Source: Spirosoma endbachense (lineage in GTDB: Bacteria > Bacteroidota > Bacteroidia > Cytophagales > Spirosomataceae). Taken from it: a stretch of DNA of 64,000 nt. The stretch spans positions 692,522-756,521 of the forward strand of contig NZ_CP045997.1 in NCBI RefSeq assembly GCF_010233585.1, read 5' to 3'. The notes beneath the pieces were generated by a model. The model saw only the letters and a list, made by a program, of their open reading frames with translations, did no database searches and had not been told where the DNA came from. A program made the position numbers and the translations under genes. Positions 1-64,000 of the stretch are shown in pieces (the stretch's first letter is position 1; every line of letters starts with the position of its first letter).

Positions 1-117
1 ATGGTTATCAACTTGTTAGGGCGAAAAAAGCCCAAAAATATGGTTGCTCAACTAGAAGACTTTGCCGACAAATTCCTAACATTGATTCAGTTCATGAATC
101 AAGAACTGGTTTTATAA
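1..117 (+). CDS. Possible 3' end of a gene entering from the left (unrecognised)
   Basis: An open frame runs from the first base to a TAA at 115-117 and gives 38 residues ending FMNQELVL. It begins with ATG at base 1, but the frame may continue to the left of the window, so this could be the tail of a longer gene. It is charged and helical with no motif I recognise. Being on the plus strand, it opposes the minus-strand genes that follow. Weak support. Confidence 0.25.
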   Translation: MVINLLGRKKPKNMVAQLEDFADKFLTLIQFMNQELVL

Positions 118-200
118 GAAAGCCCTGATATAGCATAAGAGTAATTTCATCCTTGAAAAGGAAAATAGGGTTAAAGTGGTGGGAGTTTATAATAAAGTGA

Positions 201-232
201 TGCGGTAGCAGCTTGATACGTCATTACCGCAC
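201..232 (-). terminator. Hairpin downstream of small membrane gene
   Basis: An 8-bp stem (GCGGTA core against TACCGC) around a ~16-nt loop lies directly after the stop of the 244-432 gene. A near copy occurs at 689-720 behind the paralogous gene, so gene and hairpin appear to have been duplicated together. Its role as a terminator is inferred from position. Confidence 0.45.
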
Positions 233-243
233 TTTTGATAATC

Positions 244-432
244 CTACTTATCCCACAAGTGCATTTGCAGTTTCCAATTTAGAAAAGCCAGAGTACCGGC
301 TTGAACGACGTAGAAAATCAGACAAATTACCAAAGCACGCCTTGGGTTTTTTGTGGCTTTGTATACCAGAGGAAAACTAAAAAGTGCCATAAATACTAGA
401 TTCCCAGTGAGATAAACAAATAGCCACATCAT
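244..432 (-). CDS. Small two-TM membrane protein, paralogue A
   Basis: This 62-residue protein has two hydrophobic segments (about residues 2-24 and 34-52) joined by a short basic loop (KATKNPRRA). It ends in the motif FLNWKLQMHLWDK. It aligns along its whole length with the product of 739-936, with shared blocks at NPRRAL/SPRQAF, VICLI-YV-QA and LNWKL-MHLWD. The family is unknown to me. The paralogue, the matching downstream hairpin and the conserved tail support a real gene. Confidence 0.55.
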   Translation of the reverse strand: MMWLFVYLTGNLVFMALFSFPLVYKATKNPRRALVICLIFYVVQAGTLAFLNWKLQMHLWDK

Positions 433-453
433 GCTGAAGCAGAAGATTCGCTT

Positions 454-669
454 TTAGGGTATTTCAAACATATCTATTGTCAAGATACCCGTTGAAAATA
501 GAACGGTCATGGTTGCTATCTCAAAGGCTACGAAGGCGAACACAAAGAGATTCTCGTTACGCTTCTCAAAGCCTAGGTATATGCCCCAATAATACTAAAG
601 CAAATAGAAGGCAAGAATATGCACATATACTCCACTCAGTTGGAGAATAAGAAAGGATCCTAAGACCAT
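454..669 (-). pseudogene. Membrane protein gene with an internal amber stop
   Basis: From an ATG at 669 the frame reads a hydrophobic stretch (about 24 residues, from MVLGSF to AFYLL), then TAG at 595-597. It continues in the same frame with an equally membrane-like stretch (YYWGIYLGFEKRNEN, then a second hydrophobic block) to TAA at 454-456. The total is 72 codons, exactly in frame. The coding-like character on both sides of the stop suggests a nonsense mutation in a small two-TM protein. The frame is also open upstream towards 720, so the original start is uncertain. It sits between the two paralogues but does not resemble them. Confidence 0.4.
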
Positions 670-688
670 AAACAGGTTCAATGTAAAT

Positions 689-720
689 GTGCGGTAGTGA
701 GGTTCCAAGTCGCTACCACA
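689..720 (-). terminator. Hairpin downstream of paralogue B
   Basis: The arms GTGCGGTAG and CTACCACAC enclose a ~14-nt loop immediately after the stop of the 739-936 gene. Together with the flanking text (AATCCTACTT, then ATCCCACAA) it matches the arrangement at 201-250. Confidence 0.45.
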
Positions 721-738
721 CGTTTGTGACAATCCTAC

Positions 739-936
739 TTAATCCCACAAATGCATCTTGAGTTTCCAATTCAGGAAAAATAATGCGGCCGCTTGGCCAA
801 CATAGAGTATTAAGCAAATGACAAAAGCTTGTCTAGGGCTATTATTGGTCGATTTGAGAATGAGCGGGTATACATAATACCCCATCATAAACAGCCCTCC
901 TATCAGATAAAACAATAGCCCAGTTAGTCCACTCAT
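739..936 (-). CDS. Small two-TM membrane protein, paralogue B
   Basis: This 65-residue protein has two predicted membrane segments (about 3-25 and 38-56). A polar loop (KSTNNSPRQ) lies between them and the C-terminal end is LNWKLKMHLWD. It is a full-length paralogue of the 244-432 product with the same loop and tail. Function unknown; conservation of the charged tail after the second helix may mark an interaction site. Confidence 0.55.
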   Translation of the reverse strand: MSGLTGLLFYLIGGLFMMGYYVYPLILKSTNNSPRQAFVICLILYVGQAAALFFLNWKLKMHLWD

Positions 937-1024
937 ATCATAATCGTTGTAGGATTTTCTAAAGCTGAGTTGGTTTTAGCAATTTGCCAAACCAACTCAG
1001 CTTTCTTCCTTTAATAGGGCGTCG

Positions 1025-1561
1025 TCACATTTTCATGTAAGGAAAACGTTTGGCCGACTTGACTAAAATTGGCTCACCTTTGATGACAACGATCTCCTTA
1101 TTTATAGGATCGTATGAACCAGTATAGCTGTCCGTAGGAATACCATCACGTCGGTTGATTTTATCGATGTGAAGAAGTCGGCTGTATTTTTCGATCAGAT
1201 ACTGGTAACACTTGGGGGCGGTTTGGGTAATTGGTGCCTTCTCGGCATACAACAAAGCCTCCCGATTCATAATGGTTACGATTGCCGTCGGTGGATTTCG
1301 TTTAATCATGTAAGTTGAGATAAAAGCCGTAATAAAATAGCGGGTTGTATCTGCTGACGTTTGAATCGCCACAATAGGAATTTCATAGCTGTCAACTTAC
1401 TTTAAATACTTCTGGATACTATCGGTTAACATACGGCTCCCTAAGGGCAATGTATTAACACATTTGGCCGCTGGTTGATCAGTAGATTGCTTTGATTGTG
1501 CGGACGAGAGAGTGAACATCATCATGGTTACAATAATGATCCCCTTACTAAAAGATTTCAT
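1025..1561 (-). pseudogene. Secreted protein gene split by an in-frame ochre stop
   Basis: From ATG at 1561 the frame starts with a signal peptide (MKSFSKGIIIVTMMMFTLSS, then AQS) and reads 54 residues to TAA at 1397-1399. It continues in the same frame for another ~124 residues to the stop at 1025. The total is 179 codons with no frame change. The downstream half contains well-formed sequence (ADTTRYFITAFISTYMI and a tail ending in KM) and lacks its own good start; only a GTG at 1372 is available. The simplest reading is one secreted protein of about 178 residues interrupted by a single nonsense codon. A sequencing error or true recoding cannot be excluded. No family recognised. Confidence 0.5.
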
Positions 1562-1657
1562 CGTAATTATTCGACCATATGTTGATCTAAAAAGCCGTTC
1601 ATGACTTACTTTAGGATATTCCAAGTGACGGATTTTGTACGAACCGGCAAATGCACC

Positions 1658-1703
1658 CATTACTGGTATAAGAAAGTACGGTCACTTTCTTATACCAGTA
1701 ATG
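1658..1703. repeat. Perfect 20-bp inverted repeat with 6-nt loop
   Basis: The arms at 1658-1677 and 1684-1703 are exact reverse complements around the loop ACGGTC. It lies just downstream of the 1721-1966 gene (minus) and upstream of the broken gene at 1025-1561. It may terminate the former, although no strong T-run follows. Similar long perfect palindromes recur at several gene ends in this window. Confidence 0.7.
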
Positions 1704-1720
1704 GCGTTTAAAAGACTAAC

Positions 1721-1966
1721 TTAGTTGTAGCGAAAATAAACTATCCCAATAAAAGTTAGAGCAACTATTATAGGGATAAGAGTTGCTAATATTGTCTTTC
1801 TCAAGTCCTTAAAAGTAAGATAGTTTGAGACAGACAAAGCACCTAGACTGATAATAATTATTAAAATATACCAATCACCCACAACTCCTCTTTTCAACGA
1901 GAATACAACTATCGGGAATAGGATAACAAACCAAGAAAGTACATTTTTTATTGTTTTAGTTGCCAT
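1721..1966 (-). CDS. Small membrane protein of unknown function
   Basis: This 81-residue protein has three hydrophobic segments (about 8-23, 31-48 and 60-77) separated by short basic loops (SLKRGVVGD, TFKDLRKT). No recognisable motif is present. The start ATG at 1966 is followed by a Lys-rich N-terminus, suggesting a cytoplasmic N-terminus. It is 23 nt downstream of the lipoprotein gene at 1990-2904, so co-transcription is likely. Confidence 0.55.
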   Translation of the reverse strand: MATKTIKNVLSWFVILFPIVVFSLKRGVVGDWYILIIIISLGALSVSNYLTFKDLRKTILATLIPIIVALTFIGIVYFRYN

Positions 1967-1989
1967 GACAATATGAGTTTATTGAAAAT

Positions 1990-2904
1990 TTAAGGATTAC
2001 AACCTTGGCCCATTACATCAAGTTGATAATCGCTCTGAGCTATTTGTAAATTAGAATCTAATCGACTAGCAGCCGCCCACATGCAAGTTCCCCCAACACC
2101 TACTGCACCTAACGCTGCTATTGCAAAAGGCGCTTCAGGTCCCAGAGCTGCAAGATACCAAGTCGCACCATATAAATTAACTGCTGCCTGTTGTGCTGAG
2201 CCTGCACACACAATGGTTTCTGCAGCAAACTCCCTCCAAGCGTTAGCAATAGTGCTGTCCCGTTTATTGGCGGCAATTTGACGTACCCGTACGCAATTAG
2301 TGCCACTATCTCCTCCTCCGAGAATCTCATCAATACCTCCATTATCAATACCTTCTCCCGGATTTTGCCCTGGGCCACAATTCTCGCAGTTAGCATATGG
2401 GCATTGAACGCAATAGTCCATTTCTTTTGCTTTTGACTCGCTGCCAGAAAGTTTATTCTGGGCATACTCAATAGCAATATTTAATTCATCTCTATTTAGC
2501 TTTTGAAGGGCACCTTCTCCAAATTTCCGCTCTAACAGAGCGACACTAACCATCATACGACCGATGAGATTTGTAGCTTGGTCGTGTGATATGTTGTATT
2601 CCTTCAATATTAACGGTACTTCTTCCTTGCTCAAACTGCCATTTAAATACCCATTAATTCTAGCTCTGCTTTCTTCAATTTTGACGAAAGGATTTTTTAT
2701 ATTTTTCTTGTCATACAATGTACCTCTACGGTAATAAATCAATTTAGCAAATTGCTGTGAAGCATTTACGAATTCTGTAAAATCGCTATCTACTTTAATC
2801 GCTTCTAAAGAAACTTTTCTGCTTAGAAAATCTTCTCTTACTATATCGTTTTGGCACTGAAAAAATAATAAGAAGACAAATAGGCAATAATAGTACTTTT
2901 TCAT
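1990..2904 (-). CDS. Cysteine- and glycine-containing lipoprotein, unknown function
   Basis: A 304-residue protein with a lipoprotein signal peptide; the hydrophobic stretch ends in FLLFFQC with the lipidated Cys near residue 17. Residues ~25-160 are helical and charged. A Cys cluster follows (YCVQCPYANCENC, about 164-176), then a Gly-rich linker (GGGDSG). A C-terminal region has a hydrophobic Ala/Gly-rich stretch (about 240-280) and three more cysteines. The order Cys cluster, Gly linker, hydrophobic Ala/Gly-rich end is unusual for a lipoprotein. No family recognised. Confidence 0.6.
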   Translation of the reverse strand: MKKYYYCLFVFLLFFQCQNDIVREDFLSRKVSLEAIKVDSDFTEFVNASQQFAKLIYYRRGTLYDKKNIKNPFVKIEESRARINGYLNGSLSKEEVPLILKEYNISHDQATNLIGRMMVSVALLERKFGEGALQKLNRDELNIAIEYAQNKLSGSESKAKEMDYCVQCPYANCENCGPGQNPGEGIDNGGIDEILGGGDSGTNCVRVRQIAANKRDSTIANAWREFAAETIVCAGSAQQAAVNLYGATWYLAALGPEAPFAIAALGAVGVGGTCMWAAASRLDSNLQIAQSDYQLDVMGQGCNP

Positions 2905-3590
2905 AAAAGTACTATTAAAAAGGGTGAGTGAGATAAAGACAATCGGATAATAAGAAAGAGCTATGCTTTTTCTATATTATTCGAGCCAAAAGTATCCTTA
3001 TACCATTTTGAAAACCTACAGATTTAGTCGAAGATTGTCTGAAATCACAATTTCAGCGGATGAAATCACCCAAAAAGTCACTGAGTCTACATATATATAG
3101 ATTTACTATAGTTACATAAGCTTATTTTATTTATAAGTCTATATATTAATAGACTTTTATTAATATATAGACTTATAAATAAAAATTAATAGTTAATAAT
3201 GATAGATTTGAAATTCATGTTATTTTCATATGCTGCTTGTGACGAGTTTAAGGGCTAGAGTAACGAAGAAATTCTATTAAAGGATGTATATTCTTGGAAT
3301 AATCGTATAAAATATCCATTATTCTCGATGGAAATGTGGAAATAGTACAATATTTATCTGTGTTGATGATGTAGGCCTTTTGAGATATACTTTACCGCTA
3401 TGTGTACAAATTGGGAAAAACAATGGTAAAAATTTGCCGGTTATAGCGGGTCGATACGCTATTTGGGCTTGACGGCAGCAGGGCCGTCAAACGCTTTTAA
3501 CTTCGGAGTTGAATACTAAACAGAGAATTCGCTGCTTGGCTTGGAGGTTTGGGTCCCATATCGCTGCACTTCTTTAGATCGCCCTGCCTT
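2905..3590. other. AT-rich intergenic stretch without a gene
   Basis: No convincing coding frame on either strand. It holds the large palindrome at 3125-3184 and a weaker hairpin at 3469-3490 (TTGACGGC against GCCGTCAA). The 3060-3210 part is strongly AT-rich. The promoter of the lipoprotein gene at 1990-2904 must lie at its left end. Confidence 0.6.
3125..3184. repeat. Perfect 27-bp inverted repeat, 6-nt loop
   Basis: The arms 3125-3151 and 3158-3184 are exact reverse complements around GACTTT. The arms are almost pure A/T with a repeated TAAGTCTATA core. They sit in a gene-free region rather than at a gene end. Confidence 0.8.
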
Positions 3591-3840
3591 TTAGTTTCGC
3601 CATAGTGTCACTTCGACCGGAATGGTATTTGATTGTTGCTCAACACGGCTTTCATCGATCCGACCACGTAGTTCACACCTTTGATATGGACTTTTTTCCG
3701 GAAGGAGAACAAGGCCAGGTCCGCGGCCGACAGGTAGACCCTTTTCGTCACCGAAAACGTATTCTCCTGAAGGCTTCAAATTCTTTATTACCCACATCGA
3801 CCAGGTTGTTGGCCCCATGCCAGGTTAGGCTTCTATTCCC
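3591..3840 (-). pseudogene. Frameshifted remnant of an unidentified gene
   Basis: On the minus strand one frame reads LFSFRKKVHIKGVNYVVGSM and on to IPFRSK, then stops. The next frame, from the same point, ends IPVEVTLWRN at the stop at 3591. Joining the two gives a coherent C-terminus (hydrophobic KGVNYVV, then IPVEVTLW). Such tails are familiar from Bacteroidetes proteins near mobile elements, but I cannot name the family. Upstream, 3840-4340 shows only short broken frames on the same strand. Low confidence in identity, moderate in decay. Confidence 0.35.
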
Positions 3841-4686
3841 ATGAGCGCTGGTGGCTCGGGGTTCTCCGTCCACTAATCCGTTCCAAAATAACAGTTTCGG
3901 AGTCGAGTCATTTTTGCTATCCTTATTAGTAGGGAAAACCCCGACTGCTGGGTTATGGCTCGACCTGTCGCGGGGTCGGTAGCCAAAGTCGATATCCGCG
4001 ACTGAATTGCTACTAGATTGCTTCCCTCGTTCAAGGTCGTTTCGGCAGTGGTATACTTATCCAGTTGGGGTAGCAAACGATCGTTGTCAATACTCTAGTT
4101 CGCAAAGAGGAAGAGTCGCTGATGCCCTGTATGCTTTTGTGAGGCAGATGCTGTCAGTCATTGTGCGAGATGGTCCCAACAGTATGCGAAAGCCTAAGGG
4201 CTTAAGTAATAAAACGCCTGGCAGCTTGAAGTTTCGACTCTTCAAGCCCATTGCTGTCTGCGGCATAAATACACCCCGTCAATCGAATTTCATCTGGGGC
4301 CAGTTACAACCGAAGCCCCTATTGTCGATTTTCTGACAATTCTTCAAACGAAAGATCTGATACGGTTGCAGAACAAGTGCCTTTCACGGCTCTCTGTGGA
4401 CTAGCTAACAGTAGTAGGATTGTACGTTTTTCCAGCAGGAGGCTTAAGATTCCGGACAAATAAATAGCGTTGAACGATCTATTGTAATACTTGCGAGCGA
4501 ATGGAGAAAAAGCGACGAAAGTGATGGAATAAAAACGGCTTTTTTTTTCTTTCCAACCCCCAAATCACGGTAAATGACTGGTTTTACACCTGATCAGCAC
4601 GAAACCTGGCCGATGCAACTGTACCCGGCTATTGACTATTAACGATTTATTCCCTAATCTTACTCTTCAAAAAAACCTAAGACAAC
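3841..4686. other. Degenerate region, no supported gene
   Basis: Several short overlapping frames occur on both strands (for example 4007-4336 plus and 3873-4076 minus). None has a recognisable domain, a good start context or a signal peptide. The region probably contains further decayed sequence related to the remnant at 3591-3840. Confidence 0.4.
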
Positions 4687-4896
4687 TTGGACACACCAAC
4701 AAAGGAGTTTTGGAAAGATAGAGCCGAATCAATGGCCAGCGAGTTTGATCTGATTTCAAAGCAAATCAACTGGATTGAACTAAAGAAGGGGCGGGAAACA
4801 GGCAGTGAAAACTTGTTTATAATAAACCCTCACCTAGCATTTCTGGAATTTGTCAATAAGAGAAGGCAGGAAGCTGAGAAGATTTGTTGTAAATAG
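4687..4896 (+). CDS. Small charged hypothetical protein
   Basis: A 69-residue frame from TTG at 4687. The internal ATG at 4732 (MASEFDLISKQINWIELKK) gives a more conventional 54-residue start. The product is hydrophilic and helical, ends EAEKICCK, and has no motif I recognise. It stands alone between gene-free stretches, and its reality rests only on the open frame and reasonable composition. Confidence 0.35.
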   Translation: MDTPTKEFWKDRAESMASEFDLISKQINWIELKKGRETGSENLFIINPHLAFLEFVNKRRQEAEKICCK

Positions 4897-5129
4897 CAAT
4901 TAGAACCAAGTCGGCTATAATTCTCGTGGTTCGTCTCTTTAGCGAGTGTATGGCTACTACCCCAGGCTATTGTGGCGAAAGCGCACACAATAGTTCGGCA
5001 AGGCCTTGAAAGTGATTACTAAACGGCGACCCAGGCGTTGACGATCACCAAAGTACTGCTTAAAATAGGGAGCCTAGTACTTGACATGATGGCTTAGCTG
5101 CCGATCTTTATAATGTCATTAGATATAAG
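4897..5129. other. Intergenic stretch, nothing recognised
   Basis: No coding frame or clear structure was found between the small plus-strand gene and the terminator of the YiaA-like gene. Confidence 0.5.
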
Positions 5130-5176
5130 AAAACCTTCCGAATACTAGCACTGCATTGCTAATTTCGAAAGGTTTT
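5130..5176 (-). terminator. Terminator of the YiaA-like gene
   Basis: The arms AAAACCTTCCGAA and TTCGAAAGGTTTT pair almost completely (one bulge) around a ~20-nt loop. They are T-rich on the outside and lie 60 nt downstream of the minus-strand gene at 5239. Confidence 0.55.
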
Positions 5177-5238
5177 TACGTTGATAGCCATCTTTAAAAT
5201 TCGGGATGATTCATGCTTGTATGGCTTAATTTGATGAA

Positions 5239-5634
5239 TTAGTTCGTCTCGACAGTCTGGCTATCGCGCGTATTCTTCTGAACAGCGATTGCTCCAAATA
5301 AGGCCAATAGAAAAGCAAATGAATAAAAGCCTTTCTCGCTGGGTAATAATGTTGCATTCCATAAGCCTATGGTCAGTAAAACAATGGCGAGAATAGTAGA
5401 GAACCAGCTAAGACCATAATAAATATCAGTGACCGGAACCCTTTCTAATCGGTCTCGCACGCTTTTTTGTACTGATATCACGGAAAAAAGACCATACATC
5501 AGTACCGTGAAATAAAATCCTTTTTCATTCAGGAGCATTTCGGATCGCCAAAGACCGATTAAGAACCCAAACATTCCCGCACCCAAAGCTAGCCAGGATG
5601 CTCCAACAAATGCCATTGATGGTTTTTGATTCAT
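5239..5634 (-). CDS. YiaA/YiaB-family inner membrane protein
   Basis: Two tandem copies of a two-helix membrane unit of the YiaAB type. Each carries a GLWR/GLWN motif, then EKGFY and a VQK-x-xRD end (first copy about residues 8-60, second about 75-125). Four membrane helices are expected. The start was set at ATG 5634 (MNQKPSMAFVGASW), because the extra 18 residues available upstream are polar and not typical of the family. The molecular role of YiaA proteins is not established. The gene stands alone with its own terminator. Confidence 0.8.
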   Translation of the reverse strand: MNQKPSMAFVGASWLALGAGMFGFLIGLWRSEMLLNEKGFYFTVLMYGLFSVISVQKSVRDRLERVPVTDIYYGLSWFSTILAIVLLTIGLWNATLLPSEKGFYSFAFLLALFGAIAVQKNTRDSQTVETN

Positions 5635-6030
5635 TTCTGTAGTTTTGTTTACTAGTGCAATCTGGTTATTTATGTGATTAGATTGCAATGATTTCGTGCT
5701 TCGAAATTGGCGGAACTAATGACAGGAAACGATTGGAAATGAATAGTTGGTAGGAATGGGTAAATAAGTAACGTATGGGACTTACGGTTCCCAGAACCAA
5801 CGCCTGATAAAGTCAGATTTGTATTTGCCTGAATGGTCGATTTGCTGCTCTACGCTAGCGCATTCAATGGTCTATTTTTGCAAAATAGTAGAAATGAGCT
5901 TACTTTTGGGGTAATTAAACACAGGGTTGAGGTGGTAAATGGTATTGATGGCCACAATCAACTAAACAAGTCGAGATAATTAGTTTATGTTTTCGACCTC
6001 TGTAGTGTGGTCATTTTCGTATATATTTTT
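5635..6030. other. Intergenic stretch before the tRNA gene
   Basis: Contains the divergent upstream regions of the YiaA-like gene and of tRNA-Arg. No coding frame or repeat recognised. Confidence 0.5.
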
Positions 6031-6104
6031 GGTCCTGTAGCTCAGTTGGATAGAGCATCTGCCTTCTAAGCAGACGGTCAAGCGTTCGAGTCGCTTCGGG
6101 ATCA
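6031..6104 (+). tRNA. tRNA-Arg (anticodon TCT)
   Basis: A full cloverleaf can be drawn. The acceptor stem GGTCCTG/CGGGATC has two G-T pairs. The D arm is GCTC-AGTTGGATA-GAGC. The anticodon arm is TCTGC-CTTCTAA-GCAGA with anticodon TCT. The T arm is AAGCG-TTCGAGT-CGCTT and the discriminator is A. The 3' CCA is not encoded. This tRNA reads AGA/AGG arginine codons. Confidence 0.95.
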
Positions 6105-6110
6105 CATTGT

Positions 6111-6149
6111 AAAAAAGCCAGTTAGCTTAGATGCTGACTGGCTTTTTTT
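6111..6149 (+). terminator. Terminator after tRNA-Arg
   Basis: The arms AAAAAGCCAGT and ACTGGCTTTTT are followed by a run of T. This intrinsic terminator lies seven bases after the tRNA. Confidence 0.8.
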
Positions 6150-6216
6150 CTGCCATTACTCCGTTTGGGGAGCCATTTTCAACTATGGGTAAATCCAACC
6201 TTGAGGTAATCCCGTA

Positions 6217-6336
6217 AACTGGCTCTTATGCGCTTTGTATAGTTGAATTACAGAAATCCTTTCCGATAAGCGATACAAAATGATTCTTGCTGCCTAATTA
6301 TAGAAGGAGTCACACAAAGTTCGTAAGAGCCAGTTT
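6217..6336. repeat. MITE-like element with 22-bp imperfect terminal inverted repeats
   Basis: The left end 6217-6238 (AAACTGGCTCTTA, four bases, CTTTG) and the right end 6315-6336 (CAAAG, four bases, TAAGAGCCAGTTT) match at 18 of 22 positions. The unmatched 4-nt block is in the same place in both arms. The ~76-nt centre has no coding frame. It may be a small non-autonomous element or a long-range hairpin after the 6371 operon. No clear target duplication was seen. Confidence 0.5.
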
Positions 6337-6370
6337 GTGGGCGGAGGTCAGTACAAAAAATTAGTTAAGG

Positions 6371-8038
6371 TTATTGAGTAAACAACGTTTGTACTTCATT
6401 AGCTGATAGCACCCGACGATAAATTCGGACTTCGTCCATAGCGCCACTGAAATAGTTAGGGAACGTCTGAATCTGAGCGCCGAATTTCAATTCGCCCCCG
6501 GGGCATTTATCTATGCTTGCGGCCGGTAAATTGTCTTTTTGATCTAATAAAACTCCATTGAAATACATGCGGCTCGATCTGCCTGAGTAGGTAAAAACTA
6601 AATGATACCAGTTACCTAGCTGAGGGTTACTACTAAATTCAAAGCTTTGCCAGCCTTTTGCGACCTCGCAATTACTATTTTGTTTGATATTCGTCATAAA
6701 CGTGAGACCAGGCCCGGTTTCGTTTATTTTCACAAGCGAGCTATACATCTCGAACTTGCTATCACTCCAGCGCGATTTATTGTAAATCTGCATACGGTCG
6801 TTCACATTATTGATTGCATTTGGTTTGATCCATATGCTAATTGAGAACGCATCTGGCTGTAAACTCGAATTATCAGCCATATAGAAATAATCATTGATGC
6901 CATCTAACAGAATAGCCGCATTCGCCTTCCCTTTACGGTCTGAGGTGAAGCCAGGATTATCAATTAAAAGAGCATTGTTGCCATTTCCTGTAGCGTCCTG
7001 TAAGGACTTGTCGGTAAACGGCAAATATGCAATCAGGCCGTCCGCAACAGCATCCACTTGTGTTGTGAATGAATTAATAGGTCCATAAACAATCTCTCCT
7101 GAAGGCAGCTTTGCATAAGGCCGGTAATAGTAGGTTGTATTCGCCTTCAGATCTGTTAAGTTGACGAGCGTGTTAGCACCTAGATTTGGATTTGTCACTG
7201 TTACCCCCGGTCCGGAATTGTTTATATCGGGTGTACTGGACGTCGACGAATAAAGAACGCCATACTGAATGGCAGCTGGATTGCCGGGATTAGTTAGAAT
7301 AAAGCTCACTACGGCCGTAGAAACTCCCACAGTTGGATTTCCGTTGCTGGAAACGGATGGACCTACTCCTGTTCGAAAGGTTTGTGGATCACTATATCCA
7401 GTCTTACCCGCTGAGTTGGTGGCAAAACTGCGTACATAGTAAAGTGTGTTTGGTTGAAGACCAGTTAATGAGAATGGAACAGAAGTGTTAACAGCCAAAG
7501 AGCCTATAAGAGATTGTGTAGCGTCAGTCTCTTTCGTAGGCATCGTGTTTTTGTCAGAATAACAAACGCCATATTGCGTAATGGATGCATTACCAGTAGA
7601 TATTACAGTCATTCCCACTAATGCCGAACTGGTTACAATGTTAGTGGCTGCCTGTAAACTCACCGTTGGCGATACGGCATCGCTCACAACAATAACACTT
7701 TGTAACGTGGTTTCTACCAAACATGAGTTTGTCAGCGTAGCTTTAGCCGTGTATGTTCCCGAGGTGGGGTAAGTATAGCTGACGGTCATACCAGTAGTTG
7801 CCGTTGTACTGCCATTGCCAAAATCCCATAGTACACGATCAATAGTACCCGAGCTGCCAGTAATTGAAAAATCAACTTTGCGCTGCTGCATCTGCGCAAT
7901 AAGTGTTCCCTGGGGTTTAGTACAATTACGTTGTGATTTTCGGGTGGGTAATTCCCAGGATTCGCAAGCCCAAAGAAAAATACCGCCCAGGCAGATTAAA
8001 AGTATACTGAACAGGTATGTAAGTATAGTCTTCTTCAT
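6371..8038 (-). CDS. Lipoprotein with PKD, Fn3-like and LamG domains
   Basis: About 555 residues from ATG 8038 (MKKTILTYLFS). A lipoprotein signal ends LGGIFLWAC. A PKD domain (about 45-120) shows VLWDFGNGSTT and YTYPTSGTYTAKATL. Two fibronectin-III-like repeats follow (about 125-225 and 225-330), with the paired motifs NTLYYVRSFATNSAG and NTTYYYRPYAKLPSG. A concanavalin A-like/LamG domain (about 340-555) has DGINDYFYM, FSISIWIKP, WYHLVFTYSG and a terminal MDEVRIYRRVLSANEV. It probably sits on the outer membrane and binds glycan or protein. It is the last gene of the signalling operon, 49 nt after the TPR gene. The ATG at 8068 is less likely because it precedes the signal peptide. Confidence 0.85.
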   Translation of the reverse strand: MKKTILTYLFSILLICLGGIFLWACESWELPTRKSQRNCTKPQGTLIAQMQQRKVDFSITGSSGTIDRVLWDFGNGSTTATTGMTVSYTYPTSGTYTAKATLTNSCLVETTLQSVIVVSDAVSPTVSLQAATNIVTSSALVGMTVISTGNASITQYGVCYSDKNTMPTKETDATQSLIGSLAVNTSVPFSLTGLQPNTLYYVRSFATNSAGKTGYSDPQTFRTGVGPSVSSNGNPTVGVSTAVVSFILTNPGNPAAIQYGVLYSSTSSTPDINNSGPGVTVTNPNLGANTLVNLTDLKANTTYYYRPYAKLPSGEIVYGPINSFTTQVDAVADGLIAYLPFTDKSLQDATGNGNNALLIDNPGFTSDRKGKANAAILLDGINDYFYMADNSSLQPDAFSISIWIKPNAINNVNDRMQIYNKSRWSDSKFEMYSSLVKINETGPGLTFMTNIKQNSNCEVAKGWQSFEFSSNPQLGNWYHLVFTYSGRSSRMYFNGVLLDQKDNLPAASIDKCPGGELKFGAQIQTFPNYFSGAMDEVRIYRRVLSANEVQTLFTQ

Positions 8039-8086
8039 TTTTAATAGAAAATGTCGTGGTAAACTCAAAGGATGAGCCGGTTAACG

Positions 8087-8992
8087 TTAGAATGTGTAGC
8101 GAATAGCAAGGCCGAACGATTGAGACGATGGTTGCCAGTGGAAGCCAGTAGCGCGGGGCGTTTTTGGTGATTTATGGAGTAACAGATATAGCTCAGCAAC
8201 GGTGGCTACTGCCGCGATCCCAATACTGGCTTTGTATAAACCATTTCTTTTCTGAGCAGACTCGGCAGCATTATAAGCGTCATTATATTGCCGATAGGCA
8301 TCTGGATTATCGATAATACCCGTGCCTGAAGGGTCAACCGTTTGGCTAATCTGGCTTAAAGTGCCCATTTTATTCTGAAAATCATTACGCAGCAACAAAG
8401 CAAAAGCACCTGCACCCACTGCCACAAGGCCGGTTGCCACTTTTAGCCCTACTTGTTTCGACGGTTTTAATAGATTGTCAATTGTCCGGATTTGCAGACG
8501 TAAGGTTTCCTGCCGGGTGGTTGTATACTTGAGCGCCTGCGTGTAGCTTTCCCGGGCGGGTATATATTTTTTCTGATTGAAAAGCTGGTTGCCTTCGCGT
8601 TCGTAATAATCTGCAAGTTGGGTCTTTGTGACCGCATCATCAGGATTAAGATTCAACAGTTGGCCAAATAGCCGGATAGCTTCCTGCCCTTTATTCTGCG
8701 CGAGCGCATCGGTAGCCTGTTGACGTAGGGCTAAACCTTTTGTACACTCCTCAATCTGTTCCTTGGCATAAATGTCATTTTCAAAGCCTGGCACTTCAAG
8801 GCAGTTCTGATATTGTCGGCGGGCTTCCAGGTATCTACCTTCTTTAAAGAAATCATCGCCTTTCTTTTTGTAACGGTCATATTCATCATCGGTCAGTAGG
8901 CTTACTACTGAAGTTCGCCCACTAGCCAGCGTTGATGCTATGGGGGCCGATAAAAACAGGAAGAATAGAAGCAGGTAAAACGGTTTGATCAT
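8087..8992 (-). CDS. TPR-containing envelope protein
   Basis: This 301-residue protein has an N-terminal signal peptide (MIKPFYLLLFFLFLSAPIAS). TPR-type helices span about 35-175, with repeats around GDDFFKEGRYLEARRQY, AIRLFGQLLNLNPDD and GNQLFNQKKYIPARESY. Two hydrophobic Ala/Gly-rich segments follow (about 185-203 and 255-275). The end FGLAIRYTF has the terminal aromatic typical of outer-membrane proteins. It begins 10 nt after the kinase gene, whose own TPR-like segments use similar wording (ARxxYEQ, F-QAKxYYEQ), so the pair may form a scaffold. The exact role is unknown. Confidence 0.75.
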   Translation of the reverse strand: MIKPFYLLLFFLFLSAPIASTLASGRTSVVSLLTDDEYDRYKKKGDDFFKEGRYLEARRQYQNCLEVPGFENDIYAKEQIEECTKGLALRQQATDALAQNKGQEAIRLFGQLLNLNPDDAVTKTQLADYYEREGNQLFNQKKYIPARESYTQALKYTTTRQETLRLQIRTIDNLLKPSKQVGLKVATGLVAVGAGAFALLLRNDFQNKMGTLSQISQTVDPSGTGIIDNPDAYRQYNDAYNAAESAQKRNGLYKASIGIAAVATVAELYLLLHKSPKTPRATGFHWQPSSQSFGLAIRYTF

Positions 8993-9001
8993 TAGGGTTG
9001 A

Positions 9002-11203
9002 TTATTGATTAGTACATAGTTTAATTTTTGACTGCACATCACGCGTTTCTTTGAGGGCCTGCGCAACTTTATACCACTCTTTGGCTCCGTCATATTCTTC
9101 ATTATCGAAGATTTTGTTGCCTTTATTCATATACGTGCTATACGCTGCATCAGCCTTAGCCGTATTGAGTTCATGTTCTTTCGCTAGTGCACGGGCGGCC
9201 GTAAAATCTGCGATTGCCTTCGCTTTATTGTTTCCTCTAGAAATCGCCTTCTGTCCATCCTCAATGAGTTGATCATATTTTTCTTGCGCTGCCAACTTTG
9301 GGTTGACCGTATTGTCAGGAGCTGATTCTTTGGGCGCTTCTACTACGGTCGGCTTTGAAGGTTCCAGTACAGGACTATTCTCTTGGCCATTAGTCTTGTC
9401 ATTTTCCTTTGGCTTTTCAGGCGTCAGTTCGTCGATTTCTTTAAGCGCAATCCGGTGCAATCTGGACACGTCCTGCCGAGTAGGGTCGAGTCGAAGGGCA
9501 GGGGTAGTGAACTCGATAACTTTTTTGTAATCTTTTTGTCTAAAGGCTTGTCTGGCATTTTTGAATGCAAAATCGACCTGTTGATCGACCGCGCTATTTT
9601 TTGTATCACCCGCTATCGGGAGCCGTGCAGTGTTTTCTCGGTGGGCAGATTCTGGAGGTCTGGTTTTAGTGAGTGGGACAACTGTTGCCGTCGATATGTC
9701 AGGCTTTTGGTCGATATGGAGAGACACGTAATACAGAATACTACCTCCCAGTGTCATAGCAATTACTACGGGAGCGACTACCCGCCAGGGAAAACGTTTT
9801 TCAGAATCAGAAATAGTACTTGACTCAACTATATCTTGATATATAGCTGTCTTGAGTGCCGTAGGCCTGTCAGTATTTTTCTTTTCTAAAGCTACCTTAA
9901 CTGAATCAGGCTGTTTTTGGTCGGCCGAAGAGGGGTGCAGAGCAACAAGTGGAGTAGTATATACATCGGTTCTTTCCTCCTGAAATACATCTGTCAGTTC
10001 AACTTTTTGAATAGCCACCGGCTTTGGTCGGAGCTGTTCGATACATAACACCAAACCTTGAGCAGCCTCCTGACGATTAGGCGATAGGCGTAAAACCTGT
10101 TCGTAATAGAGTTTAGCTTGCTCAAATTGTTGTTGAGTCACAAACGTGCCAGCCTGTGCCAGTAAGTTATCAATCTGTTGATTGGTAATCCGTAATTTGC
10201 AGAATTCCAGTCCTTTCTGGGCATCAATGTGATGCTCGCGCTTAGCCAGAATTTGCTCATATCGCAAACGTGCCTGCTCAAACTCATTTTGAGAAATGAG
10301 CTTTTTCGCTTCACTCAGTAGCTGGGGAATTCGATCAAGAAGGTCTAATAATTCATCTTCTTTACGAACCCGGTCATGAATATCCCGTACCAGGCATCGC
10401 CTGATCATAGCCTGGTATGGCTCTTCAATTTGATTGAGTTGAGATGGTAATTCAACGGTAATGATTTTTTTCTCGATCTCGCGTCGCACCGATTGTTCAC
10501 TGCTATTGCGCAAATCGGAGCGAAAAGGCTTTTCGCCTGTTAGCATCTCAAATAAAATGACACCAAAAGCCCATAAATCAAGATTGAAGCTTACCCTACT
10601 GCCTTCAATTTGTTCCGGGGCTTTGTAGGAAGGTGTACCACGGCCATCACTTAGATCAAAATCGGAGCTGTCAAGTTCATCGTCGCTGACTAACTTACTC
10701 AGGCCAAAATCTGCTATTTTAGGAATAAACCGACCCGCGTTATCACGGGAAATAAGAATATTGGCAGGCTTAAAATCACGGTGAACAATACGATGGCGAT
10801 GAAGATGCTGTAGGCCCAACAAAATACCCCTGGTTATATCATAAATCTGGGGCGCTGTTAGGTTAATCCGACGCAACAAATCAGCTAGATTTCCATCAGG
10901 ATAGTATTTCATGATGGCAAAATCACTAACACTCGTATCCGTTTCAAGCCGATAGCAAGCGTCGTAACGAGCAATATTCCCTTGCCGGGGGATTCGTTGG
11001 GCCAATTCGACTTCAGCTTTTAACGATTTAGTATCATTGCCTTTATACTCGCTGATCTTAATGGCTACCCACTCCGTTTCAAGTTGGTCTTCGACTTTAA
11101 TAACTCGCCCATACGATCCACTGCCCAACAGCGAGCCTTCGTCGTTGGGTCGAATCGGATACCGTCGTTTGAAGTCCAGAAAAGAAGTAAAGCTTTGACT
11201 CAT
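9002..11203 (-). CDS. Transmembrane Ser/Thr protein kinase with TPR-like repeats
   Basis: This 733-residue protein has an N-terminal Hanks-type kinase domain (about 20-290). It shows the Gly loop GSGSYGRV, the ATP lysine in VAIK (K49), the helix-C glutamate near E64, the catalytic loop HRDFKPAN (D143), DFG at 165-167 and the GTPSYKAPE activation end. All catalytic residues are present, so it should be active. TPR-like repeats follow at about 295-390, then a single membrane segment near residue 480 (VVAPVVIAMTLGGSILYY). An outer region of further helical repeats with Lys/Pro/Glu-rich linkers ends the protein. The layout suggests a cytoplasmic kinase with an extracytoplasmic sensor. It lies in the same operon as a PP2C phosphatase and two FHA proteins, its expected antagonist and readers. 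Confidence 0.92.
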   Translation of the reverse strand: MSQSFTSFLDFKRRYPIRPNDEGSLLGSGSYGRVIKVEDQLETEWVAIKISEYKGNDTKSLKAEVELAQRIPRQGNIARYDACYRLETDTSVSDFAIMKYYPDGNLADLLRRINLTAPQIYDITRGILLGLQHLHRHRIVHRDFKPANILISRDNAGRFIPKIADFGLSKLVSDDELDSSDFDLSDGRGTPSYKAPEQIEGSRVSFNLDLWAFGVILFEMLTGEKPFRSDLRNSSEQSVRREIEKKIITVELPSQLNQIEEPYQAMIRRCLVRDIHDRVRKEDELLDLLDRIPQLLSEAKKLISQNEFEQARLRYEQILAKREHHIDAQKGLEFCKLRITNQQIDNLLAQAGTFVTQQQFEQAKLYYEQVLRLSPNRQEAAQGLVLCIEQLRPKPVAIQKVELTDVFQEERTDVYTTPLVALHPSSADQKQPDSVKVALEKKNTDRPTALKTAIYQDIVESSTISDSEKRFPWRVVAPVVIAMTLGGSILYYVSLHIDQKPDISTATVVPLTKTRPPESAHRENTARLPIAGDTKNSAVDQQVDFAFKNARQAFRQKDYKKVIEFTTPALRLDPTRQDVSRLHRIALKEIDELTPEKPKENDKTNGQENSPVLEPSKPTVVEAPKESAPDNTVNPKLAAQEKYDQLIEDGQKAISRGNNKAKAIADFTAARALAKEHELNTAKADAAYSTYMNKGNKIFDNEEYDGAKEWYKVAQALKETRDVQSKIKLCTNQ

Positions 11204-11233
11204 AGTAAAAGTTTGTGTTACAAAGTATCTGAT

Positions 11234-12019
11234 CTAAAGGTAGGCTAAGCCCAGCTCATCCGAAAAATGACCATAAAAAATGGGGGTCTGCTGTCCTTGG
11301 GTGACACGCCGAACTCTGGGCGCTACATAGCGATGCAGTTCGCGAATGGTTACAACTTTATCACTGTTGAGATCAGCTTGGCCACTCAATCCTTTAAGCA
11401 AATAATGCGTAAACGCTCCACCAGCCAACTGGCCAGCTTCAACAGCACTTTGTGTCGATCGACTGGCCAGTAACATGGCTACGTTATTATCGTCGCTAAC
11501 GGTACTCGCTATAGTTTGGACCAGACTCCGTTGGCTTGCCTTCTGGTAGGTCATGCCTCCCGACAAACACGCATCAGCTATGCACAATTTAGTCGATGCC
11601 TTTGAGTCATGAAAGGCAGCCTTTATATCTTGATAAGTCAACAGATTTTGTTGATTATCTAGCTGAACATCATAGGGCACAAAGCTGCTGGGTAAGCCGT
11701 GCCCCGAAAAATAGAAGATAACGCGATCTCCTGCTTTAGCCTCTCGAAAAAGTGATAAGGCTTGTCGAATATTGGCATGAGTAGCCTGCCGATTCGTTAA
11801 GAAACGGATATGTGAGGCTGGTACAGCCCCTCCAGATCTGGTTTGCAAAAAAGTAACGACTTGCTGAGCGTCTCTGTCCGCAAATCTCAGATCGCCAGTC
11901 AGGCGGGTAAGTGCTTTATAGTCAGAAATGCCGACCACGACAGCGTACGTCTGTTTCTGAGGTTCTGCATTGAGCAAGGCGATTAAAGCACCCAGATAAG
12001 TTAGTAAGTTAGCAAGCAT
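11234..12019 (-). CDS. Caspase-like (C14) protease with EF-hand motif
   Basis: This 261-residue protein begins with a short hydrophobic segment (residues 1-18, signal or anchor). A caspase fold follows (about 24-200): start YAVVVGISDY, catalytic His in FYFSGHG (H107) and catalytic Cys in IADACLSGG (C151). Near the C-terminus, DLNSDKVVTIRE is a canonical EF-hand loop with ligands at positions 1, 3, 5, 7, 9 and 12, so calcium may control activity. It overlaps the phosphatase gene by 11 nt and is followed 31 nt later by the kinase. Bacterial C14 proteases (metacaspase/orthocaspase types) usually cut after basic residues; the substrate here is unknown. Confidence 0.88.
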   Translation of the reverse strand: MLANLLTYLGALIALLNAEPQKQTYAVVVGISDYKALTRLTGDLRFADRDAQQVVTFLQTRSGGAVPASHIRFLTNRQATHANIRQALSLFREAKAGDRVIFYFSGHGLPSSFVPYDVQLDNQQNLLTYQDIKAAFHDSKASTKLCIADACLSGGMTYQKASQRSLVQTIASTVSDDNNVAMLLASRSTQSAVEAGQLAGGAFTHYLLKGLSGQADLNSDKVVTIRELHRYVAPRVRRVTQGQQTPIFYGHFSDELGLAYL

Positions 12020-12827
12020 CTTTAAGGGAAATTGTGGGAGCTAAAATCGATTTTACTTGGATCATCACATCGCTGATACCTATTAAATAGCCAGAGTAAT
12101 TGTCTTTTGTCCGATCAGCGCATAGCGCCAGAAGAGACTGCATTTTTGCCTGATCAGGTATATCCTGAGCCAATAAAGTTTCCAGCGCATAATCGTCAAG
12201 CTGTTCCAGCACACCATCCGTACACAGAAAAAAATAGTCGCCAGCTTGAATATCGGTTAAGACTGTAATATCGGGTGTTGGTTTCGTCGCTTCTTCATAA
12301 TCCGAACTAGCGATAACAGCCCGGCTGAGCCTGTTTCGCCAGGGGTGAGTTAAAGCCTGGGTAGCTGTGATAACTCCGGCCTCCACCATATCATTTACCT
12401 GTTTATGATCCTGGGTTTGAAAGATAATCTTACCCTCTCGTAATTGATAGACCCGGCTGTCACCAATATGAGCTACTGTAGCTCCGTGCTTGTGTAATTG
12501 TAATAAAGTAAGTGTCGACCCCATCCGACTGACAAGTGGATGCTGACGTAAGTACTCATGGTAAGCGTTATAGGCCTGATCGAGAGCTGCTTTCAAATGG
12601 GGGCCGTCGAAAACGGGATTACCCATTGAAGACGCGTAAGCCACAATTGCCTCACATAACAATTGGCTAGCTACTTCACCTTTGTCTACCCCGCCCATAC
12701 CATCACAAACGATAAAAAGCTGTGTTTGCTCGTTTGCTGTATCTATAGCGGGATACAGAGTATCCTGATTAATAGTCCGTTGGCCAATGTGCGAAAAAGC
12801 AACAGGTAAACTTGGATAAATAAGCAT
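12009..12827 (-). CDS. PP2C-family Ser/Thr phosphatase
   Basis: This 272-residue protein is the length of stand-alone bacterial PP2C (PPM) enzymes. The metal-binding aspartates are visible: D22 in RTINQD, D42 in VCDGMGG, D204 in LCTDGVLEQL and D242 in KDNYSG. The central IGDSRVY motif is also present. It should dephosphorylate Ser/Thr targets of the kinase encoded two genes downstream. The protein is soluble with no signal peptide. Its start is 3 nt downstream of the FHA gene's stop and its end overlaps the caspase gene, so translation is probably coupled. Confidence 0.92.
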   Translation of the reverse strand: MLIYPSLPVAFSHIGQRTINQDTLYPAIDTANEQTQLFIVCDGMGGVDKGEVASQLLCEAIVAYASSMGNPVFDGPHLKAALDQAYNAYHEYLRQHPLVSRMGSTLTLLQLHKHGATVAHIGDSRVYQLREGKIIFQTQDHKQVNDMVEAGVITATQALTHPWRNRLSRAVIASSDYEEATKPTPDITVLTDIQAGDYFFLCTDGVLEQLDDYALETLLAQDIPDQAKMQSLLALCADRTKDNYSGYLIGISDVMIQVKSILAPTISLKDAC

Positions 12828-12830
12828 AAG

Positions 12831-13433
12831 CTATTGAGTACGGTCAGGGTTGAATGCTAATTCAATTTTATATGTATTGAGCATTTCCGGATTAATGCAA
12901 TAATGCGTTAATTGAAATCGGTCAGCCCCTCCCAGAGAGATTATTCCATCGATACTGACATCAATAAGTTCGTTTTTTTGCAAGAGCACTCCATTAAGCA
13001 GCGTACCATTTAGACTCGACTGCTGTTGCTGAGTACTGGAATCAATAAATCCATCCTGCAATTGGTAGCGTAATTGACCAATCCATTTATCGAATGTAAC
13101 CGTTATCGTACAATGCCGACGACTGATAAAACATCGGTCATTGTGCATAAACCGATCAATCTGTATGGTACAAGAATCGGAAGTGCCCAGTATATTACTC
13201 CCAAATTGAAGTAAATATGTCTTTTCAGGCTTGTCCAGATAGGTCAGATGACCGAAGCCAGGTAGCCCCTGTACAATAGTTTCATCGTAATAAAATCCGG
13301 CTTGCAATGTGTTTAGCGCTCCGCACCCAATATGTGAGCAAATAATTGTCCCCCGTTCAGCATCGGCTGCCCTTACTAGGATACGGCGATTACATTCTCG
13401 GCAATTAATAAGTGTTGTTCTGAAACCTTCCAT
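12831..13433 (-). CDS. FHA-domain protein with N-terminal zinc-finger-like region
   Basis: A 200-residue protein. Residues 11-37 hold a C-x2-C ... C-x4-C arrangement (C11, C14, C32, C37) that could bind zinc. An FHA domain follows (about 70-165), with ILGTSDSCTIQID, FISRRHCTI and SLNGTLLNG marking the phosphothreonine-binding loops. Ser, Arg and Asn at the usual contacts are present. It should bind phosphorylated partners of the kinase. It lies 5 nt after the preceding gene's stop and 3 nt before the phosphatase. Confidence 0.88.
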   Translation of the reverse strand: MEGFRTTLINCRECNRRILVRAADAERGTIICSHIGCGALNTLQAGFYYDETIVQGLPGFGHLTYLDKPEKTYLLQFGSNILGTSDSCTIQIDRFMHNDRCFISRRHCTITVTFDKWIGQLRYQLQDGFIDSSTQQQQSSLNGTLLNGVLLQKNELIDVSIDGIISLGGADRFQLTHYCINPEMLNTYKIELAFNPDRTQ

Positions 13434-13438
13434 ACGTA

Positions 13439-14314
13439 TTACTCATCCATTTCATGGACATCACCATCATTTATATACGTATCATCAGTCTCGTTTGCAT
13501 CCGCCATAAAGTGATCACTCCCTGGCTCTGATTCTACCTCAGCTGGATCATCTACAGGTGTAGCATTTGCTGGCGCATCTGTTTGGAGTATTGACTCCAC
13601 GACTCCATGGGACATACTTTCCTCCAGCCCCTGACTAAACTGATCATTACTTAGCACAAATGGCGCATCAATTTTTTCAACCTGCGTGAGTTCACCACTG
13701 AGTGAATCATAGCGAAATAAAGTATCTAATCCCTGATCGCCAGTTGCGTCGACTACTCGATAGGTGTTACCATCTTCACCCTCCATGACCAGTGTGTCGA
13801 TAATGCCATCCCGATCAAAATCGAGTCCCATTACCCGCTGGCCATTGAGGTGCCCTTCAATAATCGTTGGCTCTATGGGGGGCTGGTCAGGTATGGTTTC
13901 AGAAACCTTTACAGCAGCGCTATAGGGTTTAACGGGTAGGTGTTCCTGAGTAACCATCTCGGTAAACTCCTGGCGTTGTTCAAGCGATAAACTGCTCCAT
14001 TCTTCCTTTTCAAATGTATTATACCAGCTTCCGTGCCAACTAAATACACCTCCCATTCCCACTTCGTGACGAGCGGCTTCATAAGCTTGCTCAAAGGTCA
14101 TATTTTCCGTTACTTTCCCTGCGACATCAATATCAATAGGTAGGGCAGAGGTTGTTGGCGGGCTTGCAGGATTATTTCCTTCAGAGGGTTGCTCTGTGGT
14201 ATCTGCTTTAATTGCCCAGGCTGCACCACCTAGTAGTAAAGTAGCCGCTGAGATTCCCAAAATTTTCTTTTGCTTAGTATCGAGACCAGACTTTGGGGGG
14301 GTAGATGATTGAGC
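13439..14314 (-). CDS. Membrane-anchored acidic protein of the signalling operon
   Basis: The start was set at ATG 14314 (MAQSSTPPKSGLDTKQKK), just ahead of a single membrane helix (ILGISAATLLLGGAAWAI). The ATG at 14365 would add 17 polar residues. The outer part has a conserved-looking segment with FSWHGSWYNTFEKEEW (about residues 100-115). A stretch of Asp-rich text follows (FDRDGIIDTLVMEGEDGNTY, then DATGDQGLDTLFRYD) resembling calcium-binding or beta-propeller-like repeats, and a very acidic tail. The family is unknown to me. Its place among phospho-signalling genes makes it a candidate substrate or scaffold. Confidence 0.7.
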   Translation of the reverse strand, partial: AQSSTPPKSGLDTKQKKILGISAATLLLGGAAWAIKADTTEQPSEGNNPASPPTTSALPIDIDVAGKVTENMTFEQAYEAARHEVGMGGVFSWHGSWYNTFEKEEWSSLSLEQRQEFTEMVTQEHLPVKPYSAAVKVSETIPDQPPIEPTIIEGHLNGQRVMGLDFDRDGIIDTLVMEGEDGNTYRVVDATGDQGLDTLFRYDSLSGELTQVEKIDAPFVLSNDQFSQGLEESMSHGVVESILQTDAPANATPVDDPAEVESEPGSDHFMADANETDDTYINDGDVHEMDE

Positions 14315-14443
14315 CATTAAATACGTATCGGTTTGAAATTCTGATTGGTTAGGAGACGGTGCCATTGTAATGGAATAATTAAAGTTGCATAATGTGGGTT
14401 AATCGAACTAGATGGGAAAAAGTGAGTGAAAAAATGAAAAAAA

Positions 14444-15226
14444 TTAACTAACCCACATAGCCTGACAGCGACGACATGTTTTCTGCTGGGCCAGAAGTTC
14501 CCATTCGCGTGAACCAAAAGGGTCACGACAAACCGGGTTCGGGCATCGGTAACGATCTCGGTATTCTTTATCAATAACTTCTAGCTTTTCGTCGGTCGAT
14601 AAAAGTGTAGAACATAGAGTAGGTACTAACATACTTAAACCAGCTCCAGACATAATATGAAGTAGTGGCAGGGCTGTTCCTCCCGTAGTTAATACTGCGC
14701 TTACGCCTACAATGGATGAGAGTATAACACTACCTGTGCGAATCATTTTTTCTCGATTGCGGCAATCTCGACGTAGTTTAGGATATTGTTCGTAGACTTG
14801 TTGCAACGCTGCAAACTGATCTATAAAATCCAGAGCGGACTTATCAGGTTTAGATTGATTACTGGTAACTGGTTTTTCCAGAGGAATAGGAGCGGGCGTT
14901 TTGGTGAGTTTGCTTTTGCCCAAGTCAAGTAATTGGCTTACCGTAAAACGGGAATCAGCAAGTTGTATGGAGTCCTGACTATCTACGACTTTTCTTGTAA
15001 TTCGCGTACCGTTGACAAAGGTGCCGTTTTTGCTGTCAAGATCCTCAAGGATAAAACAGGTAATTGTGCATTGAATCAAGCGGGCATGCTGGCCGCTGAT
15101 TTTCCCATTAGGAATGATAATCGTATTGTCTTCTTTTCGCCCAACACTGTATATAGGGAGCTGACTTAACTCATCGATCAGGTTTTTAAACTGACCATCG
15201 CTTATAGGTAATGAAACAAGAGACAT
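14444..15226 (-). CDS. FHA-domain membrane protein with C-terminal zinc ribbon
   Basis: A 260-residue protein with an FHA domain at about 22-100: YSVGRKEDN, ISGQHARL (S44, H47) and SKNGTFVNG (N67-G73). These are the classic phosphothreonine-binding loops. A proline/lysine linker and a coiled segment follow, then two hydrophobic segments (about 165-210) and a C-terminal Cys cluster (RCPNPVC ... CRRC) likely to bind zinc. It is the first gene of the eight-gene operon and differs from the second FHA protein in being membrane-anchored and having its zinc site at the other end. Confidence 0.87.
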   Translation of the reverse strand: MSLVSLPISDGQFKNLIDELSQLPIYSVGRKEDNTIIIPNGKISGQHARLIQCTITCFILEDLDSKNGTFVNGTRITRKVVDSQDSIQLADSRFTVSQLLDLGKSKLTKTPAPIPLEKPVTSNQSKPDKSALDFIDQFAALQQVYEQYPKLRRDCRNREKMIRTGSVILSSIVGVSAVLTTGGTALPLLHIMSGAGLSMLVPTLCSTLLSTDEKLEVIDKEYRDRYRCPNPVCRDPFGSREWELLAQQKTCRRCQAMWVS

Positions 15227-15880
15227 AAATGAAAAAAGTCAATAAAACGTAAGGCGGATAGTCAAGCAATATACGGTTCTGGAAATAAATTTCGCTAAAA
15301 CATCTTAACATATTTAGTAGATGACATGTAGCTTAAATTAACAAAACCAAATTTTTTCAAAAGTTACATAATCCCTAGTTACATAACTAGAAATTCTTTT
15401 CTAATCCTGTATTTGATAGCAATAAGCTGATTTCTTGAAGTACAATGATGATTACAAGGAAACTACAAATTTACTATAGACTTAAGTTAGTAATCTATTC
15501 AATTCGGGACATTCTTTTACAGATTTGGGACATATTCTCAGTATTTAGCAGCGGGAAATCATAAGTCATTCGCAGAATTGAGATCATGTCGATAGAAACG
15601 GGAAGCGTTTGACAGATAAAGGTGATTCATCAAAGTCGCGTTGGATGATTTTGTCACTATATGGCAAAGATTTTTCTCTTAAGACTTCCGTTATTGTGTC
15701 AAAACTTCGTGTATTGCTGATAAAGGTGTTTCCCACTAGAAAACAGGTGGCTGGCAGTAGGGTATTCACTAAAACGAGTGTTAGCCCTATCCAGGTTATA
15801 TATTGACACCCGTGTCAGGTAGTAGGTCGTAATGCACCGGCAATTGGTAATTTAGCCGCTTAAAATCAAAAACAGCTCTT
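15227..15880. promoter_or_regulatory. Divergent intergenic region between signalling operon and chromate-type locus
   Basis: About 650 nt without a supported gene; short frames at 15584-15806 on both strands lack any domain. The right part must hold the start signals of the ChrB-like gene and the left part those of the eight-gene operon. I could not fit a confident Bacteroidetes promoter (TTG ... TAnnTTTG) at either end. Confidence 0.4.
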
Positions 15881-16732
15881 ATGCGCTGGATTACCCGCGA
15901 ACGTCCTAAAATTGACCGGCTTGCCTGTCCCTGGCTAATCCGTCGATTTATTGACCCGGAAGCCGACATTATTTTCGTACCAGAATCGCAGGTACAAATG
16001 AAAGCGCAGGAATTAGACGCGACGCCATTCGACATTCCGGGGGTAGAATATACGCATTACGAAGGCCGCTGCACATTTGATTATTTCCTGGAAAAACACG
16101 CGCTAATTGATCCGGCCCTACAGACAATAGCTCCCATCGTTCGGGGAGCCGACATTGACGACCATTTGCTGGCTCCGCAGGCGGCTGGACTTTGGGCCAT
16201 TTCGGCAGGTATGGCTCTCAACATCCGTGACGATCAGGAGTTGCTGGTACAGGGAATGATTTTGTATGATGCGCTTTATAGTTGGGCAAAATACCTACAG
16301 CGCCAGAAGCACACTCAAAGCCCGACAGAAAAGCTATTGCTACAGGTGCTTCATACCTACGAAAAACCGAAGAAAAAAGCACCCACCTGGGTGAAGGAGC
16401 TTCGGGAAATGATTCAGGACCAGATTGATACCAATCTGTCGCTGAGCCTGAAAGGCTTATCGGAGAATCTGTCGGTCAATCCCGCCTATCTGTCGCGAGA
16501 GTTCTCGCGGTATTTCGATAATCTGTCATTTGGCGAATACATCCGCAAACTTCGTATCGAAAAATCGCTTCAACTGCTGGAATCAACAGCTTATACACTC
16601 TCTGAAATAGCTTACCTGACTGGCTTCTCTGATCAGAGTCATTTTACCCGGATTTTTAAGAAACAGATCGGGAAAAACCCCTCCGAGTACCGAAAAAGGT
16701 GGCTAAAAGGTAAAGCAGATACAAAAGGTTAA
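15881..16732 (+). CDS. ChrB-like domain fused to AraC-type DNA-binding domain
   Basis: This 283-residue protein has an N-terminal part (about 1-135) that matches the ChrB C-terminal/chromate-resistance domain: MRWITRERPKIDRLACPWLI, then IRRFIDPEADIIFVP, then HYEGRCTFDYFLEKH and VRGADIDDH. A linker leads to an AraC/XylS helix-turn-helix pair (about 185-280) with LSENLSVNPAYLSREF and SEIAYLTGFSDQSHFTRIFK. The AraC half should bind promoter DNA and the ChrB half may sense an oxyanion or redox state. It heads a plus-strand group that ends in ChrA, so it is likely the local regulator. Confidence 0.85.
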   Translation: MRWITRERPKIDRLACPWLIRRFIDPEADIIFVPESQVQMKAQELDATPFDIPGVEYTHYEGRCTFDYFLEKHALIDPALQTIAPIVRGADIDDHLLAPQAAGLWAISAGMALNIRDDQELLVQGMILYDALYSWAKYLQRQKHTQSPTEKLLLQVLHTYEKPKKKAPTWVKELREMIQDQIDTNLSLSLKGLSENLSVNPAYLSREFSRYFDNLSFGEYIRKLRIEKSLQLLESTAYTLSEIAYLTGFSDQSHFTRIFKKQIGKNPSEYRKRWLKGKADTKG

Positions 16733-16797
16733 TTCTATTCTATTTTTCGGGCAAAGGTGCTTGTAGCATTGTAATCGAAATCGTTTATGATTACTGT

Positions 16798-17355
16798 ATG
16801 CAACAACGTTACTCTCTTGATTTGGAGCCTGATTCTTCCCGTAAAAGAATAATCATTCAGAGTTTATTCTGGCTGCTGATTGCAATTTGGCCAATTGATG
16901 TCAGTGCGCAAACCATCGCGCCAACTCCACCCCGAATGGCCGGTTATCTGGGCATACTTCACCCGCTGGTTACGATTGATGGCAACGGTAGCGAGACTAA
17001 TTTTTCTGATTATTACGTTGTCGGATTTCCGATCGGGCTGAATCTGTGGAAGACCGAGCGAGTTGGCTTTTCGGTCGAGATTGTACCCATTATTCGGGCA
17101 GAAAACCACGTCAGTCGGGTTAGCAACGTGTTGTTTCACCCCGGTATACTGCTTAATTTAGGAAACGGGTTCGCGTTTGCGGGTCGACTGGCTTTTGAAA
17201 CAAACGGGCGCTATGGTGTCACACCAGTATTTAACAAAGTTGTAAAGCGGAATAAACACAGTAACTATTTCGTAGCTATACCCATTCCGGTTCGGTTTGG
17301 TAATGATCGCTCTACTTCAGCCACCGTTGGTTTCCAGTTTGGTATTGCGTTTTAA
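16798..17355 (+). CDS. Small outer-membrane-type hypothetical protein
   Basis: A 185-residue protein with a hydrophobic N-terminal signal (IIIQSLFWLLIAIWPIDVSA, cleavage likely after AQ). Alternating beta-strand-like text and a terminal aromatic (FQFGIAF) suggest a small beta-barrel. Motifs such as GFPIGLNLW and FHPGILLNLGNGFAFAGRL resemble outer-membrane barrels. It lies between the regulator and the DUF1259 gene, 2 nt before the latter's first possible start. The link to chromate handling is only positional. Confidence 0.6.
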   Translation: MQQRYSLDLEPDSSRKRIIIQSLFWLLIAIWPIDVSAQTIAPTPPRMAGYLGILHPLVTIDGNGSETNFSDYYVVGFPIGLNLWKTERVGFSVEIVPIIRAENHVSRVSNVLFHPGILLNLGNGFAFAGRLAFETNGRYGVTPVFNKVVKRNKHSNYFVAIPIPVRFGNDRSTSATVGFQFGIAF

Positions 17356-17390
17356 AAATGCACATTCGCTGTCAGCTTAACCTTTCTGCC

Positions 17391-18374
17391 ATGTCTATGA
17401 AACGAAGAAATTTTCTGCAAACGGCGATCGTGGCAGGTGCCATTCCCATTTGCTCGACTTCCGGTACCGATGCGTTACCCATTGGGCCGACCCCCGCTTT
17501 GTCGGTGGAAGAACAGGACGCCATCGCCACTGCTCTGGGGAAGAAAGGAACTTACACCGAAGCTCAGGCTACCTACTCAGTCCCCTTACCGCGTGCGGAC
17601 CTTAAGGTGACCCTAAAAGGTGAACCTGTTCCTATTCCGTTTGGCTTCGGCGGATGGGTTGCTTTCAAGAAAACACTCGACGGAAAGCAGACCGTAATGA
17701 TGAGCGATACGGTTCTGCTCGAAGAAGAAGTGAACCCATTGATCGATTCAGTCCATGTTGCCGGGCTGGAGATCGGCGCTATTCACAATCACTTTTTCTA
17801 CGAGCAACCCCGCATTTTTTACATGCATCTGCACGGTATGGGCGATGTGAGAAATCTGGCAAAAAAGTATGCTCAGGCTATTCAAAATACGAAGCTTTTT
17901 CCGGCCAATCAGCTCAGTGCAGCCAAAATAGCGACCGCACCAGCAACCGTTTCCCAAACGAGTAAGGAATTGTTTGATTTGCCGGTCCTCGATGAGATTG
18001 TGAAGTATAAAGGAGTGGTCAATGGGCCGACCTACAAATATACTGTGGGCCGTGATGACGTGCAGATTACGGCGATGGGTGCAGAAATGACTGCGGCTAT
18101 CGGGTTAAATTCCTGGGCGTCCTTGGCGGGTCAGCAGTCTGGTGCCCACATAGCGGGCGACATTGCTATGCTCGAAAGTGAAGTGAATTCAGTCGTAAAA
18201 ATCTTACGGAAGAATAACCTGGAAGTAGTTGCCCTTCATCACCATATGCTGGGTGACCAACCCCGAACGGTGTTTTTACATTACTACGGTCGCGGCCCTG
18301 CCACCGATCTGGCGCGTGGCTTTCGGGCAGCTTTGGACCAGCTCGGTAAAGGAACACCAGCTATGAAGCATTAA
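17391..18374 (+). CDS. DUF1259 (LppY/LpqO-family) protein, exported
   Basis: About 327 residues from ATG 17391 (MSMKRRNFLQTAIVAGAIP), whose RR-x-FLQ and hydrophobic stretch look like a Tat-type or related signal. Two DUF1259 repeats are visible. The first ends in EIGAIHNHFFYEQPRIFYMH plus LHG, the second in VVALHHHMLGDQPRTVFLHY. The duplicated His-rich blocks may bind metal. It is commonly seen beside ChrA. It ends 8 nt before chrA here, so the two are surely co-transcribed. Confidence 0.85.
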   Translation: MSMKRRNFLQTAIVAGAIPICSTSGTDALPIGPTPALSVEEQDAIATALGKKGTYTEAQATYSVPLPRADLKVTLKGEPVPIPFGFGGWVAFKKTLDGKQTVMMSDTVLLEEEVNPLIDSVHVAGLEIGAIHNHFFYEQPRIFYMHLHGMGDVRNLAKKYAQAIQNTKLFPANQLSAAKIATAPATVSQTSKELFDLPVLDEIVKYKGVVNGPTYKYTVGRDDVQITAMGAEMTAAIGLNSWASLAGQQSGAHIAGDIAMLESEVNSVVKILRKNNLEVVALHHHMLGDQPRTVFLHYYGRGPATDLARGFRAALDQLGKGTPAMKH

Positions 18375-18382
18375 GCAACGCC

Positions 18383-19531
18383 ATGGTTATCCCGACAACT
18401 GCTTATACACGCCGGCAACTTACGGTCTATTTTCTAAAGCTAGGCACATTTGGTTTTGGTGGGCCTCCTGCATTGGTGAGTGCTATGTACCGCGATCTGG
18501 TTCAGGATCGGAGATGGATCGATGAAGCTGATTATCGAGAAGGCGTAGCACTGGCGCAACTAGCTCCGGGGCCATTGGCGGCCCAGTTGGCCATTTATCT
18601 GGGCTATGTGCACTATGGTGTTCTGGGTGCTACGTTTGTTGGTGTGGCTTTTGTATTGCCTTCTTTTTTGATGGTGTTGGCGTTGGGCTGGGCGTATGTA
18701 CGCTTCGGTGGGTTGCCCTGGATGCAGGCCATGTTTTATGGCGTTGGCGCAGCTGTTATTGGGCTTATAGCCATTGGAACCTATAAACTCACCACTAAAA
18801 CTGTCGCAAAAGACGGGCTAAGCTGGGGGCTGTTTATTGTATCGGCAGTTGTAACGGTCGTTATGGAATCGGAGTTATTGTGGTTGGTTATTGGTTCGGG
18901 TATTCTTTACTGGTTTGTAAAGGCATCACCCTACCGACTACCTGGCCGAACCGGAAACGTCTGGGCTCCCGTCCTGACTCAGTTGTTGGCAATACCCACT
19001 GATTCGGTTTTATGGAAACTGGCGATCTTCTTCACTAAAGCGGGGGTTTTTGTATTCGGTAGTGGGTTGGCTATCGTTCCTTTTTTGTATGGTGGTGTTG
19101 TCAAAGAATACGGCTGGCTGACCGAACAGCAGTTTTTAGATGCTGTTGCGGTTGCCATGATAACCCCTGGTCCAGTTGTCATTACCGTCGCGTTTATCGG
19201 CTATCTGGTAGCCGGTTTTTGGGGTGCGGTTGTGGCGGCACTGGCCACGTTTTTGCCCTGTTACCTGCTGACAGTTTTACCGGCTCCCTACTTCAAAAAG
19301 TATGGTAAACATCCGGGCATCAAAGCGTTTGTCGATGGCGTAACCATTGCGGCTGTAGGGGCTATTGCCGGAGCCGTCGTTGTGCTCGCCCGTCGGCAAC
19401 TTGTCGATCTGCCTGCGGTTGGCATTGCGCTCGTAACAATATTACTTCTATACCGATTCAAAAAACTACCAGAACTGGGTGTAATTGCCGCAGCGGCCAT
19501 TATTGGAATTCTATTGCGTCAGGCGTTATAA
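18383..19531 (+). CDS. chrA: Chromate transporter ChrA
   Basis: This 382-residue protein is of the long-chain CHR type with two homologous halves. The first half has FGFGGPPALVSAMYRDLV and ALAQLAPGPLAAQLAIYLGY. The second has KAGVFVFGSGLAIVPFLYGG and VAVAMITPGPVVITVAFIGY. About ten membrane helices are expected. Family members export chromate, driven by the proton gradient; here the substrate is inferred from the family. It is convergent with the oxidoreductase gene, only 33 nt apart. Confidence 0.93.
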   Translation: MVIPTTAYTRRQLTVYFLKLGTFGFGGPPALVSAMYRDLVQDRRWIDEADYREGVALAQLAPGPLAAQLAIYLGYVHYGVLGATFVGVAFVLPSFLMVLALGWAYVRFGGLPWMQAMFYGVGAAVIGLIAIGTYKLTTKTVAKDGLSWGLFIVSAVVTVVMESELLWLVIGSGILYWFVKASPYRLPGRTGNVWAPVLTQLLAIPTDSVLWKLAIFFTKAGVFVFGSGLAIVPFLYGGVVKEYGWLTEQQFLDAVAVAMITPGPVVITVAFIGYLVAGFWGAVVAALATFLPCYLLTVLPAPYFKKYGKHPGIKAFVDGVTIAAVGAIAGAVVVLARRQLVDLPAVGIALVTILLLYRFKKLPELGVIAAAAIIGILLRQAL

Positions 19532-19564
19532 GAATGTTCGAAATTGTTTCTGCTGGTTCAGACT

Positions 19565-20851
19565 TCATATCAAATCCCATTCTTTCCGGTATTCTCTGAA
19601 CAGCATGGCATTGGCTTCGGAATTATGCCTGAATTTTTCTTTGCGGGGATTCCACTCCAGTGGCTGACCAAGCCGGTACGAGATCAGGCCGAGATGCATG
19701 GGCATTGTCATCTGGCGGGCATAGGCCAGATTAGACTCCGGTTGCTTGCGTGATTTTACCGAGTTGATGAAATTCTGCTGATGCCCCGGCGACCGTTCGA
19801 GGGTGATGGGGACTTCGGCAACATCGTTCATAATGACCCCATTGATCGTGATTTCGCGGGTATTGTAATCGCAAAGCAGTGTGCCTTTATCGCCCTCGAA
19901 ATAAGCACCGATACCGCGTTTCTCAGCTCCCGGCACATTAGGCGGTGTGCTGGTCCAGTGGAGTTTCAGTCCATCGAACTCATAATCGATATCGATCCAT
20001 TTGGGCGCGTCGCCAATACCTTCGGGTGCTTCGCCCTTTGCCGAAATGCGCTTCAGCCCAGTCGGGTTGATGGCCCACCACACGACATCGGCAATGTGGC
20101 ACCAGAAATCCTGAAACACACCACCCGAATAATCCAGAAAATAGCGATACGTAAAATGACACCGTTCCGGCGTATACAGCGAGACGGGAGCGGGCCCCTG
20201 CCACATATCCCAGTTCAATGTAGACGGTGGAGCCTGGTAATTAGCCGGACCCAGCACGGGCGGAAATCCGGTTTTCCAGAGCCGAACGGTATGTACCTTG
20301 CCAATGGCTCCGCTCTGAATGATTTCCACTACGCGGTGGTAGTTGTCGCCCGCGTGAATCTGCGTACCCAACTGAAAAATACGGTCGTAGCGATCGAGGG
20401 CTTTGAGCATTTTCTGCCCTTCGCGGACGCTGTAGGAGAGGGGTTTTTCGCCATAAACGTCTTTGCCAGCCTGAAACGCCATAATGGCAACCTGGGCGTG
20501 CCAGTGGTCGGGTGTAGCGCAGGTAATGGCGTCGATATCGGAGCGGTCGAGCAGATGACGAAAATCGGAGTAGGTTTTGGCCGTCGTGTCAGGGTGTACT
20601 TTTTTGAGCGTATCCAGTGCTTTTGCCAGGTGCGTTTCGTCCAGATCGCACAGACCAACGACGTCAACTTCGGGTAGATTGGCAAACCAGTTCAGGTGAT
20701 TGGTACCCATACCGTTCAGGCCGATGTGGGCTACGCGAACACGGTCGCTGGGGGCAACTTTGCGTTTCAGGTTAGGAAAGACAGCTAAGCTAAGAGCAGC
20801 CGCGCTGCTTTGTTTCAGAAAATCCCGGCGGGTCGGTTGGAAGGTCTTCAT
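19565..20851 (-). CDS. Gfo/Idh/MocA-family oxidoreductase, Tat-exported
   Basis: A 428-residue protein. A twin-arginine signal (TRRDFLKQSSAAALSLAVF) is followed by a Rossmann domain (RVAHIGLNGMGTNHLNWF, VVGLCDLDE) with the EKPL motif (DVYGEKPLSYSV, catalytic Lys region). A C-terminal Gfo/Idh alpha/beta domain follows (GGVFQDFWCHIADVVWWAIN). Exported members of this family are frequent in Bacteroidetes sugar metabolism; the substrate cannot be told. It stands alone. Confidence 0.88.
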   Translation of the reverse strand: MKTFQPTRRDFLKQSSAAALSLAVFPNLKRKVAPSDRVRVAHIGLNGMGTNHLNWFANLPEVDVVGLCDLDETHLAKALDTLKKVHPDTTAKTYSDFRHLLDRSDIDAITCATPDHWHAQVAIMAFQAGKDVYGEKPLSYSVREGQKMLKALDRYDRIFQLGTQIHAGDNYHRVVEIIQSGAIGKVHTVRLWKTGFPPVLGPANYQAPPSTLNWDMWQGPAPVSLYTPERCHFTYRYFLDYSGGVFQDFWCHIADVVWWAINPTGLKRISAKGEAPEGIGDAPKWIDIDYEFDGLKLHWTSTPPNVPGAEKRGIGAYFEGDKGTLLCDYNTREITINGVIMNDVAEVPITLERSPGHQQNFINSVKSRKQPESNLAYARQMTMPMHLGLISYRLGQPLEWNPRKEKFRHNSEANAMLFREYRKEWDLI

Positions 20852-20974
20852 GTAGAGTAGGCAGGTTTGTATCGCAAACGAGTCGGTTCTTTACCTGAAG
20901 AAATAAGGTGTCGAAATTCTACTGTAAACGCCGTGCTGATATTACACAACCGCCGGTTACGGGCGATTTTCAAA

Positions 20975-21352
20975 TCATTTGTTCAATACCGGCCGCTCTC
21001 TGTTATGCCCCAGACAATATTCATTCCAGACCCTGTGCAGGTAGGTTGTATAGTGCTTCAAAAATGTATTTTCAACATGTAAGTTTTCGATTAAAGTCTC
21101 TTTTTCTACCAGAAGTGTCTTAACGGTTTCGGGAAGTTCTGGCTTTGGGCCATTCGTTAGGTGGTAGTTTCTGAGTACGTCGGGAGTAGTTTCCAATGCA
21201 TCGGCAATCTCAGACAATCGTTTGGCACTACGCTCGTCATTGTTTTCAATCCGGTGATAGGTCGTTTGGTGGACATTGATTTTATCGGCTACATACTCCT
21301 GCTTGATGTGATGATCATTGCGATATTGCTTGATGTTTCCTGCTAATCCCAT
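20975..21352 (-). CDS. XRE-family helix-turn-helix regulator
   Basis: The start was set at ATG 21352 (MGLAGNIKQYRNDHHIKQEY), directly before a Cro/CI-type HTH (about residues 5-62) with QEYVADKINVHQTTYHRIEN and LSEIADALETTPDVL. A C-terminal coiled-coil tail (ETLIENLHVENTFLKH) may allow dimers. The longer start at 21415 adds a hydrophobic leader that does not fit a regulator. It is divergent from the peptide-export locus and separated from it by the phased repeats at 21564-21600, so it may control that locus. Confidence 0.82.
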   Translation of the reverse strand: MGLAGNIKQYRNDHHIKQEYVADKINVHQTTYHRIENNDERSAKRLSEIADALETTPDVLRNYHLTNGPKPELPETVKTLLVEKETLIENLHVENTFLKHYTTYLHRVWNEYCLGHNRERPVLNK

Positions 21353-21563
21353 AACGGTATGAAGAAGTCGATTCAAGACGATGAATTTGTTGGGTATGAC
21401 GATGAATAACGACATAAGTAATGAAACTTACATTTTTGGATACTTTCGTTTCTGATGTAAATTTCAGATATAATATGCTGATAGTCAGTAATATGTGGAA
21501 TAAGTGGCAAGTGCTTATTTATGGGTATACGATTTATTTAACGGTGTAATTAGGATTAGAAAA

Positions 21564-21600
21564 GCATAAAATGGCATAAAAAAGCATAAAAAACGCATAA
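21564..21600. promoter_or_regulatory. Four phased GCATAA repeats upstream of the export locus
   Basis: GCATAA starts at 21564, 21574, 21584 and 21595, i.e. every 10-11 bases (one helical turn). Most copies are followed by an A-tract of four to six. They lie about 95 nt before the C39-like/VKOR gene and between it and the divergent XRE gene. They could be an operator or a curved-DNA element. Confidence 0.55.
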
Positions 21601-21692
21601 CAATGAGCCGATTTAGGCTACATCTTTGAGCTATCACTTCGGTGCGGAGTGGCGGCAACGACCGACCGACCAATCCGACAATAGCTCGTGAA

Positions 21693-23333
21693 ATGGCTTT
21701 ATTCGACACGCTATCAAATACTACCGACGAAAATGCAACCGCAACACTTTACGCCCTGGTGAAGGAGCTAGGCGCAAAAGTGACGCGTGCAACTGTTCAG
21801 GAAGAACTCTCGCAACATCCCGATTTTCCTAGCTTGCTTAGTTTAAGTGACCTGCTTACCGATTGGCATATTGACAATACAGCCTTCCAACTGAACACGA
21901 CCGAGCAACTCCGTGAATTACCAGTACCTTTTGTTGCACATCTCCGTAAGAATGGTGGTTGGTATGTACTGGTGACTGCTTTAACAGGCAACCGAATTAC
22001 ATATAGTGACAATACCCAAGGACGTAAGAGCGATATATTGACTGACTTTGAAAAGAACTGGTCGGGTATAGTGTTATTGGCCGAAACAAACGAACAGTCT
22101 GGTGAATCCGATTATATTGCCCATCGTAAACGGGAAGTCCTTAATGAATTACGCGGCCCGTTTGCGATGGTTGGCTCACTGCTTATTTTTTTTGTCATCA
22201 TCCTGAGCGTAGCGAAGGACCTTAAAACAACGGACTGGTTCCTACTGGCTACAAAGGCAACGGGTTTGCTACTCAGTGGTTTGTTGGTAGCTAAACAGTT
22301 GGGCAGTAAAAATGCCCTGACCGACCGTCTATGTAGTATTAATGCCAAAACCAATTGCGATGATGTACTTAACTCCCCAGCCGCCAAGCTGTGGGGGTGG
22401 CTCAGTTGGACCGATGTTGGGTTGCTCTATTTTGCAGGTGGTTTACTCGCTGTGCTGCTGGTGAGTGTGCAGCCTCAATTACGTTCGCTGCTCTACTGGC
22501 TTGCTCTGTTGGCCTTGCCTTATACCGTGTTTTCAGTTTATTATCAGGGCTTTATATTGCAAAATTGGTGCTCGTTGTGTTTGAGCGTGCAAGGCTTGTT
22601 ACTTATGGAGGGTATTCTGGCCATAAGGCAGCTAACCGTGTTGCCGAGTGATGTACAGCCTTACTTGCTTGCACTGGTCGCGTTTCTGTTACCAACCCTT
22701 GTCTGGGTAGTTCTAAAGATGTTGTTGGCTACGCTGCCAAAAAGCCGCCGGGAGCATGAAGAACTGATGCGGTTGAAACGTAACCCAGATTTGTTCCGGG
22801 CGTTGCTATTGCAACAACCGGAGATGCCACCTATTCCGCATGATCTGAGTCCAATTATACTGGGTAACCCCGAAGCTGAGCATACAATTACAATGGTGAC
22901 GAATCCATATTGTGGGCCATGTGGGAGGACACATATGGAATTGGAGCAACTAATTCAACAAAATCAGAATGTGAAAGCCAACATCATTTTTACGAGTGAT
23001 GGTTCCGACGGGCCAGCTATGCAGATGGCTGTACACACCTTGGCATTAGCCAAAGAGAGTAAATCCCATGCACTGACGAACTGGTACGAACAGCCGGACA
23101 AGAAATTCGGCATCTGGGCTAAAAAGTATCCCGTCATCGCCGACAAAACGAATTGGCAAGAAATAGCCAATCAGCATCACAAATGGTGTCGATTAGCCGA
23201 TATTAAATTCACCCCGACACTATTTGTGGATGGGTATTTAATACCGGAACAGTATGTACTGGATAAGTTGAGGTGGTTAATAAATGAACTTCCTGCCCAA
23301 ACGTCAAAGATGGATTTAGCTAAATCAAAATAA
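21693..23333 (+). CDS. C39-like / VKOR / thioredoxin fusion membrane protein
   Basis: About 546 residues from ATG 21693 (MALFDTLSNTTDE); the frame opens at 21642 but the earlier residues are not family-like. Residues ~1-130 resemble a C39 peptidase fold (FPSLLSLSDLL, GGWYVLVTAL, ITYSDNTQG) without the catalytic cysteine. A VKOR region follows (about 155-330), with paired cysteines in RLCSINAKTNCDDVL and a CxxC in NWCSLCLS. The C-terminal DsbA-like thioredoxin domain has NPYCGPCGRTHMEL. It probably makes disulfides in the exported peptide and re-oxidises itself through the quinone pool. It is the first gene of the peptide locus, with a putative precursor 32 nt downstream. Confidence 0.87.
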   Translation: MALFDTLSNTTDENATATLYALVKELGAKVTRATVQEELSQHPDFPSLLSLSDLLTDWHIDNTAFQLNTTEQLRELPVPFVAHLRKNGGWYVLVTALTGNRITYSDNTQGRKSDILTDFEKNWSGIVLLAETNEQSGESDYIAHRKREVLNELRGPFAMVGSLLIFFVIILSVAKDLKTTDWFLLATKATGLLLSGLLVAKQLGSKNALTDRLCSINAKTNCDDVLNSPAAKLWGWLSWTDVGLLYFAGGLLAVLLVSVQPQLRSLLYWLALLALPYTVFSVYYQGFILQNWCSLCLSVQGLLLMEGILAIRQLTVLPSDVQPYLLALVAFLLPTLVWVVLKMLLATLPKSRREHEELMRLKRNPDLFRALLLQQPEMPPIPHDLSPIILGNPEAEHTITMVTNPYCGPCGRTHMELEQLIQQNQNVKANIIFTSDGSDGPAMQMAVHTLALAKESKSHALTNWYEQPDKKFGIWAKKYPVIADKTNWQEIANQHHKWCRLADIKFTPTLFVDGYLIPEQYVLDKLRWLINELPAQTSKMDLAKSK

Positions 23334-23365
23334 ATTAAGTATTTAATTTAAAACCACTTTCAATT

Positions 23366-23572
23366 ATGAAAAAACAAATTTCAATGGCGAGTTTTTCTGG
23401 TAGTGTTTTGAATAGAGCACAGCTACGAGAGATTAAAGGTGGAATGATTGCTGTTAGCTGTACATGTAGTGGTGGTGCTAGCTGGTCAGGAATAGTCTAT
23501 TCGAACTCAGATTTGGCCTTCTTTAATAAGGTATACTGTGGAGGTGCCAATAAAGGCACTTGTAATCCCTAA
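23366..23572 (+). CDS. GG-leader bacteriocin-like peptide precursor
   Basis: This 68-residue protein starts with a 26-residue leader ending LNRAQLREIKGG, a double-glycine cleavage site of the kind cut by C39 exporters. The predicted core (42 residues, MIAVSCTC ... GTCNP) has four cysteines at 32, 34, 58 and 66, three CSGG/CGG-type turns and many small residues. With a VKOR-DsbA fusion upstream and a C39 ABC transporter downstream, it is most likely exported and disulfide-bonded. Activity (bacteriocin, signal or other) is unknown. A strong hairpin follows at 23699-23731. Confidence 0.85.
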   Translation: MKKQISMASFSGSVLNRAQLREIKGGMIAVSCTCSGGASWSGIVYSNSDLAFFNKVYCGGANKGTCNP

Positions 23573-23968
23573 TACTTTTGTGAGTTGAATCTGATGATTA
23601 ACTAAGTAGAAATCGTACTCTAGCAGCAACTTTACCCCTTGCGATTCTAAAGGAAAATCGTTATAAACAGAGCTACTTAGTTTAATTAACGAGCAGCCAT
23701 CTTGCCTATAGGATTGTCCTATAGGCAAGATTTAAAACGGGCCAATAACTTATTGAGAGGGCATAATTTTGATAATTCGGTTAACCTTATTTAACTGACC
23801 GCACTCTTTCATGTGAATTGATACTTAATAATATCAGCTACTTCTATTGGGGGATAGCCATATATCAATGAAGGGGCTATGTACTAGGATTTCGTTAATA
23901 AAATTTAAAATTTTAGCTTTTTTGATTCAAAATTATTGCAACGGTAAAAAATTAAATGGAGAAATAAG
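23573..23968. other. Intergenic stretch after the peptide gene
   Basis: Contains the hairpin at 23699-23731 and a longer-range inverted repeat (TTAACTAAGTAG near 23595 against CTACTTAGTTTAA near 23673). No coding frame was recognised. The strong hairpin here could reduce read-through from the peptide gene into the export genes. Confidence 0.5.
23699..23731 (+). terminator. Perfect 15-bp hairpin after the peptide gene
   Basis: The arms ATCTTGCCTATAGGA (23699-23713) and TCCTATAGGCAAGAT (23717-23731) enclose loop TTG. A short T-rich and A-rich tail follows. Probably a terminator or attenuator giving more peptide mRNA than exporter mRNA. Confidence 0.65.
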
Positions 23969-24670
23969 ATGGAAAATAATTCGCTCAAACATCGTTATCA
24001 GATTAGTCTATATTTTTTATTAATTTGTTTATGGGTAGCTACAAATGTCTCCATAGCTAGCACGTGTTCTATTTCTTTCAAAAGTGACGCATATCCCGTA
24101 ACGGTTAAACTGTTAAAATATACGGATGGTTTCAAGAAAGAGCTTGTTAATAAGATAATTATAAGCGGACCTTATATTTTTAATATGGATATTGCTGAAA
24201 TAGATACATACATACTGGAAAGTAATAATAGTGCAAAATTTTTAGTATTTTTTTGGGATGGTGATGTTGAAATATATATAAAAACAAATAATATTGACCA
24301 GTCGATTATTCTAAAATCACCATGCTCGAAGGAGAGCGAAAATTTTGAAAGATTATCGGAAGAAAGAATTTTCAAAAAAATTAAGCAATTAGATACACTT
24401 TTGGCCAATTTGCGCGCAAGAGAGAGCATAATTGGCAAGGACTCTTTACAGATTTTAAAAAATAAAAGAGCTAGTTTTATGAGCGCATCTAGGGAAGAAT
24501 ACGAACGATTTACTCGTCAGTATCTTAAAGATCATCCAAAATCTTTTGTAGCACTTTATTATATGCAAATGTTGGAAATTGCTCCAGATGAATCAGAACG
24601 GAAAATTCTACAAAATATGCCTCAGGAATACAAGAAGAATCACAGATATTTGTCTTTGATTGGACATTAG
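23969..24670 (+). CDS. Exported DUF4369-like protein, C-terminally truncated
   Basis: A 233-residue protein with an N-terminal signal (YFLLICLWVATNVSIAS). A beta-rich domain like DUF4369 follows (about 30-115; YPVTVKLLKYTDG, PYIFNMDIAEID), then a helical region (RFTRQYLKDHPKSFVALYYM). In Bacteroidetes this domain pair normally precedes a TlpA-type thioredoxin domain in a ~370-residue protein. Here the frame stops at the junction, and recognisable thioredoxin text survives only as fragments up to 25143. The protein as encoded would lack redox cysteines. Confidence 0.65.
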   Translation: MENNSLKHRYQISLYFLLICLWVATNVSIASTCSISFKSDAYPVTVKLLKYTDGFKKELVNKIIISGPYIFNMDIAEIDTYILESNNSAKFLVFFWDGDVEIYIKTNNIDQSIILKSPCSKESENFERLSEERIFKKIKQLDTLLANLRARESIIGKDSLQILKNKRASFMSASREEYERFTRQYLKDHPKSFVALYYMQMLEIAPDESERKILQNMPQEYKKNHRYLSLIGH

Positions 24671-25143
24671 ATTTGTTACATATTATGCCGAGGAAATGCC
24701 TTTAGATGCACTAAAAGCTTTTTTAAGTGAAAACTATAAAGGTAATGGATTGGATTTAGGAGATTACTTTGGCAATAAAACCACGTTGTGAGGAGGTACG
24801 AACATAGTAATTAAGCTAATTGTAATAAAAGAAGAGTATTGGAATGGCAGATAAAACTTGTTGTCTACTAATCAGAATACCCTGTGAAATTTGTAAAAAG
24901 TAGTGGAGAATTGTGACAGTTTAAAATTGAGAATGAATTATTAAATTTCGAATCGAATTTCGGAATAAATTCCCCCAAAGATATTTTCATAATAAGAAAC
25001 CGTGGTTGTTTAGAAAATATACTATTAATAGCATTCCCCGCTATATATTAATTGGGAAAAATGGCACTACAATTAGGTTCGATGCACCTCGACCAAATGA
25101 TCCAAAGATTAGAGAAAAATTTCGTGAATTATTGAAGTTGTAG
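24671..25143 (+). pseudogene. Decayed thioredoxin (TlpA-like) half of the preceding gene
   Basis: A first fragment in another frame reads TYYAEEMPLDALKAFL and ends GDYFGNKTTL (stop near 24791). A second (about 24960-25143) reads SIPRYILIGKNGTTIRFDAP, then RPNDPKIREKF and a stop. The second is the typical end of a TlpA/AhpC-type thioredoxin domain (IPRYILI-x-G ... APRPND). The segment carrying the CxxC active site is missing. The simplest reading is deletion and frameshift in a DUF4369-thioredoxin gene whose first part is 23969-24670. Confidence 0.6.
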
Positions 25144-25148
25144 TATTC

Positions 25149-27569
25149 ATGCCCACCTTTTCCTATTATCACCAACTCGACCAAATGGATTGTGGTCCCA
25201 CCTGCCTACGCATGGTGGCAAAGTACTATGGTCGTTCCTATACAGTGCAGAGACTGCGTGAGAAATCTCAGATTAGCAAAGAAGGAGTATCGTTACTGGG
25301 TATTTCGGAAGCGGCTGAAGCCATTGGATTTAGGACGATGGGCGTCAAGGTTTCGTTCGAGAAATTAGCCACGGAGGCACCATTGCCCTGTATTATACAT
25401 TGGGATCAGAATCATTTTGTCGTAGTCTATGACATTAAGAGAGCTAGTGTAGGCTGGATGAACCGTATTAAAGGTGGTCGCAAGGCCATCAAAGGAATTG
25501 ATACTGACGTATTGCCTAAACCGTTCATGCACGATTTCAGGATCGATAAGGGCGACGTTATTATTACACCTAATGGATGGGCTGAGCGGGAACAGTTTAG
25601 GCAAAATTCTGCCCCGCACTCCTTTCCCTTCGTAACCAAAGGCACAGTTTATATAGCTGACCCGGCCAAAGGGTTAGTCGCTTATCCGGCAGAGGAGTTT
25701 TGTGACCATTGGTTATCGTCGCAAACGGGTAAGGAGCGTGAAGGTGTTGTATTGCTGCTCGAACCAACTCCAGGTTTTTTTGAACAGGATGACGAGCGGA
25801 CAAACGCTTACAATTTTGAGCGGGTCTTTGGCTACTTATGGCAGTACAAAGGGCTGTTGGTACAACTTGCGCTGGGGCTGGCTGTCGGCAGTGGGTTGCA
25901 ATTGTTATTCCCGTTTCTGACTCAGTCGGTTGTGGATGTGGGCGTCAATACGCAGAATATTCCCTTCATATATTTGGTATTGGGGGCGCAACTCATGCTG
26001 ATGGCTGGGCGGCTGTCGGTCGAGTTTATCCGAAGCTGGATTCTACTACACATCAGCACCCGCGTCAACCTGAGCATTCTGTCTGATTTTCTGATCAAAT
26101 TGATGCGCTTACCCGTGTCGTTTTTCGACAGCAAACAGTTTGGCGATCTCATGCAGCGGATCGGCGACCATCATCGGATCGAAAGCTTCCTGACCAGTCA
26201 AACGATTTCGGTGCTGTTTTCGATGGTCAACCTCGTCATTTTCGGCGCAGTGCTGGCCATGTATAACCTCAGCATTTTTAGCATTTTCGTGGTGTCGAGT
26301 CTCCTCTATGTTGGCTGGGTGGTGTTGTTTCTGCACCAGCGCCGGAAACTGGATTTTAAGCGGTTTGATGTATCCGCCAAGAACCAGAGTAGACTGGTGC
26401 AACTGATTCAGGGTATGCAGGAAATCAAGCTGGCCGGTGCTGAACGACCGATGCGCTGGGCGTGGGAGCAATTACAGGCCCGGCTGTTTCGCTTGCAAAT
26501 GCGTGGGTTGGCCTTGAGTCAGTACCAGCAGGCCGGGGCGTTTACCATTAACGAAGGCAAGAATATTTTCATCACATTTCTGGCCGCTCAAGCCGTCATC
26601 AACGGCCAGTTGTCGCTGGGAGGTATGCTGGCCATGCAGCAACTAATTGGTCAGCTAAACAGCCCAATTGAGCAACTGATCGGATTCGTCCAAAGTTTGC
26701 AGGATGCCAAAATCAGCCTTGAACGGCTTAACGAAATTCATACGCTTGCCGATGAAGAACCGGCTGAGCACGTTTTCCTGACGTCCATACCTGAGTCAGT
26801 TGGGTTGCATCTGAAAAATGTATCATTCCAGTATACGGGTGCTGGCAACGAACCTGTTTTGCAAGGCATTGATTTACTGATTCCTGAGGGGAAAACAACA
26901 GCCATCGTTGGTATGAGCGGTAGCGGTAAAACCACATTACTGAAACTTTTGCTGCGGTTCTACGAACCGAACAAAGGCGAAATTCGATTAGGTAATGCCA
27001 TCTCGCTGGGTGGCATTCCACTTAAAAATATAAGTCATACGTTCTGGCGAAGTCAATGCGGGGCGGTTATGCAGGACGGATTTATCTTTTCCGATACCAT
27101 TGCCAGGAATATTGCTGTGGGAGTAGACCGAATTGATGCACGAAAATTAGAGCATGCCATACAGGTTGCCAATCTGCGTGATTTTGTTGATTCATTGCCA
27201 TCGGGTCTGCACACAAAAATTGGCGCAGAGGGTAGTGGCATCAGCCAGGGGCAACGACAGCGGATTTTGATTGCACGAGCGGTTTACAAAGACCCTGCTT
27301 ATCTCTTTTTCGACGAAGCGACTAATTCTTTAGATGCTAATAACGAAGCCGTGATTGTGCAGAATCTGGATGCGTTTTTTCGTGATCATACGGGACGGCC
27401 ACGAACAGTAGTAGTCGTTGCGCATCGACTCAGTACGGTTCGTCATGCCGATCAGATTGTTGTGTTGGATAAGGGGAAAATTACGGAAATAGGTACTCAT
27501 GCCATGCTTGTTGCTAAACAGGGAAGCTATTGGCAATTAGTGAAGAATCAACTGGAACTGGGTGTGTAG
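25149..27569 (+). CDS. C39 peptidase-containing ABC exporter (PCAT)
   Basis: This 806-residue protein has an N-terminal C39 peptidase with YHQLDQMDCGPTCLRMV (catalytic C15), His in QNHFVVVYD (H89) and Asp in YIADPAKG (D171). A six-helix membrane domain spans about 235-500. An ATPase domain (about 545-806) has Walker A GMSGSGKTTL, signature SQGQRQR, Walker B YLFFDEATNSLD and switch VVAHRLS. It should cut the double-glycine leader and export the peptide. An insertion of about 70 residues (96-165) separates the His and Asp of the peptidase, much longer than usual. It overlaps the HlyD frame's first possible start. Confidence 0.93.
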   Translation: MPTFSYYHQLDQMDCGPTCLRMVAKYYGRSYTVQRLREKSQISKEGVSLLGISEAAEAIGFRTMGVKVSFEKLATEAPLPCIIHWDQNHFVVVYDIKRASVGWMNRIKGGRKAIKGIDTDVLPKPFMHDFRIDKGDVIITPNGWAEREQFRQNSAPHSFPFVTKGTVYIADPAKGLVAYPAEEFCDHWLSSQTGKEREGVVLLLEPTPGFFEQDDERTNAYNFERVFGYLWQYKGLLVQLALGLAVGSGLQLLFPFLTQSVVDVGVNTQNIPFIYLVLGAQLMLMAGRLSVEFIRSWILLHISTRVNLSILSDFLIKLMRLPVSFFDSKQFGDLMQRIGDHHRIESFLTSQTISVLFSMVNLVIFGAVLAMYNLSIFSIFVVSSLLYVGWVVLFLHQRRKLDFKRFDVSAKNQSRLVQLIQGMQEIKLAGAERPMRWAWEQLQARLFRLQMRGLALSQYQQAGAFTINEGKNIFITFLAAQAVINGQLSLGGMLAMQQLIGQLNSPIEQLIGFVQSLQDAKISLERLNEIHTLADEEPAEHVFLTSIPESVGLHLKNVSFQYTGAGNEPVLQGIDLLIPEGKTTAIVGMSGSGKTTLLKLLLRFYEPNKGEIRLGNAISLGGIPLKNISHTFWRSQCGAVMQDGFIFSDTIARNIAVGVDRIDARKLEHAIQVANLRDFVDSLPSGLHTKIGAEGSGISQGQRQRILIARAVYKDPAYLFFDEATNSLDANNEAVIVQNLDAFFRDHTGRPRTVVVVAHRLSTVRHADQIVVLDKGKITEIGTHAMLVAKQGSYWQLVKNQLELGV

Positions 27570-27642
27570 TGTTTTCAGTAGTGTCGCGTTTTCAAACCCG
27601 ATACTACTGAGAAACAAAAATCAAGCTAATCAATTCAATCAA

Positions 27643-28938
27643 ATGAATCCCGGTTCAGATTACTTTACCGAACTACGCTCTGAGGAGGTACACGAACTGT
27701 TGGCCCGACCACCGAAATGGTTGCTTCGTTGGGGCATTACGGTTGTCTGTCTGGCCGTTACCTTGGTATTTGTTGGTGCCTGGATGGTTCATTACCCTGA
27801 TCTGGTGCGGGCTTCGTTCAAGCTCACTTCTGCCAACGCGCCCAAAGCTATTCTAACCCGTACCGACGGTAAACTGATTAGGTTGTTTGCGCACGAAGGG
27901 AAGACCGTAAGGGCCGGAACAATACTCGCTTATCTGGAAAGCACCGCTCATCACGATCAAGTACTTCGGTTGTCGCACGAACTGACCAAAGCCTGGTCGA
28001 TAGCTAGTCAGGGTAATCTTGACGGATTGGATCGATTGGATTTATCCCATTACAGCCAATTGGGTGAATTACAAAATGCTTACCAAACCTTTGAGCAGGC
28101 GCATATTCAGCTACGAGCTTACCTGGCTAATGGATTTTATAGTCACAAAAAAAGGCTTTTGTTGCAGGAAATCTCCGATTTACGTGCATTGGCCCAAAAC
28201 TTACAGGAACAGCGTCAGATACAGGCAAGAGATATGGCGCTCGCTCAGGAAGACTATGCAATTCAACAACGGTTAGCCATCGACAAGGTGATTGCTCCAC
28301 TTGAGTTGAAAAGGGAGGAAAGTAAAGCCATCGCTCGCAAACTGCCTTACCAGCAAACAATGTCGGCATTGATTAATAACATTACAGCGCAACGGGCAAA
28401 GCAGAAAGAGATTCTGGAATTAGCGAAACAGGTAGCCGAAGAACGGGATAAATTCTTGCAGACACTCAACACTTTGCAAAGTGCAACGGATGCCTGGAAG
28501 TTGAAATATATTCTTACTGCTCCCGTAACCGGGCGCGTTATTTTTGTGGGTATTTTGCAGGAGAACCAATCCGTTTCGATCAACCAGGAGCTATTTTATG
28601 TAGCACCCCCTAGTGCCACCTGCTTCGGCGAATTACGTATTCCACAACAGAATGCCGGCAAGGTGCAGATTGGGCAGAAAGTACAGATAAAATTTGCCGG
28701 CTATCCCTATCAGGAATACGGAATTGTTCATGGTCGTATTGCAACTATGGCAGACGTTTCTCTAAAAGACAGCGTATTTCTGGCCAAGGTCACCCTCAAT
28801 AACGGCTTAAGAACGAGTTATGGCCAGAAGTTAGCCTATAAAAGTGGTATGGCTGCTTCTGCCGAGGTTGTTACAGAAGATAGTCGACTAATCGAAAAGC
28901 TGTTTTATCAGCTGAGGAAATTAACGAATGGTCAGTGA
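27643..28938 (+). CDS. HlyD-family membrane fusion protein
   Basis: About 431 residues from ATG 27643 (MNPGSDYFTELRSEEVHELL); the frame is open from 27562 but those codons overlap the transporter gene. A single membrane helix (about 33-53) is followed by a barrel-sandwich/lipoyl half (KLIRLFAHEGKTVRAGTILA), a long coiled coil (about 125-275) and a second half with APVTGRVIFVGILQENQSV. It links the ABC exporter to the outer membrane. Its last ~33 codons and the following 30 nt are duplicated at 30358-30487. Confidence 0.9.
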   Translation: MNPGSDYFTELRSEEVHELLARPPKWLLRWGITVVCLAVTLVFVGAWMVHYPDLVRASFKLTSANAPKAILTRTDGKLIRLFAHEGKTVRAGTILAYLESTAHHDQVLRLSHELTKAWSIASQGNLDGLDRLDLSHYSQLGELQNAYQTFEQAHIQLRAYLANGFYSHKKRLLLQEISDLRALAQNLQEQRQIQARDMALAQEDYAIQQRLAIDKVIAPLELKREESKAIARKLPYQQTMSALINNITAQRAKQKEILELAKQVAEERDKFLQTLNTLQSATDAWKLKYILTAPVTGRVIFVGILQENQSVSINQELFYVAPPSATCFGELRIPQQNAGKVQIGQKVQIKFAGYPYQEYGIVHGRIATMADVSLKDSVFLAKVTLNNGLRTSYGQKLAYKSGMAASAEVVTEDSRLIEKLFYQLRKLTNGQ

Positions 28939-28963
28939 TCGTTTGGTTGATAAAACCAATTAA
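28834..28963 (+). repeat. 130-bp direct repeat, copy 1 (HlyD gene end)
   Basis: Matches 30358-30487 without gaps at about 121 of 130 positions; the last ~70 bases are identical. It covers the 3' end of the HlyD gene and the bases after its stop. Some 35 nt further right, 28982-29015 also resembles the 3' end of the thioesterase gene at 30505-30550. Confidence 0.9.
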
Positions 28964-29061
28964 TCCTTATAGCCTACTAATTGAAATCGTTAACCGACTT
29001 ACTCAAAAAAGACCTTAAAATACCCCTTTAATTCGTCGAAGAAAATCGGCGTGATATACCT

Positions 29062-29522
29062 ATGAAACGATATTTTATTTTCTTTCGAATCATTAGTTTT
29101 TGCTTCTTGGTCAGAAATAGTTTTGCTCAGGATAATGCTGATAGAGAAATATTGACACTTAACGAATTAAACAATATTCAGGTCATTGTAGATCATAAAC
29201 TGATAACTGACTGGTTGGGAGTGAGAAGACATATTAAACTCAGAGACTTTTCGGTCGCTTTCGATTCAACATCCAGCAGGATCAACAAGGCGTATTATTC
29301 AAATCTTTTCATCAACCACGCAAAGATCACGTTAATCCGTAAGGACAAACGTATTGCTTTTGCAACTTGGCGGCTGGGCTTCCGGAACCACTAAACAGTC
29401 TCTACACAGTCGTTCAGTTAGGAGATCGTTATGAAATGAAATTTACACTTATTGTTCAACGCAAGACCGGAGAACAAGTCTCATTAGAAAACAAACTTGT
29501 CTATAATCTGCCGCTCCTTTAA
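29062..29522 (+). pseudogene. Secreted protein gene with a frameshift near 29365
   Basis: From ATG 29062 the frame codes a signal peptide (FFRIISFCFLVRNSFAQ) and about 90 residues with NIQVIVDHKLITDWLGVRR, then stops at 29394. Another frame, open from about 29366, continues with AAGLPEPLNSLYTVVQLGD and a beta-rich tail ending NLPLL, stop at 29520-29522. The second part reads naturally as the continuation, giving about 153 residues if the frame is restored. No family recognised. It lies between the two copies of the HlyD-end repeat. Confidence 0.5.
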
Positions 29523-29774
29523 AATTTGAGGGCGCTTTGGTAATTTTTGTGAAGGGGATTATTTTAGAGCATCATGGTAAACCGTGGCTCGGGTTAAACT
29601 GAATCAATAAATATGAGCCAGTGAAAAGTAGACTGGGTTGCCTCAGCAGTAAAACAACTTACTTTCACAAGTGTATGAATGGGAAATGAAGCAGGTGCAT
29701 TTCAATCTGTTGTTAAATAAGAACTAATGAAGGTAATTTACCGAGAATCACAGATACCAATCTATAGGCTAATT
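29523..29774. other. Intergenic stretch between frameshifted gene and lipoprotein
   Basis: No coding frame or structure recognised. Confidence 0.45.
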
Positions 29775-30365
29775 ATGACGAGGGTTTTACTACAGAGACG
29801 ATTACTACAGCTATTCGTACTATGTATGATAAGTACGAACTTTACTTTTTGTACACAAACGAATGAAAGTAATTCACCCGAAATTACGAATGCCAATCAA
29901 ATTAAGCCTCTATATACGAACCGTGTTGCCAGGTTTTTCTCAAATCAAACCTGGCGAGATACATTGAGCGTAGACGTTAACGGCGAGTCAATAATTACAG
30001 GAGAAGTCTTTTTGAAAATCACTAATTATAAGGGGAAGCTTATCTACAAAACTTCTTTCCCAACTCGTGAATTGTTAAACCATGAGGGACTGATTATTCC
30101 TGACAAGGATGAGCTGGAAATCAAGAAACGAATTGACAGCTTTTTTGCGCCAACGTTCTTTAGTCAAGCAGTCGTTGTGCACAACGATTCATTAAGTATA
30201 CCTGATTCGAGTATAACAATTTGGAAAACCATACAAGCAGATCCTACGGCTATTTATTTTTCATACTCTGTAAACAAGAATACGATAAACAGAATCGTGT
30301 ACTCCAAGATTTTACAAAAGATAGTAGCTATAAGTGGACGTAAAATTGAAACGAATGGCCTATAA
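29775..30365 (+). CDS. Lipoprotein of unknown function whose end lies in a repeat
   Basis: About 196 residues from ATG 29775 (MTRVLLQRRLLQLFVLCMIS). The lipoprotein signal ends STNFTFC. A start at 29727 would add 16 polar residues. The body is beta-rich with ITGEVFLKITNYKGKLIYKT and an ELEIKKRIDSFF helix. The last codons (GGC CTA TAA) come from the second copy of the HlyD-end repeat, which begins at 30358. The C-terminus was therefore set by the recombination joint and the protein may be shortened. Position beside a peptide exporter makes an immunity or accessory role possible but unproven. Confidence 0.55.
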   Translation: MTRVLLQRRLLQLFVLCMISTNFTFCTQTNESNSPEITNANQIKPLYTNRVARFFSNQTWRDTLSVDVNGESIITGEVFLKITNYKGKLIYKTSFPTRELLNHEGLIIPDKDELEIKKRIDSFFAPTFFSQAVVVHNDSLSIPDSSITIWKTIQADPTAIYFSYSVNKNTINRIVYSKILQKIVAISGRKIETNGL

Positions 30366-30487
30366 AAGTGGTATGGCTGCTTCTGCCGGGGTTAGTACAG
30401 CAGATGGCCGCTTATTCGAAAAGCTGTTTTATCAGCTGAGGAAATTAACGAATGGTCAGTGATCGTTTGGTTGATAAAACCAATTAA
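30358..30487 (+). repeat. 130-bp direct repeat, copy 2 (orphan HlyD-end fragment)
   Basis: This fragment reads YKSGMAASAGVSTADGRLFE and on to LRKLTNGQ with a stop, the same frame as the HlyD C-terminus. It has no gene in front of it. About nine mismatches to copy 1, clustered in the first half. It directly precedes the 3' end of the thioesterase gene, which looks like the ancestral HlyD/thioesterase joint. Confidence 0.9.
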
Positions 30488-30504
30488 TGTTGCTATCCCA
30501 ACAA

Positions 30505-30921
30505 TCACCCATTTATAATCGCAATCGTTAGCCGACTCACGCAAACAAGTCTGCCCTGTTCATCAGTAATTCGGATGTCCCATACGTGCGTGGTACGTCC
30601 CGTATGAATGGGTGTGCAACGGCCATATACCCATCCCTCGCGTACGGAGCGGAGGTGATTGGCATTGATTTCAAGCCCAACAGCCCGTTGCTTCGTTGGA
30701 TCATCGAGCAGCATATAGGAGGCTGTACTGCCCAATGATTCGGCCAGAACAACCGAGGCTCCTCCGTGTAAAATCCCGAAAGGCTGGTGAGTCCGACCAT
30801 CGACCGGCATTCGGGCGGTCAGATACCCTTCTCCCGCTTCCGTAAACTCAATGCCCAAATGTTTAACAATCGAGTCGGCGTGGGCAAACTCCAGGTTACT
30901 CAGGTCAAAGCCTGCTTTCAT
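30505..30921 (-). CDS. Hotdog-fold PaaI/MenI-type thioesterase
   Basis: About 138 residues from ATG 30921 (MKAGFDLSNLEFAHADSIVK); the frame opens at 30960 with atypical residues. The hallmark HQPFGILHGGASVVLAESLG contains the catalytic acidic residue and the HGG turn. NANHLRSVREGWVYG and HVWDIRITDEQGRLVCVSR are further family signatures. Members hydrolyse aromatic or naphthoyl-CoA thioesters; a 1,4-dihydroxy-2-naphthoyl-CoA role in menaquinone synthesis is possible. It is divergent from the histidine phosphatase gene. Confidence 0.88.
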   Translation of the reverse strand: MKAGFDLSNLEFAHADSIVKHLGIEFTEAGEGYLTARMPVDGRTHQPFGILHGGASVVLAESLGSTASYMLLDDPTKQRAVGLEINANHLRSVREGWVYGRCTPIHTGRTTHVWDIRITDEQGRLVCVSRLTIAIING

Positions 30922-30939
30922 AATGCAGCGAATTTTGTA

Positions 30940-30947
30940 TAATTTTG
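30940..30947 (+). promoter_or_regulatory. Likely -7 promoter box for the histidine phosphatase gene
   Basis: TAATTTTG fits the Bacteroidetes -7 consensus TAnnTTTG. Transcription would begin near 30954, after the TTG at 30945 but before the TTG at 30981. This favours the downstream start. The upstream -33 element is weak. Confidence 0.4.
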
Positions 30948-30980
30948 CACCCGAATACAACGGAAGACAAAGCTAAGAGC

Positions 30981-31616
30981 TTGCAACAAAAAACCATATA
31001 TTTAATTCGCCACGGCGAAACCGATTATAATCGGCGGGGCGTGGTGCAGGGAAGTGGCGTTGACTCAGATCTCAATGAGATGGGCCGCGCCCAGGCTATG
31101 GCATTTTTTCAGGCCTATCAGCATGTTCCCTTCCAGAAAATCTATATTTCTGGCCTCAAACGGACCTATCAAACGGTTGAATCGTTTATCGAACTCGGTA
31201 TGCCCTACGAAAAACTAACAGGTCTCAATGAGATCAGTTGGGGCATCATGGAAGGTAAAGTTCCGGGTAATATAGACAATGAATACTACCGAAATCTGAT
31301 TGAAGCCTGGGCTTCGGGCAATACGGCTTTACCAACCGATGGCGGAGAGAGTCCGGAAGAAGTTGTCATTCGTCAGAAAGTTGCTATCGATGTTATTTTA
31401 TCACATCCTGACGAAGAAACGGTTCTGGTGGCCATGCACGGGCGGGCTATGCGGATTTTACTCTGCTGGCTTACGAACCAGCCGTTGTCGATAATGGACC
31501 AGTTTGAGCACAGCAACCTATGTCTGTACAAACTTCGCTACGATTACGACGAAAAAACATTTACCATCGAAGTGGCAAACGATACATCGCACTTGCTAAC
31601 ATTGGCATTGGCTTAA
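30981..31616 (+). CDS. Histidine phosphatase (phosphoglycerate mutase-like)
   Basis: About 211 residues. The catalytic motif LIRHGETDYNRRGVVQGSG is followed by ISGLKRTYQT and the second histidine in VAMHGRAMRILLCWL. The start was set at TTG 30981 (LQQKTIYLIRHGE) because the family normally begins a few residues before the RHG motif and a probable promoter box overlaps the earlier TTG at 30945. The enzyme removes phosphate from small metabolites or sugar phosphates; the substrate is unknown. Confidence 0.87.
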   Translation: MQQKTIYLIRHGETDYNRRGVVQGSGVDSDLNEMGRAQAMAFFQAYQHVPFQKIYISGLKRTYQTVESFIELGMPYEKLTGLNEISWGIMEGKVPGNIDNEYYRNLIEAWASGNTALPTDGGESPEEVVIRQKVAIDVILSHPDEETVLVAMHGRAMRILLCWLTNQPLSIMDQFEHSNLCLYKLRYDYDEKTFTIEVANDTSHLLTLALA

Positions 31617-31786
31617 ATCAGGATCAAGGTAGGGTGCTCAAGGCGAAATCTGGCAAAGCAATTAAGCAGTTTTCATCCTTCCTTTTTCCCATTCCTCCTT
31701 TTCCACTTCCTTTGATGTAGTTATCCCAAAATTTGAGTTAAAATCTTGTACATTCGCTTATTGTCCAGCTAAGGGCGGTAAATGGA

Positions 31787-32863
31787 ATGAGTACTTCAAA
31801 ACAAAAAATATATTGGTTTTGCCAGCTCTTTGGCTGGTCACTCCTCATACTGGTGGAGTATCTGGCGTATGTGCTTGAATCGGGGTTTGATCCTGATGCA
31901 CTTTACCTGGCCATCGCTAATATTTTTCTGGGAATTACGCTGACGCACCTCTATCGATTGATGATCCGGCGATGGAATTGGGTGCGGCTTCCTTTCTTCC
32001 GGCTTGTTCCGCGTGTGCTCCTGTCGGTGCTGGTGTTGGCCATGATTATGACACTGGTCAACATCCCGATCGATAGGCGTTTATTCCCACAATATTTTAT
32101 TGAAGAACCCTGGCCAACGATTGGCTATTTGTTAACCTGGGGTAAGAATATGCTCACTTGGGTGCTTAGCTACACAGCCTATCATTACGTTGAAGAAAAC
32201 CGAAACGCTGAAATTGAACGGATTTTGCTTAAAACCAGTATCCGGGAAACAGAAGCGAAAGTATTACGGTCGCAGTTGAATCCGCACTTTGTTTTCAACG
32301 CATTGAACAGCATTCGGGCGCTGGTTTATGAAAACCCGACCAAAGCGCAGCAGGGTATCACCCAACTCTCCAATCTGCTCCGGAACTCCCTGCTGGCCGA
32401 CCGGCGCAAAACGGTCGAGCTGCGCGAAGAAATCAAGACCGTTGAAGATTATCTGGCCCTCGAAAAAGTCCGCTACGAAGACCGCCTGACTTCCCGCATT
32501 GAGCTGGATAACCGGACGCTGTTCTGGCAAGTGCCGCCAATGATGCTCCAGACACTGGTCGAAAACGCCATTAAACACGGAGTTTCGACAGCAGTAGGTG
32601 GTGGCTTTGTTGAGGTTCAGTCAACCATAGTAGCCGACAAACTGCACATTACCATCCGTAATACGGGTGTGCTGGGCGATAAAGAGGCATCAGGAGGATT
32701 CGGGCTGGCCAATACGGCTCAACGGCTCGAATTGCTTTATGGCCCTGAGGCTACCTTCCAGATTTTTCAGGAAGATGACAATATAGTCTGTGCTGAAATT
32801 AGTATTCCTACCCAGTCGGAGGGTATATTTCGACGTGAAAAAGTAAAGAATGGTGAATTATAA
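31787..32863 (+). CDS. LytS/YehU-family sensor histidine kinase
   Basis: A 358-residue protein with four membrane helices in residues ~8-135, a short coiled linker, then the His_kinase domain with LRSQLNPHFVFNALNSIRAL (phospho-accepting H). The ATPase lobe shows MMLQTLVENAIKHGV and GGFGLANTAQRLELLYG. It has no extracellular sensor domain. It is followed 80 nt later by a LytTR response regulator, its certain partner. Confidence 0.93.
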   Translation: MSTSKQKIYWFCQLFGWSLLILVEYLAYVLESGFDPDALYLAIANIFLGITLTHLYRLMIRRWNWVRLPFFRLVPRVLLSVLVLAMIMTLVNIPIDRRLFPQYFIEEPWPTIGYLLTWGKNMLTWVLSYTAYHYVEENRNAEIERILLKTSIRETEAKVLRSQLNPHFVFNALNSIRALVYENPTKAQQGITQLSNLLRNSLLADRRKTVELREEIKTVEDYLALEKVRYEDRLTSRIELDNRTLFWQVPPMMLQTLVENAIKHGVSTAVGGGFVEVQSTIVADKLHITIRNTGVLGDKEASGGFGLANTAQRLELLYGPEATFQIFQEDDNIVCAEISIPTQSEGIFRREKVKNGEL

Positions 32864-32943
32864 CCGGCTCGCCGGGGCGATGAAGAGCTGTGTCGATAGA
32901 TGACACTCATTATCATTCACCACCTATCACCCATAATTCCCTT

Positions 32944-33681
32944 ATGAAGACCCTTATTATCGACGACGAACGGTTAGCCCGCAACGAACTCCGCCGGCTA
33001 CTGGAAAACTTTCCGAAAATTCAGATTGTGGGCGAAGCTGCCAATGCAGATGAGGCCCTGCCAATGATCGAAGACCTCGAGCCTGAGCTACTGTTTCTGG
33101 ATATTCAGATGCCGGGCAAAAACGGTTTCGAATTGTTACAGTCCATTGAGGGCAAAACGCCGGAAGTTATTTTCACAACGGCCTTCGATGAATATGCTAT
33201 CAAGGCCTTTGAATTCAATGCGCTCGATTATCTGCTCAAGCCTGTTGAGTTAGCCCGGCTTTCGGAAGCGATTCACCGTGTAGAAGAGGAACAACAGCAC
33301 GCGGGGGAAACACAGGGACCGTCGATTGGGCCAACGTCTAAAGTCCTGGGTGAGAACGATCAGGTTTTCGTGAAAGATGGCGAGAAATGCTGGTTTGTTA
33401 AACTCGGCAAAGTGCGGTTGTTCGAGTCGATGGGTAACTATGTTCGCCTGTATTTCGATGACCAGAAACCGTTAGTGTTAAAGTCATTGAATGCGTTGGA
33501 AGATCGGCTTAATCCGGCCACTTTTTTTCGAGCCAACCGTAAGCATATTATCAATTTGCAGTGGATTGAAAAAATTGAACCCTGGTTTAGTGGCGGGTTG
33601 CTTGTCACTTTACGGGGAGGAGATAAAATCGAAATAAGCCGTCGTCAGGCGATACGATTTAAAGATTTGTTAAGTTTGTAA
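32944..33681 (+). CDS. LytTR-family response regulator
   Basis: About 245 residues from ATG 32944 (MKTLIIDDERLARNELRRLL). A receiver domain (LFLDIQMPGKNG with the phosphorylated Asp) leads to a LytTR DNA-binding domain (about 140-245; VRLFESMGNYVRLYF, FFRANRKHIINLQWI). The frame is open from 32890 but those codons are non-typical. It pairs with the LytS-type kinase upstream. Targets unknown; LytTR proteins bind paired direct repeats. Confidence 0.93.
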   Translation: MKTLIIDDERLARNELRRLLENFPKIQIVGEAANADEALPMIEDLEPELLFLDIQMPGKNGFELLQSIEGKTPEVIFTTAFDEYAIKAFEFNALDYLLKPVELARLSEAIHRVEEEQQHAGETQGPSIGPTSKVLGENDQVFVKDGEKCWFVKLGKVRLFESMGNYVRLYFDDQKPLVLKSLNALEDRLNPATFFRANRKHIINLQWIEKIEPWFSGGLLVTLRGGDKIEISRRQAIRFKDLLSL

Positions 33682-33816
33682 TTAATGCAACCCAGTAATT
33701 GGTTAGTAAACAATCGGTTATTAGATTATTAGTTTAATAAATAGGGTAATGCCACTATTACCTGATTTGCGAATTTACTTAGTTGCCAATTACTCAACAA
33801 TTGCAGACTCCTGTGC

Positions 33817-34614
33817 ATGAAGTATCTTTTAGTCGCGTATCTTTTTTTGGGCTCAACAGTATTGTTTACGTCCTGTAATCACCAGTCAGGGCCTCCTGTA
33901 CTGGAACGCCAACAGTACAAACTTGCCGGAGCCAGTACGTGCGATACGTCTGTCAATAAGGGGGTTGATGTGTCGGTTTCTTATTTTCTACTCAATGATG
34001 ATTCGCAGGCGGCCCGTACCATCAATGACAGCATGCGCCAGATAAGCGTTGGTAGTATTGTAGACTGGCTCGATAGTACAACAGTTGCTAATAATCCAGA
34101 AGCTCGGGTTGACCTGAACAAAGCAGCAACACTGTTTGCAACCGACTACGAATCCATGATGAAAGATATGGATAAACTAGGCGGCTGCTGGGAACTGAAA
34201 ACTACGGCCGATACTGTTTATACGAGCTCAAACGCGATTACGGTTAAGATCGAAACCTATGCGTATACGGGAGGGGCCCATCCTAATTCCAATCTGGCAT
34301 TTTACACCTTTGATCGCGAAACGGGCAAAACACTGGCTTTGACCGATTTGGTGGAAGATACAACTGCCTTGCTTAGCGTTGTCGAAAAGGCGTTTAGAAA
34401 ACAACAGGACCTGCTGCCACAGTATAACCTGGAAGAACGCGGGTACTTTTTGCGGGATGGCCGTTTTTTTCTGCCAGCCAATATTGGGGTTGGTCGTGAT
34501 GGGCTGATTTTCTACTACAATCCTTACGAAATAGCCGCTTATGCAGTTGGTCCAATCGAGGTAACCGTGCCGTATGAACAACTAAACGGTATTCTGCGCG
34601 ACTCCTGGTATTAG
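33817..34614 (+). CDS. RsiV-like (DUF3298/DUF4163) lipoprotein
   Basis: A 265-residue protein. The lipoprotein signal ends STVLFTSC. The DUF4163 part (about 30-130) and the DUF3298 part carry ITVKIETYAYTGGAHPNSN and LALTDLVEDTTALLSVVEKA. FYYNPYEIAAYAVGPIEVTV is the typical end. Known members include the RsiV lysozyme-binding anti-sigma factor, but most Bacteroidetes copies are uncharacterised. Confidence 0.85.
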   Translation: MKYLLVAYLFLGSTVLFTSCNHQSGPPVLERQQYKLAGASTCDTSVNKGVDVSVSYFLLNDDSQAARTINDSMRQISVGSIVDWLDSTTVANNPEARVDLNKAATLFATDYESMMKDMDKLGGCWELKTTADTVYTSSNAITVKIETYAYTGGAHPNSNLAFYTFDRETGKTLALTDLVEDTTALLSVVEKAFRKQQDLLPQYNLEERGYFLRDGRFFLPANIGVGRDGLIFYYNPYEIAAYAVGPIEVTVPYEQLNGILRDSWY

Positions 34615-34644
34615 CTCAATTTGAACGGTAGATCCTAACACCAC

Positions 34645-34935
34645 ATGACATTCGATCAATTTAAGGCTGGACTCGGTCAGGCACAGCCTCCCAACGAACT
34701 GCCCCCATTACTACAGGCGCTGTGGTACGACGCAAATGGCAACTGGGAGCAAGCGCATAACATTGCTCAGACTCGTGAAGGCGAAAAGCCATATGACCGT
34801 ATTCATGCTTATCTGCACCGAAAAGAAGGCGATCGATTCAATGCCAACTATTGGTATCGCCGGGCAGGTGCGTCGTTTTTCGACGGCACGCTCGATGAGG
34901 AGTGGGCCGTTCTGGTAAAGCAATTGCTTGGTTAA
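34645..34935 (+). CDS. Small conserved-looking protein of unknown function
   Basis: A 96-residue soluble protein with APPNELPPLLQALWY-type helices. Its conserved-looking core is DANGNWEQAHNIAQ ... DRIHAYLHRKEGDRFNANYW, ending YRRAG. The repeat-like pairing of short helices resembles a TPR/Sel1-type unit. It starts 30 nt after the DUF3298 lipoprotein and is likely co-transcribed. No function known to me. Confidence 0.65.
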   Translation: MTFDQFKAGLGQAQPPNELPPLLQALWYDANGNWEQAHNIAQTREGEKPYDRIHAYLHRKEGDRFNANYWYRRAGASFFDGTLDEEWAVLVKQLLG

Positions 34936-35189
34936 CGAGAGAAGGAAAATAACAGCAGTCTGTATTCTGATTGGCATACATGGTTGCCTCTTTGGCGTGA
35001 GGTCAGGTGCTTCAACCTGACCTCTGCGGGTTGCCAAACCACATCCGGCCCCTGAACGACGAGGTTTTGAGAGTCGCCACGGCGAACCGAACCGTCGCAT
35101 CGGCGAACCGTCCTCGCTGTGTCGGTTTTGAGAAACCGACACCACATTGATTGCTTTATAGACTAATTCACAGATTTTTTAGACACGTA
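34936..35189. repeat. Intergenic region with REP-like hairpins
   Basis: Two perfect hairpins occur: GAGGTCAGGT/ACCTGACCTC (34999-35024) and GTGTCGGTTT/AAACCGACAC with a TGAG loop (35119-35142). Between them GGCGAACCG occurs twice. The high-GC palindromic text resembles repetitive extragenic elements. No gene is present. Confidence 0.5.
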
Positions 35190-35219
35190 AAAAAAGGCCG
35201 CTCAAGAGAAGAGCGGCCT
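35190..35219 (-). terminator. Terminator of the alanine dehydrogenase gene
   Basis: On the minus strand the stem AGGCCGCTC/GAGCGGCCT is followed by a run of seven T. It is placed about 90 nt after the ald stop. A textbook intrinsic terminator. Confidence 0.85.
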
Positions 35220-35306
35220 GCGTTTGTCGATGAATTGGTAATATCTTATAACAGCTTTGAAAGACGAAGAATAAGTAAGTGTCTTTTTTGCTGTGTCTGA
35301 AGTCTT

Positions 35307-36440
35307 TTAGTTTGCCAGTTCTTCTTCCGCCAATACCTGGCTTACAGGAGTCAGTGGTAGATTGAACGCATCAGCAACACCTTTGTAAACAATTTTGCCA
35401 TCAACTACATTCAACCCTAACTGAAGGTCCATGTTGTCGCGGCAGGCTTGTTGCCAGCCTTTGTTAGCCAACTGGAGTGCATAAGGCAGAGTAGCATTCG
35501 TTAACGCAAGGGTACTGGTGTAAGGCACTGCTCCCGGCATATTTGCTACACAGTAATGCACAACGCCATCGATAATGAAGGTTGGATCTTCGTGCGTGGT
35601 TGGGCGGCAGGTTTCAATGCAACCTCCCTGATCAACCGCAACGTCTACAAGCACCGTACCCGATCGCATCAGTTTCAACATATCGCGGGTAATGAGGTGA
35701 GGAGCTTTAGCACCCGGAATCAAGACAGCACCAATGATCAGATCGCAGACCTTGATCATTTCACGAATGTTGTAATCGTTCGACATCATTGTCTGAACGT
35801 TGGGCGGCATAATGTCCGACAAATAGCGTAGACGTGCCAGACTAACATCCATGATGGTAACATGCGCCCCTAAACCGGCAGCCATTTTCGCGGCCTGTGT
35901 TCCGACAATTCCACCACCCAAAATAAGTACGTTGGCTGGTTTTACGCCCGGAACGCCACCCAGAAGAATGCCACGACCTTTGAGCGGTTTTTCAAGATAC
36001 TTGGCTCCTTCCTGAACCGCCATCCGACCGGCTACTTCCGACATGGGTACGAGTAGTGGTAAGCTACGATCTGGTCGCTCCACCGTTTCGTAAGCCAGGC
36101 AAACTGCGCCTTTAGCCAGCATAGCCTGTGTTAACTCTTCCGACGAAGCAAAGTGGAAATAGGTAAACAGTAATTGATCTTCTTTAATAAGGTCATATTC
36201 AGCCGCAATTGGCTCTTTAACCTTCATAATCATTTCGGCAATGCCATATACCTCTTCGATTGAAGGGAGCATTGTCGCACCAGCCGCAATGTATTCTGTG
36301 TCCTCAAAACCACTGCCTTCGCCAGCGTTGACCTGTACATAGACAGTATGGCCATACTTCCGAAGCTCAGCAACACCAGCAGGTGTCAGAGCAACGCGGT
36401 TTTCATTGTTTTTGATTTCCTTCGGAACACCAATAACCAT
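35307..36440 (-). CDS. ald: Alanine dehydrogenase
   Basis: About 377 residues from ATG 36440 (MVIGVPKEIKNNENRVALTP), the standard family start; 14 upstream residues in the frame were left out. It has FTYFHFASSEELTQAMLAKG, the NAD-binding VLILGGGIVGTQAAKMAAGL, and DVAVDQGGCIETCRPTTHED with the substrate-binding region, then NMPGAVPYTSTLALTNATLP. It converts L-alanine and NAD to pyruvate, ammonia and NADH. It is divergent from an Lrp regulator and has its own terminator. Confidence 0.96.
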   Translation of the reverse strand: MVIGVPKEIKNNENRVALTPAGVAELRKYGHTVYVQVNAGEGSGFEDTEYIAAGATMLPSIEEVYGIAEMIMKVKEPIAAEYDLIKEDQLLFTYFHFASSEELTQAMLAKGAVCLAYETVERPDRSLPLLVPMSEVAGRMAVQEGAKYLEKPLKGRGILLGGVPGVKPANVLILGGGIVGTQAAKMAAGLGAHVTIMDVSLARLRYLSDIMPPNVQTMMSNDYNIREMIKVCDLIIGAVLIPGAKAPHLITRDMLKLMRSGTVLVDVAVDQGGCIETCRPTTHEDPTFIIDGVVHYCVANMPGAVPYTSTLALTNATLPYALQLANKGWQQACRDNMDLQLGLNVVDGKIVYKGVADAFNLPLTPVSQVLAEEELAN

Positions 36441-36613
36441 GATATCTGGGACTTTAAAAGTTGTTGTCGATTGAGGAAACAAAGGTAGGCTAACAGGTTT
36501 TCTTTTCTAATAGTTGCGTACTATTTGGGAAATTTGGATAATATTCGAAACATTAAAAGGAAATTATTCTATCAGTAGGCTATAATACGCTTACCTGGCG
36601 TAAAAATTCCGTT

Positions 36614-37078
36614 ATGGTAAATCTAGACTCAATTGATCATAAAATCCTGGGTCTTCTCCAGGAGAATGCCCGACTGACGATTCAGGAGATCGGACAGCGT
36701 ATCAATCTATCCAAGACGCCCGTTCATGAGCGTATCAAACGACTCGAACGCGAAGGCGTTATCGACCGCTATGTGACAATTCTGGATAAAAAAAAACTGG
36801 GTAATATATTGATGGTTTACTGTCAGGTAACGCTGGACCGACAAACACGCGATGCCTTTGCCGACTTTGACGCAGCCGTACGTGAGTTACCAGAAGTACT
36901 GGAGTGTAACCGGGTTTCGGGAACGTTTGATTATCTGCTCAAAATCGTTAGCCGCGATATGGAAACGTATAACCGGTTTTATCAGGAACAATTGTCTGTT
37001 ATTCCCGGAACGCTGCATATAAGTAGCTTTTTCGTGATGGCTGAGGTCAAAAATTCAACTATAGTACCAGTTGGGTGA
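36614..37078 (+). CDS. Lrp/AsnC-family transcriptional regulator
   Basis: A 154-residue protein. The N-terminal winged helix-turn-helix (LDSIDHKILGLLQENARLTI, IGQRINLSKTPVHERIKRLE) leads to a RAM ligand-binding domain (LEVLECNRVSGTFDYLLKIV-type text). Lrp proteins commonly control the adjacent ald gene in response to alanine; the divergent arrangement with a 173-nt gap supports that here. Confidence 0.93.
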   Translation: MVNLDSIDHKILGLLQENARLTIQEIGQRINLSKTPVHERIKRLEREGVIDRYVTILDKKKLGNILMVYCQVTLDRQTRDAFADFDAAVRELPEVLECNRVSGTFDYLLKIVSRDMETYNRFYQEQLSVIPGTLHISSFFVMAEVKNSTIVPVG

Positions 37079-37109
37079 AGAATTTATAGCTTGTTGTTAA
37101 TAATCGAGC

Positions 37110-37165
37110 CCGGCAGCGCTGGCTACCTGAACAGATCTTCTGCTTTGGGTAGCCAGCGCTGCCGG
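37110..37165. terminator. Bidirectional 18-bp perfect hairpin
   Basis: The arms CCGGCAGCGCTGGCTACC (37110-37127) and GGTAGCCAGCGCTGCCGG (37148-37165) surround a 20-nt loop between the convergent Lrp and adaptor genes. The GC-rich stem lacks a strong T-run, so it could also be a REP-like element. Confidence 0.6.
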
Positions 37166-37186
37166 ACCCGATTGCCGATAGTTGAT

Positions 37187-38404
37187 TTAATTGCCTAACG
37201 CATTGTAGATCAATAGCTGGTTTGTGGTAACAACCCGGTCGCCGGGAGTCAGACCGCTCGCCAGGAACGTTTTTTGCCCGACTGTTTTGTAGATGTTTAC
37301 TTCGCGTACAATGGGCTGGTTTTCTTTATTGACAGCAACCACAAAGTTACGATTTTTGTCGAAGACAACAGCCCCAGCCGGCACTGTTACGCGTTTGTCG
37401 CGGCCGGGATAGGTTACGCTCACGTTGGCGAACATTTCCGGTTTTAGCCGATAGTCGGCGTTGTCGAGGGTTACCCGTACCTTCAGTGTCTTGCTATCGG
37501 GGTCGAGTACATTAAAAATCTTATCGATTCGACCATGAAAGACTTTGTCAGGGTAGGAGAGGGTCGTAATAGTTGTGGGGTCGCCTTCATGAACATTAGC
37601 CAGATCGGACTCATATACGTTAGCCATCACCCATACACGATCAAGATTCGAAATGGTGAACAGATTTTCGGGGTCATCCGAACGCAGTTCCATGCCGGGA
37701 GAGGCTGTCTTTTCAACGATAAACCCACTCATTGGCGCTTTCACTACATAAACAGATCCATTACCGCCCAGAATCCGACGCCGTTCCGAAACACGATTGA
37801 CTTCACCTTTTGCCGCTAACAGTTGTTCTTTGCTGGCTACCAGTTCACGTTGCGAACTCAAACCAGCCTGCGCCATGTCTTCGGTAACCTGAAGATTCTT
37901 CTGAGCAACAGACAGCTGTCCACGGGCCGATATACCCTGTTGCTCCAGGTCGGCAAGATCGCCCGACCGGATCACGGCTAAGGTCTGTCCTTTTTTAACA
38001 AAATCGCCTAAATCGGCTTTGATCGTCTCAATATGCCCACCAACAAGCGGGAATACCTTGACAACCTGATCCTGATTAAACGTGATTTTTCCGGTCAGAT
38101 TCAACTCATTGACAGCATTTTCTAACCTGGCTGTATCGAGTCGGGCCGTAGACAGCAAATTCGTTTCATGGCGCTCTGTCGACGATGCATCGTCCGATTG
38201 GGCCGATGAGCCGCAACTACTCAGGCTACCCATCAGGAGCAGGCCAGCAATAGCAGCTATTGCCCGTTGCCGAAATCTGGTATCAGTCGATGAACGGACC
38301 AGAAATCCGAAGGCAGCCGCCATTGGTTTATCGGTACTTAACCCCAGGTGGTCGCGAATTTGAAGCGGGCGGGAGCAGGGCAATATGAATGAATACTTTT
38401 TCAT
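37187..38404 (-). CDS. RND-type efflux periplasmic adaptor (CusB/CzcB-like)
   Basis: A 405-residue protein. The lipoprotein-type signal ends LLLMGSLSSC. The lipoyl/barrel-sandwich segments are VVKVFPLVGGHIETIKADLG and YVVKAPMSGFIVEKTASPGM; a helical hairpin lies between (about 160-205). Beta-barrel text follows with VRVTLDNADYRLKPEMFANV. The C-terminal domain includes VAVNKENQPIVREV. It links a TolC-type channel to an inner-membrane pump. The partner TolC gene lies 3 nt upstream. No pump gene follows; a hairpin ends the unit. Confidence 0.9.
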   Translation of the reverse strand: MKKYSFILPCSRPLQIRDHLGLSTDKPMAAAFGFLVRSSTDTRFRQRAIAAIAGLLLMGSLSSCGSSAQSDDASSTERHETNLLSTARLDTARLENAVNELNLTGKITFNQDQVVKVFPLVGGHIETIKADLGDFVKKGQTLAVIRSGDLADLEQQGISARGQLSVAQKNLQVTEDMAQAGLSSQRELVASKEQLLAAKGEVNRVSERRRILGGNGSVYVVKAPMSGFIVEKTASPGMELRSDDPENLFTISNLDRVWVMANVYESDLANVHEGDPTTITTLSYPDKVFHGRIDKIFNVLDPDSKTLKVRVTLDNADYRLKPEMFANVSVTYPGRDKRVTVPAGAVVFDKNRNFVVAVNKENQPIVREVNIYKTVGQKTFLASGLTPGDRVVTTNQLLIYNALGN

Positions 38405-38407
38405 GAC

Positions 38408-39775
38408 TTAATTTTGAAAGGGGTTGGTACCAACGGCAAAGCTTACTTCTTCGAGGCTATGCATCCGGTCATTCTGGAGTTGGGCAAACTGAAGCTGGCT
38501 ACTTTTATAGGAGTCAAAAAAATCCAGAAACTCAACCACATCGATATTTTGCTTTTTATAATTAGTCGTAACACCATCGATTAACCGCCCGAAATCATCG
38601 TTGAACCGCTGGTCGAAGGTTTGGTATAGTTGCTCGGTCTGGAGTGCTTTGGTGTAGGCCCGCTCCACATCGCTGTCGACCTGCAAATTGTACGCGCTCA
38701 GTAATTGCTGGCTGCTTTGAATACGAATTTTAGCGGCCTGAATATTTCCCTGATTCTTATTGAGTACAGGTAAGCTGATACCCACACCGACGCCAAAATA
38801 GTTGGAAATATAGCTGCCATTACGGTCGTAGGTCCCCTGAAGAGTCAGGTCTGGGACCGCCATCGCTTTTTGCAGAGTCAGGTTCTGCTGTTCCTGTTTT
38901 GCCTGATCGCGGTAGCCTTTTAAATCAAATCGATGCTGTTCTGCCAGCTGAAACAAATTATTAATAGTCAGGCTGTTTACCGTAAACCGATTGATGGCTT
39001 CGGGGGCAACTACAGGTTGTATGGCTGTGGATGGACTTGTATTGAGCAGGACAACCAGATCGGCCTGATCATCAATTAACCGGCGGAGTAATTGCTGCCG
39101 TTCGGTAGTCAGGCTAAACAGGTATGCTTTCAGGCGAGTCAGATCTTTGAGAGGCACATTGCCTTTATCAAACTGTTGCTGATAGAGGGCAACGGTTTGC
39201 TGAAGAGTCGTAATTTCCTGGTTATAAACAGTTAGCGTCTGCCGGGCATAATAGAGGTCATAAAAGGTGGTATGGAGCTGATAGGTCAGTGTTCGCAGAA
39301 GATCGTAGAAACGGTCAGTTGCCAACTCAGTGCTTGTTCTGGCAATTGCCAGCTGTTTGTTCCGCTTGCCAGCCAGCCGGATCAATTGCTGCACTTGTAC
39401 AACCTGTTGAGCATTGCTCTGCCGAAACGGGAGTACTTCTTTGGTCTGCTGGTTATAGGGCATCGTTTCGACGTAAATGGCCGGATTGATGCGCAGTTGC
39501 GATTGAATTTCATAAGCCTGATTCTCGCTAATGCCAAGTTGGGTAGCCAGTACAGTCAGGTTATGAGCTTTAAACTGTTCGTCTGCCTGAGCAAGCGTCA
39601 GCCGAAGCGTATCGGAAGCGGGAGTTGTGGGTGTATTTGTGTTTATAACCGGCGTTTGAGCAATAGCGAACCCGGTTGATAAACTCAGCGCAGCCCATAC
39701 CGTCAGTGCGGTACGTATGGGGGAAAACAAAACCGATGTCAGATGCAAAATCATGTTGAACAATGTGGTAGACAT
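38408..39775 (-). CDS. TolC-family outer membrane efflux protein (CzcC-like)
   Basis: About 455 residues from ATG 39775 (MSTTLFNMILHLTSVLF); several earlier starts (39796, 39805) are possible. The signal peptide ends LSTGFAIAQ. Two TolC repeats of helices follow, including TYQLHTTFYDLYYARQTL, GNVPLKDLTRLKAYLF, YFGVGVGISLPVLNKNQGNI and NVDVVEFLDFFDSYKSSQ-like text. It forms the outer-membrane duct. It sits directly upstream of the adaptor gene. Confidence 0.9.
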   Translation of the reverse strand: MSTTLFNMILHLTSVLFSPIRTALTVWAALSLSTGFAIAQTPVINTNTPTTPASDTLRLTLAQADEQFKAHNLTVLATQLGISENQAYEIQSQLRINPAIYVETMPYNQQTKEVLPFRQSNAQQVVQVQQLIRLAGKRNKQLAIARTSTELATDRFYDLLRTLTYQLHTTFYDLYYARQTLTVYNQEITTLQQTVALYQQQFDKGNVPLKDLTRLKAYLFSLTTERQQLLRRLIDDQADLVVLLNTSPSTAIQPVVAPEAINRFTVNSLTINNLFQLAEQHRFDLKGYRDQAKQEQQNLTLQKAMAVPDLTLQGTYDRNGSYISNYFGVGVGISLPVLNKNQGNIQAAKIRIQSSQQLLSAYNLQVDSDVERAYTKALQTEQLYQTFDQRFNDDFGRLIDGVTTNYKKQNIDVVEFLDFFDSYKSSQLQFAQLQNDRMHSLEEVSFAVGTNPFQN

Positions 39776-40004
39776 TATTTCAACAGCAAAGGTCATCAGA
39801 CGCAATTAAAGGCTGCTTAAACCAAAATTAAAAGGTTGTTAAACGTATGCTTTAAGTAATTGTACGTTCTCAAAACTGTAAATTCTTTAAGTATTACTAT
39901 ATTGATAAAAAAGGATAATTTGCAGATATGCAGACTGTTAGTGGTATTTTTATTTTAATGAATCTTTAACTACTTTTTTGTCAATTACTTAGGCTGTAAA
40001 ACAA

Positions 40005-40045
40005 CAGCGACCTACCCTTATTCAGAGTAGGTCGCTGCATTTTTC
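40005..40045 (-). terminator. Hairpin after the first YtxH gene
   Basis: The arms CAGCGACCTAC (40005-40015) and GTAGGTCGCTG (40027-40037) form a strong stem about 35 nt after the stop of the 40074 gene on the minus strand. T-rich text is found on both sides. Confidence 0.65.
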
Positions 40046-40073
40046 AAGACGTTAAGTAAATCAAAATTTTGCA

Positions 40074-40448
40074 CTAGTTGACTTTAAGCGCATCCTGCGA
40101 ATCTTCAACGCCAGATTGAGCATTGTCGGCTAAATCATCAACTTTAGTGTTGTATTTAGATTTTAGATTCTCTTTTTCTTTATTAAAAGCTTCCGTAGCC
40201 TGATCTTTATATTGATTGTATTGCTCTTTCGCTTTATCGGCGTACTGATTCACCTGCGACTTAGCTTGCTCGAAACCATCTTTTACCTGCGAAACACCTT
40301 TTTGTAATTGATCTTTCAGATCATCGGTTCTTTTGCTGGCTTCTTCAGTTAATTTGTCCCGTGTTTCCTTCCCACTCCGGGGAGCTGTCAGAATGCCAAT
40401 AACGATACCGGTGATTATTCCTGTTAAAAAATCGCGTGAGCTTCTCAT
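40074..40448 (-). CDS. YtxH-domain protein (general stress type), A
   Basis: A 124-residue protein. The N-terminal glycine-rich membrane helix (FLTGIITGIVIGILTAPRSG) is followed by KETRDKL and a long amphipathic coiled region of Lys, Asp, Gln and Tyr repeats (QAKSQVNQYADKAKEQYNQY). YtxH proteins are small envelope stress proteins of unclear mechanism. A paralogue lies immediately upstream at 40481. Confidence 0.85.
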   Translation of the reverse strand: MRSSRDFLTGIITGIVIGILTAPRSGKETRDKLTEEASKRTDDLKDQLQKGVSQVKDGFEQAKSQVNQYADKAKEQYNQYKDQATEAFNKEKENLKSKYNTKVDDLADNAQSGVEDSQDALKVN

Positions 40449-40480
40449 TTTTCTGTTCGTTTTAGGTGATTGGTGATCAA

Positions 40481-40732
40481 TTAGTATTTTGCTTTTTTCT
40501 TGACCTGGCTAACAGCGTCCTGGGTTTTTGTGACAGCGCTGTCGACATAGTCGTTATATTGGCTACGGATATTGTCCAGACCCGATTGCAACTGGTCTTG
40601 CAAATCTTTAAAGAACGAATCCGACTCAGACGAGATCCGTTTGCGGGTTTTCTTGCCACTTTCGGGAGCTAACAAAACACCAACAATGGCTCCTACTGCT
40701 AATCCCACTAAAATTCCGGGTAACGATTTCAT
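40481..40732 (-). CDS. YtxH-domain protein, B
   Basis: About 83 residues from ATG 40732 (MKSLPGILVGLAVGAIVGVL). The N-terminal glycine-rich helix ends LLAPESGKKTRKRI, the classic YtxH motif. A helical tail follows with LQDQLQSGLDNIRSQYND. It precedes its paralogue at 40074-40448 by 32 nt and is likely co-transcribed. The start at 40759 is possible but less typical. Confidence 0.85.
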   Translation of the reverse strand: MKSLPGILVGLAVGAIVGVLLAPESGKKTRKRISSESDSFFKDLQDQLQSGLDNIRSQYNDYVDSAVTKTQDAVSQVKKKAKY

Positions 40733-40969
40733 GATTGCTTGATTTAGTGTGTGATTCATTACGCCGTTCCTATAGAAAATTTTGTACCAGAACGTCGCAA
40801 ATGTAATAAGTGTCTGACAGAAAACAAGTTATTGAATGCGCTGAATAAGCCAATACAGATATACTGAGGAGTATTTTCCACAAAGGGCCCCAATAGTTCC
40901 TCACCCCATTGTCAGTACAATCTACCATTAATTTTGGGCATTTGCCTGATTGTAGGGGCAAAAAATAGT

Positions 40970-41011
40970 GACAAAACAAAAAATCCCTACGCTCAACTTG
41001 GCGTAGGGATT
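40970..41011 (-). terminator. Terminator of the small membrane gene at 41146
   Basis: On the minus strand AATCCCTACGC pairs with GCGTAGGGATT and is followed by a T-rich run. It lies about 135 nt after the stop of the 41146 gene. Confidence 0.75.
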
Positions 41012-41145
41012 CCGTACCCACCGTAACTTGTACTTAACCTAAAATGAAACCACCTAAACCTAAATGTACCACCTTGTTAGGTATGTTGTGTATGTCTTTA
41101 ACCAGAATGGTCTGGCTGAAAAAGGTAAGTTGAAACTAGTACGCC

Positions 41146-41307
41146 TTAAACCCCTCTTCCCTGAATCAGGCGCAGGATAATTGCAATAACAGCGATAACC
41201 AGTAATACGTGTATCAAACTGCCTAACCCAAAGCTATTAAACCCTAAAAAGCCCAGGAGCCAGAGGATAACTAATATAACAGCTATCGTATAGAGCAAAT
41301 TTCCCAT
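41146..41307 (-). CDS. Lmo0937-type small membrane protein
   Basis: 53 residues from ATG 41307 (MGNLLYTIAVILVILWLLGF), with two hydrophobic helices joined by FNSFGLGSLIH and ending LRLIQGRGV. This is the compact sequence typical of the lmo0937 family found widely in Bacteroidetes. Function unknown; often stress-induced. The ATG at 41307 matches the family start; earlier codons to 41352 are not typical. Confidence 0.82.
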   Translation of the reverse strand: MGNLLYTIAVILVILWLLGFLGFNSFGLGSLIHVLLVIAVIAIILRLIQGRGV

Positions 41308-41777
41308 AACGTCAATTGAGTAAATCAGAATTGATTGTCTCGCATTCGTCATTCTTAGTAGAAAAAGTTATGCCAAAAGAACTCAGATTGGCGAAAATGT
41401 AACAAAACATAGCTTACAGTGTTGTAAATGAGCCTTTACTATCTCTATCATAATGGTAACTAATCAAAAATAGCCTATAAAAAGGTCGCTATAACTGTGG
41501 ACTTAATTCTACAGTTGTAGAAATAACGGGGAAAAAAAGCCCATAATACCAATAGAGTTTAGCCATAAATCAAACGTTTCTGTAATTTTTAATGCGCCTT
41601 TAAATGCCATAATTCGCCCATTCTCTGCACTTTACTAAGTATATCTACGTGTTCTGAGAAACTGAAATTTTCTTCGGCATAGAATTATATAGAGTATTAA
41701 TAAATTTAGTCCATTGGATTAAGCGTAGTAAAGCGATGATGGGAGTTAGCACCAGACCGAAGTTCAGGCCGACCATA
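41308..41777. promoter_or_regulatory. Divergent intergenic region
   Basis: Holds the upstream regions of the lmo0937-type gene (minus) and the single-domain receiver gene (plus). AT-rich; no coding frame or repeat of note. Confidence 0.4.
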
Positions 41778-42152
41778 ATGAATCCAGTTTCGAATAACAA
41801 GCGGGTTCTAATTATTGACGACGAAGCAGATATTTGTTTATTATTATCAGGCTTGTTAAGAAAGCTAGGATATATTCCAACGTGCGCGCACTTCATTGAA
41901 GAAGGGCGTCAGTGTTTGAATACACAACAGTTCGATGCTATTTTCCTGGATTTAAACTTGCCAGATGGATTAGGATTTGACTTGCTGCCGTTTATTAAGC
42001 AAGACCAGGCGGAGGCTAAAGTAATCATGATAAGTGCCTTCGATGGGCAGGCCGAACGTAGACGCGCTACTGAGCAGGGTGCTGACTATTTTGTGGGCAA
42101 ACCCTTCACCCGCCGTTCGGTTGAGCAGGCTTTGCAAACCATTCAGGTTTGA
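41778..42152 (+). CDS. Single-domain response regulator
   Basis: About 124 residues from ATG 41778 (MNPVSNNKRVLIIDDEADIC). It consists of a receiver domain only: acidic pocket IIDDE, phospho-accepting D58 in AIFLDLNLPDG, switch Ser in VIMISAF and Lys in FVGKPFT. No output domain is present. It lies 90 nt before the NtrC-type gene and probably shares its kinases. Confidence 0.9.
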   Translation: MNPVSNNKRVLIIDDEADICLLLSGLLRKLGYIPTCAHFIEEGRQCLNTQQFDAIFLDLNLPDGLGFDLLPFIKQDQAEAKVIMISAFDGQAERRRATEQGADYFVGKPFTRRSVEQALQTIQV

Positions 42153-42244
42153 GTATCTTTGTTTACGCAGCCGGAAGTACCTTTCTCGTCCTTTCATTCG
42201 TTATTTAGCTGGCATAGGTTGCCCGAATCGGCTGCTACTACTTC

Positions 42245-43720
42245 ATGGAAAAGATTTTAATCGTTGACGATAACAATGATATATGCCTGCTTCTCGAGCG
42301 TTTTCTGAGTAAACAGGGTTATAAAACAGCGTCGGTCCAACGGGGTGAGGACGGTCTCATACTGTTACGAAAAGAGCCGTTCGAATTGGTTATCTGTGAC
42401 TTCAAACTACCTGATATCGACGGCCTGGAAATGTTACGCCGGATAAAGGTATTACATCCAACCACAGCTGTTATTATTATTACCGGCTACTCCGATGTGC
42501 GGGTTGCCGTTCAGACGGTAAAGCATGGTGCTTATGATTATGTGACAAAGCCACTTTACCCCGACGAAATCCTTTATACAATCAAGAGTGCTCTCGAACG
42601 ACGGTTGCAGTCGCTTAACCAACCCGCTGACTCATCCGTTTCTCCAGCCGCTTCTGGCACTGCATCAGCTAAACCAACTTCCGCAAGGTCTGCCACTAAG
42701 AGTGTCATTGCACCCGACGGCAAGCGATTTATTTTTGGTAAAAGCCGGGTAGCCGAACAGCTACAGAAACACATCGACCTGATTGCTCCAACCGATATGT
42801 CAGTTATCATAACTGGCGAAACCGGAACAGGAAAGGAATTTGTAGCCAATGCTATTCACCTCAAAAGCAAACGGGGCGATAAGCCTTTTGTCGCTATTGA
42901 CTGTGGTGCACTGAGCAAAGACCTGGCTGGCAGCGAGCTGTTTGGACACGTTAAAGGCGCTTTTACGGGTGCAATGGCCGATAAAGCGGGTAGCTTCGAA
43001 TTTGCGAACGGAGGCACGTTGTTTCTAGACGAAATTGGAAACCTTTCCTACGATAATCAGATCAAATTATTACGTGTTCTACAGGAGCGTAAAATCCGTC
43101 GGATTGGTTCTAATCAGGATATTGCGGTGGATGTACGGATTATCGTTGCTACCAACGAAGATCTGCGTGAAGCCGTAAGACAGGGCCGTTTTCGGGAAGA
43201 CATTTACCATCGGATCGCAGAATTTGAAATTCACCTCGCCCCGCTGCGTGAGCGTAAGGCCGATGTCATGATCTTTGCCGAACATTTTCTGGAACTGGCT
43301 AACCAGCAACTGGAAAAAGACATTATCGGCTTCAACGACGAAGCGAAAGACAAACTGAAGGAATATTTCTGGCATGGTAACCTGCGTGAGTTGCAGAATG
43401 TTGTAAAGCGAGCCGTACTGCTGACGCAGGGTGATTATATCGAAGCGGATGTATTACCACAGGAAATTCTTTCCCCACAATATCTGACCTCCGATGCCGT
43501 AAGTGGAGCCCAGGTAAGCTATGATCCGGCCCGGCCTGGTGTTCCGGTGATCAGTCAATCGGCTGCTAATTTGAAATCTGTTTCAGAAAATGCCGAACGA
43601 GCTGCCATTTTAAAAGTTCTGGAGAAAACCGGATACAACAAAACCAAGGCTGCTGAAGTGCTGAACATTGATCGTAAGACCCTGTACAATAAGCTCAAAG
43701 CGTACGATATCCATCTATAG
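42245..43720 (+). CDS. NtrC-family sigma-54-dependent response regulator
   Basis: A 491-residue protein with a receiver domain (D52 in [12 protein letters not shown]), a Ser/Ala-rich linker (about 120-155), then an AAA+ domain with Walker [29 protein letters not shown] (the sigma-54 contact) and [13 protein letters not shown]. The C-terminal Fis-type HTH (about 445-491; [20 protein letters not shown]) is complete. It activates sigma-54 promoters when phosphorylated. It is followed by a very long palindrome. Confidence 0.95.
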
Positions 43721-43727
43721 CTTCATA

Positions 43728-43786
43728 ATTTCAGTTGTAAACTGATTGAACCAGCAATGCTGGTTCAATCAGTTTACAACTGAAAT
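43728..43786. terminator. 59-nt near-perfect palindrome (29-bp arms)
   Basis: The arms 43728-43756 and 43758-43786 are exact reverse complements around a single A. It lies between the convergent NtrC-type gene (stop 43720) and porin-like gene (stop 43793), so it would act as a bidirectional terminator. The stem is far longer than normal. Confidence 0.75.
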
Positions 43787-43792
43787 CGTCAA

Positions 43793-44437
43793 TTAATTAA
43801 AACTAAAACCTACTGATAATAGTCCTACACCGTTTTTAGCATTGCCTAATACCGTACGGGCAGCTCCGCTATTCGCAATATTTTGTAGTCCCTGTTCATA
43901 CCGGGCGCCGATAAAGGCTTTACCAAAATAGACATTCAGACCACCAGCAAGGCCATAATCAACTTTGTTGAAATTATCCCGATTGATGGCAGAGGTTCCC
44001 GTGCCAAAATCACCGTTAGAATTGACGTCTGAGTTTAGCAGGTAAGACACGTAGGGCCCCGCCTGTAATTCAACAGACTGACCTAATTTGAAGGTTGCTA
44101 AAACAGGAAGTTCCGCGTAATTGAGCCGAAACGTGTTTTTACCGTTAAACCCTAACACATTATAATCTGCCGATGCCCCTTTCGTTGTATAAAGTAACTC
44201 TGGCTGGATGGCAAAGAACTCGCCAAGGGGAGCCTGGGCAAATACACCTAAATGAAAGCCAATTCGTTCGTTCTTGTTGGTGACGCCCTGGCTATCATAG
44301 TAGAGAGAACTGGCGTTCAGACCGCCTTTAATACCGGCCCGAACACGACCCTGAGCCAATGTATCGGTGGTTGTTGATACATAGACACCAATCGTTAAAA
44401 TAGCAGCCGTAAATAAAGCATTCACTGAGCTTTTCAT
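43793..44437 (-). CDS. Outer-membrane beta-barrel (porin/PorT-like) protein
   Basis: About 214 residues from ATG 44437 (MKSSVNALFTAAILTIGVYV). The signal peptide is followed by an eight-strand-like barrel with VRAGIKGGLNASSLYYD, GFHLGVFAQAPLGEFFAIQP and LLYTTKGASADYNVL. The end GVGLLSVGFSFN has a near-terminal aromatic. Typical of Bacteroidetes small barrels of unknown role. Confidence 0.87.
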   Translation of the reverse strand: MKSSVNALFTAAILTIGVYVSTTTDTLAQGRVRAGIKGGLNASSLYYDSQGVTNKNERIGFHLGVFAQAPLGEFFAIQPELLYTTKGASADYNVLGFNGKNTFRLNYAELPVLATFKLGQSVELQAGPYVSYLLNSDVNSNGDFGTGTSAINRDNFNKVDYGLAGGLNVYFGKAFIGARYEQGLQNIANSGAARTVLGNAKNGVGLLSVGFSFN

Positions 44438-44638
44438 AGTGTTGAATGTTGGATTGTGAGGCAGGAACACGTCCTGCTTTCCTGACTTAGAGGTAAAAAT
44501 TCGTGCCAGAGTTTAACTGTACCCTACTTTATAGCCGTCTGAAGCTGTATTTCAATGGATTCAGCATTTTTACGGAGCCAGTAGGTATGTATTCACCAAT
44601 TAGGCATTTTACGTATTTTGCGGACAGTCTTCCACAGT

Positions 44639-46597
44639 ATGGGGAAGAATCCGTTCACTAGAATGAATATGGTTACCGATAGCTTATCCGATCTTCCGTT
44701 TTCCGATATGCTTAATTTATTGCCTGATGGGGTCGTGTTTCATCAGGCCGTGCGAGATGAAACAGGCATCATTGTGGACTTTCGGCTCATCTATTTTAAT
44801 AAAGCATTTGAGTCATTTGCTCCATCGCCCTATAAACGGGAACTGGGGATGTATATGCTGGGCGATAATCGGGAACAGGAAGCCATTCTGGGGCCAGCCA
44901 TGCGGCAATATGTGCAGGTGGTTGAAACGGGCGAAATGGCAACACACGTTTTTTATGATCCCAATCTGAATGCAACAATCAGTCTGAGAGCTCGAAAAAT
45001 GGGCGATGGCGTATTGGTGACATTGCGCGATATAACGGTTCAGCACAGGGCAGCTCAACAGGCCGAAATGCAGAACAAACTTCTGCATGGAATTCTGAAT
45101 ACGTCGCTGAATGGAACCGTTGTGTATGAAGCCATTCGCGATAGCCGCGGTACGATCATTGATTTTCGATTTCGACTATATAATCAGACTGCCCGAAAAG
45201 ATATTCTGGAACGTATCGGTAGAGACATTGCCGATCACACATTGCTGAGTATCTATCCCGACTCACACATAACGGGTATGTTCGGGCTGTATGCGCGAGT
45301 AACAGAAACTGGCGAATCGGTACGTACTGAACATTATTTTCCCTCCGTAAATACCTGGTATGATGTTGCTATCGCCAAGCTGGATGATGGTTGCGTCGTT
45401 ACCTTTATCGATATCAGCCAATTAAAAAAGGCTTCAAGGCAGGCCGAAGATCAGGCCGAATTTGTGAGTAAGCTGCTGGATGGGTCATTGAATGGCCTTG
45501 TTTCTCTTGATCCTGTTCGGGGAAATGGGCACTTAACCGATTTGCGCATATTATCGGCTAATCGAGCCGCCGAAGTTTTCTTTCAGCGAAATCAGACCGA
45601 GGTTGTGGGACGCGGGTTGCTGGAGCTATACCCCGAAAGTGTGGAAATGGGCCTCTGGACCATGTTTGAGCAGGTACTGAAGGCCAGACAGGCTGAACGT
45701 GTGGAAGCCTATTTGCAAACTGACAAAGCCGAACTCTGGCTTGATGTGTCAGCAACCCCTCGCGATGGAGACGGACTCGTTGTCTCATTCATCAATATTA
45801 CAGAGCGAAAAAAAGCCGAACGGCATACTGGTACCTTAATTCAGGAGCTTCAGAAGACAAATAACAATCTGGAACAATTTGCCTATGTGGCCAGCCATGA
45901 TTTGCAGGAGCCGTTGCGAAAGGTAGTGTCTTTTGGCGATATGCTGCGAAATCAATATGCTGATACACTGGGAGCCAATGGGGCTGATATGATCAACCGC
46001 ATGCAGTCGGCGGCCTTCCGGATGCAAATTCTTATTAAAGACTTGCTGGCCTACTCCCATGTGGCTAACGCCAGAGAAGCATTTAACGAGGTAGACCTTA
46101 ATCAGCTTGTTGCTGAAGTAATCAATGATCTGGAATTAGTCATTCTGGATAAGAAAGCAAACCTGGTGACAGGTGCATTGCCTACGGTTAATGGAGATAC
46201 CAGTCAGTTACGCCAGCTTTTTCAGAACCTGATTAGTAACGGGCTAAAATTTAGCCGGACAGATGTGGTGCCACACGTACAGATCATGGCCGATCTGGTA
46301 CGAGGACGCGAGGTGACCCGGCCTGATGGAACGAATCTATTGCCAGAATCTCTGGCAAATCGGGGCTTTCACCGGATTCAGGTACTCGATAATGGGATTG
46401 GATTTGACCAGCAATATGCCGAGCGAATCTTTCAGCTTTTTCAGCGATTGCATACCCGATCTCAATTTACCGGAACGGGTATTGGCTTGTCCATCGTTCA
46501 GAAAGTAGTAGAAAACCACCAGGGTTTTATTCGTGCAGAGGGTCGGCCCAATGAAGGATCAACTTTCGTTGTTTTGTTGCCTATTAAAACTCTATAG
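44639..46597 (+). CDS. Multi-PAS sensor histidine kinase
   Basis: About 652 residues from ATG 44639. Three PAS-like domains (about 20-135, 140-260 and 265-385) share NLLPDGVVFHQAVRDETG and NGTVVYEAIRDSRGTIIDFR. A HisKA domain (LEQFAYVASHDLQEPLRKVV) is followed by an ATPase with LISNGLKFS, DNGIGFDQQYAERIF and TGTGIGLSIVQKVVENH. No membrane segment, so a cytoplasmic sensor. The earlier TTG at 44618 is possible. Its next gene codes an Rcp1-like regulator, a typical partner. Confidence 0.9.
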   Translation: MGKNPFTRMNMVTDSLSDLPFSDMLNLLPDGVVFHQAVRDETGIIVDFRLIYFNKAFESFAPSPYKRELGMYMLGDNREQEAILGPAMRQYVQVVETGEMATHVFYDPNLNATISLRARKMGDGVLVTLRDITVQHRAAQQAEMQNKLLHGILNTSLNGTVVYEAIRDSRGTIIDFRFRLYNQTARKDILERIGRDIADHTLLSIYPDSHITGMFGLYARVTETGESVRTEHYFPSVNTWYDVAIAKLDDGCVVTFIDISQLKKASRQAEDQAEFVSKLLDGSLNGLVSLDPVRGNGHLTDLRILSANRAAEVFFQRNQTEVVGRGLLELYPESVEMGLWTMFEQVLKARQAERVEAYLQTDKAELWLDVSATPRDGDGLVVSFINITERKKAERHTGTLIQELQKTNNNLEQFAYVASHDLQEPLRKVVSFGDMLRNQYADTLGANGADMINRMQSAAFRMQILIKDLLAYSHVANAREAFNEVDLNQLVAEVINDLELVILDKKANLVTGALPTVNGDTSQLRQLFQNLISNGLKFSRTDVVPHVQIMADLVRGREVTRPDGTNLLPESLANRGFHRIQVLDNGIGFDQQYAERIFQLFQRLHTRSQFTGTGIGLSIVQKVVENHQGFIRAEGRPNEGSTFVVLLPIKTL

Positions 46598-46751
46598 TTA
46601 GCAGATTTTTTTTATTTTTGACCAATTTACCTGCGTAGAATAGTGTGTACCTTCCTACTTACAGACTTGAGTGTGCGATCAGCCTGTTAAGCTGGTTGAA
46701 AAGGATGTAATTGAACGTAAATAACCGTAACTGCTTAACTTAATTGATTGT

Positions 46752-47192
46752 ATGCACCGAAAGTCTATTGTGATGACTATTCTTATTGCCGACGATGATG
46801 CCGATGATCGTATGTTTCTCGAACAAGCGATGCGGCAGAATGGTTATAATCAGGCAATTGAGTTCGTTGAAGATGGCGAACAACTGATGGAATATCTGAG
46901 GCAGCAAGGACGTTATAATGAGCAGAACGCACCCTGGCCCAATTTGTTGATTCTGGACCTGAATATGCCTCGTAAAAACGGGTTTCAGGCGCTTAGCGAA
47001 ATTAAAGATGATCCGAAGCTTCGTCGTTTGCCCGTAATCGTTATGACAACATCCTCAACCGACGAAGATGTGATTAAAACGTATAACCTGGGCGTTAACT
47101 CGTTTGTGACAAAGCCCTTTAACTTTAATCGGCTGGTCGAAATGATAGGGGCACTTAAAGCCTACTGGATGGATACCGTTAAATTGCCCTAG
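46752..47192 (+). CDS. Rcp1-type response regulator
   Basis: A 146-residue protein (or 139 residues from ATG 46773, MTILIADDDADDRMFLEQAM). Receiver domain with DDDADDR, LLILDLNMPRKNGFQAL, VIVMTTSSTDEDVIKTYN and NSFVTKPFNFNRLVEM. Rcp1-type regulators are phosphorylated by PAS/phytochrome-type kinases such as the one encoded upstream. Confidence 0.9.
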   Translation: MHRKSIVMTILIADDDADDRMFLEQAMRQNGYNQAIEFVEDGEQLMEYLRQQGRYNEQNAPWPNLLILDLNMPRKNGFQALSEIKDDPKLRRLPVIVMTTSSTDEDVIKTYNLGVNSFVTKPFNFNRLVEMIGALKAYWMDTVKLP

Positions 47193-47278
47193 TAGACTCA
47201 AACAGTTTTCTGTTTGCTTAATGGCTAAATTTAACGTTGCATTATAATTGAAAACTGTGGGTTATTGCCCAAAAGTAT

Positions 47279-48754
47279 ATGACTGCTGAATCTACTCTCA
47301 ACGTTTCTGTAAAAAATGATACTATCCGCGTTCTCCTGATTGAAGACGACGAGGACGATTACATGTTAACCCGTGCACTGGTGTCGGCGCGGGAAAATGG
47401 AAATATTAAGCTGGACTGGGTCGACAGTTATGAACGGGGGCTGGAAGCGCTAAAACAGAACGACCATGATGTCTACCTGGTCGATTATCGATTAGGGCAT
47501 CATACCGGGATTCACCTCATTCAGGAAGCTTTTCGATTAGGTTGCCGGGCCCCAATGATTCTGCTGACGGGGCAGGATGATTTGACGGTCGACCAGTCGG
47601 CTCTCGAACTCGGTGCCGCCGATTATCTGGTGAAGGGGCGTATCGACGCTCAACTGCTTGGGCGCAGTATTCGCTATGCACTTCGACAGGCCAGCGTTCT
47701 GGCCGAGGTTGCCGAGAAGGAAAACAAATACCGGTCACTTTTCGAGCGTTCAATTGATGCGATTTTCGTAGCCGATGAACAACTTCATTTTCAGGATGCT
47801 AACCCATCCGTTGAGCGCCTGCTGGGCTACAGCCGCGATGAGCTGCGTAAACTGAACCCCGCCCGGCTTTTTGCCGATCTGAACTTTCTGCGGGAGTTAC
47901 GCTTCAACGTCCGTGAGCATGGCCAGATCAAGGACTTTGAAACGACACTGATCAGCAAAAGCGGTCGGAAGCGAATTTGCCTGATTTCGGTCTGGGCGGT
48001 TGAAGATAGAGCCGGTTTACCCGAATGGTACCAGGGCATTGTCCGCGATATTACGGATCAGAAACGGGCACAACAGGATCTGATTCTGGCCGAGAAGTTG
48101 ACCATGACCGGCAAAATTGCGCGTAGTATTGCCCACGAGGTCCGTAATCCACTGACCAATTTAAGCCTCGCTCTGGAACAGCTCAAAGATGAGCTGGAGA
48201 TGGACAATGAGTATGTAACGATGTTTACCGATATTATCGGGCGGAACGTAGATCGCATCGGGCAACTCATCACCGAAATGCTTAACTCCTCCAAACCACG
48301 TGAACTCGAACGTCGTCGGCAGGATTTCAACGCAGTTGTAAAGGCAACCCTACAACTTATCAGCGACCGTATTAAACTCAAACGGATGCGGCTTGAGGTG
48401 CATTTTGCAACGGATGACTGTACGGCGTTACTGGATAGGGAGCAGGTGAAAACGGCACTGCTTAACATTCTTGTCAACGCGGTTGAAGCGATGGAAGAAG
48501 GCAAAGGAATGCTGGTTGTAAAAACCTATAGTACTGAAGATAACCGGGTTTATGTGGAAGTGATGGATAATGGCGGAGGGATTACCGAAGCCGACCGTAA
48601 GCGACTATTTGATCCATTTTTTACCGGTAAATCGGGCGGTATGGGCCTTGGTCTGACGGCCACACAGAATATCATCAACAGCCATAAAGGCTCCATTGAA
48701 GTGGATAGTCAGGTAGGGCAGGGAACGACCTTCCGGCTGTATTTCCCGAAGTAA
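47279..48754 (+). CDS. REC-PAS hybrid histidine kinase
   Basis: A 491-residue protein with an N-terminal receiver (VLLIEDDEDDYMLTRALVSA, DVYLVDYRLGHHTGIHLI), a PAS domain (about 145-260; KYRSLFERSIDAIFVADEQL), then HisKA with GKIARSIAHEVRNPLTNLSL and an ATPase (MDNGGGITEADRKRLFDPFF, GGMGLGLTATQNI). The receiver lies ahead of the kinase, so it may receive signals from the regulator and kinase encoded upstream. It may phosphorylate the NtrC-type protein, because it has an NtrB-like His box (HEVRNP). Confidence 0.9.
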   Translation: MTAESTLNVSVKNDTIRVLLIEDDEDDYMLTRALVSARENGNIKLDWVDSYERGLEALKQNDHDVYLVDYRLGHHTGIHLIQEAFRLGCRAPMILLTGQDDLTVDQSALELGAADYLVKGRIDAQLLGRSIRYALRQASVLAEVAEKENKYRSLFERSIDAIFVADEQLHFQDANPSVERLLGYSRDELRKLNPARLFADLNFLRELRFNVREHGQIKDFETTLISKSGRKRICLISVWAVEDRAGLPEWYQGIVRDITDQKRAQQDLILAEKLTMTGKIARSIAHEVRNPLTNLSLALEQLKDELEMDNEYVTMFTDIIGRNVDRIGQLITEMLNSSKPRELERRRQDFNAVVKATLQLISDRIKLKRMRLEVHFATDDCTALLDREQVKTALLNILVNAVEAMEEGKGMLVVKTYSTEDNRVYVEVMDNGGGITEADRKRLFDPFFTGKSGGMGLGLTATQNIINSHKGSIEVDSQVGQGTTFRLYFPK

Positions 48755-48802
48755 TTTCGCTTCTCTTTTGTGTCCGCTTTTTAGTTCCTGCGCGATTCCC
48801 CT

Positions 48803-49534
48803 CTATTTTCCTGAAATGAAACGGTATAGGTAAGGCGCTTTATGCGCTCCGCCCCTGTATTGTTTGTCGAGCCGCTCCAGAATACTCAGACCAAGCATTT
48901 TTCGCTGAAAGCTTGACCGATGCAACGACTGCCCCAGAATAGTTTCATAGAGACTTTGGAGGTCGTTCATCGTGAAAGTTTCGGGAAGCAAATTGAAGCC
49001 AATCAGCTTCCGGTCGAGGTCAGCTCGCAGCGTGTCCAGCGCTTTTAAAACGATAGTCTGGTGATCGAGCATCAGTGTAGGTAAGGCAGCCAGATCGTAC
49101 CAGGTACAACTATCGGAAAGCAAATCCGGAACAGGCACTGCCTTTGTAAAATCAACGAGCGCATAGTACCCCACCGTAACAAATCGGCCCAGCAACCAAT
49201 GGCTGTCGACGGGTTCCAGACCCTTGCCTGCCATGATTGCGCGTAAAGGGGTAGGGTCATGACGGTTTAGGTCACCGAACGTATAGAACTGCTCCAGGTA
49301 AATATCATGCAAACCCGTTCGTTCGGCGAGTACGCGCCTGGAGGCATCATTTACATTTTCACCCTCTCGAATAAAACCACCCGGTAGGGCAAACAGGCTC
49401 GTATTTCGATACTCCAGCAATAAGATTTTCAGTTGGTTATCATGAAAGCCGAAAATCACGCAGTCGATGGCCAGACCCGGTAAGAAACCGGCTCCATCTG
49501 ATCTGCTTTCTTCCGGAATAAGTTGATCGTTCAT
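48803..49534 (-). CDS. Nudix-domain transcriptional regulator (NrtR/AraR-like)
   Basis: A 243-residue protein. The N-terminal Nudix fold (about 20-150) shows FALPGGFIREGENVNDASRR and VLAERTGL, a Nudix box in which the RE and final E positions are V and R, so hydrolysis is unlikely. A C-terminal winged helix (about 170-240) has TMNDLQSLYETILGQSLHRS and GLSILERL. This combination is known for Bacteroidetes sugar and NAD regulators (NrtR, BT0354-type AraR). The operator targets are unknown; it is convergent with the REC-PAS kinase gene. Confidence 0.87.
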   Translation of the reverse strand: MNDQLIPEESRSDGAGFLPGLAIDCVIFGFHDNQLKILLLEYRNTSLFALPGGFIREGENVNDASRRVLAERTGLHDIYLEQFYTFGDLNRHDPTPLRAIMAGKGLEPVDSHWLLGRFVTVGYYALVDFTKAVPVPDLLSDSCTWYDLAALPTLMLDHQTIVLKALDTLRADLDRKLIGFNLLPETFTMNDLQSLYETILGQSLHRSSFQRKMLGLSILERLDKQYRGGAHKAPYLYRFISGK

Positions 49535-49729
49535 ACTGTCAGAATTCTAGCCACAAATAACAGAAAATTTGGTGATCTCAATTTAAGCGATTATTATTGT
49601 CTCATTATGCTACAATAATAAGCCAATAACAGACACAGGGATGATTTTTACCAGTAATTAACCCTGACTAACTGATTCCCTAAGAAAATTGTCTACTAAG
49701 TCCTGCTAATTACCCTTATCCGATTTGTC

Positions 49730-51355
49730 ATGAAAATCCCTTTTATCGCGTTGCTTGCTATGCAGCTAACAGTAGCGGCAATTGCTCAATCAAACAATGA
49801 AGCCCCTCAGGCCAAAACCGCCAACGGCACCGTAGAGGGTACTACTGAACAAAGCGGGATTCGCTCATTCAAAGGAATTCCGTTTGCACAACCGCCTGTC
49901 GGTGAGTTACGTTGGAAAGAGCCGCAGCCCGCAAAAAACTGGCAGGGAGTTCGTCCTGCTAAAAAATTTGGGCCCCGTGCTATGCAGCTTGCTCTTTTTG
50001 GCGATATGGGCTTCCGGTCGGACGGTATGAGCGAAGATTGTCTTTACCTGAATGTATGGACACCCGCCAAATCGGCCAAAGAACGACTACCGGTGTTGGT
50101 TTACTTTTATGGGGGTGGCTTTATGGCTGGCGATGGTTCAGAGCCACGCTATGATGGTGAGAGTATGGCCCGTAAAGGCATCGTTACGCTTACCGTGAAC
50201 TACCGCCTGGGCTTATTTGGGTTCTTTGCCCACCCTGAATTAACAAAAGAATCGCCACATCGGGCATCCGGTAACTATGGCTATCTCGATCAGAATGCTG
50301 CTTTGCGTTGGGTACAACAAAATATTGAAGCGTTTGGAGGAGACCCTAAAAAAGTAACGATTGCTGGTGAGTCCGCCGGTTCGGTCTCGGTCAGCGCTCA
50401 GATGGTATCACCCTTGTCGAAAGGCCTGATTGCTGGTGCTATTGGTGAAAGCGGTTCACTACTCGGCACATTGCCGCCTGCTCCGCTTTCCGAAGGAGAG
50501 AAAAACGGTGTTGAGTTCGCCACGAGTGTCGGGGCAAAATCGCTGGTCGATTTACGGGCGATGCAAGCTGACAAACTGCTCGAAGCAACCGCTAAGGTTC
50601 CTTTCGGCCGCTTCTCGGCTACGGTCGATGGATACTTTTTTCCAAAGCCACCATCCCAGCTTTTTGCCGCTGGTGAACAGGCTCATGTTCCATTACTGGC
50701 TGGCTGGAATTCGGAGGAAATGAACGCACGGGTTGTGCTGGGACAGGAAAAGCCAACCCCCGAAAACTATACAAAAGCGGTGCAGAAACTGTATGGCGAA
50801 CAGGCCAGTGAAGTTTTAAAACTATATTCGGGCACAACCGAAGATGAAATCATACAGGCGGCTACTGATCTGGCCAGCGACCGGTTTATTGGCTATAGCA
50901 CCTGGAAATGGGCTGATATTCAGAGTAAAACGGGCGGAAAACCGGTATATCGTTATCTCTACTCACGCCCAAGACCGGCTATGACACCCGAAATGGGTAA
51001 TGCGGCCCCAGGTCTGGCGGGTGGTGTTGTCAAGAGCGATGCCCCTGCTGCCAAAGCGCCACCTGCTCGTGGAGCCGTGCATTCGGCGGAGATCGAGTAT
51101 GCCATGGGCAATCTGGCCACGAACAAAGTATATGCCTGGACACCTGACGATTATAAAGTGTCGGAGGTAATGCAGAACTATTTTGCCAACTTCATAAAAA
51201 CGGGTAATCCGAACGGTTCTGGTTTGCCAACCTGGTCGGCAGTTACGAATGGAAATGCGGTTCCGGTTATGCACATCGACGTAACAACCCGGCAGGAGCC
51301 TGAACAGAAAAGAGGGCGTTATTTATTCCTCGACCCGCTTTACAACAAGCAATAG
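49730..51355 (+). CDS. Secreted type-B carboxylesterase
   Basis: A 541-residue protein. The signal peptide ends VAAIAQ. The oxyanion motif is FYGGGF (near 127-131), the nucleophile elbow GESAGS contains S215, and the acidic and His residues are likely in VPLLAGWNSEEM and HSAEIEYAMGN. SEDCLYLNVWTP is diagnostic. It hydrolyses carboxylic esters; the periplasmic or outer location follows from the signal. The gene stands alone. Confidence 0.92.
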   Translation: MKIPFIALLAMQLTVAAIAQSNNEAPQAKTANGTVEGTTEQSGIRSFKGIPFAQPPVGELRWKEPQPAKNWQGVRPAKKFGPRAMQLALFGDMGFRSDGMSEDCLYLNVWTPAKSAKERLPVLVYFYGGGFMAGDGSEPRYDGESMARKGIVTLTVNYRLGLFGFFAHPELTKESPHRASGNYGYLDQNAALRWVQQNIEAFGGDPKKVTIAGESAGSVSVSAQMVSPLSKGLIAGAIGESGSLLGTLPPAPLSEGEKNGVEFATSVGAKSLVDLRAMQADKLLEATAKVPFGRFSATVDGYFFPKPPSQLFAAGEQAHVPLLAGWNSEEMNARVVLGQEKPTPENYTKAVQKLYGEQASEVLKLYSGTTEDEIIQAATDLASDRFIGYSTWKWADIQSKTGGKPVYRYLYSRPRPAMTPEMGNAAPGLAGGVVKSDAPAAKAPPARGAVHSAEIEYAMGNLATNKVYAWTPDDYKVSEVMQNYFANFIKTGNPNGSGLPTWSAVTNGNAVPVMHIDVTTRQEPEQKRGRYLFLDPLYNKQ

Positions 51356-51688
51356 ACAGATACAGGCTTCGGTCTGAGGTTCAGTTTATAGTCCTTTACA
51401 ATTTAGTCCCGCAGTAGCTACGTCTTTGACAGGCGTATGCTATTGTGGGACTTTGTTTTAGGGAATAGGAGCATTATCCATCCGGAAATTATAACGCAGA
51501 ACATAGCGATTGACGATTACTCAACTTGGTAATAGTGGACTTGAAGAGCATCGCATAAAAATAATTGGACTTTACTTTTATTAAATAATAAGTTACCAAA
51601 AATAATATTTAGGAAATTATAGTTTTATTATATTGCGTAGTAAGTCCTATTTTTGATCCGATTTTAGTTCATTTTATCCCCCTATTTG
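51356..51688. promoter_or_regulatory. Intergenic region upstream of the exopolysaccharide genes
   Basis: No gene recognised. It should carry the promoter for the Wzi gene; AT-rich text at 51540-51660 fits but no clear box was assigned. Confidence 0.4.
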
Positions 51689-53185
51689 GTGAAGACATTA
51701 CTTTCGATCATTTTCTGGGCAGCAATTAGTCCTCTTGCACTAGCGCAGATCGATTCCCTGACTCTGCCACCACGTCGTTTGACGATATACGACATTGAAG
51801 TGGGCGGTTTAATTGCATCGGGTAGTCGAACTCCCTTCTGGCTACAGGCGAATCAGTTTGGTATTGTTCCCACCAACAGTCCGGCTGGTTCGGTGCGGGT
51901 TGGTATTAGTGAACGCTTCCAATTAAGTACCAGTCATCTTAATCGATCCATTAGTTACGGTATTCAGGCAGTTGGTAATGCCGCCAGAACGTCGGCTGTC
52001 CTGTTGCCACAGGCGTATGTATCCCTTGATTTAGGTCATTTTAGCCTGTGGGGTGGGCGCAAAAAAGAAATCATCGGTCTGGGCGATTCAACCTTATCAT
52101 CTGGCTTTTACTCCTGGTCTGGCAATGCTCTGCCGATTACGAAGCTACAGATCGGCACAAATGGTTTTACGCCACTAGGTTTTACAAGAGGATTGGTTTC
52201 AGTTCATGCTTTTTTTGCCCACGGCTGGTTTGCCAATTCTGATTCCATTCAACAATCCTACCTGCATCAGAAAGCCCTGTATGTTCGAATTGGTCGACCC
52301 GATTCGCGCATCCGATTAACGGCGGGCGTGTTGCACAATGCACAATGGGGTGGTCACTCTGCGTATCTGCCTGCCCTTGTGGCTCAAAATGGACAGTTAC
52401 CCAATTCGTTTAAAGACTATATGTATGTGCTGACAGCTCGCGAGGGAAGCGAGTCTGACTCCCCTAATCTAACGGAGTTTGATCGGGTTAATCGCGTTGG
52501 TAATCACCTGGGTTCTATTGATTTCAGTGCAGAAATGGCGTTGGGGCAGTGGCAGGCGATGGCCTACTACCAGCATCCGTTTGAAGATAAGTCGGGCGTC
52601 GTTTTTGTCAATATGCCGGATGGATTATACGGATTGACACTGAAGCGGCAGCCAACAAAATCGGGAGGCTTTCAGGTACGGCACATTTTGCTCGAATATT
52701 TCAATACGATGAGCCAGAGTGGCTCGCTCACCCATACCGGCTCCCGCTACGACGGACAGGATGACTATTTTAACAACTACCAATATCTCGATGGATGGGC
52801 ACAGAAACAGCATGTGATTGGTAGTCCATTTCTGTCGCGCCGGGCCGACTTGCGGCCCGAACGTCAGAATGAGCAACCGAGCAAGCGAATCTGGGCAATT
52901 GCCAACAACCGAGTTCAAATGGGCCACCTGGGATTGGCTGGAACAATTGGACAAGGTATTCAGTGGCAAACTCGCCTGTCGATGAGCCTTAATTATGGGA
53001 CCTATCGCCATCCTTTCGACGAACCTGTATCGCAGTTTTCGGGCGCAGCCTGGTTAACATGGCCGCTTACCTGGTTAGGCGGTTCTGAACTTAAGACCGC
53101 CATTGCAATCGATCAGGGGCAACTGTATGAGAATTCCGTAGGGGGCTGGGTAAGTATTCGGAAAACCTTGAAAACAACCAAATAG
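51689..53185 (+). CDS. Wzi-family capsule assembly protein
   Basis: About 498 residues from GTG 51689 (a TTG at 51686 is also possible). The signal peptide ends ISPLALAQ. Barrel motifs include LTIYDIEVGGLIASGSRTPF (family-defining) and VSLDLGHFSLWGGRKKE. GWVSIRKTLKTTK closes the barrel. Wzi proteins hold capsule or exopolysaccharide at the outer membrane. It ends directly before the heparinase gene (0 nt gap), a sure operon. Confidence 0.88.
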   Translation: MKTLLSIIFWAAISPLALAQIDSLTLPPRRLTIYDIEVGGLIASGSRTPFWLQANQFGIVPTNSPAGSVRVGISERFQLSTSHLNRSISYGIQAVGNAARTSAVLLPQAYVSLDLGHFSLWGGRKKEIIGLGDSTLSSGFYSWSGNALPITKLQIGTNGFTPLGFTRGLVSVHAFFAHGWFANSDSIQQSYLHQKALYVRIGRPDSRIRLTAGVLHNAQWGGHSAYLPALVAQNGQLPNSFKDYMYVLTAREGSESDSPNLTEFDRVNRVGNHLGSIDFSAEMALGQWQAMAYYQHPFEDKSGVVFVNMPDGLYGLTLKRQPTKSGGFQVRHILLEYFNTMSQSGSLTHTGSRYDGQDDYFNNYQYLDGWAQKQHVIGSPFLSRRADLRPERQNEQPSKRIWAIANNRVQMGHLGLAGTIGQGIQWQTRLSMSLNYGTYRHPFDEPVSQFSGAAWLTWPLTWLGGSELKTAIAIDQGQLYENSVGGWVSIRKTLKTTK

Positions 53186-55237
53186 ATGACACACACCTAT
53201 CAGTGGTTTTATCATCGGCTGCGTTCTATGACTGTCTCGGAAATAATGTTCCGATCAGGAGAATTCATCCGGAAGAAAGCCGGTCGCCGACGAATGGGTT
53301 GGCAGCCAGCCGTACGGCTGGCTCACTTACCAGAGCCCTTGTTGCCGTTCGATCCATCAGGGACGCCTGTCGTAACCTTTTCGCCCGAACAGCCCATTTT
53401 TCGGCATACAATTGATATTAACACACCCGTAGACTGGCATCTCGATATAAACACGGGTCGACGTTTTCCGCTGATTTATGCCAAAGACGTCGATGTGAGA
53501 AGCGGGCGTTGGGGAAGTGCCAAATACGCCTGGGAGATCAACCGATTGTTGTTTTTGCCTCAGCTGGCTGTGCAATACCGGCAAACGGGCGATCAGCGTT
53601 TTTTAACTCAATTCCTGGAACTTAACCGATCCTGGTTCGCAGAAAATCCATACCTGACAGGCGTAAACTGGTACAGTAATATCGAGGTCAATATCCGGCT
53701 GATCAATTGGTTTATCAGCTGGAATATTTTAGATGCATCGGGGCTGGCGCAGACTAATAATGATTTTCGATTATTTGTCGAAACGGAGTGGCTTCCGGTG
53801 ATTTACCAGCATTGCGTTTATAGCCGAAGCAATCCATCCTACCATTCTTCGGCCAATAATCACCTTATTTCAGAGTATGCCGGGTTGTTTATTGCCGCTT
53901 CGTTCTGGGCCTTTCCCGAATCACCCAGTTGGCGGAATTACGCAAAAGCTGGACTGGAACGCGAAATTCAGCTGCAACACAGTGCAAGAGGTATTAACCG
54001 GGAAGAGGCTGCCGAATATATTCAGTTTATAACGGACTTTTTCCTGATTGCTAACGTAGTAGGTGACCGGGCTGGTGATCCGTTTTCAGAAGCTTACACC
54101 GCCAAACTCAAACAGATTCTAGCTTATATCGCTCAGTTTCTTGACTGCGGGGGAACATTTCCGCGCTACGGCGATGAGGATGATGGCCGGGTGCTATTAC
54201 TCGATGATGCACATCCGCATAACAATTTCCAGTCGTTGTTGCGGTCAGGGGCCGTATTGTTTGGTGAACCATTGTTTAAGCAGCAATCGGCGAGTAGGGG
54301 GGACGTTCCGCGTTTCGATCTAAAGAACTATATTTTGTTTGGCGCAGCCGGCCAGTCGCTTTTCGAGGCTGTTCCGGTCACTAGTGAACCATTAGGCAGC
54401 GTTTTATATGATGAAGGGCATTACATTTTTCGGAAACAGGAAATTGCTGATGACCCATCGAAGTTCCGGGAGATCTATATCCATGCCGATGCTGCTCCGT
54501 TGGGTTTTTTGTCTATTGCTGCTCACGGCCATGCTGATGCCTTATCGTTTTTGATGCATGTAGATGGACAGGTATTCCTGGCTGATCCAGGTACGTATTC
54601 TTATCAAACTGATCCAGAATGGCGTAACTATTTTATCAGCACCCGAGCCCACAACACAATTTGTATCGATGGTCAGAATCAGGCGTTTCAGGCCGGTGCT
54701 TTACTGTGGCTCGATCACTATAAACCGCAGGTATTGTCGTCGTTATCCAACGACCAGGCCGATGAGGTTGTAGCAACTCACAATGGCTATGCGCGGCTTC
54801 AGTGTAAACACCAGCGAACCTTTCGGTTTGAGAAAGCTAATGATTTGTTCTCAATACGTGATTTGGTAGAGAATTATGGTCAGCAGGCCCGGCTTGTGGA
54901 GGTGATGTTTCATTTTGGGCCAAACGTTCGGGTGGATACGTTAAGTCGAAATAAGTTTGTCCTCAGCCATCCTGATACAGAACGACGGGTGTGGCTAACA
55001 ATAGCCTCTGGTCTGCGTACTGAGATAATGACCGGTCAGACAGAACCACTACGACTGGGTTGGTACTCGGAGGGCTTTTATCGCAATCAGCCAACGACAA
55101 CGATCCGGGCCTCGCTCATGCTCGATCCAGAACGAACAACTACGCTTACTCACCAGCTTGAAGTGATTGAGCCCGCCGATGTGGACCCATTAATTCATAA
55201 GCAGACTGAAAGCCGACGGGTACTCCAAAAACAGTAA
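53186..55237 (+). CDS. Heparinase II/III-family polysaccharide lyase-like protein
   Basis: A 683-residue protein with no clear signal. The N-terminal alpha/alpha toroid (about 1-330) includes YAWEINRLLFLPQLAVQYRQ, NWYSNIEVNIRLINWFISWN and SSANNHLISEYAGLFIAASF. The C-terminal heparinase II/III beta-sandwich (about 360-660) includes LSIAAHGHADALSFLMHVDG, a His-Ala-Asp region typical of the family. Within exopolysaccharide clusters such proteins trim or control the polymer. It is coupled to the Wzi gene and ends at a strong terminator. Confidence 0.87.
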   Translation: MTHTYQWFYHRLRSMTVSEIMFRSGEFIRKKAGRRRMGWQPAVRLAHLPEPLLPFDPSGTPVVTFSPEQPIFRHTIDINTPVDWHLDINTGRRFPLIYAKDVDVRSGRWGSAKYAWEINRLLFLPQLAVQYRQTGDQRFLTQFLELNRSWFAENPYLTGVNWYSNIEVNIRLINWFISWNILDASGLAQTNNDFRLFVETEWLPVIYQHCVYSRSNPSYHSSANNHLISEYAGLFIAASFWAFPESPSWRNYAKAGLEREIQLQHSARGINREEAAEYIQFITDFFLIANVVGDRAGDPFSEAYTAKLKQILAYIAQFLDCGGTFPRYGDEDDGRVLLLDDAHPHNNFQSLLRSGAVLFGEPLFKQQSASRGDVPRFDLKNYILFGAAGQSLFEAVPVTSEPLGSVLYDEGHYIFRKQEIADDPSKFREIYIHADAAPLGFLSIAAHGHADALSFLMHVDGQVFLADPGTYSYQTDPEWRNYFISTRAHNTICIDGQNQAFQAGALLWLDHYKPQVLSSLSNDQADEVVATHNGYARLQCKHQRTFRFEKANDLFSIRDLVENYGQQARLVEVMFHFGPNVRVDTLSRNKFVLSHPDTERRVWLTIASGLRTEIMTGQTEPLRLGWYSEGFYRNQPTTTIRASLMLDPERTTTLTHQLEVIEPADVDPLIHKQTESRRVLQKQ

Positions 55238-55285
55238 TCGTTTATGGATAACAACGGCTAAAGCTGGCTATTTTGTGAGATATAG

Positions 55286-55319
55286 AAAAGCCGCTCCTGA
55301 CGAATCAGGAGCGGCTTTT
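55286..55319. terminator. Bidirectional terminator
   Basis: The perfect arms AAAAGCCGCTCCTGA (55286-55300) and TCAGGAGCGGCTTTT (55305-55319) enclose loop CGAA. Terminal A/T tracts on both sides serve the convergent heparinase and lyase genes. Confidence 0.88.
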
Positions 55320-55372
55320 TGGTGATTGGCTGATAAATTAGTTACTCAAAGCAGTCACTTTATGATGTTATT

Positions 55373-56344
55373 TTATTGCTTATTCTTGGCTGAGTTATCA
55401 CCCCGGCCAGGTTTTACGGCATCGTAATTAGCCGAAGGACCACCTACGCGGGCTTCATCGTAATATATAACTTTCTCATCATATTTCGATTTCCCTGTCC
55501 AGCAATAGAGGCCAGCTTTCCAAAATGGTTTCCGCTGTTGTAGATAGCCAATCTGAATATTCTGTTCATTTACCTTCATAATGCCATTTACCCATACTTG
55601 AAGTTGGCCAGTTGTACCCGTGGGATCCCATTTAACGTGGACAACGAAATCTACCCACTGGTCAAATATCGCTGGGCCTAAATCTGCATAAAGTTGGCTT
55701 GTAGGGTGTTGCAAAGGTTTAACAATAGGCTTGTTTGATGCTCGGTAAACCAATTGTAATTTATTGCCTGGTTCTACAGAGATAGCTATTGGAGGAACTG
55801 AATCTTCAAAGCCTGGATCTGGATGGCCATGCCATTGGCTAACAATTACTGTTTGATTATCGTCGGCCATTGAGGATGAAGGCATATAAGAACTATAGCC
55901 ATACCAGCGTTCTGTTTCGCCGACGGGCAAAGCTTCCATTGCTAATTCGGAGTGTAGCATATCATTTGTGCCGTTAACCTGACTGGTTTTCCACGAAAAG
56001 CGCATCGATTGTTTGCCAACACGATGCATATCTTTTGTAATGAGACCTGCTGTTGGAGTTCGAAGTTCAGTTCGCCAGAAGTTGGCAATTGTTTGGCCTT
56101 CAAAACCGTCGCTGCCAAGTAAACTAACATCTTCACGAGCAGCCGAGTGAGTTTCGCTCTCTGGAGTAATCGTGTCTGCTTGGGAGCAACTGCTCAAACT
56201 TAGGTTAAAAAAGAGAGGTAAGAGAGTGGTAAGCACGGCTAAACGGACAAGTCGGTTAGTAGCCTGAATATACGTGAACGCAAGAGAAAAATCCTTATTA
56301 ACGGAAGTGGCAAAAAGAGTAAAGGAGGTATAAGCACGTTTCAT
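55373..56344 (-). CDS. Polysaccharide lyase (heparin-lyase-I/PL20-like)
   Basis: A 323-residue protein. A long N-terminus precedes a lipoprotein-like signal (LLPLFFNLSLSSC). The jelly-roll lyase domain (about 75-300) shows GKQSMRFSWKTSQVNGTNDM, WYGYSSYMPSS, VIVSQWHGHPDPGF, VDFVVHVKWDPTGTTGQLQV plus WVNG, and YYDEARVGG. These fit the Polysacc_lyase family containing glucuronan lyases. It may cut a uronic-acid polymer, perhaps the one made here. Transcribed towards the heparinase gene. Confidence 0.82.
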   Translation of the reverse strand: MKRAYTSFTLFATSVNKDFSLAFTYIQATNRLVRLAVLTTLLPLFFNLSLSSCSQADTITPESETHSAAREDVSLLGSDGFEGQTIANFWRTELRTPTAGLITKDMHRVGKQSMRFSWKTSQVNGTNDMLHSELAMEALPVGETERWYGYSSYMPSSSMADDNQTVIVSQWHGHPDPGFEDSVPPIAISVEPGNKLQLVYRASNKPIVKPLQHPTSQLYADLGPAIFDQWVDFVVHVKWDPTGTTGQLQVWVNGIMKVNEQNIQIGYLQQRKPFWKAGLYCWTGKSKYDEKVIYYDEARVGGPSANYDAVKPGRGDNSAKNKQ

Positions 56345-56824
56345 GTAAGTACACTGTTTTTGGAATTATGACAGTGAACTTTTTTTTCAGTCACAAAATA
56401 GACTATTAGTTTAGTATTAATTAGTTTTTAATGTGACTATATTAATACCCTCATAATCAATAATTTATATTTTAATGACTATTTTTATGCTTAGATTTGT
56501 TCAAATTTATATGTTTGTGTAATGATGATAAAGAATCTATCAGATCTATTTTTAAGCTCAATTTAATAAGTAGAAGTACTTATATTAAAATTTAGTGAAA
56601 ATTACGTATTAGTGATTTTTTGATAGAAGTAACAAAATGCATAATGTTTTAAGTGACAGCCTTTAAAAGTGATTAATTTACTATACGGTACATTTTGATA
56701 ACTATTATTACTTGATTTTCGACCTTATACATAGTTTAGATTTCAATTTATCTGTTAACAGAAAATGCCCGTGATCATGGTTGTAGTACCATGATCACGG
56801 GCATTTTAAATGAGATAAAACTAT
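56345..56824. other. AT-rich intergenic region with a terminator
   Basis: Except for the hairpin at 56762-56807, this 480-nt AT-rich stretch shows no gene. The lyase promoter should be at its left side. Confidence 0.5.
56762..56807 (-). terminator. 20-bp perfect hairpin after the acyltransferase gene
   Basis: The arms AAAATGCCCGTGATCATGGT and ACCATGATCACGGGCATTTT (56762-56781 and 56788-56807) enclose loop TGTAGT. T-rich at the end on the minus strand; it closes the minus-strand glycan operon. Confidence 0.85.
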
Positions 56825-57970
56825 CTATCCTACAAAGGGACGTTCGGTAACCAGCGTTGAATCGGCAATGAGCGGTGCTGTTTCGACGGTGGAACCGAAT
56901 CGCTTCCGAAGTCTGGCTGTAGGCTTTTCAATATAATTGTAACTTAACAAACTAAGTAACAGGCCAAGTGGTACGGCTGTCAGGAGCCAGGGAGCCTTGA
57001 GACGCTCTCCGCCAATTAAGTTTTCTGCTACACTTACTCCAACCCAGTGAAACAGATAGAGCGAGTAACTCAGCTTACCAATGGTCACAAGCCAGGGTGT
57101 ACTTAGCCAATGCATAAGGCTAGTATAAGACTTTCCGTATAGCACCGCTGGTAGAATAACACTTAGGGCTAATGCCTGTAGCGAATAGCGCCAAGTTTCT
57201 CTAAAAGTGCCGTCTCGGTAGAGGAACGTAAAAAATAATAACCCAATCGCTCCGGCGAACACGGCTGGATGAGCCACAATACGGATGTAACGGCCTACCC
57301 GGTCTTGGTGTAAAATCAGGCTTACAAGACAACCAAACATAATAGCATCTAGCCGGGTATCAGTGAGATGGTAAATCCGGTAAACTGTCAGTTCTGTTAA
57401 CCCTTCTGTAGCAACAAGGTATAAGCGCCAGGCCAGCACTGATACAATACTGATCCCCATAAGTGTTGCCAGAATTTTAGGCCGACGATAGAAGGCCATA
57501 AATAGTAACGGGAAAAAGAGATAGAAATGCTCTTCAATGGATAGTGACCAGGTAATGTCGAAAATACGGGTGCAGTTAGCGGGACTAAGGCTGCCGCCAA
57601 AGAGCATATAGTAATTACGATAATAAAACAGAGTCGACAAGACTGCACCTGACTGAAACCCACACCCCATAAACATCGTAAAACCAATGGCAATCGCAAC
57701 CATAAAAAACAAGGCAGGATAGAGCCGAAGGACCCGTCGGATGTAGAAACTTTTAAGATCAATCCGGTGCTCTTTTTCATACTCAGCAATCAGAAGTCTG
57801 GTAATCAGGAAACCACTGATAAAGAAAAATAAAGTAACGCCAAACCCGCCCGGAATCACTTTACCTAATCCATAGTGACTGATAACGACTACCATAATAG
57901 CGAGTCCTCGAAATCCGTCTAAGGCAGGAACATAGCTTTTGCCTGCGAGTAACGTCGTATTTGCTTGCAT
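56825..57970 (-). CDS. Acyltransferase 3 (OafA/YrhL-like) family protein
   Basis: A 381-residue protein. YVPALDGFRGLAIMVVVISH and FGVTLFFFISGFLITRLLI are the family start, followed by RVLRLYPALF and about ten membrane helices. It ends KPTARLRKRFGS and a short tail. The enzyme adds acyl groups (often acetyl) to surface sugars, here most likely the exopolysaccharide. It is the last gene of the minus-strand operon, 13 nt after a glycosyltransferase. Confidence 0.92.
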   Translation of the reverse strand: MQANTTLLAGKSYVPALDGFRGLAIMVVVISHYGLGKVIPGGFGVTLFFFISGFLITRLLIAEYEKEHRIDLKSFYIRRVLRLYPALFFMVAIAIGFTMFMGCGFQSGAVLSTLFYYRNYYMLFGGSLSPANCTRIFDITWSLSIEEHFYLFFPLLFMAFYRRPKILATLMGISIVSVLAWRLYLVATEGLTELTVYRIYHLTDTRLDAIMFGCLVSLILHQDRVGRYIRIVAHPAVFAGAIGLLFFTFLYRDGTFRETWRYSLQALALSVILPAVLYGKSYTSLMHWLSTPWLVTIGKLSYSLYLFHWVGVSVAENLIGGERLKAPWLLTAVPLGLLLSLLSYNYIEKPTARLRKRFGSTVETAPLIADSTLVTERPFVG

Positions 57971-57983
57971 ACCGAAGATTGGT

Positions 57984-59120
57984 TTAGGCTGTTTTCACCA
58001 GCATAGATTCATAGATACCTCGTAGTCTTGGAAAGATTGTTTCAGGTTGGTACTGCTGAACAATCCGCCCCGAAGCGGCTCCCATTTGTGTAACTAGATC
58101 GGGTTCGGCTATAAATCGGAGTAATCGATTATAGATCGCTTCTTTGTCGCCGGGGGGGACCAGAAATCCATTAATACCCTCATGTACTGCTTCGGCCGTA
58201 CCACCAACTGGCGTTGAAATAATGGGCAAATGGTAATTCATGGCCTCTAGGATTGACAGCGGTAGCCCTTCGTTGTAGGACGGTAAAATATATACGTCAC
58301 TACTACTCAGCAGCTCATGCTTCTTTTCGCCTGATACCCAGCCTTCGAACCGTACGAGCGATTCGAGTTTATGCTCAGCGATGTAAGCTTGTAGTTGTTC
58401 GGTTTCGCCGTTACCACCCACCCGAAGCAATAGACGACCATGAAGTGCTGCCTGATGAAGACGCACGGTATCTAATAGGTCAAAAATTCCCTTTCTATGA
58501 CCGATTGCCCCTAAAAACAGGACATTGAGTGGGCCGTTAACTGGCTTTAGAGCTAGGGGTGAATCTTTGGATTCGCGCTGATGAATGACATTGCCTAGAA
58601 CCTCCAGACGTTTTGTCTGGAAATTCTGGGCAAAGAAATCTTGCCAGTAAGTCGATAAGCCAATAACCATGTCGGCATGTTCAACCAGAAAACGAATGAA
58701 GCGTTTGCTTACTGGATCGCTTTGTAGATAGAAACTCTCAAAGCGAGAGCCGTGCATATGGTAAATAACCTGCTTGCCAAAACCATATTTAGCAGTTATG
58801 AACAAGACTAGCTTGCGATAGAAACTACCGTGTGATGAAGCCTGAAGGTGCACAATACGAATGTCATTATCAGTCCATAAGGTTCGGATAAATCGGCCAT
58901 ACTGTTTTAGAAAGAATGGAATCAATTGCCACTTTTTCGCAGTTGGTTTATGGCTGGTAACGCATTTGTAAATGGCAAAATGACGGGCATACACATTCAT
59001 AACACTGCCGATACCACCTCGGTAGTTTATATGATCAGGGCCAGCGGTCAGCACTTGTTTTGCGATGCCTTGGGGTACTAATGCATCATCGTTTCTGGGA
59101 GGAGAAGTGGCTGTTATCAT
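57984..59120 (-). CDS. Glycosyltransferase family 4
   Basis: A 378-residue GT-B fold: QVLTAGPDHINYRGGIGSVM at the N-terminal acceptor side, and the C-terminal donor domain NVLFLGAIGHRKGIFDLLDT, RVGGNGETEQLQ, YILPSYNEGLPLSILEAMNY and STPVGGTAEAVHEGINGFLV. It transfers a nucleotide-activated sugar to the growing polymer; specificity unknown. It lies 15 nt after the neighbouring GT4 gene. Confidence 0.93.
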   Translation of the reverse strand: MITATSPPRNDDALVPQGIAKQVLTAGPDHINYRGGIGSVMNVYARHFAIYKCVTSHKPTAKKWQLIPFFLKQYGRFIRTLWTDNDIRIVHLQASSHGSFYRKLVLFITAKYGFGKQVIYHMHGSRFESFYLQSDPVSKRFIRFLVEHADMVIGLSTYWQDFFAQNFQTKRLEVLGNVIHQRESKDSPLALKPVNGPLNVLFLGAIGHRKGIFDLLDTVRLHQAALHGRLLLRVGGNGETEQLQAYIAEHKLESLVRFEGWVSGEKKHELLSSSDVYILPSYNEGLPLSILEAMNYHLPIISTPVGGTAEAVHEGINGFLVPPGDKEAIYNRLLRFIAEPDLVTQMGAASGRIVQQYQPETIFPRLRGIYESMLVKTA

Positions 59121-59135
59121 CGTGTTTTTAGCTTA

Positions 59136-60182
59136 TCAATAGCTAGCCAGATACCGACTAGCCGTTTGTCGAACATCGAAAGTTGTACAGGCATGTTGCC
59201 GAGCACTGGTAGCCATCGTCCGGACAGCTTTGGATTCGTAATCCAGCACTAACCCCCGAATGCGTTCGGCGAGTTGATGCGCATCGCCCGAAGGGAAAGA
59301 ATAGCCAAATCGATCGTTGTCAATTAATTCCATTGGGCCGTCAATGGCTGATACCAATACCGGTACTCCGGCGGCCATACCCTCAGCTACCGTTAGGCCA
59401 AAGCCTTCATAGAGAGAAGGTTGTACCAGCAAATGATAGTTTTGTAATTCCTGGTATAAGTCGGCCCGGGTTTTCAAGCCCGCAAAGGTGACATAGTTGT
59501 TCAGGCCAAGATCATTGGTTAGTTGCTGCAAATAAGTCCTTGATTCACCTTCGCCCACGAACTCAACCCGCAAGTGAGTAAGTTGGTAGGTGTAAACCAA
59601 TTCGCGTAAAGCGTTTAGCAGAATATGCTGGCCTTTTTTGTTATGCTGTAGTCGACTGATTTGCACAATTCTAAATATTTCATTGGCTGTATAGGCAGTT
59701 CTGGCTACGATCGCTTCTGTCCGGATGCCATTATAAATCCGGTACGCATCCAGGCCTGTTCGTTGCAAAACATCCTGCCGAACAATGTCGGAAATCGCAA
59801 ATAGTTTATCATAGCGACCAAAGTAGGAGGTTGGTACCTGTACATCGTGAATCGTTAGATAGCGCCGTCCGGTGCGACCCCAGAGTAGCCTGGCAATCTG
59901 ATGATTATGGCAGTGGACAACATCTGGTTTTAGCCGGAGTAAGGCTGCATTTAGTTTTGTAATGTACAGTGGATTTCGACTACCTTTTGGACGTCCAATG
60001 CGCAAAATCACCACACGAGGATCAATTGTCGCTATTAAATTGACGTCAATCTGCTCGTTGATCAGTAATAAATACACCGTTGCATACGCACACTGCTCGT
60101 TGAGAATATCCACCAGCATGGTTTCGATTCCACCCGTCTCTAAACCAAAGTTGATATGAACGATTTTCATTGGCGTGGCCAT
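59136..60182 (-). CDS. Glycosyltransferase family 4
   Basis: A 348-residue GT-B protein. The start KIVHINFGLETGGIETMLVD and the donor domain text RIVQISRLQHNKKGQHILLN, VEFVGEGESRTYLQQLTNDL and QPSLYEGFGLTVAEGMAAGV are diagnostic. Sugar specificity unknown. 18 nt after the acetyltransferase gene. Confidence 0.93.
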   Translation of the reverse strand: MATPMKIVHINFGLETGGIETMLVDILNEQCAYATVYLLLINEQIDVNLIATIDPRVVILRIGRPKGSRNPLYITKLNAALLRLKPDVVHCHNHQIARLLWGRTGRRYLTIHDVQVPTSYFGRYDKLFAISDIVRQDVLQRTGLDAYRIYNGIRTEAIVARTAYTANEIFRIVQISRLQHNKKGQHILLNALRELVYTYQLTHLRVEFVGEGESRTYLQQLTNDLGLNNYVTFAGLKTRADLYQELQNYHLLVQPSLYEGFGLTVAEGMAAGVPVLVSAIDGPMELIDNDRFGYSFPSGDAHQLAERIRGLVLDYESKAVRTMATSARQHACTTFDVRQTASRYLASY

Positions 60183-60200
60183 ATTAAGCTTTACTGAATT

Positions 60201-60749
60201 TTAATGAACTGTATTGACGATGTAGTCGGCTGTAGCCAGTTCATTCGCGATGATTTTAGCTGGATTCCCAATAACAACACTGTTGGCTGGTACGTCGAAT
60301 GGTACATAAGCATTAGGGGCTATCAGCACGTTATCGCCAATTGTGACATTCCCTACAATTACCGCCCCAGCACCGATCCATACTTTGTTTCCAATAGTGG
60401 GATAACCTTTGGTTCGACCCCGGTTAGTTTGCCCAATCGTGACGTTATGCGACACGTAGCAGTTGTCGCCAATAATGGCCTTACTATTAATGACGACACA
60501 TCCGAAATGACTAATCTGAAAACCCTTTCCAATTTTTGTGTGATGGGCAATCTGAAAGCCATATTTGTAGGTATAATGGTGATAGAAAATGCGGTAGAAT
60601 ATACCGGCAAGGCTGTATTTTCCGTGTTTCGCAGATTTTCGCATGAAGTACGTATAGCGAAATCCAGGAATTCGAAGACTGCGGAGAAAGCTGCGGAAAT
60701 CGGTACGTCCAGCGTAGCGGTATAAATCCGCTTTAATTAGTTCGTCCAT
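60201..60749 (-). CDS. Hexapeptide (LbH) serine-acetyltransferase-like protein
   Basis: A 182-residue protein. The N-terminal helical part (about 1-70) leads to a left-handed beta-helix with GFQISHFGCVVINSKAIIGD, NCYVSHNVTIGQTN, IGNKVWIGAGAVIVGNVTIG and APNAYVPFDVPANSVVIGNP. Similar proteins in polysaccharide loci are sugar O-acetyltransferases rather than CysE; no cysK neighbour is present here. It should acetylate a sugar. Confidence 0.87.
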   Translation of the reverse strand: MDELIKADLYRYAGRTDFRSFLRSLRIPGFRYTYFMRKSAKHGKYSLAGIFYRIFYHHYTYKYGFQIAHHTKIGKGFQISHFGCVVINSKAIIGDNCYVSHNVTIGQTNRGRTKGYPTIGNKVWIGAGAVIVGNVTIGDNVLIAPNAYVPFDVPANSVVIGNPAKIIANELATADYIVNTVH

Positions 60750-60781
60750 GAGTTCCGTTTTGTTATTAGATGAAGTAAAAG

Positions 60782-61561
60782 CTAGGTTGATTTTGTGAGC
60801 AAAATCTGTTTAGCAATATCTTTAAGTGTATAGTATCGTGTTTTCATTAGTGTGCGACTATAAGCGTTGGCACCATGTTTTTGTAAAACCTGTTGAATAT
60901 CACGGTAGAATCTGCGTCCACCCGTACTGGTTTTTGTATTTCCCCAGCGCCTATAAGCGGCAATTGGTTTTTCAGAATAGCGATAAATAGGAGCATAGTC
61001 TAACAGGCGTAACCATAAATCCAGATCCATGCAATAGTGAATAGTTTCATTCACGTAGCCAACCTGTTGTACTAATTTGGTAGGATAAAAAGAGCCAGGC
61101 TGGATTACATCGTAATTTTGGTTTAACAGATGCGTTCGGTTAGGGATATCTGTTTTAATTACACCGAGATCACGATTCTGTTCATCAAGAATACGAAGCG
61201 TATTCCCGTAATAAATTCCTCCATCTGGATGTTGCTTGTATAGATTGACTATCTGTGTGACACAATCTGGAAGCAAGACGTCGTCAGAGTTTATCCAGCC
61301 AACCAAATCGCCCGTTGCAGCCCGGAACCCTTTATTGATAGCATCAGATTGTCCTTTATCTCGTTCATGAATGACGATGTCAATACGATCACGGTAGCGA
61401 CTGACAATATCCATTGTTTCATCGGTAGAACCACCGTCTACCAGCAGGTACTCGATATTCGGATACGTCTGGTTTAACACTGATTGAATAGTAGCTTCGA
61501 TAAATTGCCCCTGGTTATAAGAAGGCGTAACGATTGTTACTTTGGGAAGTATAGCGTCCAT
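60782..61561 (-). CDS. Glycosyltransferase family 2
   Basis: A 259-residue GT-A fold: TIVTPSYNQGQFIEATIQSV, LLVDGGSTDETMDIVSRYRD and GWINSDDVLLPD (the DxD motif is SDD). No membrane helices. Forms a glycosidic bond on the repeat unit; specificity unknown. 32 nt before the acetyltransferase gene. Confidence 0.93.
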   Translation of the reverse strand: MDAILPKVTIVTPSYNQGQFIEATIQSVLNQTYPNIEYLLVDGGSTDETMDIVSRYRDRIDIVIHERDKGQSDAINKGFRAATGDLVGWINSDDVLLPDCVTQIVNLYKQHPDGGIYYGNTLRILDEQNRDLGVIKTDIPNRTHLLNQNYDVIQPGSFYPTKLVQQVGYVNETIHYCMDLDLWLRLLDYAPIYRYSEKPIAAYRRWGNTKTSTGGRRFYRDIQQVLQKHGANAYSRTLMKTRYYTLKDIAKQILLTKST

Positions 61562-61602
61562 AAATTTTATCTGTTTTCAAGCAGGATTATTCGAATAAAG
61601 CT

Positions 61603-63003
61603 TTACCAGGCCGGTTCTATTTCTAATGATTGAGCCTGGGTAAGGTCAGGTGAATCAGATCGTTGTTGAATGGTTCGAATGGGAGAATTGTATGCTGCTT
61701 TGGTAACTATTACTGCCAAAAAGACGATGAGAGTCCGAAAGGGAATCATGAGTAATTCTGTTCCGGCAAACGAGATCAGAAATGTAACAGAAACAGTTAG
61801 TAGTCCGACAACACTGAATGGCACTAAACGATGCCTGTAGAATAAGCGTATGAATTGAATGAGTACAATAATAAAGAGGATTGTACCGACAAATCCCAAT
61901 TGTAGAATTAGGAGCGACCAGGCTATATCTCCTGTATTTATCTGGGAAATGCGTCCCGTTCGTTCGTCGAATGCTCCTACTTCAAATGAGAGTTGCTCCG
62001 CCTGGCGGGTGTTTTCCGATAGCAATCCAATCCCGAACACATAACCTCCTGGTTTGGCTGTAATGTAATTAATGCGTTCAAAGAGGTGCGCCATACGGAA
62101 GGCAAAGGTGTTTTCACCATAATCCGTTGTGGCCAGAGATTGTCCTGTTGTAAACGTTTTGTTAAAATCCGTCAGCCCTTCATTAATTCGAGAGCTAATC
62201 ATGTCGACAGTTGAAACACCATAGCCGATTACTACCAAGAGGGAGATGTAAAATGCCCGCTGGCTTCGTGTCTGCTGAAACAAGACATAGAGACTGGACA
62301 TTACAACGATACCAAAAATATAGTTTCGATGTAATGGAGCTATAACTGTTACTAGAAGAATACTAAGTACGCCCCAATGTATTGCCCTAGACCGGCAGCG
62401 AAATTGGAATAGGTAATAAAAAACAGTAGGTGTCAGGAAAACAGGTGTGTTATAAAAGCGTGTAAAAGCAAACTTCTCAACAGTTGTAGTAGCTACTTCA
62501 CTACCGGCCATTGTAGAATTTAATAAAGCCTGGCCAATTACAAGCTGACATAAAAAGATTACACTCTGAATAACAGTTATTACGGCTATTGTATGAAATA
62601 ACCTCATCAATACTGGAGTAGGTACGATGAAAAACACTCCAAAACTGAGTAAAAATAAATTGACACGAAACACTCGGAGGACTCCACCTAGCTCATAGCC
62701 TTCCGACCAGATACTGTATAAACCGTCGAGAGCTATAAAGCCTATAAATATGCCTATCCACCGGAATAGTTGATCACGACGAATTGACCACCAGAGCATA
62801 CGGCTTCGGGAAACCAAGGCAACTAATAAAAAGACTAAGGCCAAGTCAGTTAATTTATCAGTGGGTGCTCCTGCCATTAGTAATGCTGGAGGAATCAACT
62901 GATAGCCGTTGGTAACAAAGCCGAAGAAAAGCAGTAAGGCGTAGAAATAACTATGAGTCAGATACAACCCAATAGCTAAAAGCAAGAGTCCGATTCCCAG
63001 CAT
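61603..63003 (-). CDS. Wzy-like O-antigen/EPS polymerase
   Basis: A 466-residue protein with about eleven membrane helices and a large outer loop (about 265-345, ISSRINEGLTDFNKTFTTGQ to ERTGRISQINTGD). The inner PLHRNYIFGIVVMS and the loop resemble O-antigen polymerases, whose sequences vary greatly. The role is inferred from topology and neighbours (Wzx, glycosyltransferases). Confidence 0.75.
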   Translation of the reverse strand: MLGIGLLLLAIGLYLTHSYFYALLLFFGFVTNGYQLIPPALLMAGAPTDKLTDLALVFLLVALVSRSRMLWWSIRRDQLFRWIGIFIGFIALDGLYSIWSEGYELGGVLRVFRVNLFLLSFGVFFIVPTPVLMRLFHTIAVITVIQSVIFLCQLVIGQALLNSTMAGSEVATTTVEKFAFTRFYNTPVFLTPTVFYYLFQFRCRSRAIHWGVLSILLVTVIAPLHRNYIFGIVVMSSLYVLFQQTRSQRAFYISLLVVIGYGVSTVDMISSRINEGLTDFNKTFTTGQSLATTDYGENTFAFRMAHLFERINYITAKPGGYVFGIGLLSENTRQAEQLSFEVGAFDERTGRISQINTGDIAWSLLILQLGFVGTILFIIVLIQFIRLFYRHRLVPFSVVGLLTVSVTFLISFAGTELLMIPFRTLIVFLAVIVTKAAYNSPIRTIQQRSDSPDLTQAQSLEIEPAW

Positions 63004-63043
63004 AATAGTTTTAGATTGAGTTATAAATCGTGATCTTTAACTG

Positions 63044-64000
63044 TTATATACCCCACGATTTAAGCTGTTTGTACGAGTGGCGAAACAGAAGAAAATAAAC
63101 CAACAAGGTAGAGAGCATTATTAGGCCTATCCGTTCCCAAGGTTCAATCAGTAACGAACTAATCAAGAAAGCCGGGCCGCCGACTAGCGTTGTAATAGTT
63201 ACCAGTCGCCGTACTTGTTGGATATCAATTTCAATCCAGCCGATATATTTTTTTTGGTAGTACAGGCATAAAACCAACGATGACAGAATAGCTAATGAAT
63301 TACTTAGTATAAAGCCATAAATACCCAGCAGCTGATAAGTCAGCAAACTAACTAGTAGGTTAACAACCACGTTGGTTAGTTGTGCCCATACTGTTTTGCC
63401 TACATGATGGCGACTCATTAGGAAGTAGTAAGGCGGAATTCCTAAGCTGTTTAGTGTAAATGTGGTGGCAATAAATACAGTAGCAACAAAGACTATTCTG
63501 TTCGCACTAGGGAGCCAGAACCCGAGTAAATCAGGTAAAGCAATCACGAAAAACAGTAAGAACGGCACCATTACAAGCAGCATGCCTGTTTGGTAGTTGC
63601 CGATAAGGCGGCTTAGTCGTCCAAGGTCATTTTCCTGAGCAATTTTCGGATAAAGCGGATAAGTTACCTTCGTTACTAGTGACCATAGCTGCGATCGAAC
63701 TTTGTATGCAATTTCTAAATAACCTACCTCCCGAACACCAATTAAACGAGCTACAAGTACTTTGGTCATTGGCTCAAAAAGCATGCTTAATAGGCCTGCT
63801 GCATATACTTTAGAGCTAAACGATACCTGTTTACGGGCAATCTGAATCATTACAGTTTGAAGCCCTCCTAATTGTAACCAACCCCAGGTTCGCCAGGCAG
63901 CCACAACAACAAGGCCAAACCAAATTACTGAAGCACTTAGAATTACCAAACCCACTTCAGGGAGTCCATTTCCGAAACTAACCACTACGATAATGCCTCC
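63044..64000 (-). CDS. Wzx-like oligosaccharide flippase, N-terminus outside window
   Basis: At least 318 residues, the frame continuing beyond the right end of the window. The GTG at 63985 is probably internal. Polysaccharide-synthesis (MOP) type helices are visible: KVYAAGLLSMLFEPMTKVLV, EVGYLEIAYKVRSQLWSLVT and YPLYPKIAQENDLGRLSRLI. The C-terminal part holds four or five further helices. It should flip lipid-linked repeat units for the Wzy protein encoded next. Confidence 0.82.
   Translation of the reverse strand, partial: GGIIVVVSFGNGLPEVGLVILSASVIWFGLVVVAAWRTWGWLQLGGLQTVMIQIARKQVSFSSKVYAAGLLSMLFEPMTKVLVARLIGVREVGYLEIAYKVRSQLWSLVTKVTYPLYPKIAQENDLGRLSRLIGNYQTGMLLVMVPFLLFFVIALPDLLGFWLPSANRIVFVATVFIATTFTLNSLGIPPYYFLMSRHHVGKTVWAQLTNVVVNLLVSLLTYQLLGIYGFILSNSLAILSSLVLCLYYQKKYIGWIEIDIQQVRRLVTITTLVGGPAFLISSLLIEPWERIGLIMLSTLLVYFLLFRHSYKQLKSWGI

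Follow-up and report, generated by a model that had tools for sequence, protein, structure and literature searches.

An eight-gene operon on the minus strand of Spirosoma endbachense, at 6371-15226 of the window (the whole 64,000-nt stretch of DNA that was analysed), is real and conserved. On balance, and with modest confidence, it is read here as a trans-envelope threonine-phosphorylation switch that would share its working principle with PpkA/PppA/Fha; at the sequence level this reading is supported by gene linkage, domain content, the recurrence of a short motif, and hydrophobic segments.

Layout of the operon

All eight ORFs were found on the minus strand in the order and at the places given by an earlier sequence-only reading (Table 1). 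That reading had described gaps of 3-50 nt with one overlap; the overlap was seen (-11 nt), but the first gap exceeded the range, the values from g1 to g8 being 78, 5, 3, -11, 30, 9 and 18 nt. The more probable start of g8, as read from the sequence, is the ATG at 8038, and the gap between g7 and g8 therefore becomes 48 nt. The domain assignments of the sequence-only reading were backed by Pfam, which identified FHA (twice; g1, 1.2e-15), PP2C, caspase C14, protein kinase (g6, Pkinase, 2.9e-48, plus TPR_2), TPR (g7, TPR_2, 4.8e-8) and PKD/fn3/LamG across the eight proteins; g2 matched no Pfam family in this search. The catalytic residues that the reading had reported were all present, i.e., VAIK/HRD/DFG in the kinase, CDGMGG/GDSR/TDGV/DNYSG in PP2C and the dyad of the caspase. 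Scans of the window for transcription signals gave values close to those of shuffled sequence, with 23 promoter-like sites (shuffle mean 19.7) and 10 terminator-like sites (9.1 in shuffles), while a Bacteroidota-type promoter pattern matched twice against 2.42 expected. From its N-terminus, g8 appears lipoprotein-like.

Table 1. Features of the operon, from g1 to g8
Feature	Position in window	Strand	Description	Basis
g1	14444..15226	-	FHA; hydrophobic membrane segment(s) ~aa 161-204; C-terminal Cys4 ribbon C228/C233/C251/C254	Pfam, alignment, hydropathy
g2	13439..14365	-	Acidic, single-pass; TDTY in the cytosolic N-tail; conserved domain on the periplasmic side; DxDxDG repeat	Topology predicted from hydropathy
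g2 motif	14321..14332	-	T-D-T-Y, aa 12-15; candidate phospho-threonine FHA epitope	
g3	12831..13433	-	N-terminal Cys4 ribbon C11/C14/C32/C37; FHA lacking the canonical GR Arg; C-terminus DRTQ	
g4	12009..12827	-	PP2C Ser/Thr phosphatase	Pfam PP2C_2 6e-16
g5	11234..12019	-	Caspase/metacaspase-like protease; export-like hydrophobic N-terminus	Pfam C14 8e-20
g6	9002..11203	-	Ser/Thr kinase; cytosolic TPR/linker; TM ~aa 475-493; periplasmic part	Pfam, hydropathy
g6 motifs	9959..9994	-	Tandem pair in the cytosolic linker, TDVF (aa 404) and TDVY (aa 412); candidates for autophosphorylation and FHA docking	
g7	8087..8992	-	TPR protein; hydrophobic at the N-terminus (aa 5-23), with two more such segments further on	
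g8	6371..8068	-	PKD/fn3/LamG surface protein resembling a lipoprotein; probable start ATG 8038	

Conservation among relatives

Gene order in relatives had been named beforehand as one of the observations that could refute the sequence-only reading. The order g1-g7 was kept in all 22 complete type-1 loci of the Spirosoma family, four of which carried one inserted gene; three further type-1 loci were cut by contig ends and stand outside these 22. This supported the view that a kinase/phosphatase/FHA module spanning the envelope is inherited together. Against the nearest relative (L037), dN was 0.15-0.24 for all eight genes and synonymous sites were saturated. Judged by these sequence comparisons, the conservation of the operon exceeds chance, because dN is low where synonymous sites are saturated and because the order was kept in ten genera of the sample. 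The operon was patchily distributed, being present in 24 of 150 family genomes. No near match to it was seen in the plasmid collection, and a search for related loci gave one locus.

A core without the caspase also exists, comprising g1, the acidic calcium-motif protein g2, the zinc-FHA protein g3, PP2C and the kinase. Among core loci of other types, 16 of 30 had a type VI secretion (T6SS) gene within 40 kb (0.42 expected; two short, weak g2 matches in G131, ~8.68 Mb, are left out), against 0 of 24 type-1 loci; on this ground the core resembles the T6SS threonine-phosphorylation pathway. In the 150-genome family sample, every caspase match at E<=1.5e-42 (39/39) was accompanied by at least g3 and PP2C; two weaker matches, L075 and L076, taken from many such, lacked that company. 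The sequence-only reading had included neither these T6SS-linked sister loci nor the sigma/anti-sigma-like pair, the PP2C-caspase fusions, the common TDx[FY] motif or the degenerate second FHA domain, all of which are described below.

Two FHA proteins and a shared threonine motif

The claim of two FHA readers held in part: both FHA domains are present, but that of g3 lacks the phosphate-binding arginine in type-1 loci. The alignment of g1 contained the invariant columns G29, S44, H47, C228, P229, C233, C251 and C254. In g3, the canonical Gly-Arg for FHA phosphate binding was absent from all 23 type-1 copies examined, and the same 23 copies ended in D-x-T-[Q/E]; the set numbers 23 rather than 25 since the L039 and L041 copies were missed by the gene caller. 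The loss of the arginine from g3 counts against the proposed switch.

The cytosolic linker of type-1 kinases is poorly conserved overall, yet the motif T-D-x-[F/Y] recurred in all 25, with at least two copies in 22. There were 48 occurrences in 3704 aa of linker (1.30 per 100 aa), compared with 28 in 113800 aa of other genes (0.025 per 100 aa), none in 7375 aa of kinase domain and four in 5824 aa of the kinase periplasmic parts. The cytosolic tail of g2 carried TDx[FY] in 20 of 24 untruncated type-1 copies and TDx[FYVH] in 22; two of the four tails without the motif thus lacked the looser form as well, and the L060 copy, in which g2 itself is truncated, is left out of the count. With a cruder cut of the tail the figure was again 20/24, against 0.8 expected from shuffles. 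Since the rows are related, motif counts across loci do not represent independent events. Elsewhere, TDx[FYV] was found in g1 (1/24), g3 (1/23), the caspase (3/17), g7 (3/22), the sigma (1/18) and the anti-sigma-like protein (1/20). Matches in PP2C (23/25) were set aside as uninformative, because they are positioned at the catalytic TDGV motif. Among the 16 type-2 kinase linkers listed, TDx[FY] was not a shared feature. Together, the motifs in the kinase linker and the g2 tail likely constitute a phospho-epitope for FHA.

The g2 family comprised 152 proteins at E<=1e-3. Its AF2 model had a mean pLDDT of 69, with two confident parts (~aa 80-145 and ~165-240), and a fold search with it returned no PDB match below E 0.09.

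The caspase and its probable location

A His-Cys dyad in a caspase fold, the mark of the metacaspases/orthocaspases (C14), was found in g5; H107 (window 11699-11701) and C151 (11567-11569) were invariant in 25 rows. The AF2 model (pLDDT 91) matched MALT1, metacaspases and legumain by Foldseek, and a profile search likewise found metacaspases and legumain, while searching the PDB directly with the caspase sequence returned nothing. D98 and D149 were also invariant in the alignment, and we take these to be residues consistent with a basic P1 (Arg/Lys).

Caspase N-termini were more hydrophobic than those of their neighbours, the medians over the first 30 residues being 2.23 for 27 caspases, against 0.69 for 40 PP2C, 0.56 for 37 g3 and 0.45 for 38 g1 proteins; the remaining caspases did not fit the search pattern, and one of the 27 was low (-0.22), this being L070 with its over-long ORF start. 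In the window, the caspase N-terminus has no positive charge ahead of the hydrophobic stretch, and 72 of 5000 shuffles were equally hydrophobic. PP2C-caspase fusions occurred at two loci and in 12 protein clusters; a hydrophobic stretch preceded the caspase in 11 of the 12 clusters, the twelfth not being placed by the pattern. The caspase is probably periplasmic, given its export-like N-terminus and the hydrophobic segment that joins PP2C to caspase in these natural fusions.

A proposed switch and its alternatives

Under the proposed switch, the g8 lipoprotein and the g7 TPR protein, together with the periplasmic part of the kinase, would sense a surface or periplasmic cue. The kinase would then phosphorylate the threonine of TDx[FY] both in its linker and in the g2 tail on the cytosolic side. 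The canonical FHA domain of g1 would dock on phospho-TDx[FY], with the zinc-FHA protein g3 as scaffold, and PP2C would reset the phosphorylation state. Through its single membrane helix, g2 may relay that state to the periplasmic side, where its calcium-motif domain and the exported metacaspase-like protease would receive it; the protease would there probably cut after Arg/Lys. Output would be modular, passing through the sigma/anti-sigma-like pair in most standalone loci and T6SS in others. In support, all ten strong matches to the sigma family, from nine genomes, were operon-linked; counting against it, the window and its nearest relative G146 had neither a linked pair nor a remnant of one, so the sigma output step is missing there. 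A broader proposal, offered tentatively and not rated as probable, is that of a modular phospho-threonine cassette of Cytophagales, in which kinase and membrane partner carry a common TDx[FY] FHA epitope and PP2C is physically linked, across the inner membrane, to a caspase that is exported, evolution having connected the whole to one of two outputs, a sigma/anti-sigma pair or a T6SS. Literature searches found no description of this cassette.

The sequence-only reading had offered a defence or cell-death switch as one possibility; as a regulated cell-death or anti-phage system, the operon would use phosphorylation to free a caspase lethal to its own cell. Bacterial conflict systems do include caspase, kinase and FHA domains, according to parts of two papers (PMC7159879, PMC8195603); the PADLOC caspase model matched at 8.8e-20, many kinase models matched (best mad6, 1.5e-56), and the patchy distribution noted above resembles that of many defence systems. 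A protease that is probably periplasmic nevertheless argues against a cytosolic death switch, and the proposed release was not supported by the export-like N-terminus or the hydrophobic segment of the fusions. Nor did the likeness to any described system extend beyond shared domains: PADLOC matched kinase, caspase and phosphatase only, through common domains, while g1, g2, g3, g7 and g8 were without a match and no single described anti-phage system was matched by components; MAD6 (NCBIfam, 109.7 against a cut-off of 460) and caspase_w_EACC1 both fell under their cut-offs. Death or defence is accordingly considered quite improbable. It is easier to envisage the periplasmic caspase cutting the TPR-bearing anti-sigma-like protein to free the sigma, as other site-1 proteases do, although this too seems unlikely. 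Of 23 informative type-1 loci, 20 had a linked sigma/anti-sigma-like pair, and a described EACC2 caspase system also has an ECF sigma and a TPR protein, in the part of PMC8195603 concerned. The module sigmas fell into a single clade representing 24 distinct loci (support 90/92); adjacent sigmas at L073 and L074 fell elsewhere in the tree and were rejected as module sigmas and not counted. By a hydropathy threshold, 15 of the 20 type-1 anti-sigma-like proteins had a central membrane segment. Set against this, five of six such proteins from type-2 loci with a module sigma were short (135-178 aa) and without a membrane segment, so that a protease in the periplasm could not get at them. The linked pair is also absent from the window and G146, and the anti-sigma function of the partner is itself putative, Pfam having found only TPR in the one protein searched.

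A further alternative, about as improbable as cleavage of the anti-sigma-like protein, is that the operon controls not transcription but a machine for secretion or at the surface, be it a T6SS in trans or surface proteins such as g8. In several genera, sister core loci lie directly beside T6SS clusters, and T9SS-sorting-tail surface proteins adjoin the two core loci tested (L134 and L072). The genome of the window has a single TssC match, at G000:C1:3575555, but this lies ~2.9 Mb from the operon, none of the 24 type-1 loci is near a T6SS gene, and 7 of them belong to genomes without any TssC match.

Bacterial caspases are mostly discussed as death or immunity proteases. If the phosphorylation switch is real, the caspase would instead be a signalling protease acting across the envelope, coupled to kinase and phosphatase; to our knowledge, no bacterial Ser/Thr phosphorylation switch has previously been described with a caspase-family protease as its periplasmic arm, and this would be the first. 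Single peptides would suffice to test the kinase-FHA wiring that the TDx[FY] motif predicts, and the T6SS-linked sister loci suggest how phosphorylation could control Bacteroidota type VI systems.

Comparison with known systems

TerY-P triads contain a kinase and PP2C, as does the operon. The sequence-only reading had seen the caspase as replacing their vWA component; this likeness was not supported, because Pfam found no vWA domain in the eight proteins. The phosphatase g4 scored 154.8 bits against NCBIfam Stp1, under the 230-bit cut-off.

EACC1 two-gene conflict systems combine a caspase with a membrane partner, in the relevant part of PMC7159879, and the operon does likewise; it differs in its other neighbours and in scoring 90.2 bits against a cut-off of 140 for NCBIfam caspase_w_EACC1 (NF047832). 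In EACC2-caspase systems, a caspase gene lies near genes for an ECF sigma and a DUF1822 TPR protein (PMC8195603, in part). In the window the caspase is near a TPR gene and the sigma pair is absent; most other type-1 loci have that pair. However, the Pfam caspase domain of g5 begins at aa 25, straight after the hydrophobic N-terminus, leaving no room for an N-terminal EACC2 domain, so that by domain position g5 has no extra domain before the caspase; in addition, the kinase, PP2C and FHA proteins are separate conserved genes. Metacaspase genes share operons with sigma-70 genes in, among others, Myxococcus; PP2C or FHA partners are not named in the corresponding part of PMC3501461.

The window encodes a membrane Ser/Thr kinase, PP2C and FHA proteins together. 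In T6SS threonine phosphorylation, the PpkA kinase, the PppA PP2C and Fha likewise occur together, and the pathway controls T6SSs. Unlike that pathway, the window locus is without T6SS genes; its additions are a pair of FHA-zinc proteins, a member of the g2 family and a caspase that appears to be exported. In Agrobacterium, an FHA protein reads phospho-threonine on an inner-membrane protein, at Thr14 of TssL, according to part of PMC3953482; the phospho-threonine belongs to TssL there, and the proposed phospho-tail to g2 here.

Gene order and conservation of the operon

The eight-gene operon proposed by the sequence-only reading proved to be real and conserved. ORF finding recovered all eight minus-strand genes where that reading had placed them, within a genome that is a single contig of 10.33 Mb. 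Gaps between consecutive ORFs were 78, 5, 3, -11, 30, 9 and 18 nt.

Features of the window, with Pfam results for the operon proteins
Feature	Position	Strand	Domains or remarks
Sparse region, about 3 kb	2905-5900		Few plausible genes; downstream of operon and tRNA-Arg, on the side where relatives bear the sigma pair; perhaps the decayed remains of mobile DNA
tRNA-Arg	6031-6105
Operon g1-g8	6371-15226	minus
g1		minus	FHA
g2		minus	No Pfam domain found
g3		minus	FHA
g4		minus	PP2C
g5		minus	Caspase C14
g6		minus	Kinase, TPR
g7		minus	TPR
g8		minus	PKD/fn3/LamG
Genes upstream of operon	15881-19531	plus	Presumably like a chromate-resistance cluster (ChrB-like with AraC-type end, DUF1259-like, chromate transporter)

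The caspase was searched for in 150 genomes of the family, 80 of which had a match at E<=1e-3. A strong class of 39 matches (E<=1.5e-42) stood apart from the next best (2.4e-30). Neighbourhoods were read for all 39 (the window's own and L037-L074) and for two of the many weaker matches, L075 and L076. At least g3 and PP2C lay beside the caspase in 39 of 39 strong loci; the operon's g3 and PP2C were absent from both weaker loci. Loci of the window's kind (type 1) accounted for 24 of the 39. They came from 24 of the 150 genomes, spanning ten of 36 sampled genera; eleven belonged to the window's own genus, which contributed 18 genomes to the search. L036, from another collection, raised the number to 25. 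Genes g1-g7 were complete and in the same order in 22 of the 25, and g8 was kept in place in 17; L036, L059 and L060 were cut by contig ends. Four of the 22 complete loci (L053-L055 and L058) had one lipoprotein-like gene inserted between caspase and kinase. The product from L053, the one put to Pfam, contained an SBBP propeller and a weak PKD domain, and the inserted protein may be a stand-in for g8 in these loci and in L059. Compared with L037, the window's nearest relative, all eight genes had saturated dS and a dN of 0.148-0.244, so that the dN/dS ratio was low but inexact.

The core of the module (g1, g2, g3, PP2C and kinase) was not confined to caspase-bearing loci. By profile, the g2 family occurred in at least 23 of 291 genomes of the order and at least seven of 395 of the phylum (two of the seven weak), and, using a larger alignment, in at least 42 of 150 of the family, with up to 6, 4 and 14 candidates scored per genome, respectively. 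Fifteen further g2 loci (L123-L137) were read, and all five core genes were together in 12; L129-L131 had g1- and g2-like genes, with a very weak g3 in two of the three. The caspase was present in L123, L124, L126 and L127, and was not found within the stretches read of the other eleven. Thus every caspase of the strong class accompanied the core, which in turn does not require the caspase. In L124, core and caspase genes were spread over both strands, next to genes that we take from their N-termini to be ExbB/ExbD/TonB-like.

The window's own genome held a second copy of the module (L057, about 10.003-10.012 Mb), which is of type 2. It comprised another kinase, an FHA protein, a longer g2 with repeated calcium-like motifs, a zinc-FHA protein, a long PP2C with a WG repeat, a caspase, a sigma factor and a short anti-sigma-like protein.

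Candidate phospho-epitope and its readers

The motif T-D-x-[F/Y/V] occurred in the cytosolic linker of 25 of 25 type-1 kinases, where shuffling predicted 1.3. Linkers totalling 3704 aa held 48 copies (1.30 per 100 aa) of the stricter T-D-x-[F/Y], a candidate phospho-threonine epitope for FHA domains, against 28 copies (0.025 per 100 aa) in 367 other genes totalling 113800 aa; the kinase domains (7375 aa) had none and the periplasmic parts (5824 aa) four. Two or more copies were present in 22 of the 25 kinases. Median identity to the window's kinase was 0.35 for the last 80 or so linker residues, against 0.87 for the kinase domain. The stricter motif also occurred in 20 of 24 untruncated type-1 g2 tails, and T-D-x-[F/Y/V/H] in 22.

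All 23 type-1 copies of g3 examined ended in D-x-T-[Q/E]. The other 14 from L057-L074 had T-[V/I]-[hydrophobic] near the end, as did 12 of 14 more distant copies when inspected by eye. The Gly-Arg arginine of FHA domains has a role in phosphate binding; it was absent from 23 of 23 type-1 g3 proteins and kept in the 14 others from L057-L074. Because type-1 g3 lacks this residue, the epitope in type 1 is probably read by g1, with g3 acting more as a scaffold. T-D-x-[F/Y] was not seen in the type-2 kinase linkers inspected, so the epitope would differ there.

Catalytic residues and predicted location of the caspase

Across 25 aligned relatives the catalytic pair H107/C151 was invariant, as were two acids, D98 and D149; the acids presumably confer a preference for Arg/Lys, and the stretch after the catalytic residues is what we take to be an EF-hand-like pattern. 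An AlphaFold2 model (mean pLDDT 91.3) matched MALT1, metacaspases and legumain in Foldseek, and the caspase profile matched yeast metacaspase at 4e-11.

Across 27 caspases, the best 12-residue hydropathy within the first 30 residues had a median of 2.23; 26 exceeded 1.6 and one over-long ORF scored -0.22. Medians for PP2C, g3 and g1 were 0.69, 0.56 and 0.45 (maxima 1.47, 1.26 and 1.54). Taking the window's caspase by itself, 72 of 5000 shuffles reached its value. In L058 and L059, PP2C and caspase formed one ORF with a basic-hydrophobic segment separating the domains. At least 12 protein clusters (P0121-P0132, among the best 120 of 636 relatives) combined both domains over their full length, and 11 had a hydrophobic segment before the caspase. 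As this segment splits the fusions, and PP2C acts on cytosolic phosphoproteins, the caspase would be periplasmic. The operon thus fits a phosphorylation switch of the envelope, including a caspase that is exported, better than a death switch in the cytosol. The switch itself is proposed with moderate confidence, and the caspase's role with low confidence.

Sigma pair and type VI secretion

In 20 of the 23 type-1 loci whose flank was long enough to judge, genes for a sigma factor and an anti-sigma-like protein lay convergent to the operon's end; the pair was missing in the window, L037 and L052. In six type-2 loci it directly followed the caspase. Pfam was applied to a single pair: its sigma was above cut-off for sigma-70 region 4 and below it for ECF, and the partner matched TPR only; 'ECF' and 'anti-sigma' are putative labels drawn from size, position and architecture. 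A profile of module sigmas produced ten matches in nine chosen genomes (289-326 bits), six being its own training sequences and four independent of them; all were beside an operon, and nothing else exceeded 115 bits. In a tree, the module sigmas (24 distinct, 34 rows counting duplicates) formed a single clade, with support (90/92) under the tool's star, in which types 1 and 2 separated. The adjacent sigmas of L073 and L074, considered as candidates, were unrelated in the tree. The only module sigma in the window's genome belonged to the type-2 copy near 10.01 Mb, and neither the window nor L037 showed any remnant of the two genes.

The type VI secretion (T6SS) marker TssC (PF17541) occurred in 45 of 150 family genomes. 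Among 56 g2 loci of the family sample, TssC lay within 40 kb on the same contig in 16 of 30 other core loci, against none of 24 type-1 loci and neither of two unassigned loci (G029:C67:72117-73031 and G033:C288:6157-7074). Chance expectation, assuming 7-Mb genomes, was about 0.42 for the 27 of 30 other core loci in TssC-bearing genomes. The 16 span seven genera, but are not independent, since ten came from two genera. The core adjoined T6SS genes with the caspase in L070/L171 and L072/L172, and without it in L187 and L135; L136 and L137 resembled L135, and in L062 and L063, core and caspase were next to genes common to many T6SS clusters. TssC, VipA, VgrG-type, TssD and ClpV-type proteins were confirmed by Pfam in L135 only, T6SS proteins elsewhere being assigned by clustering. 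None of the four T6SS-adjacent caspase loci (L062, L063, L070 and L072) carried the module sigma, a small sample which suggests that sigma pair and T6SS may be alternative outputs.

TssC scores in the family fell into two classes, one of about 690-760 bits and one of 468-541 bits, apart from a single score of 603; all 16 core loci near a TssC, except that of G016, were close to one of the lower class. Other caspase-like proteins with export-like N-termini lay near T6SS clusters at L179:11939-12691 (the window's genome, recognised by eye) and L178:14083-16947 (G143, a 124-bit caspase match); both are apparently outside the operon's caspase family.

Comparison with known systems

Among the open-access papers searched, none seemed, judged by its title and the start of its abstract, to describe the operon; the words caspase, peptidase and C14 do not occur in the main text of a PP2C classification paper, and nothing useful came from PMC11354047. 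Published accounts place caspase genes near sigma genes in Myxococcus (PMC3501461) and in EACC2 systems (PMC8195603), and describe EACC1 systems (PMC7159879). The nearest known working principle is the T6SS threonine-phosphorylation pathway, in which Thr14 of Agrobacterium TssL is reported to be phosphorylated by PpkA and bound by Fha (PMC3953482).
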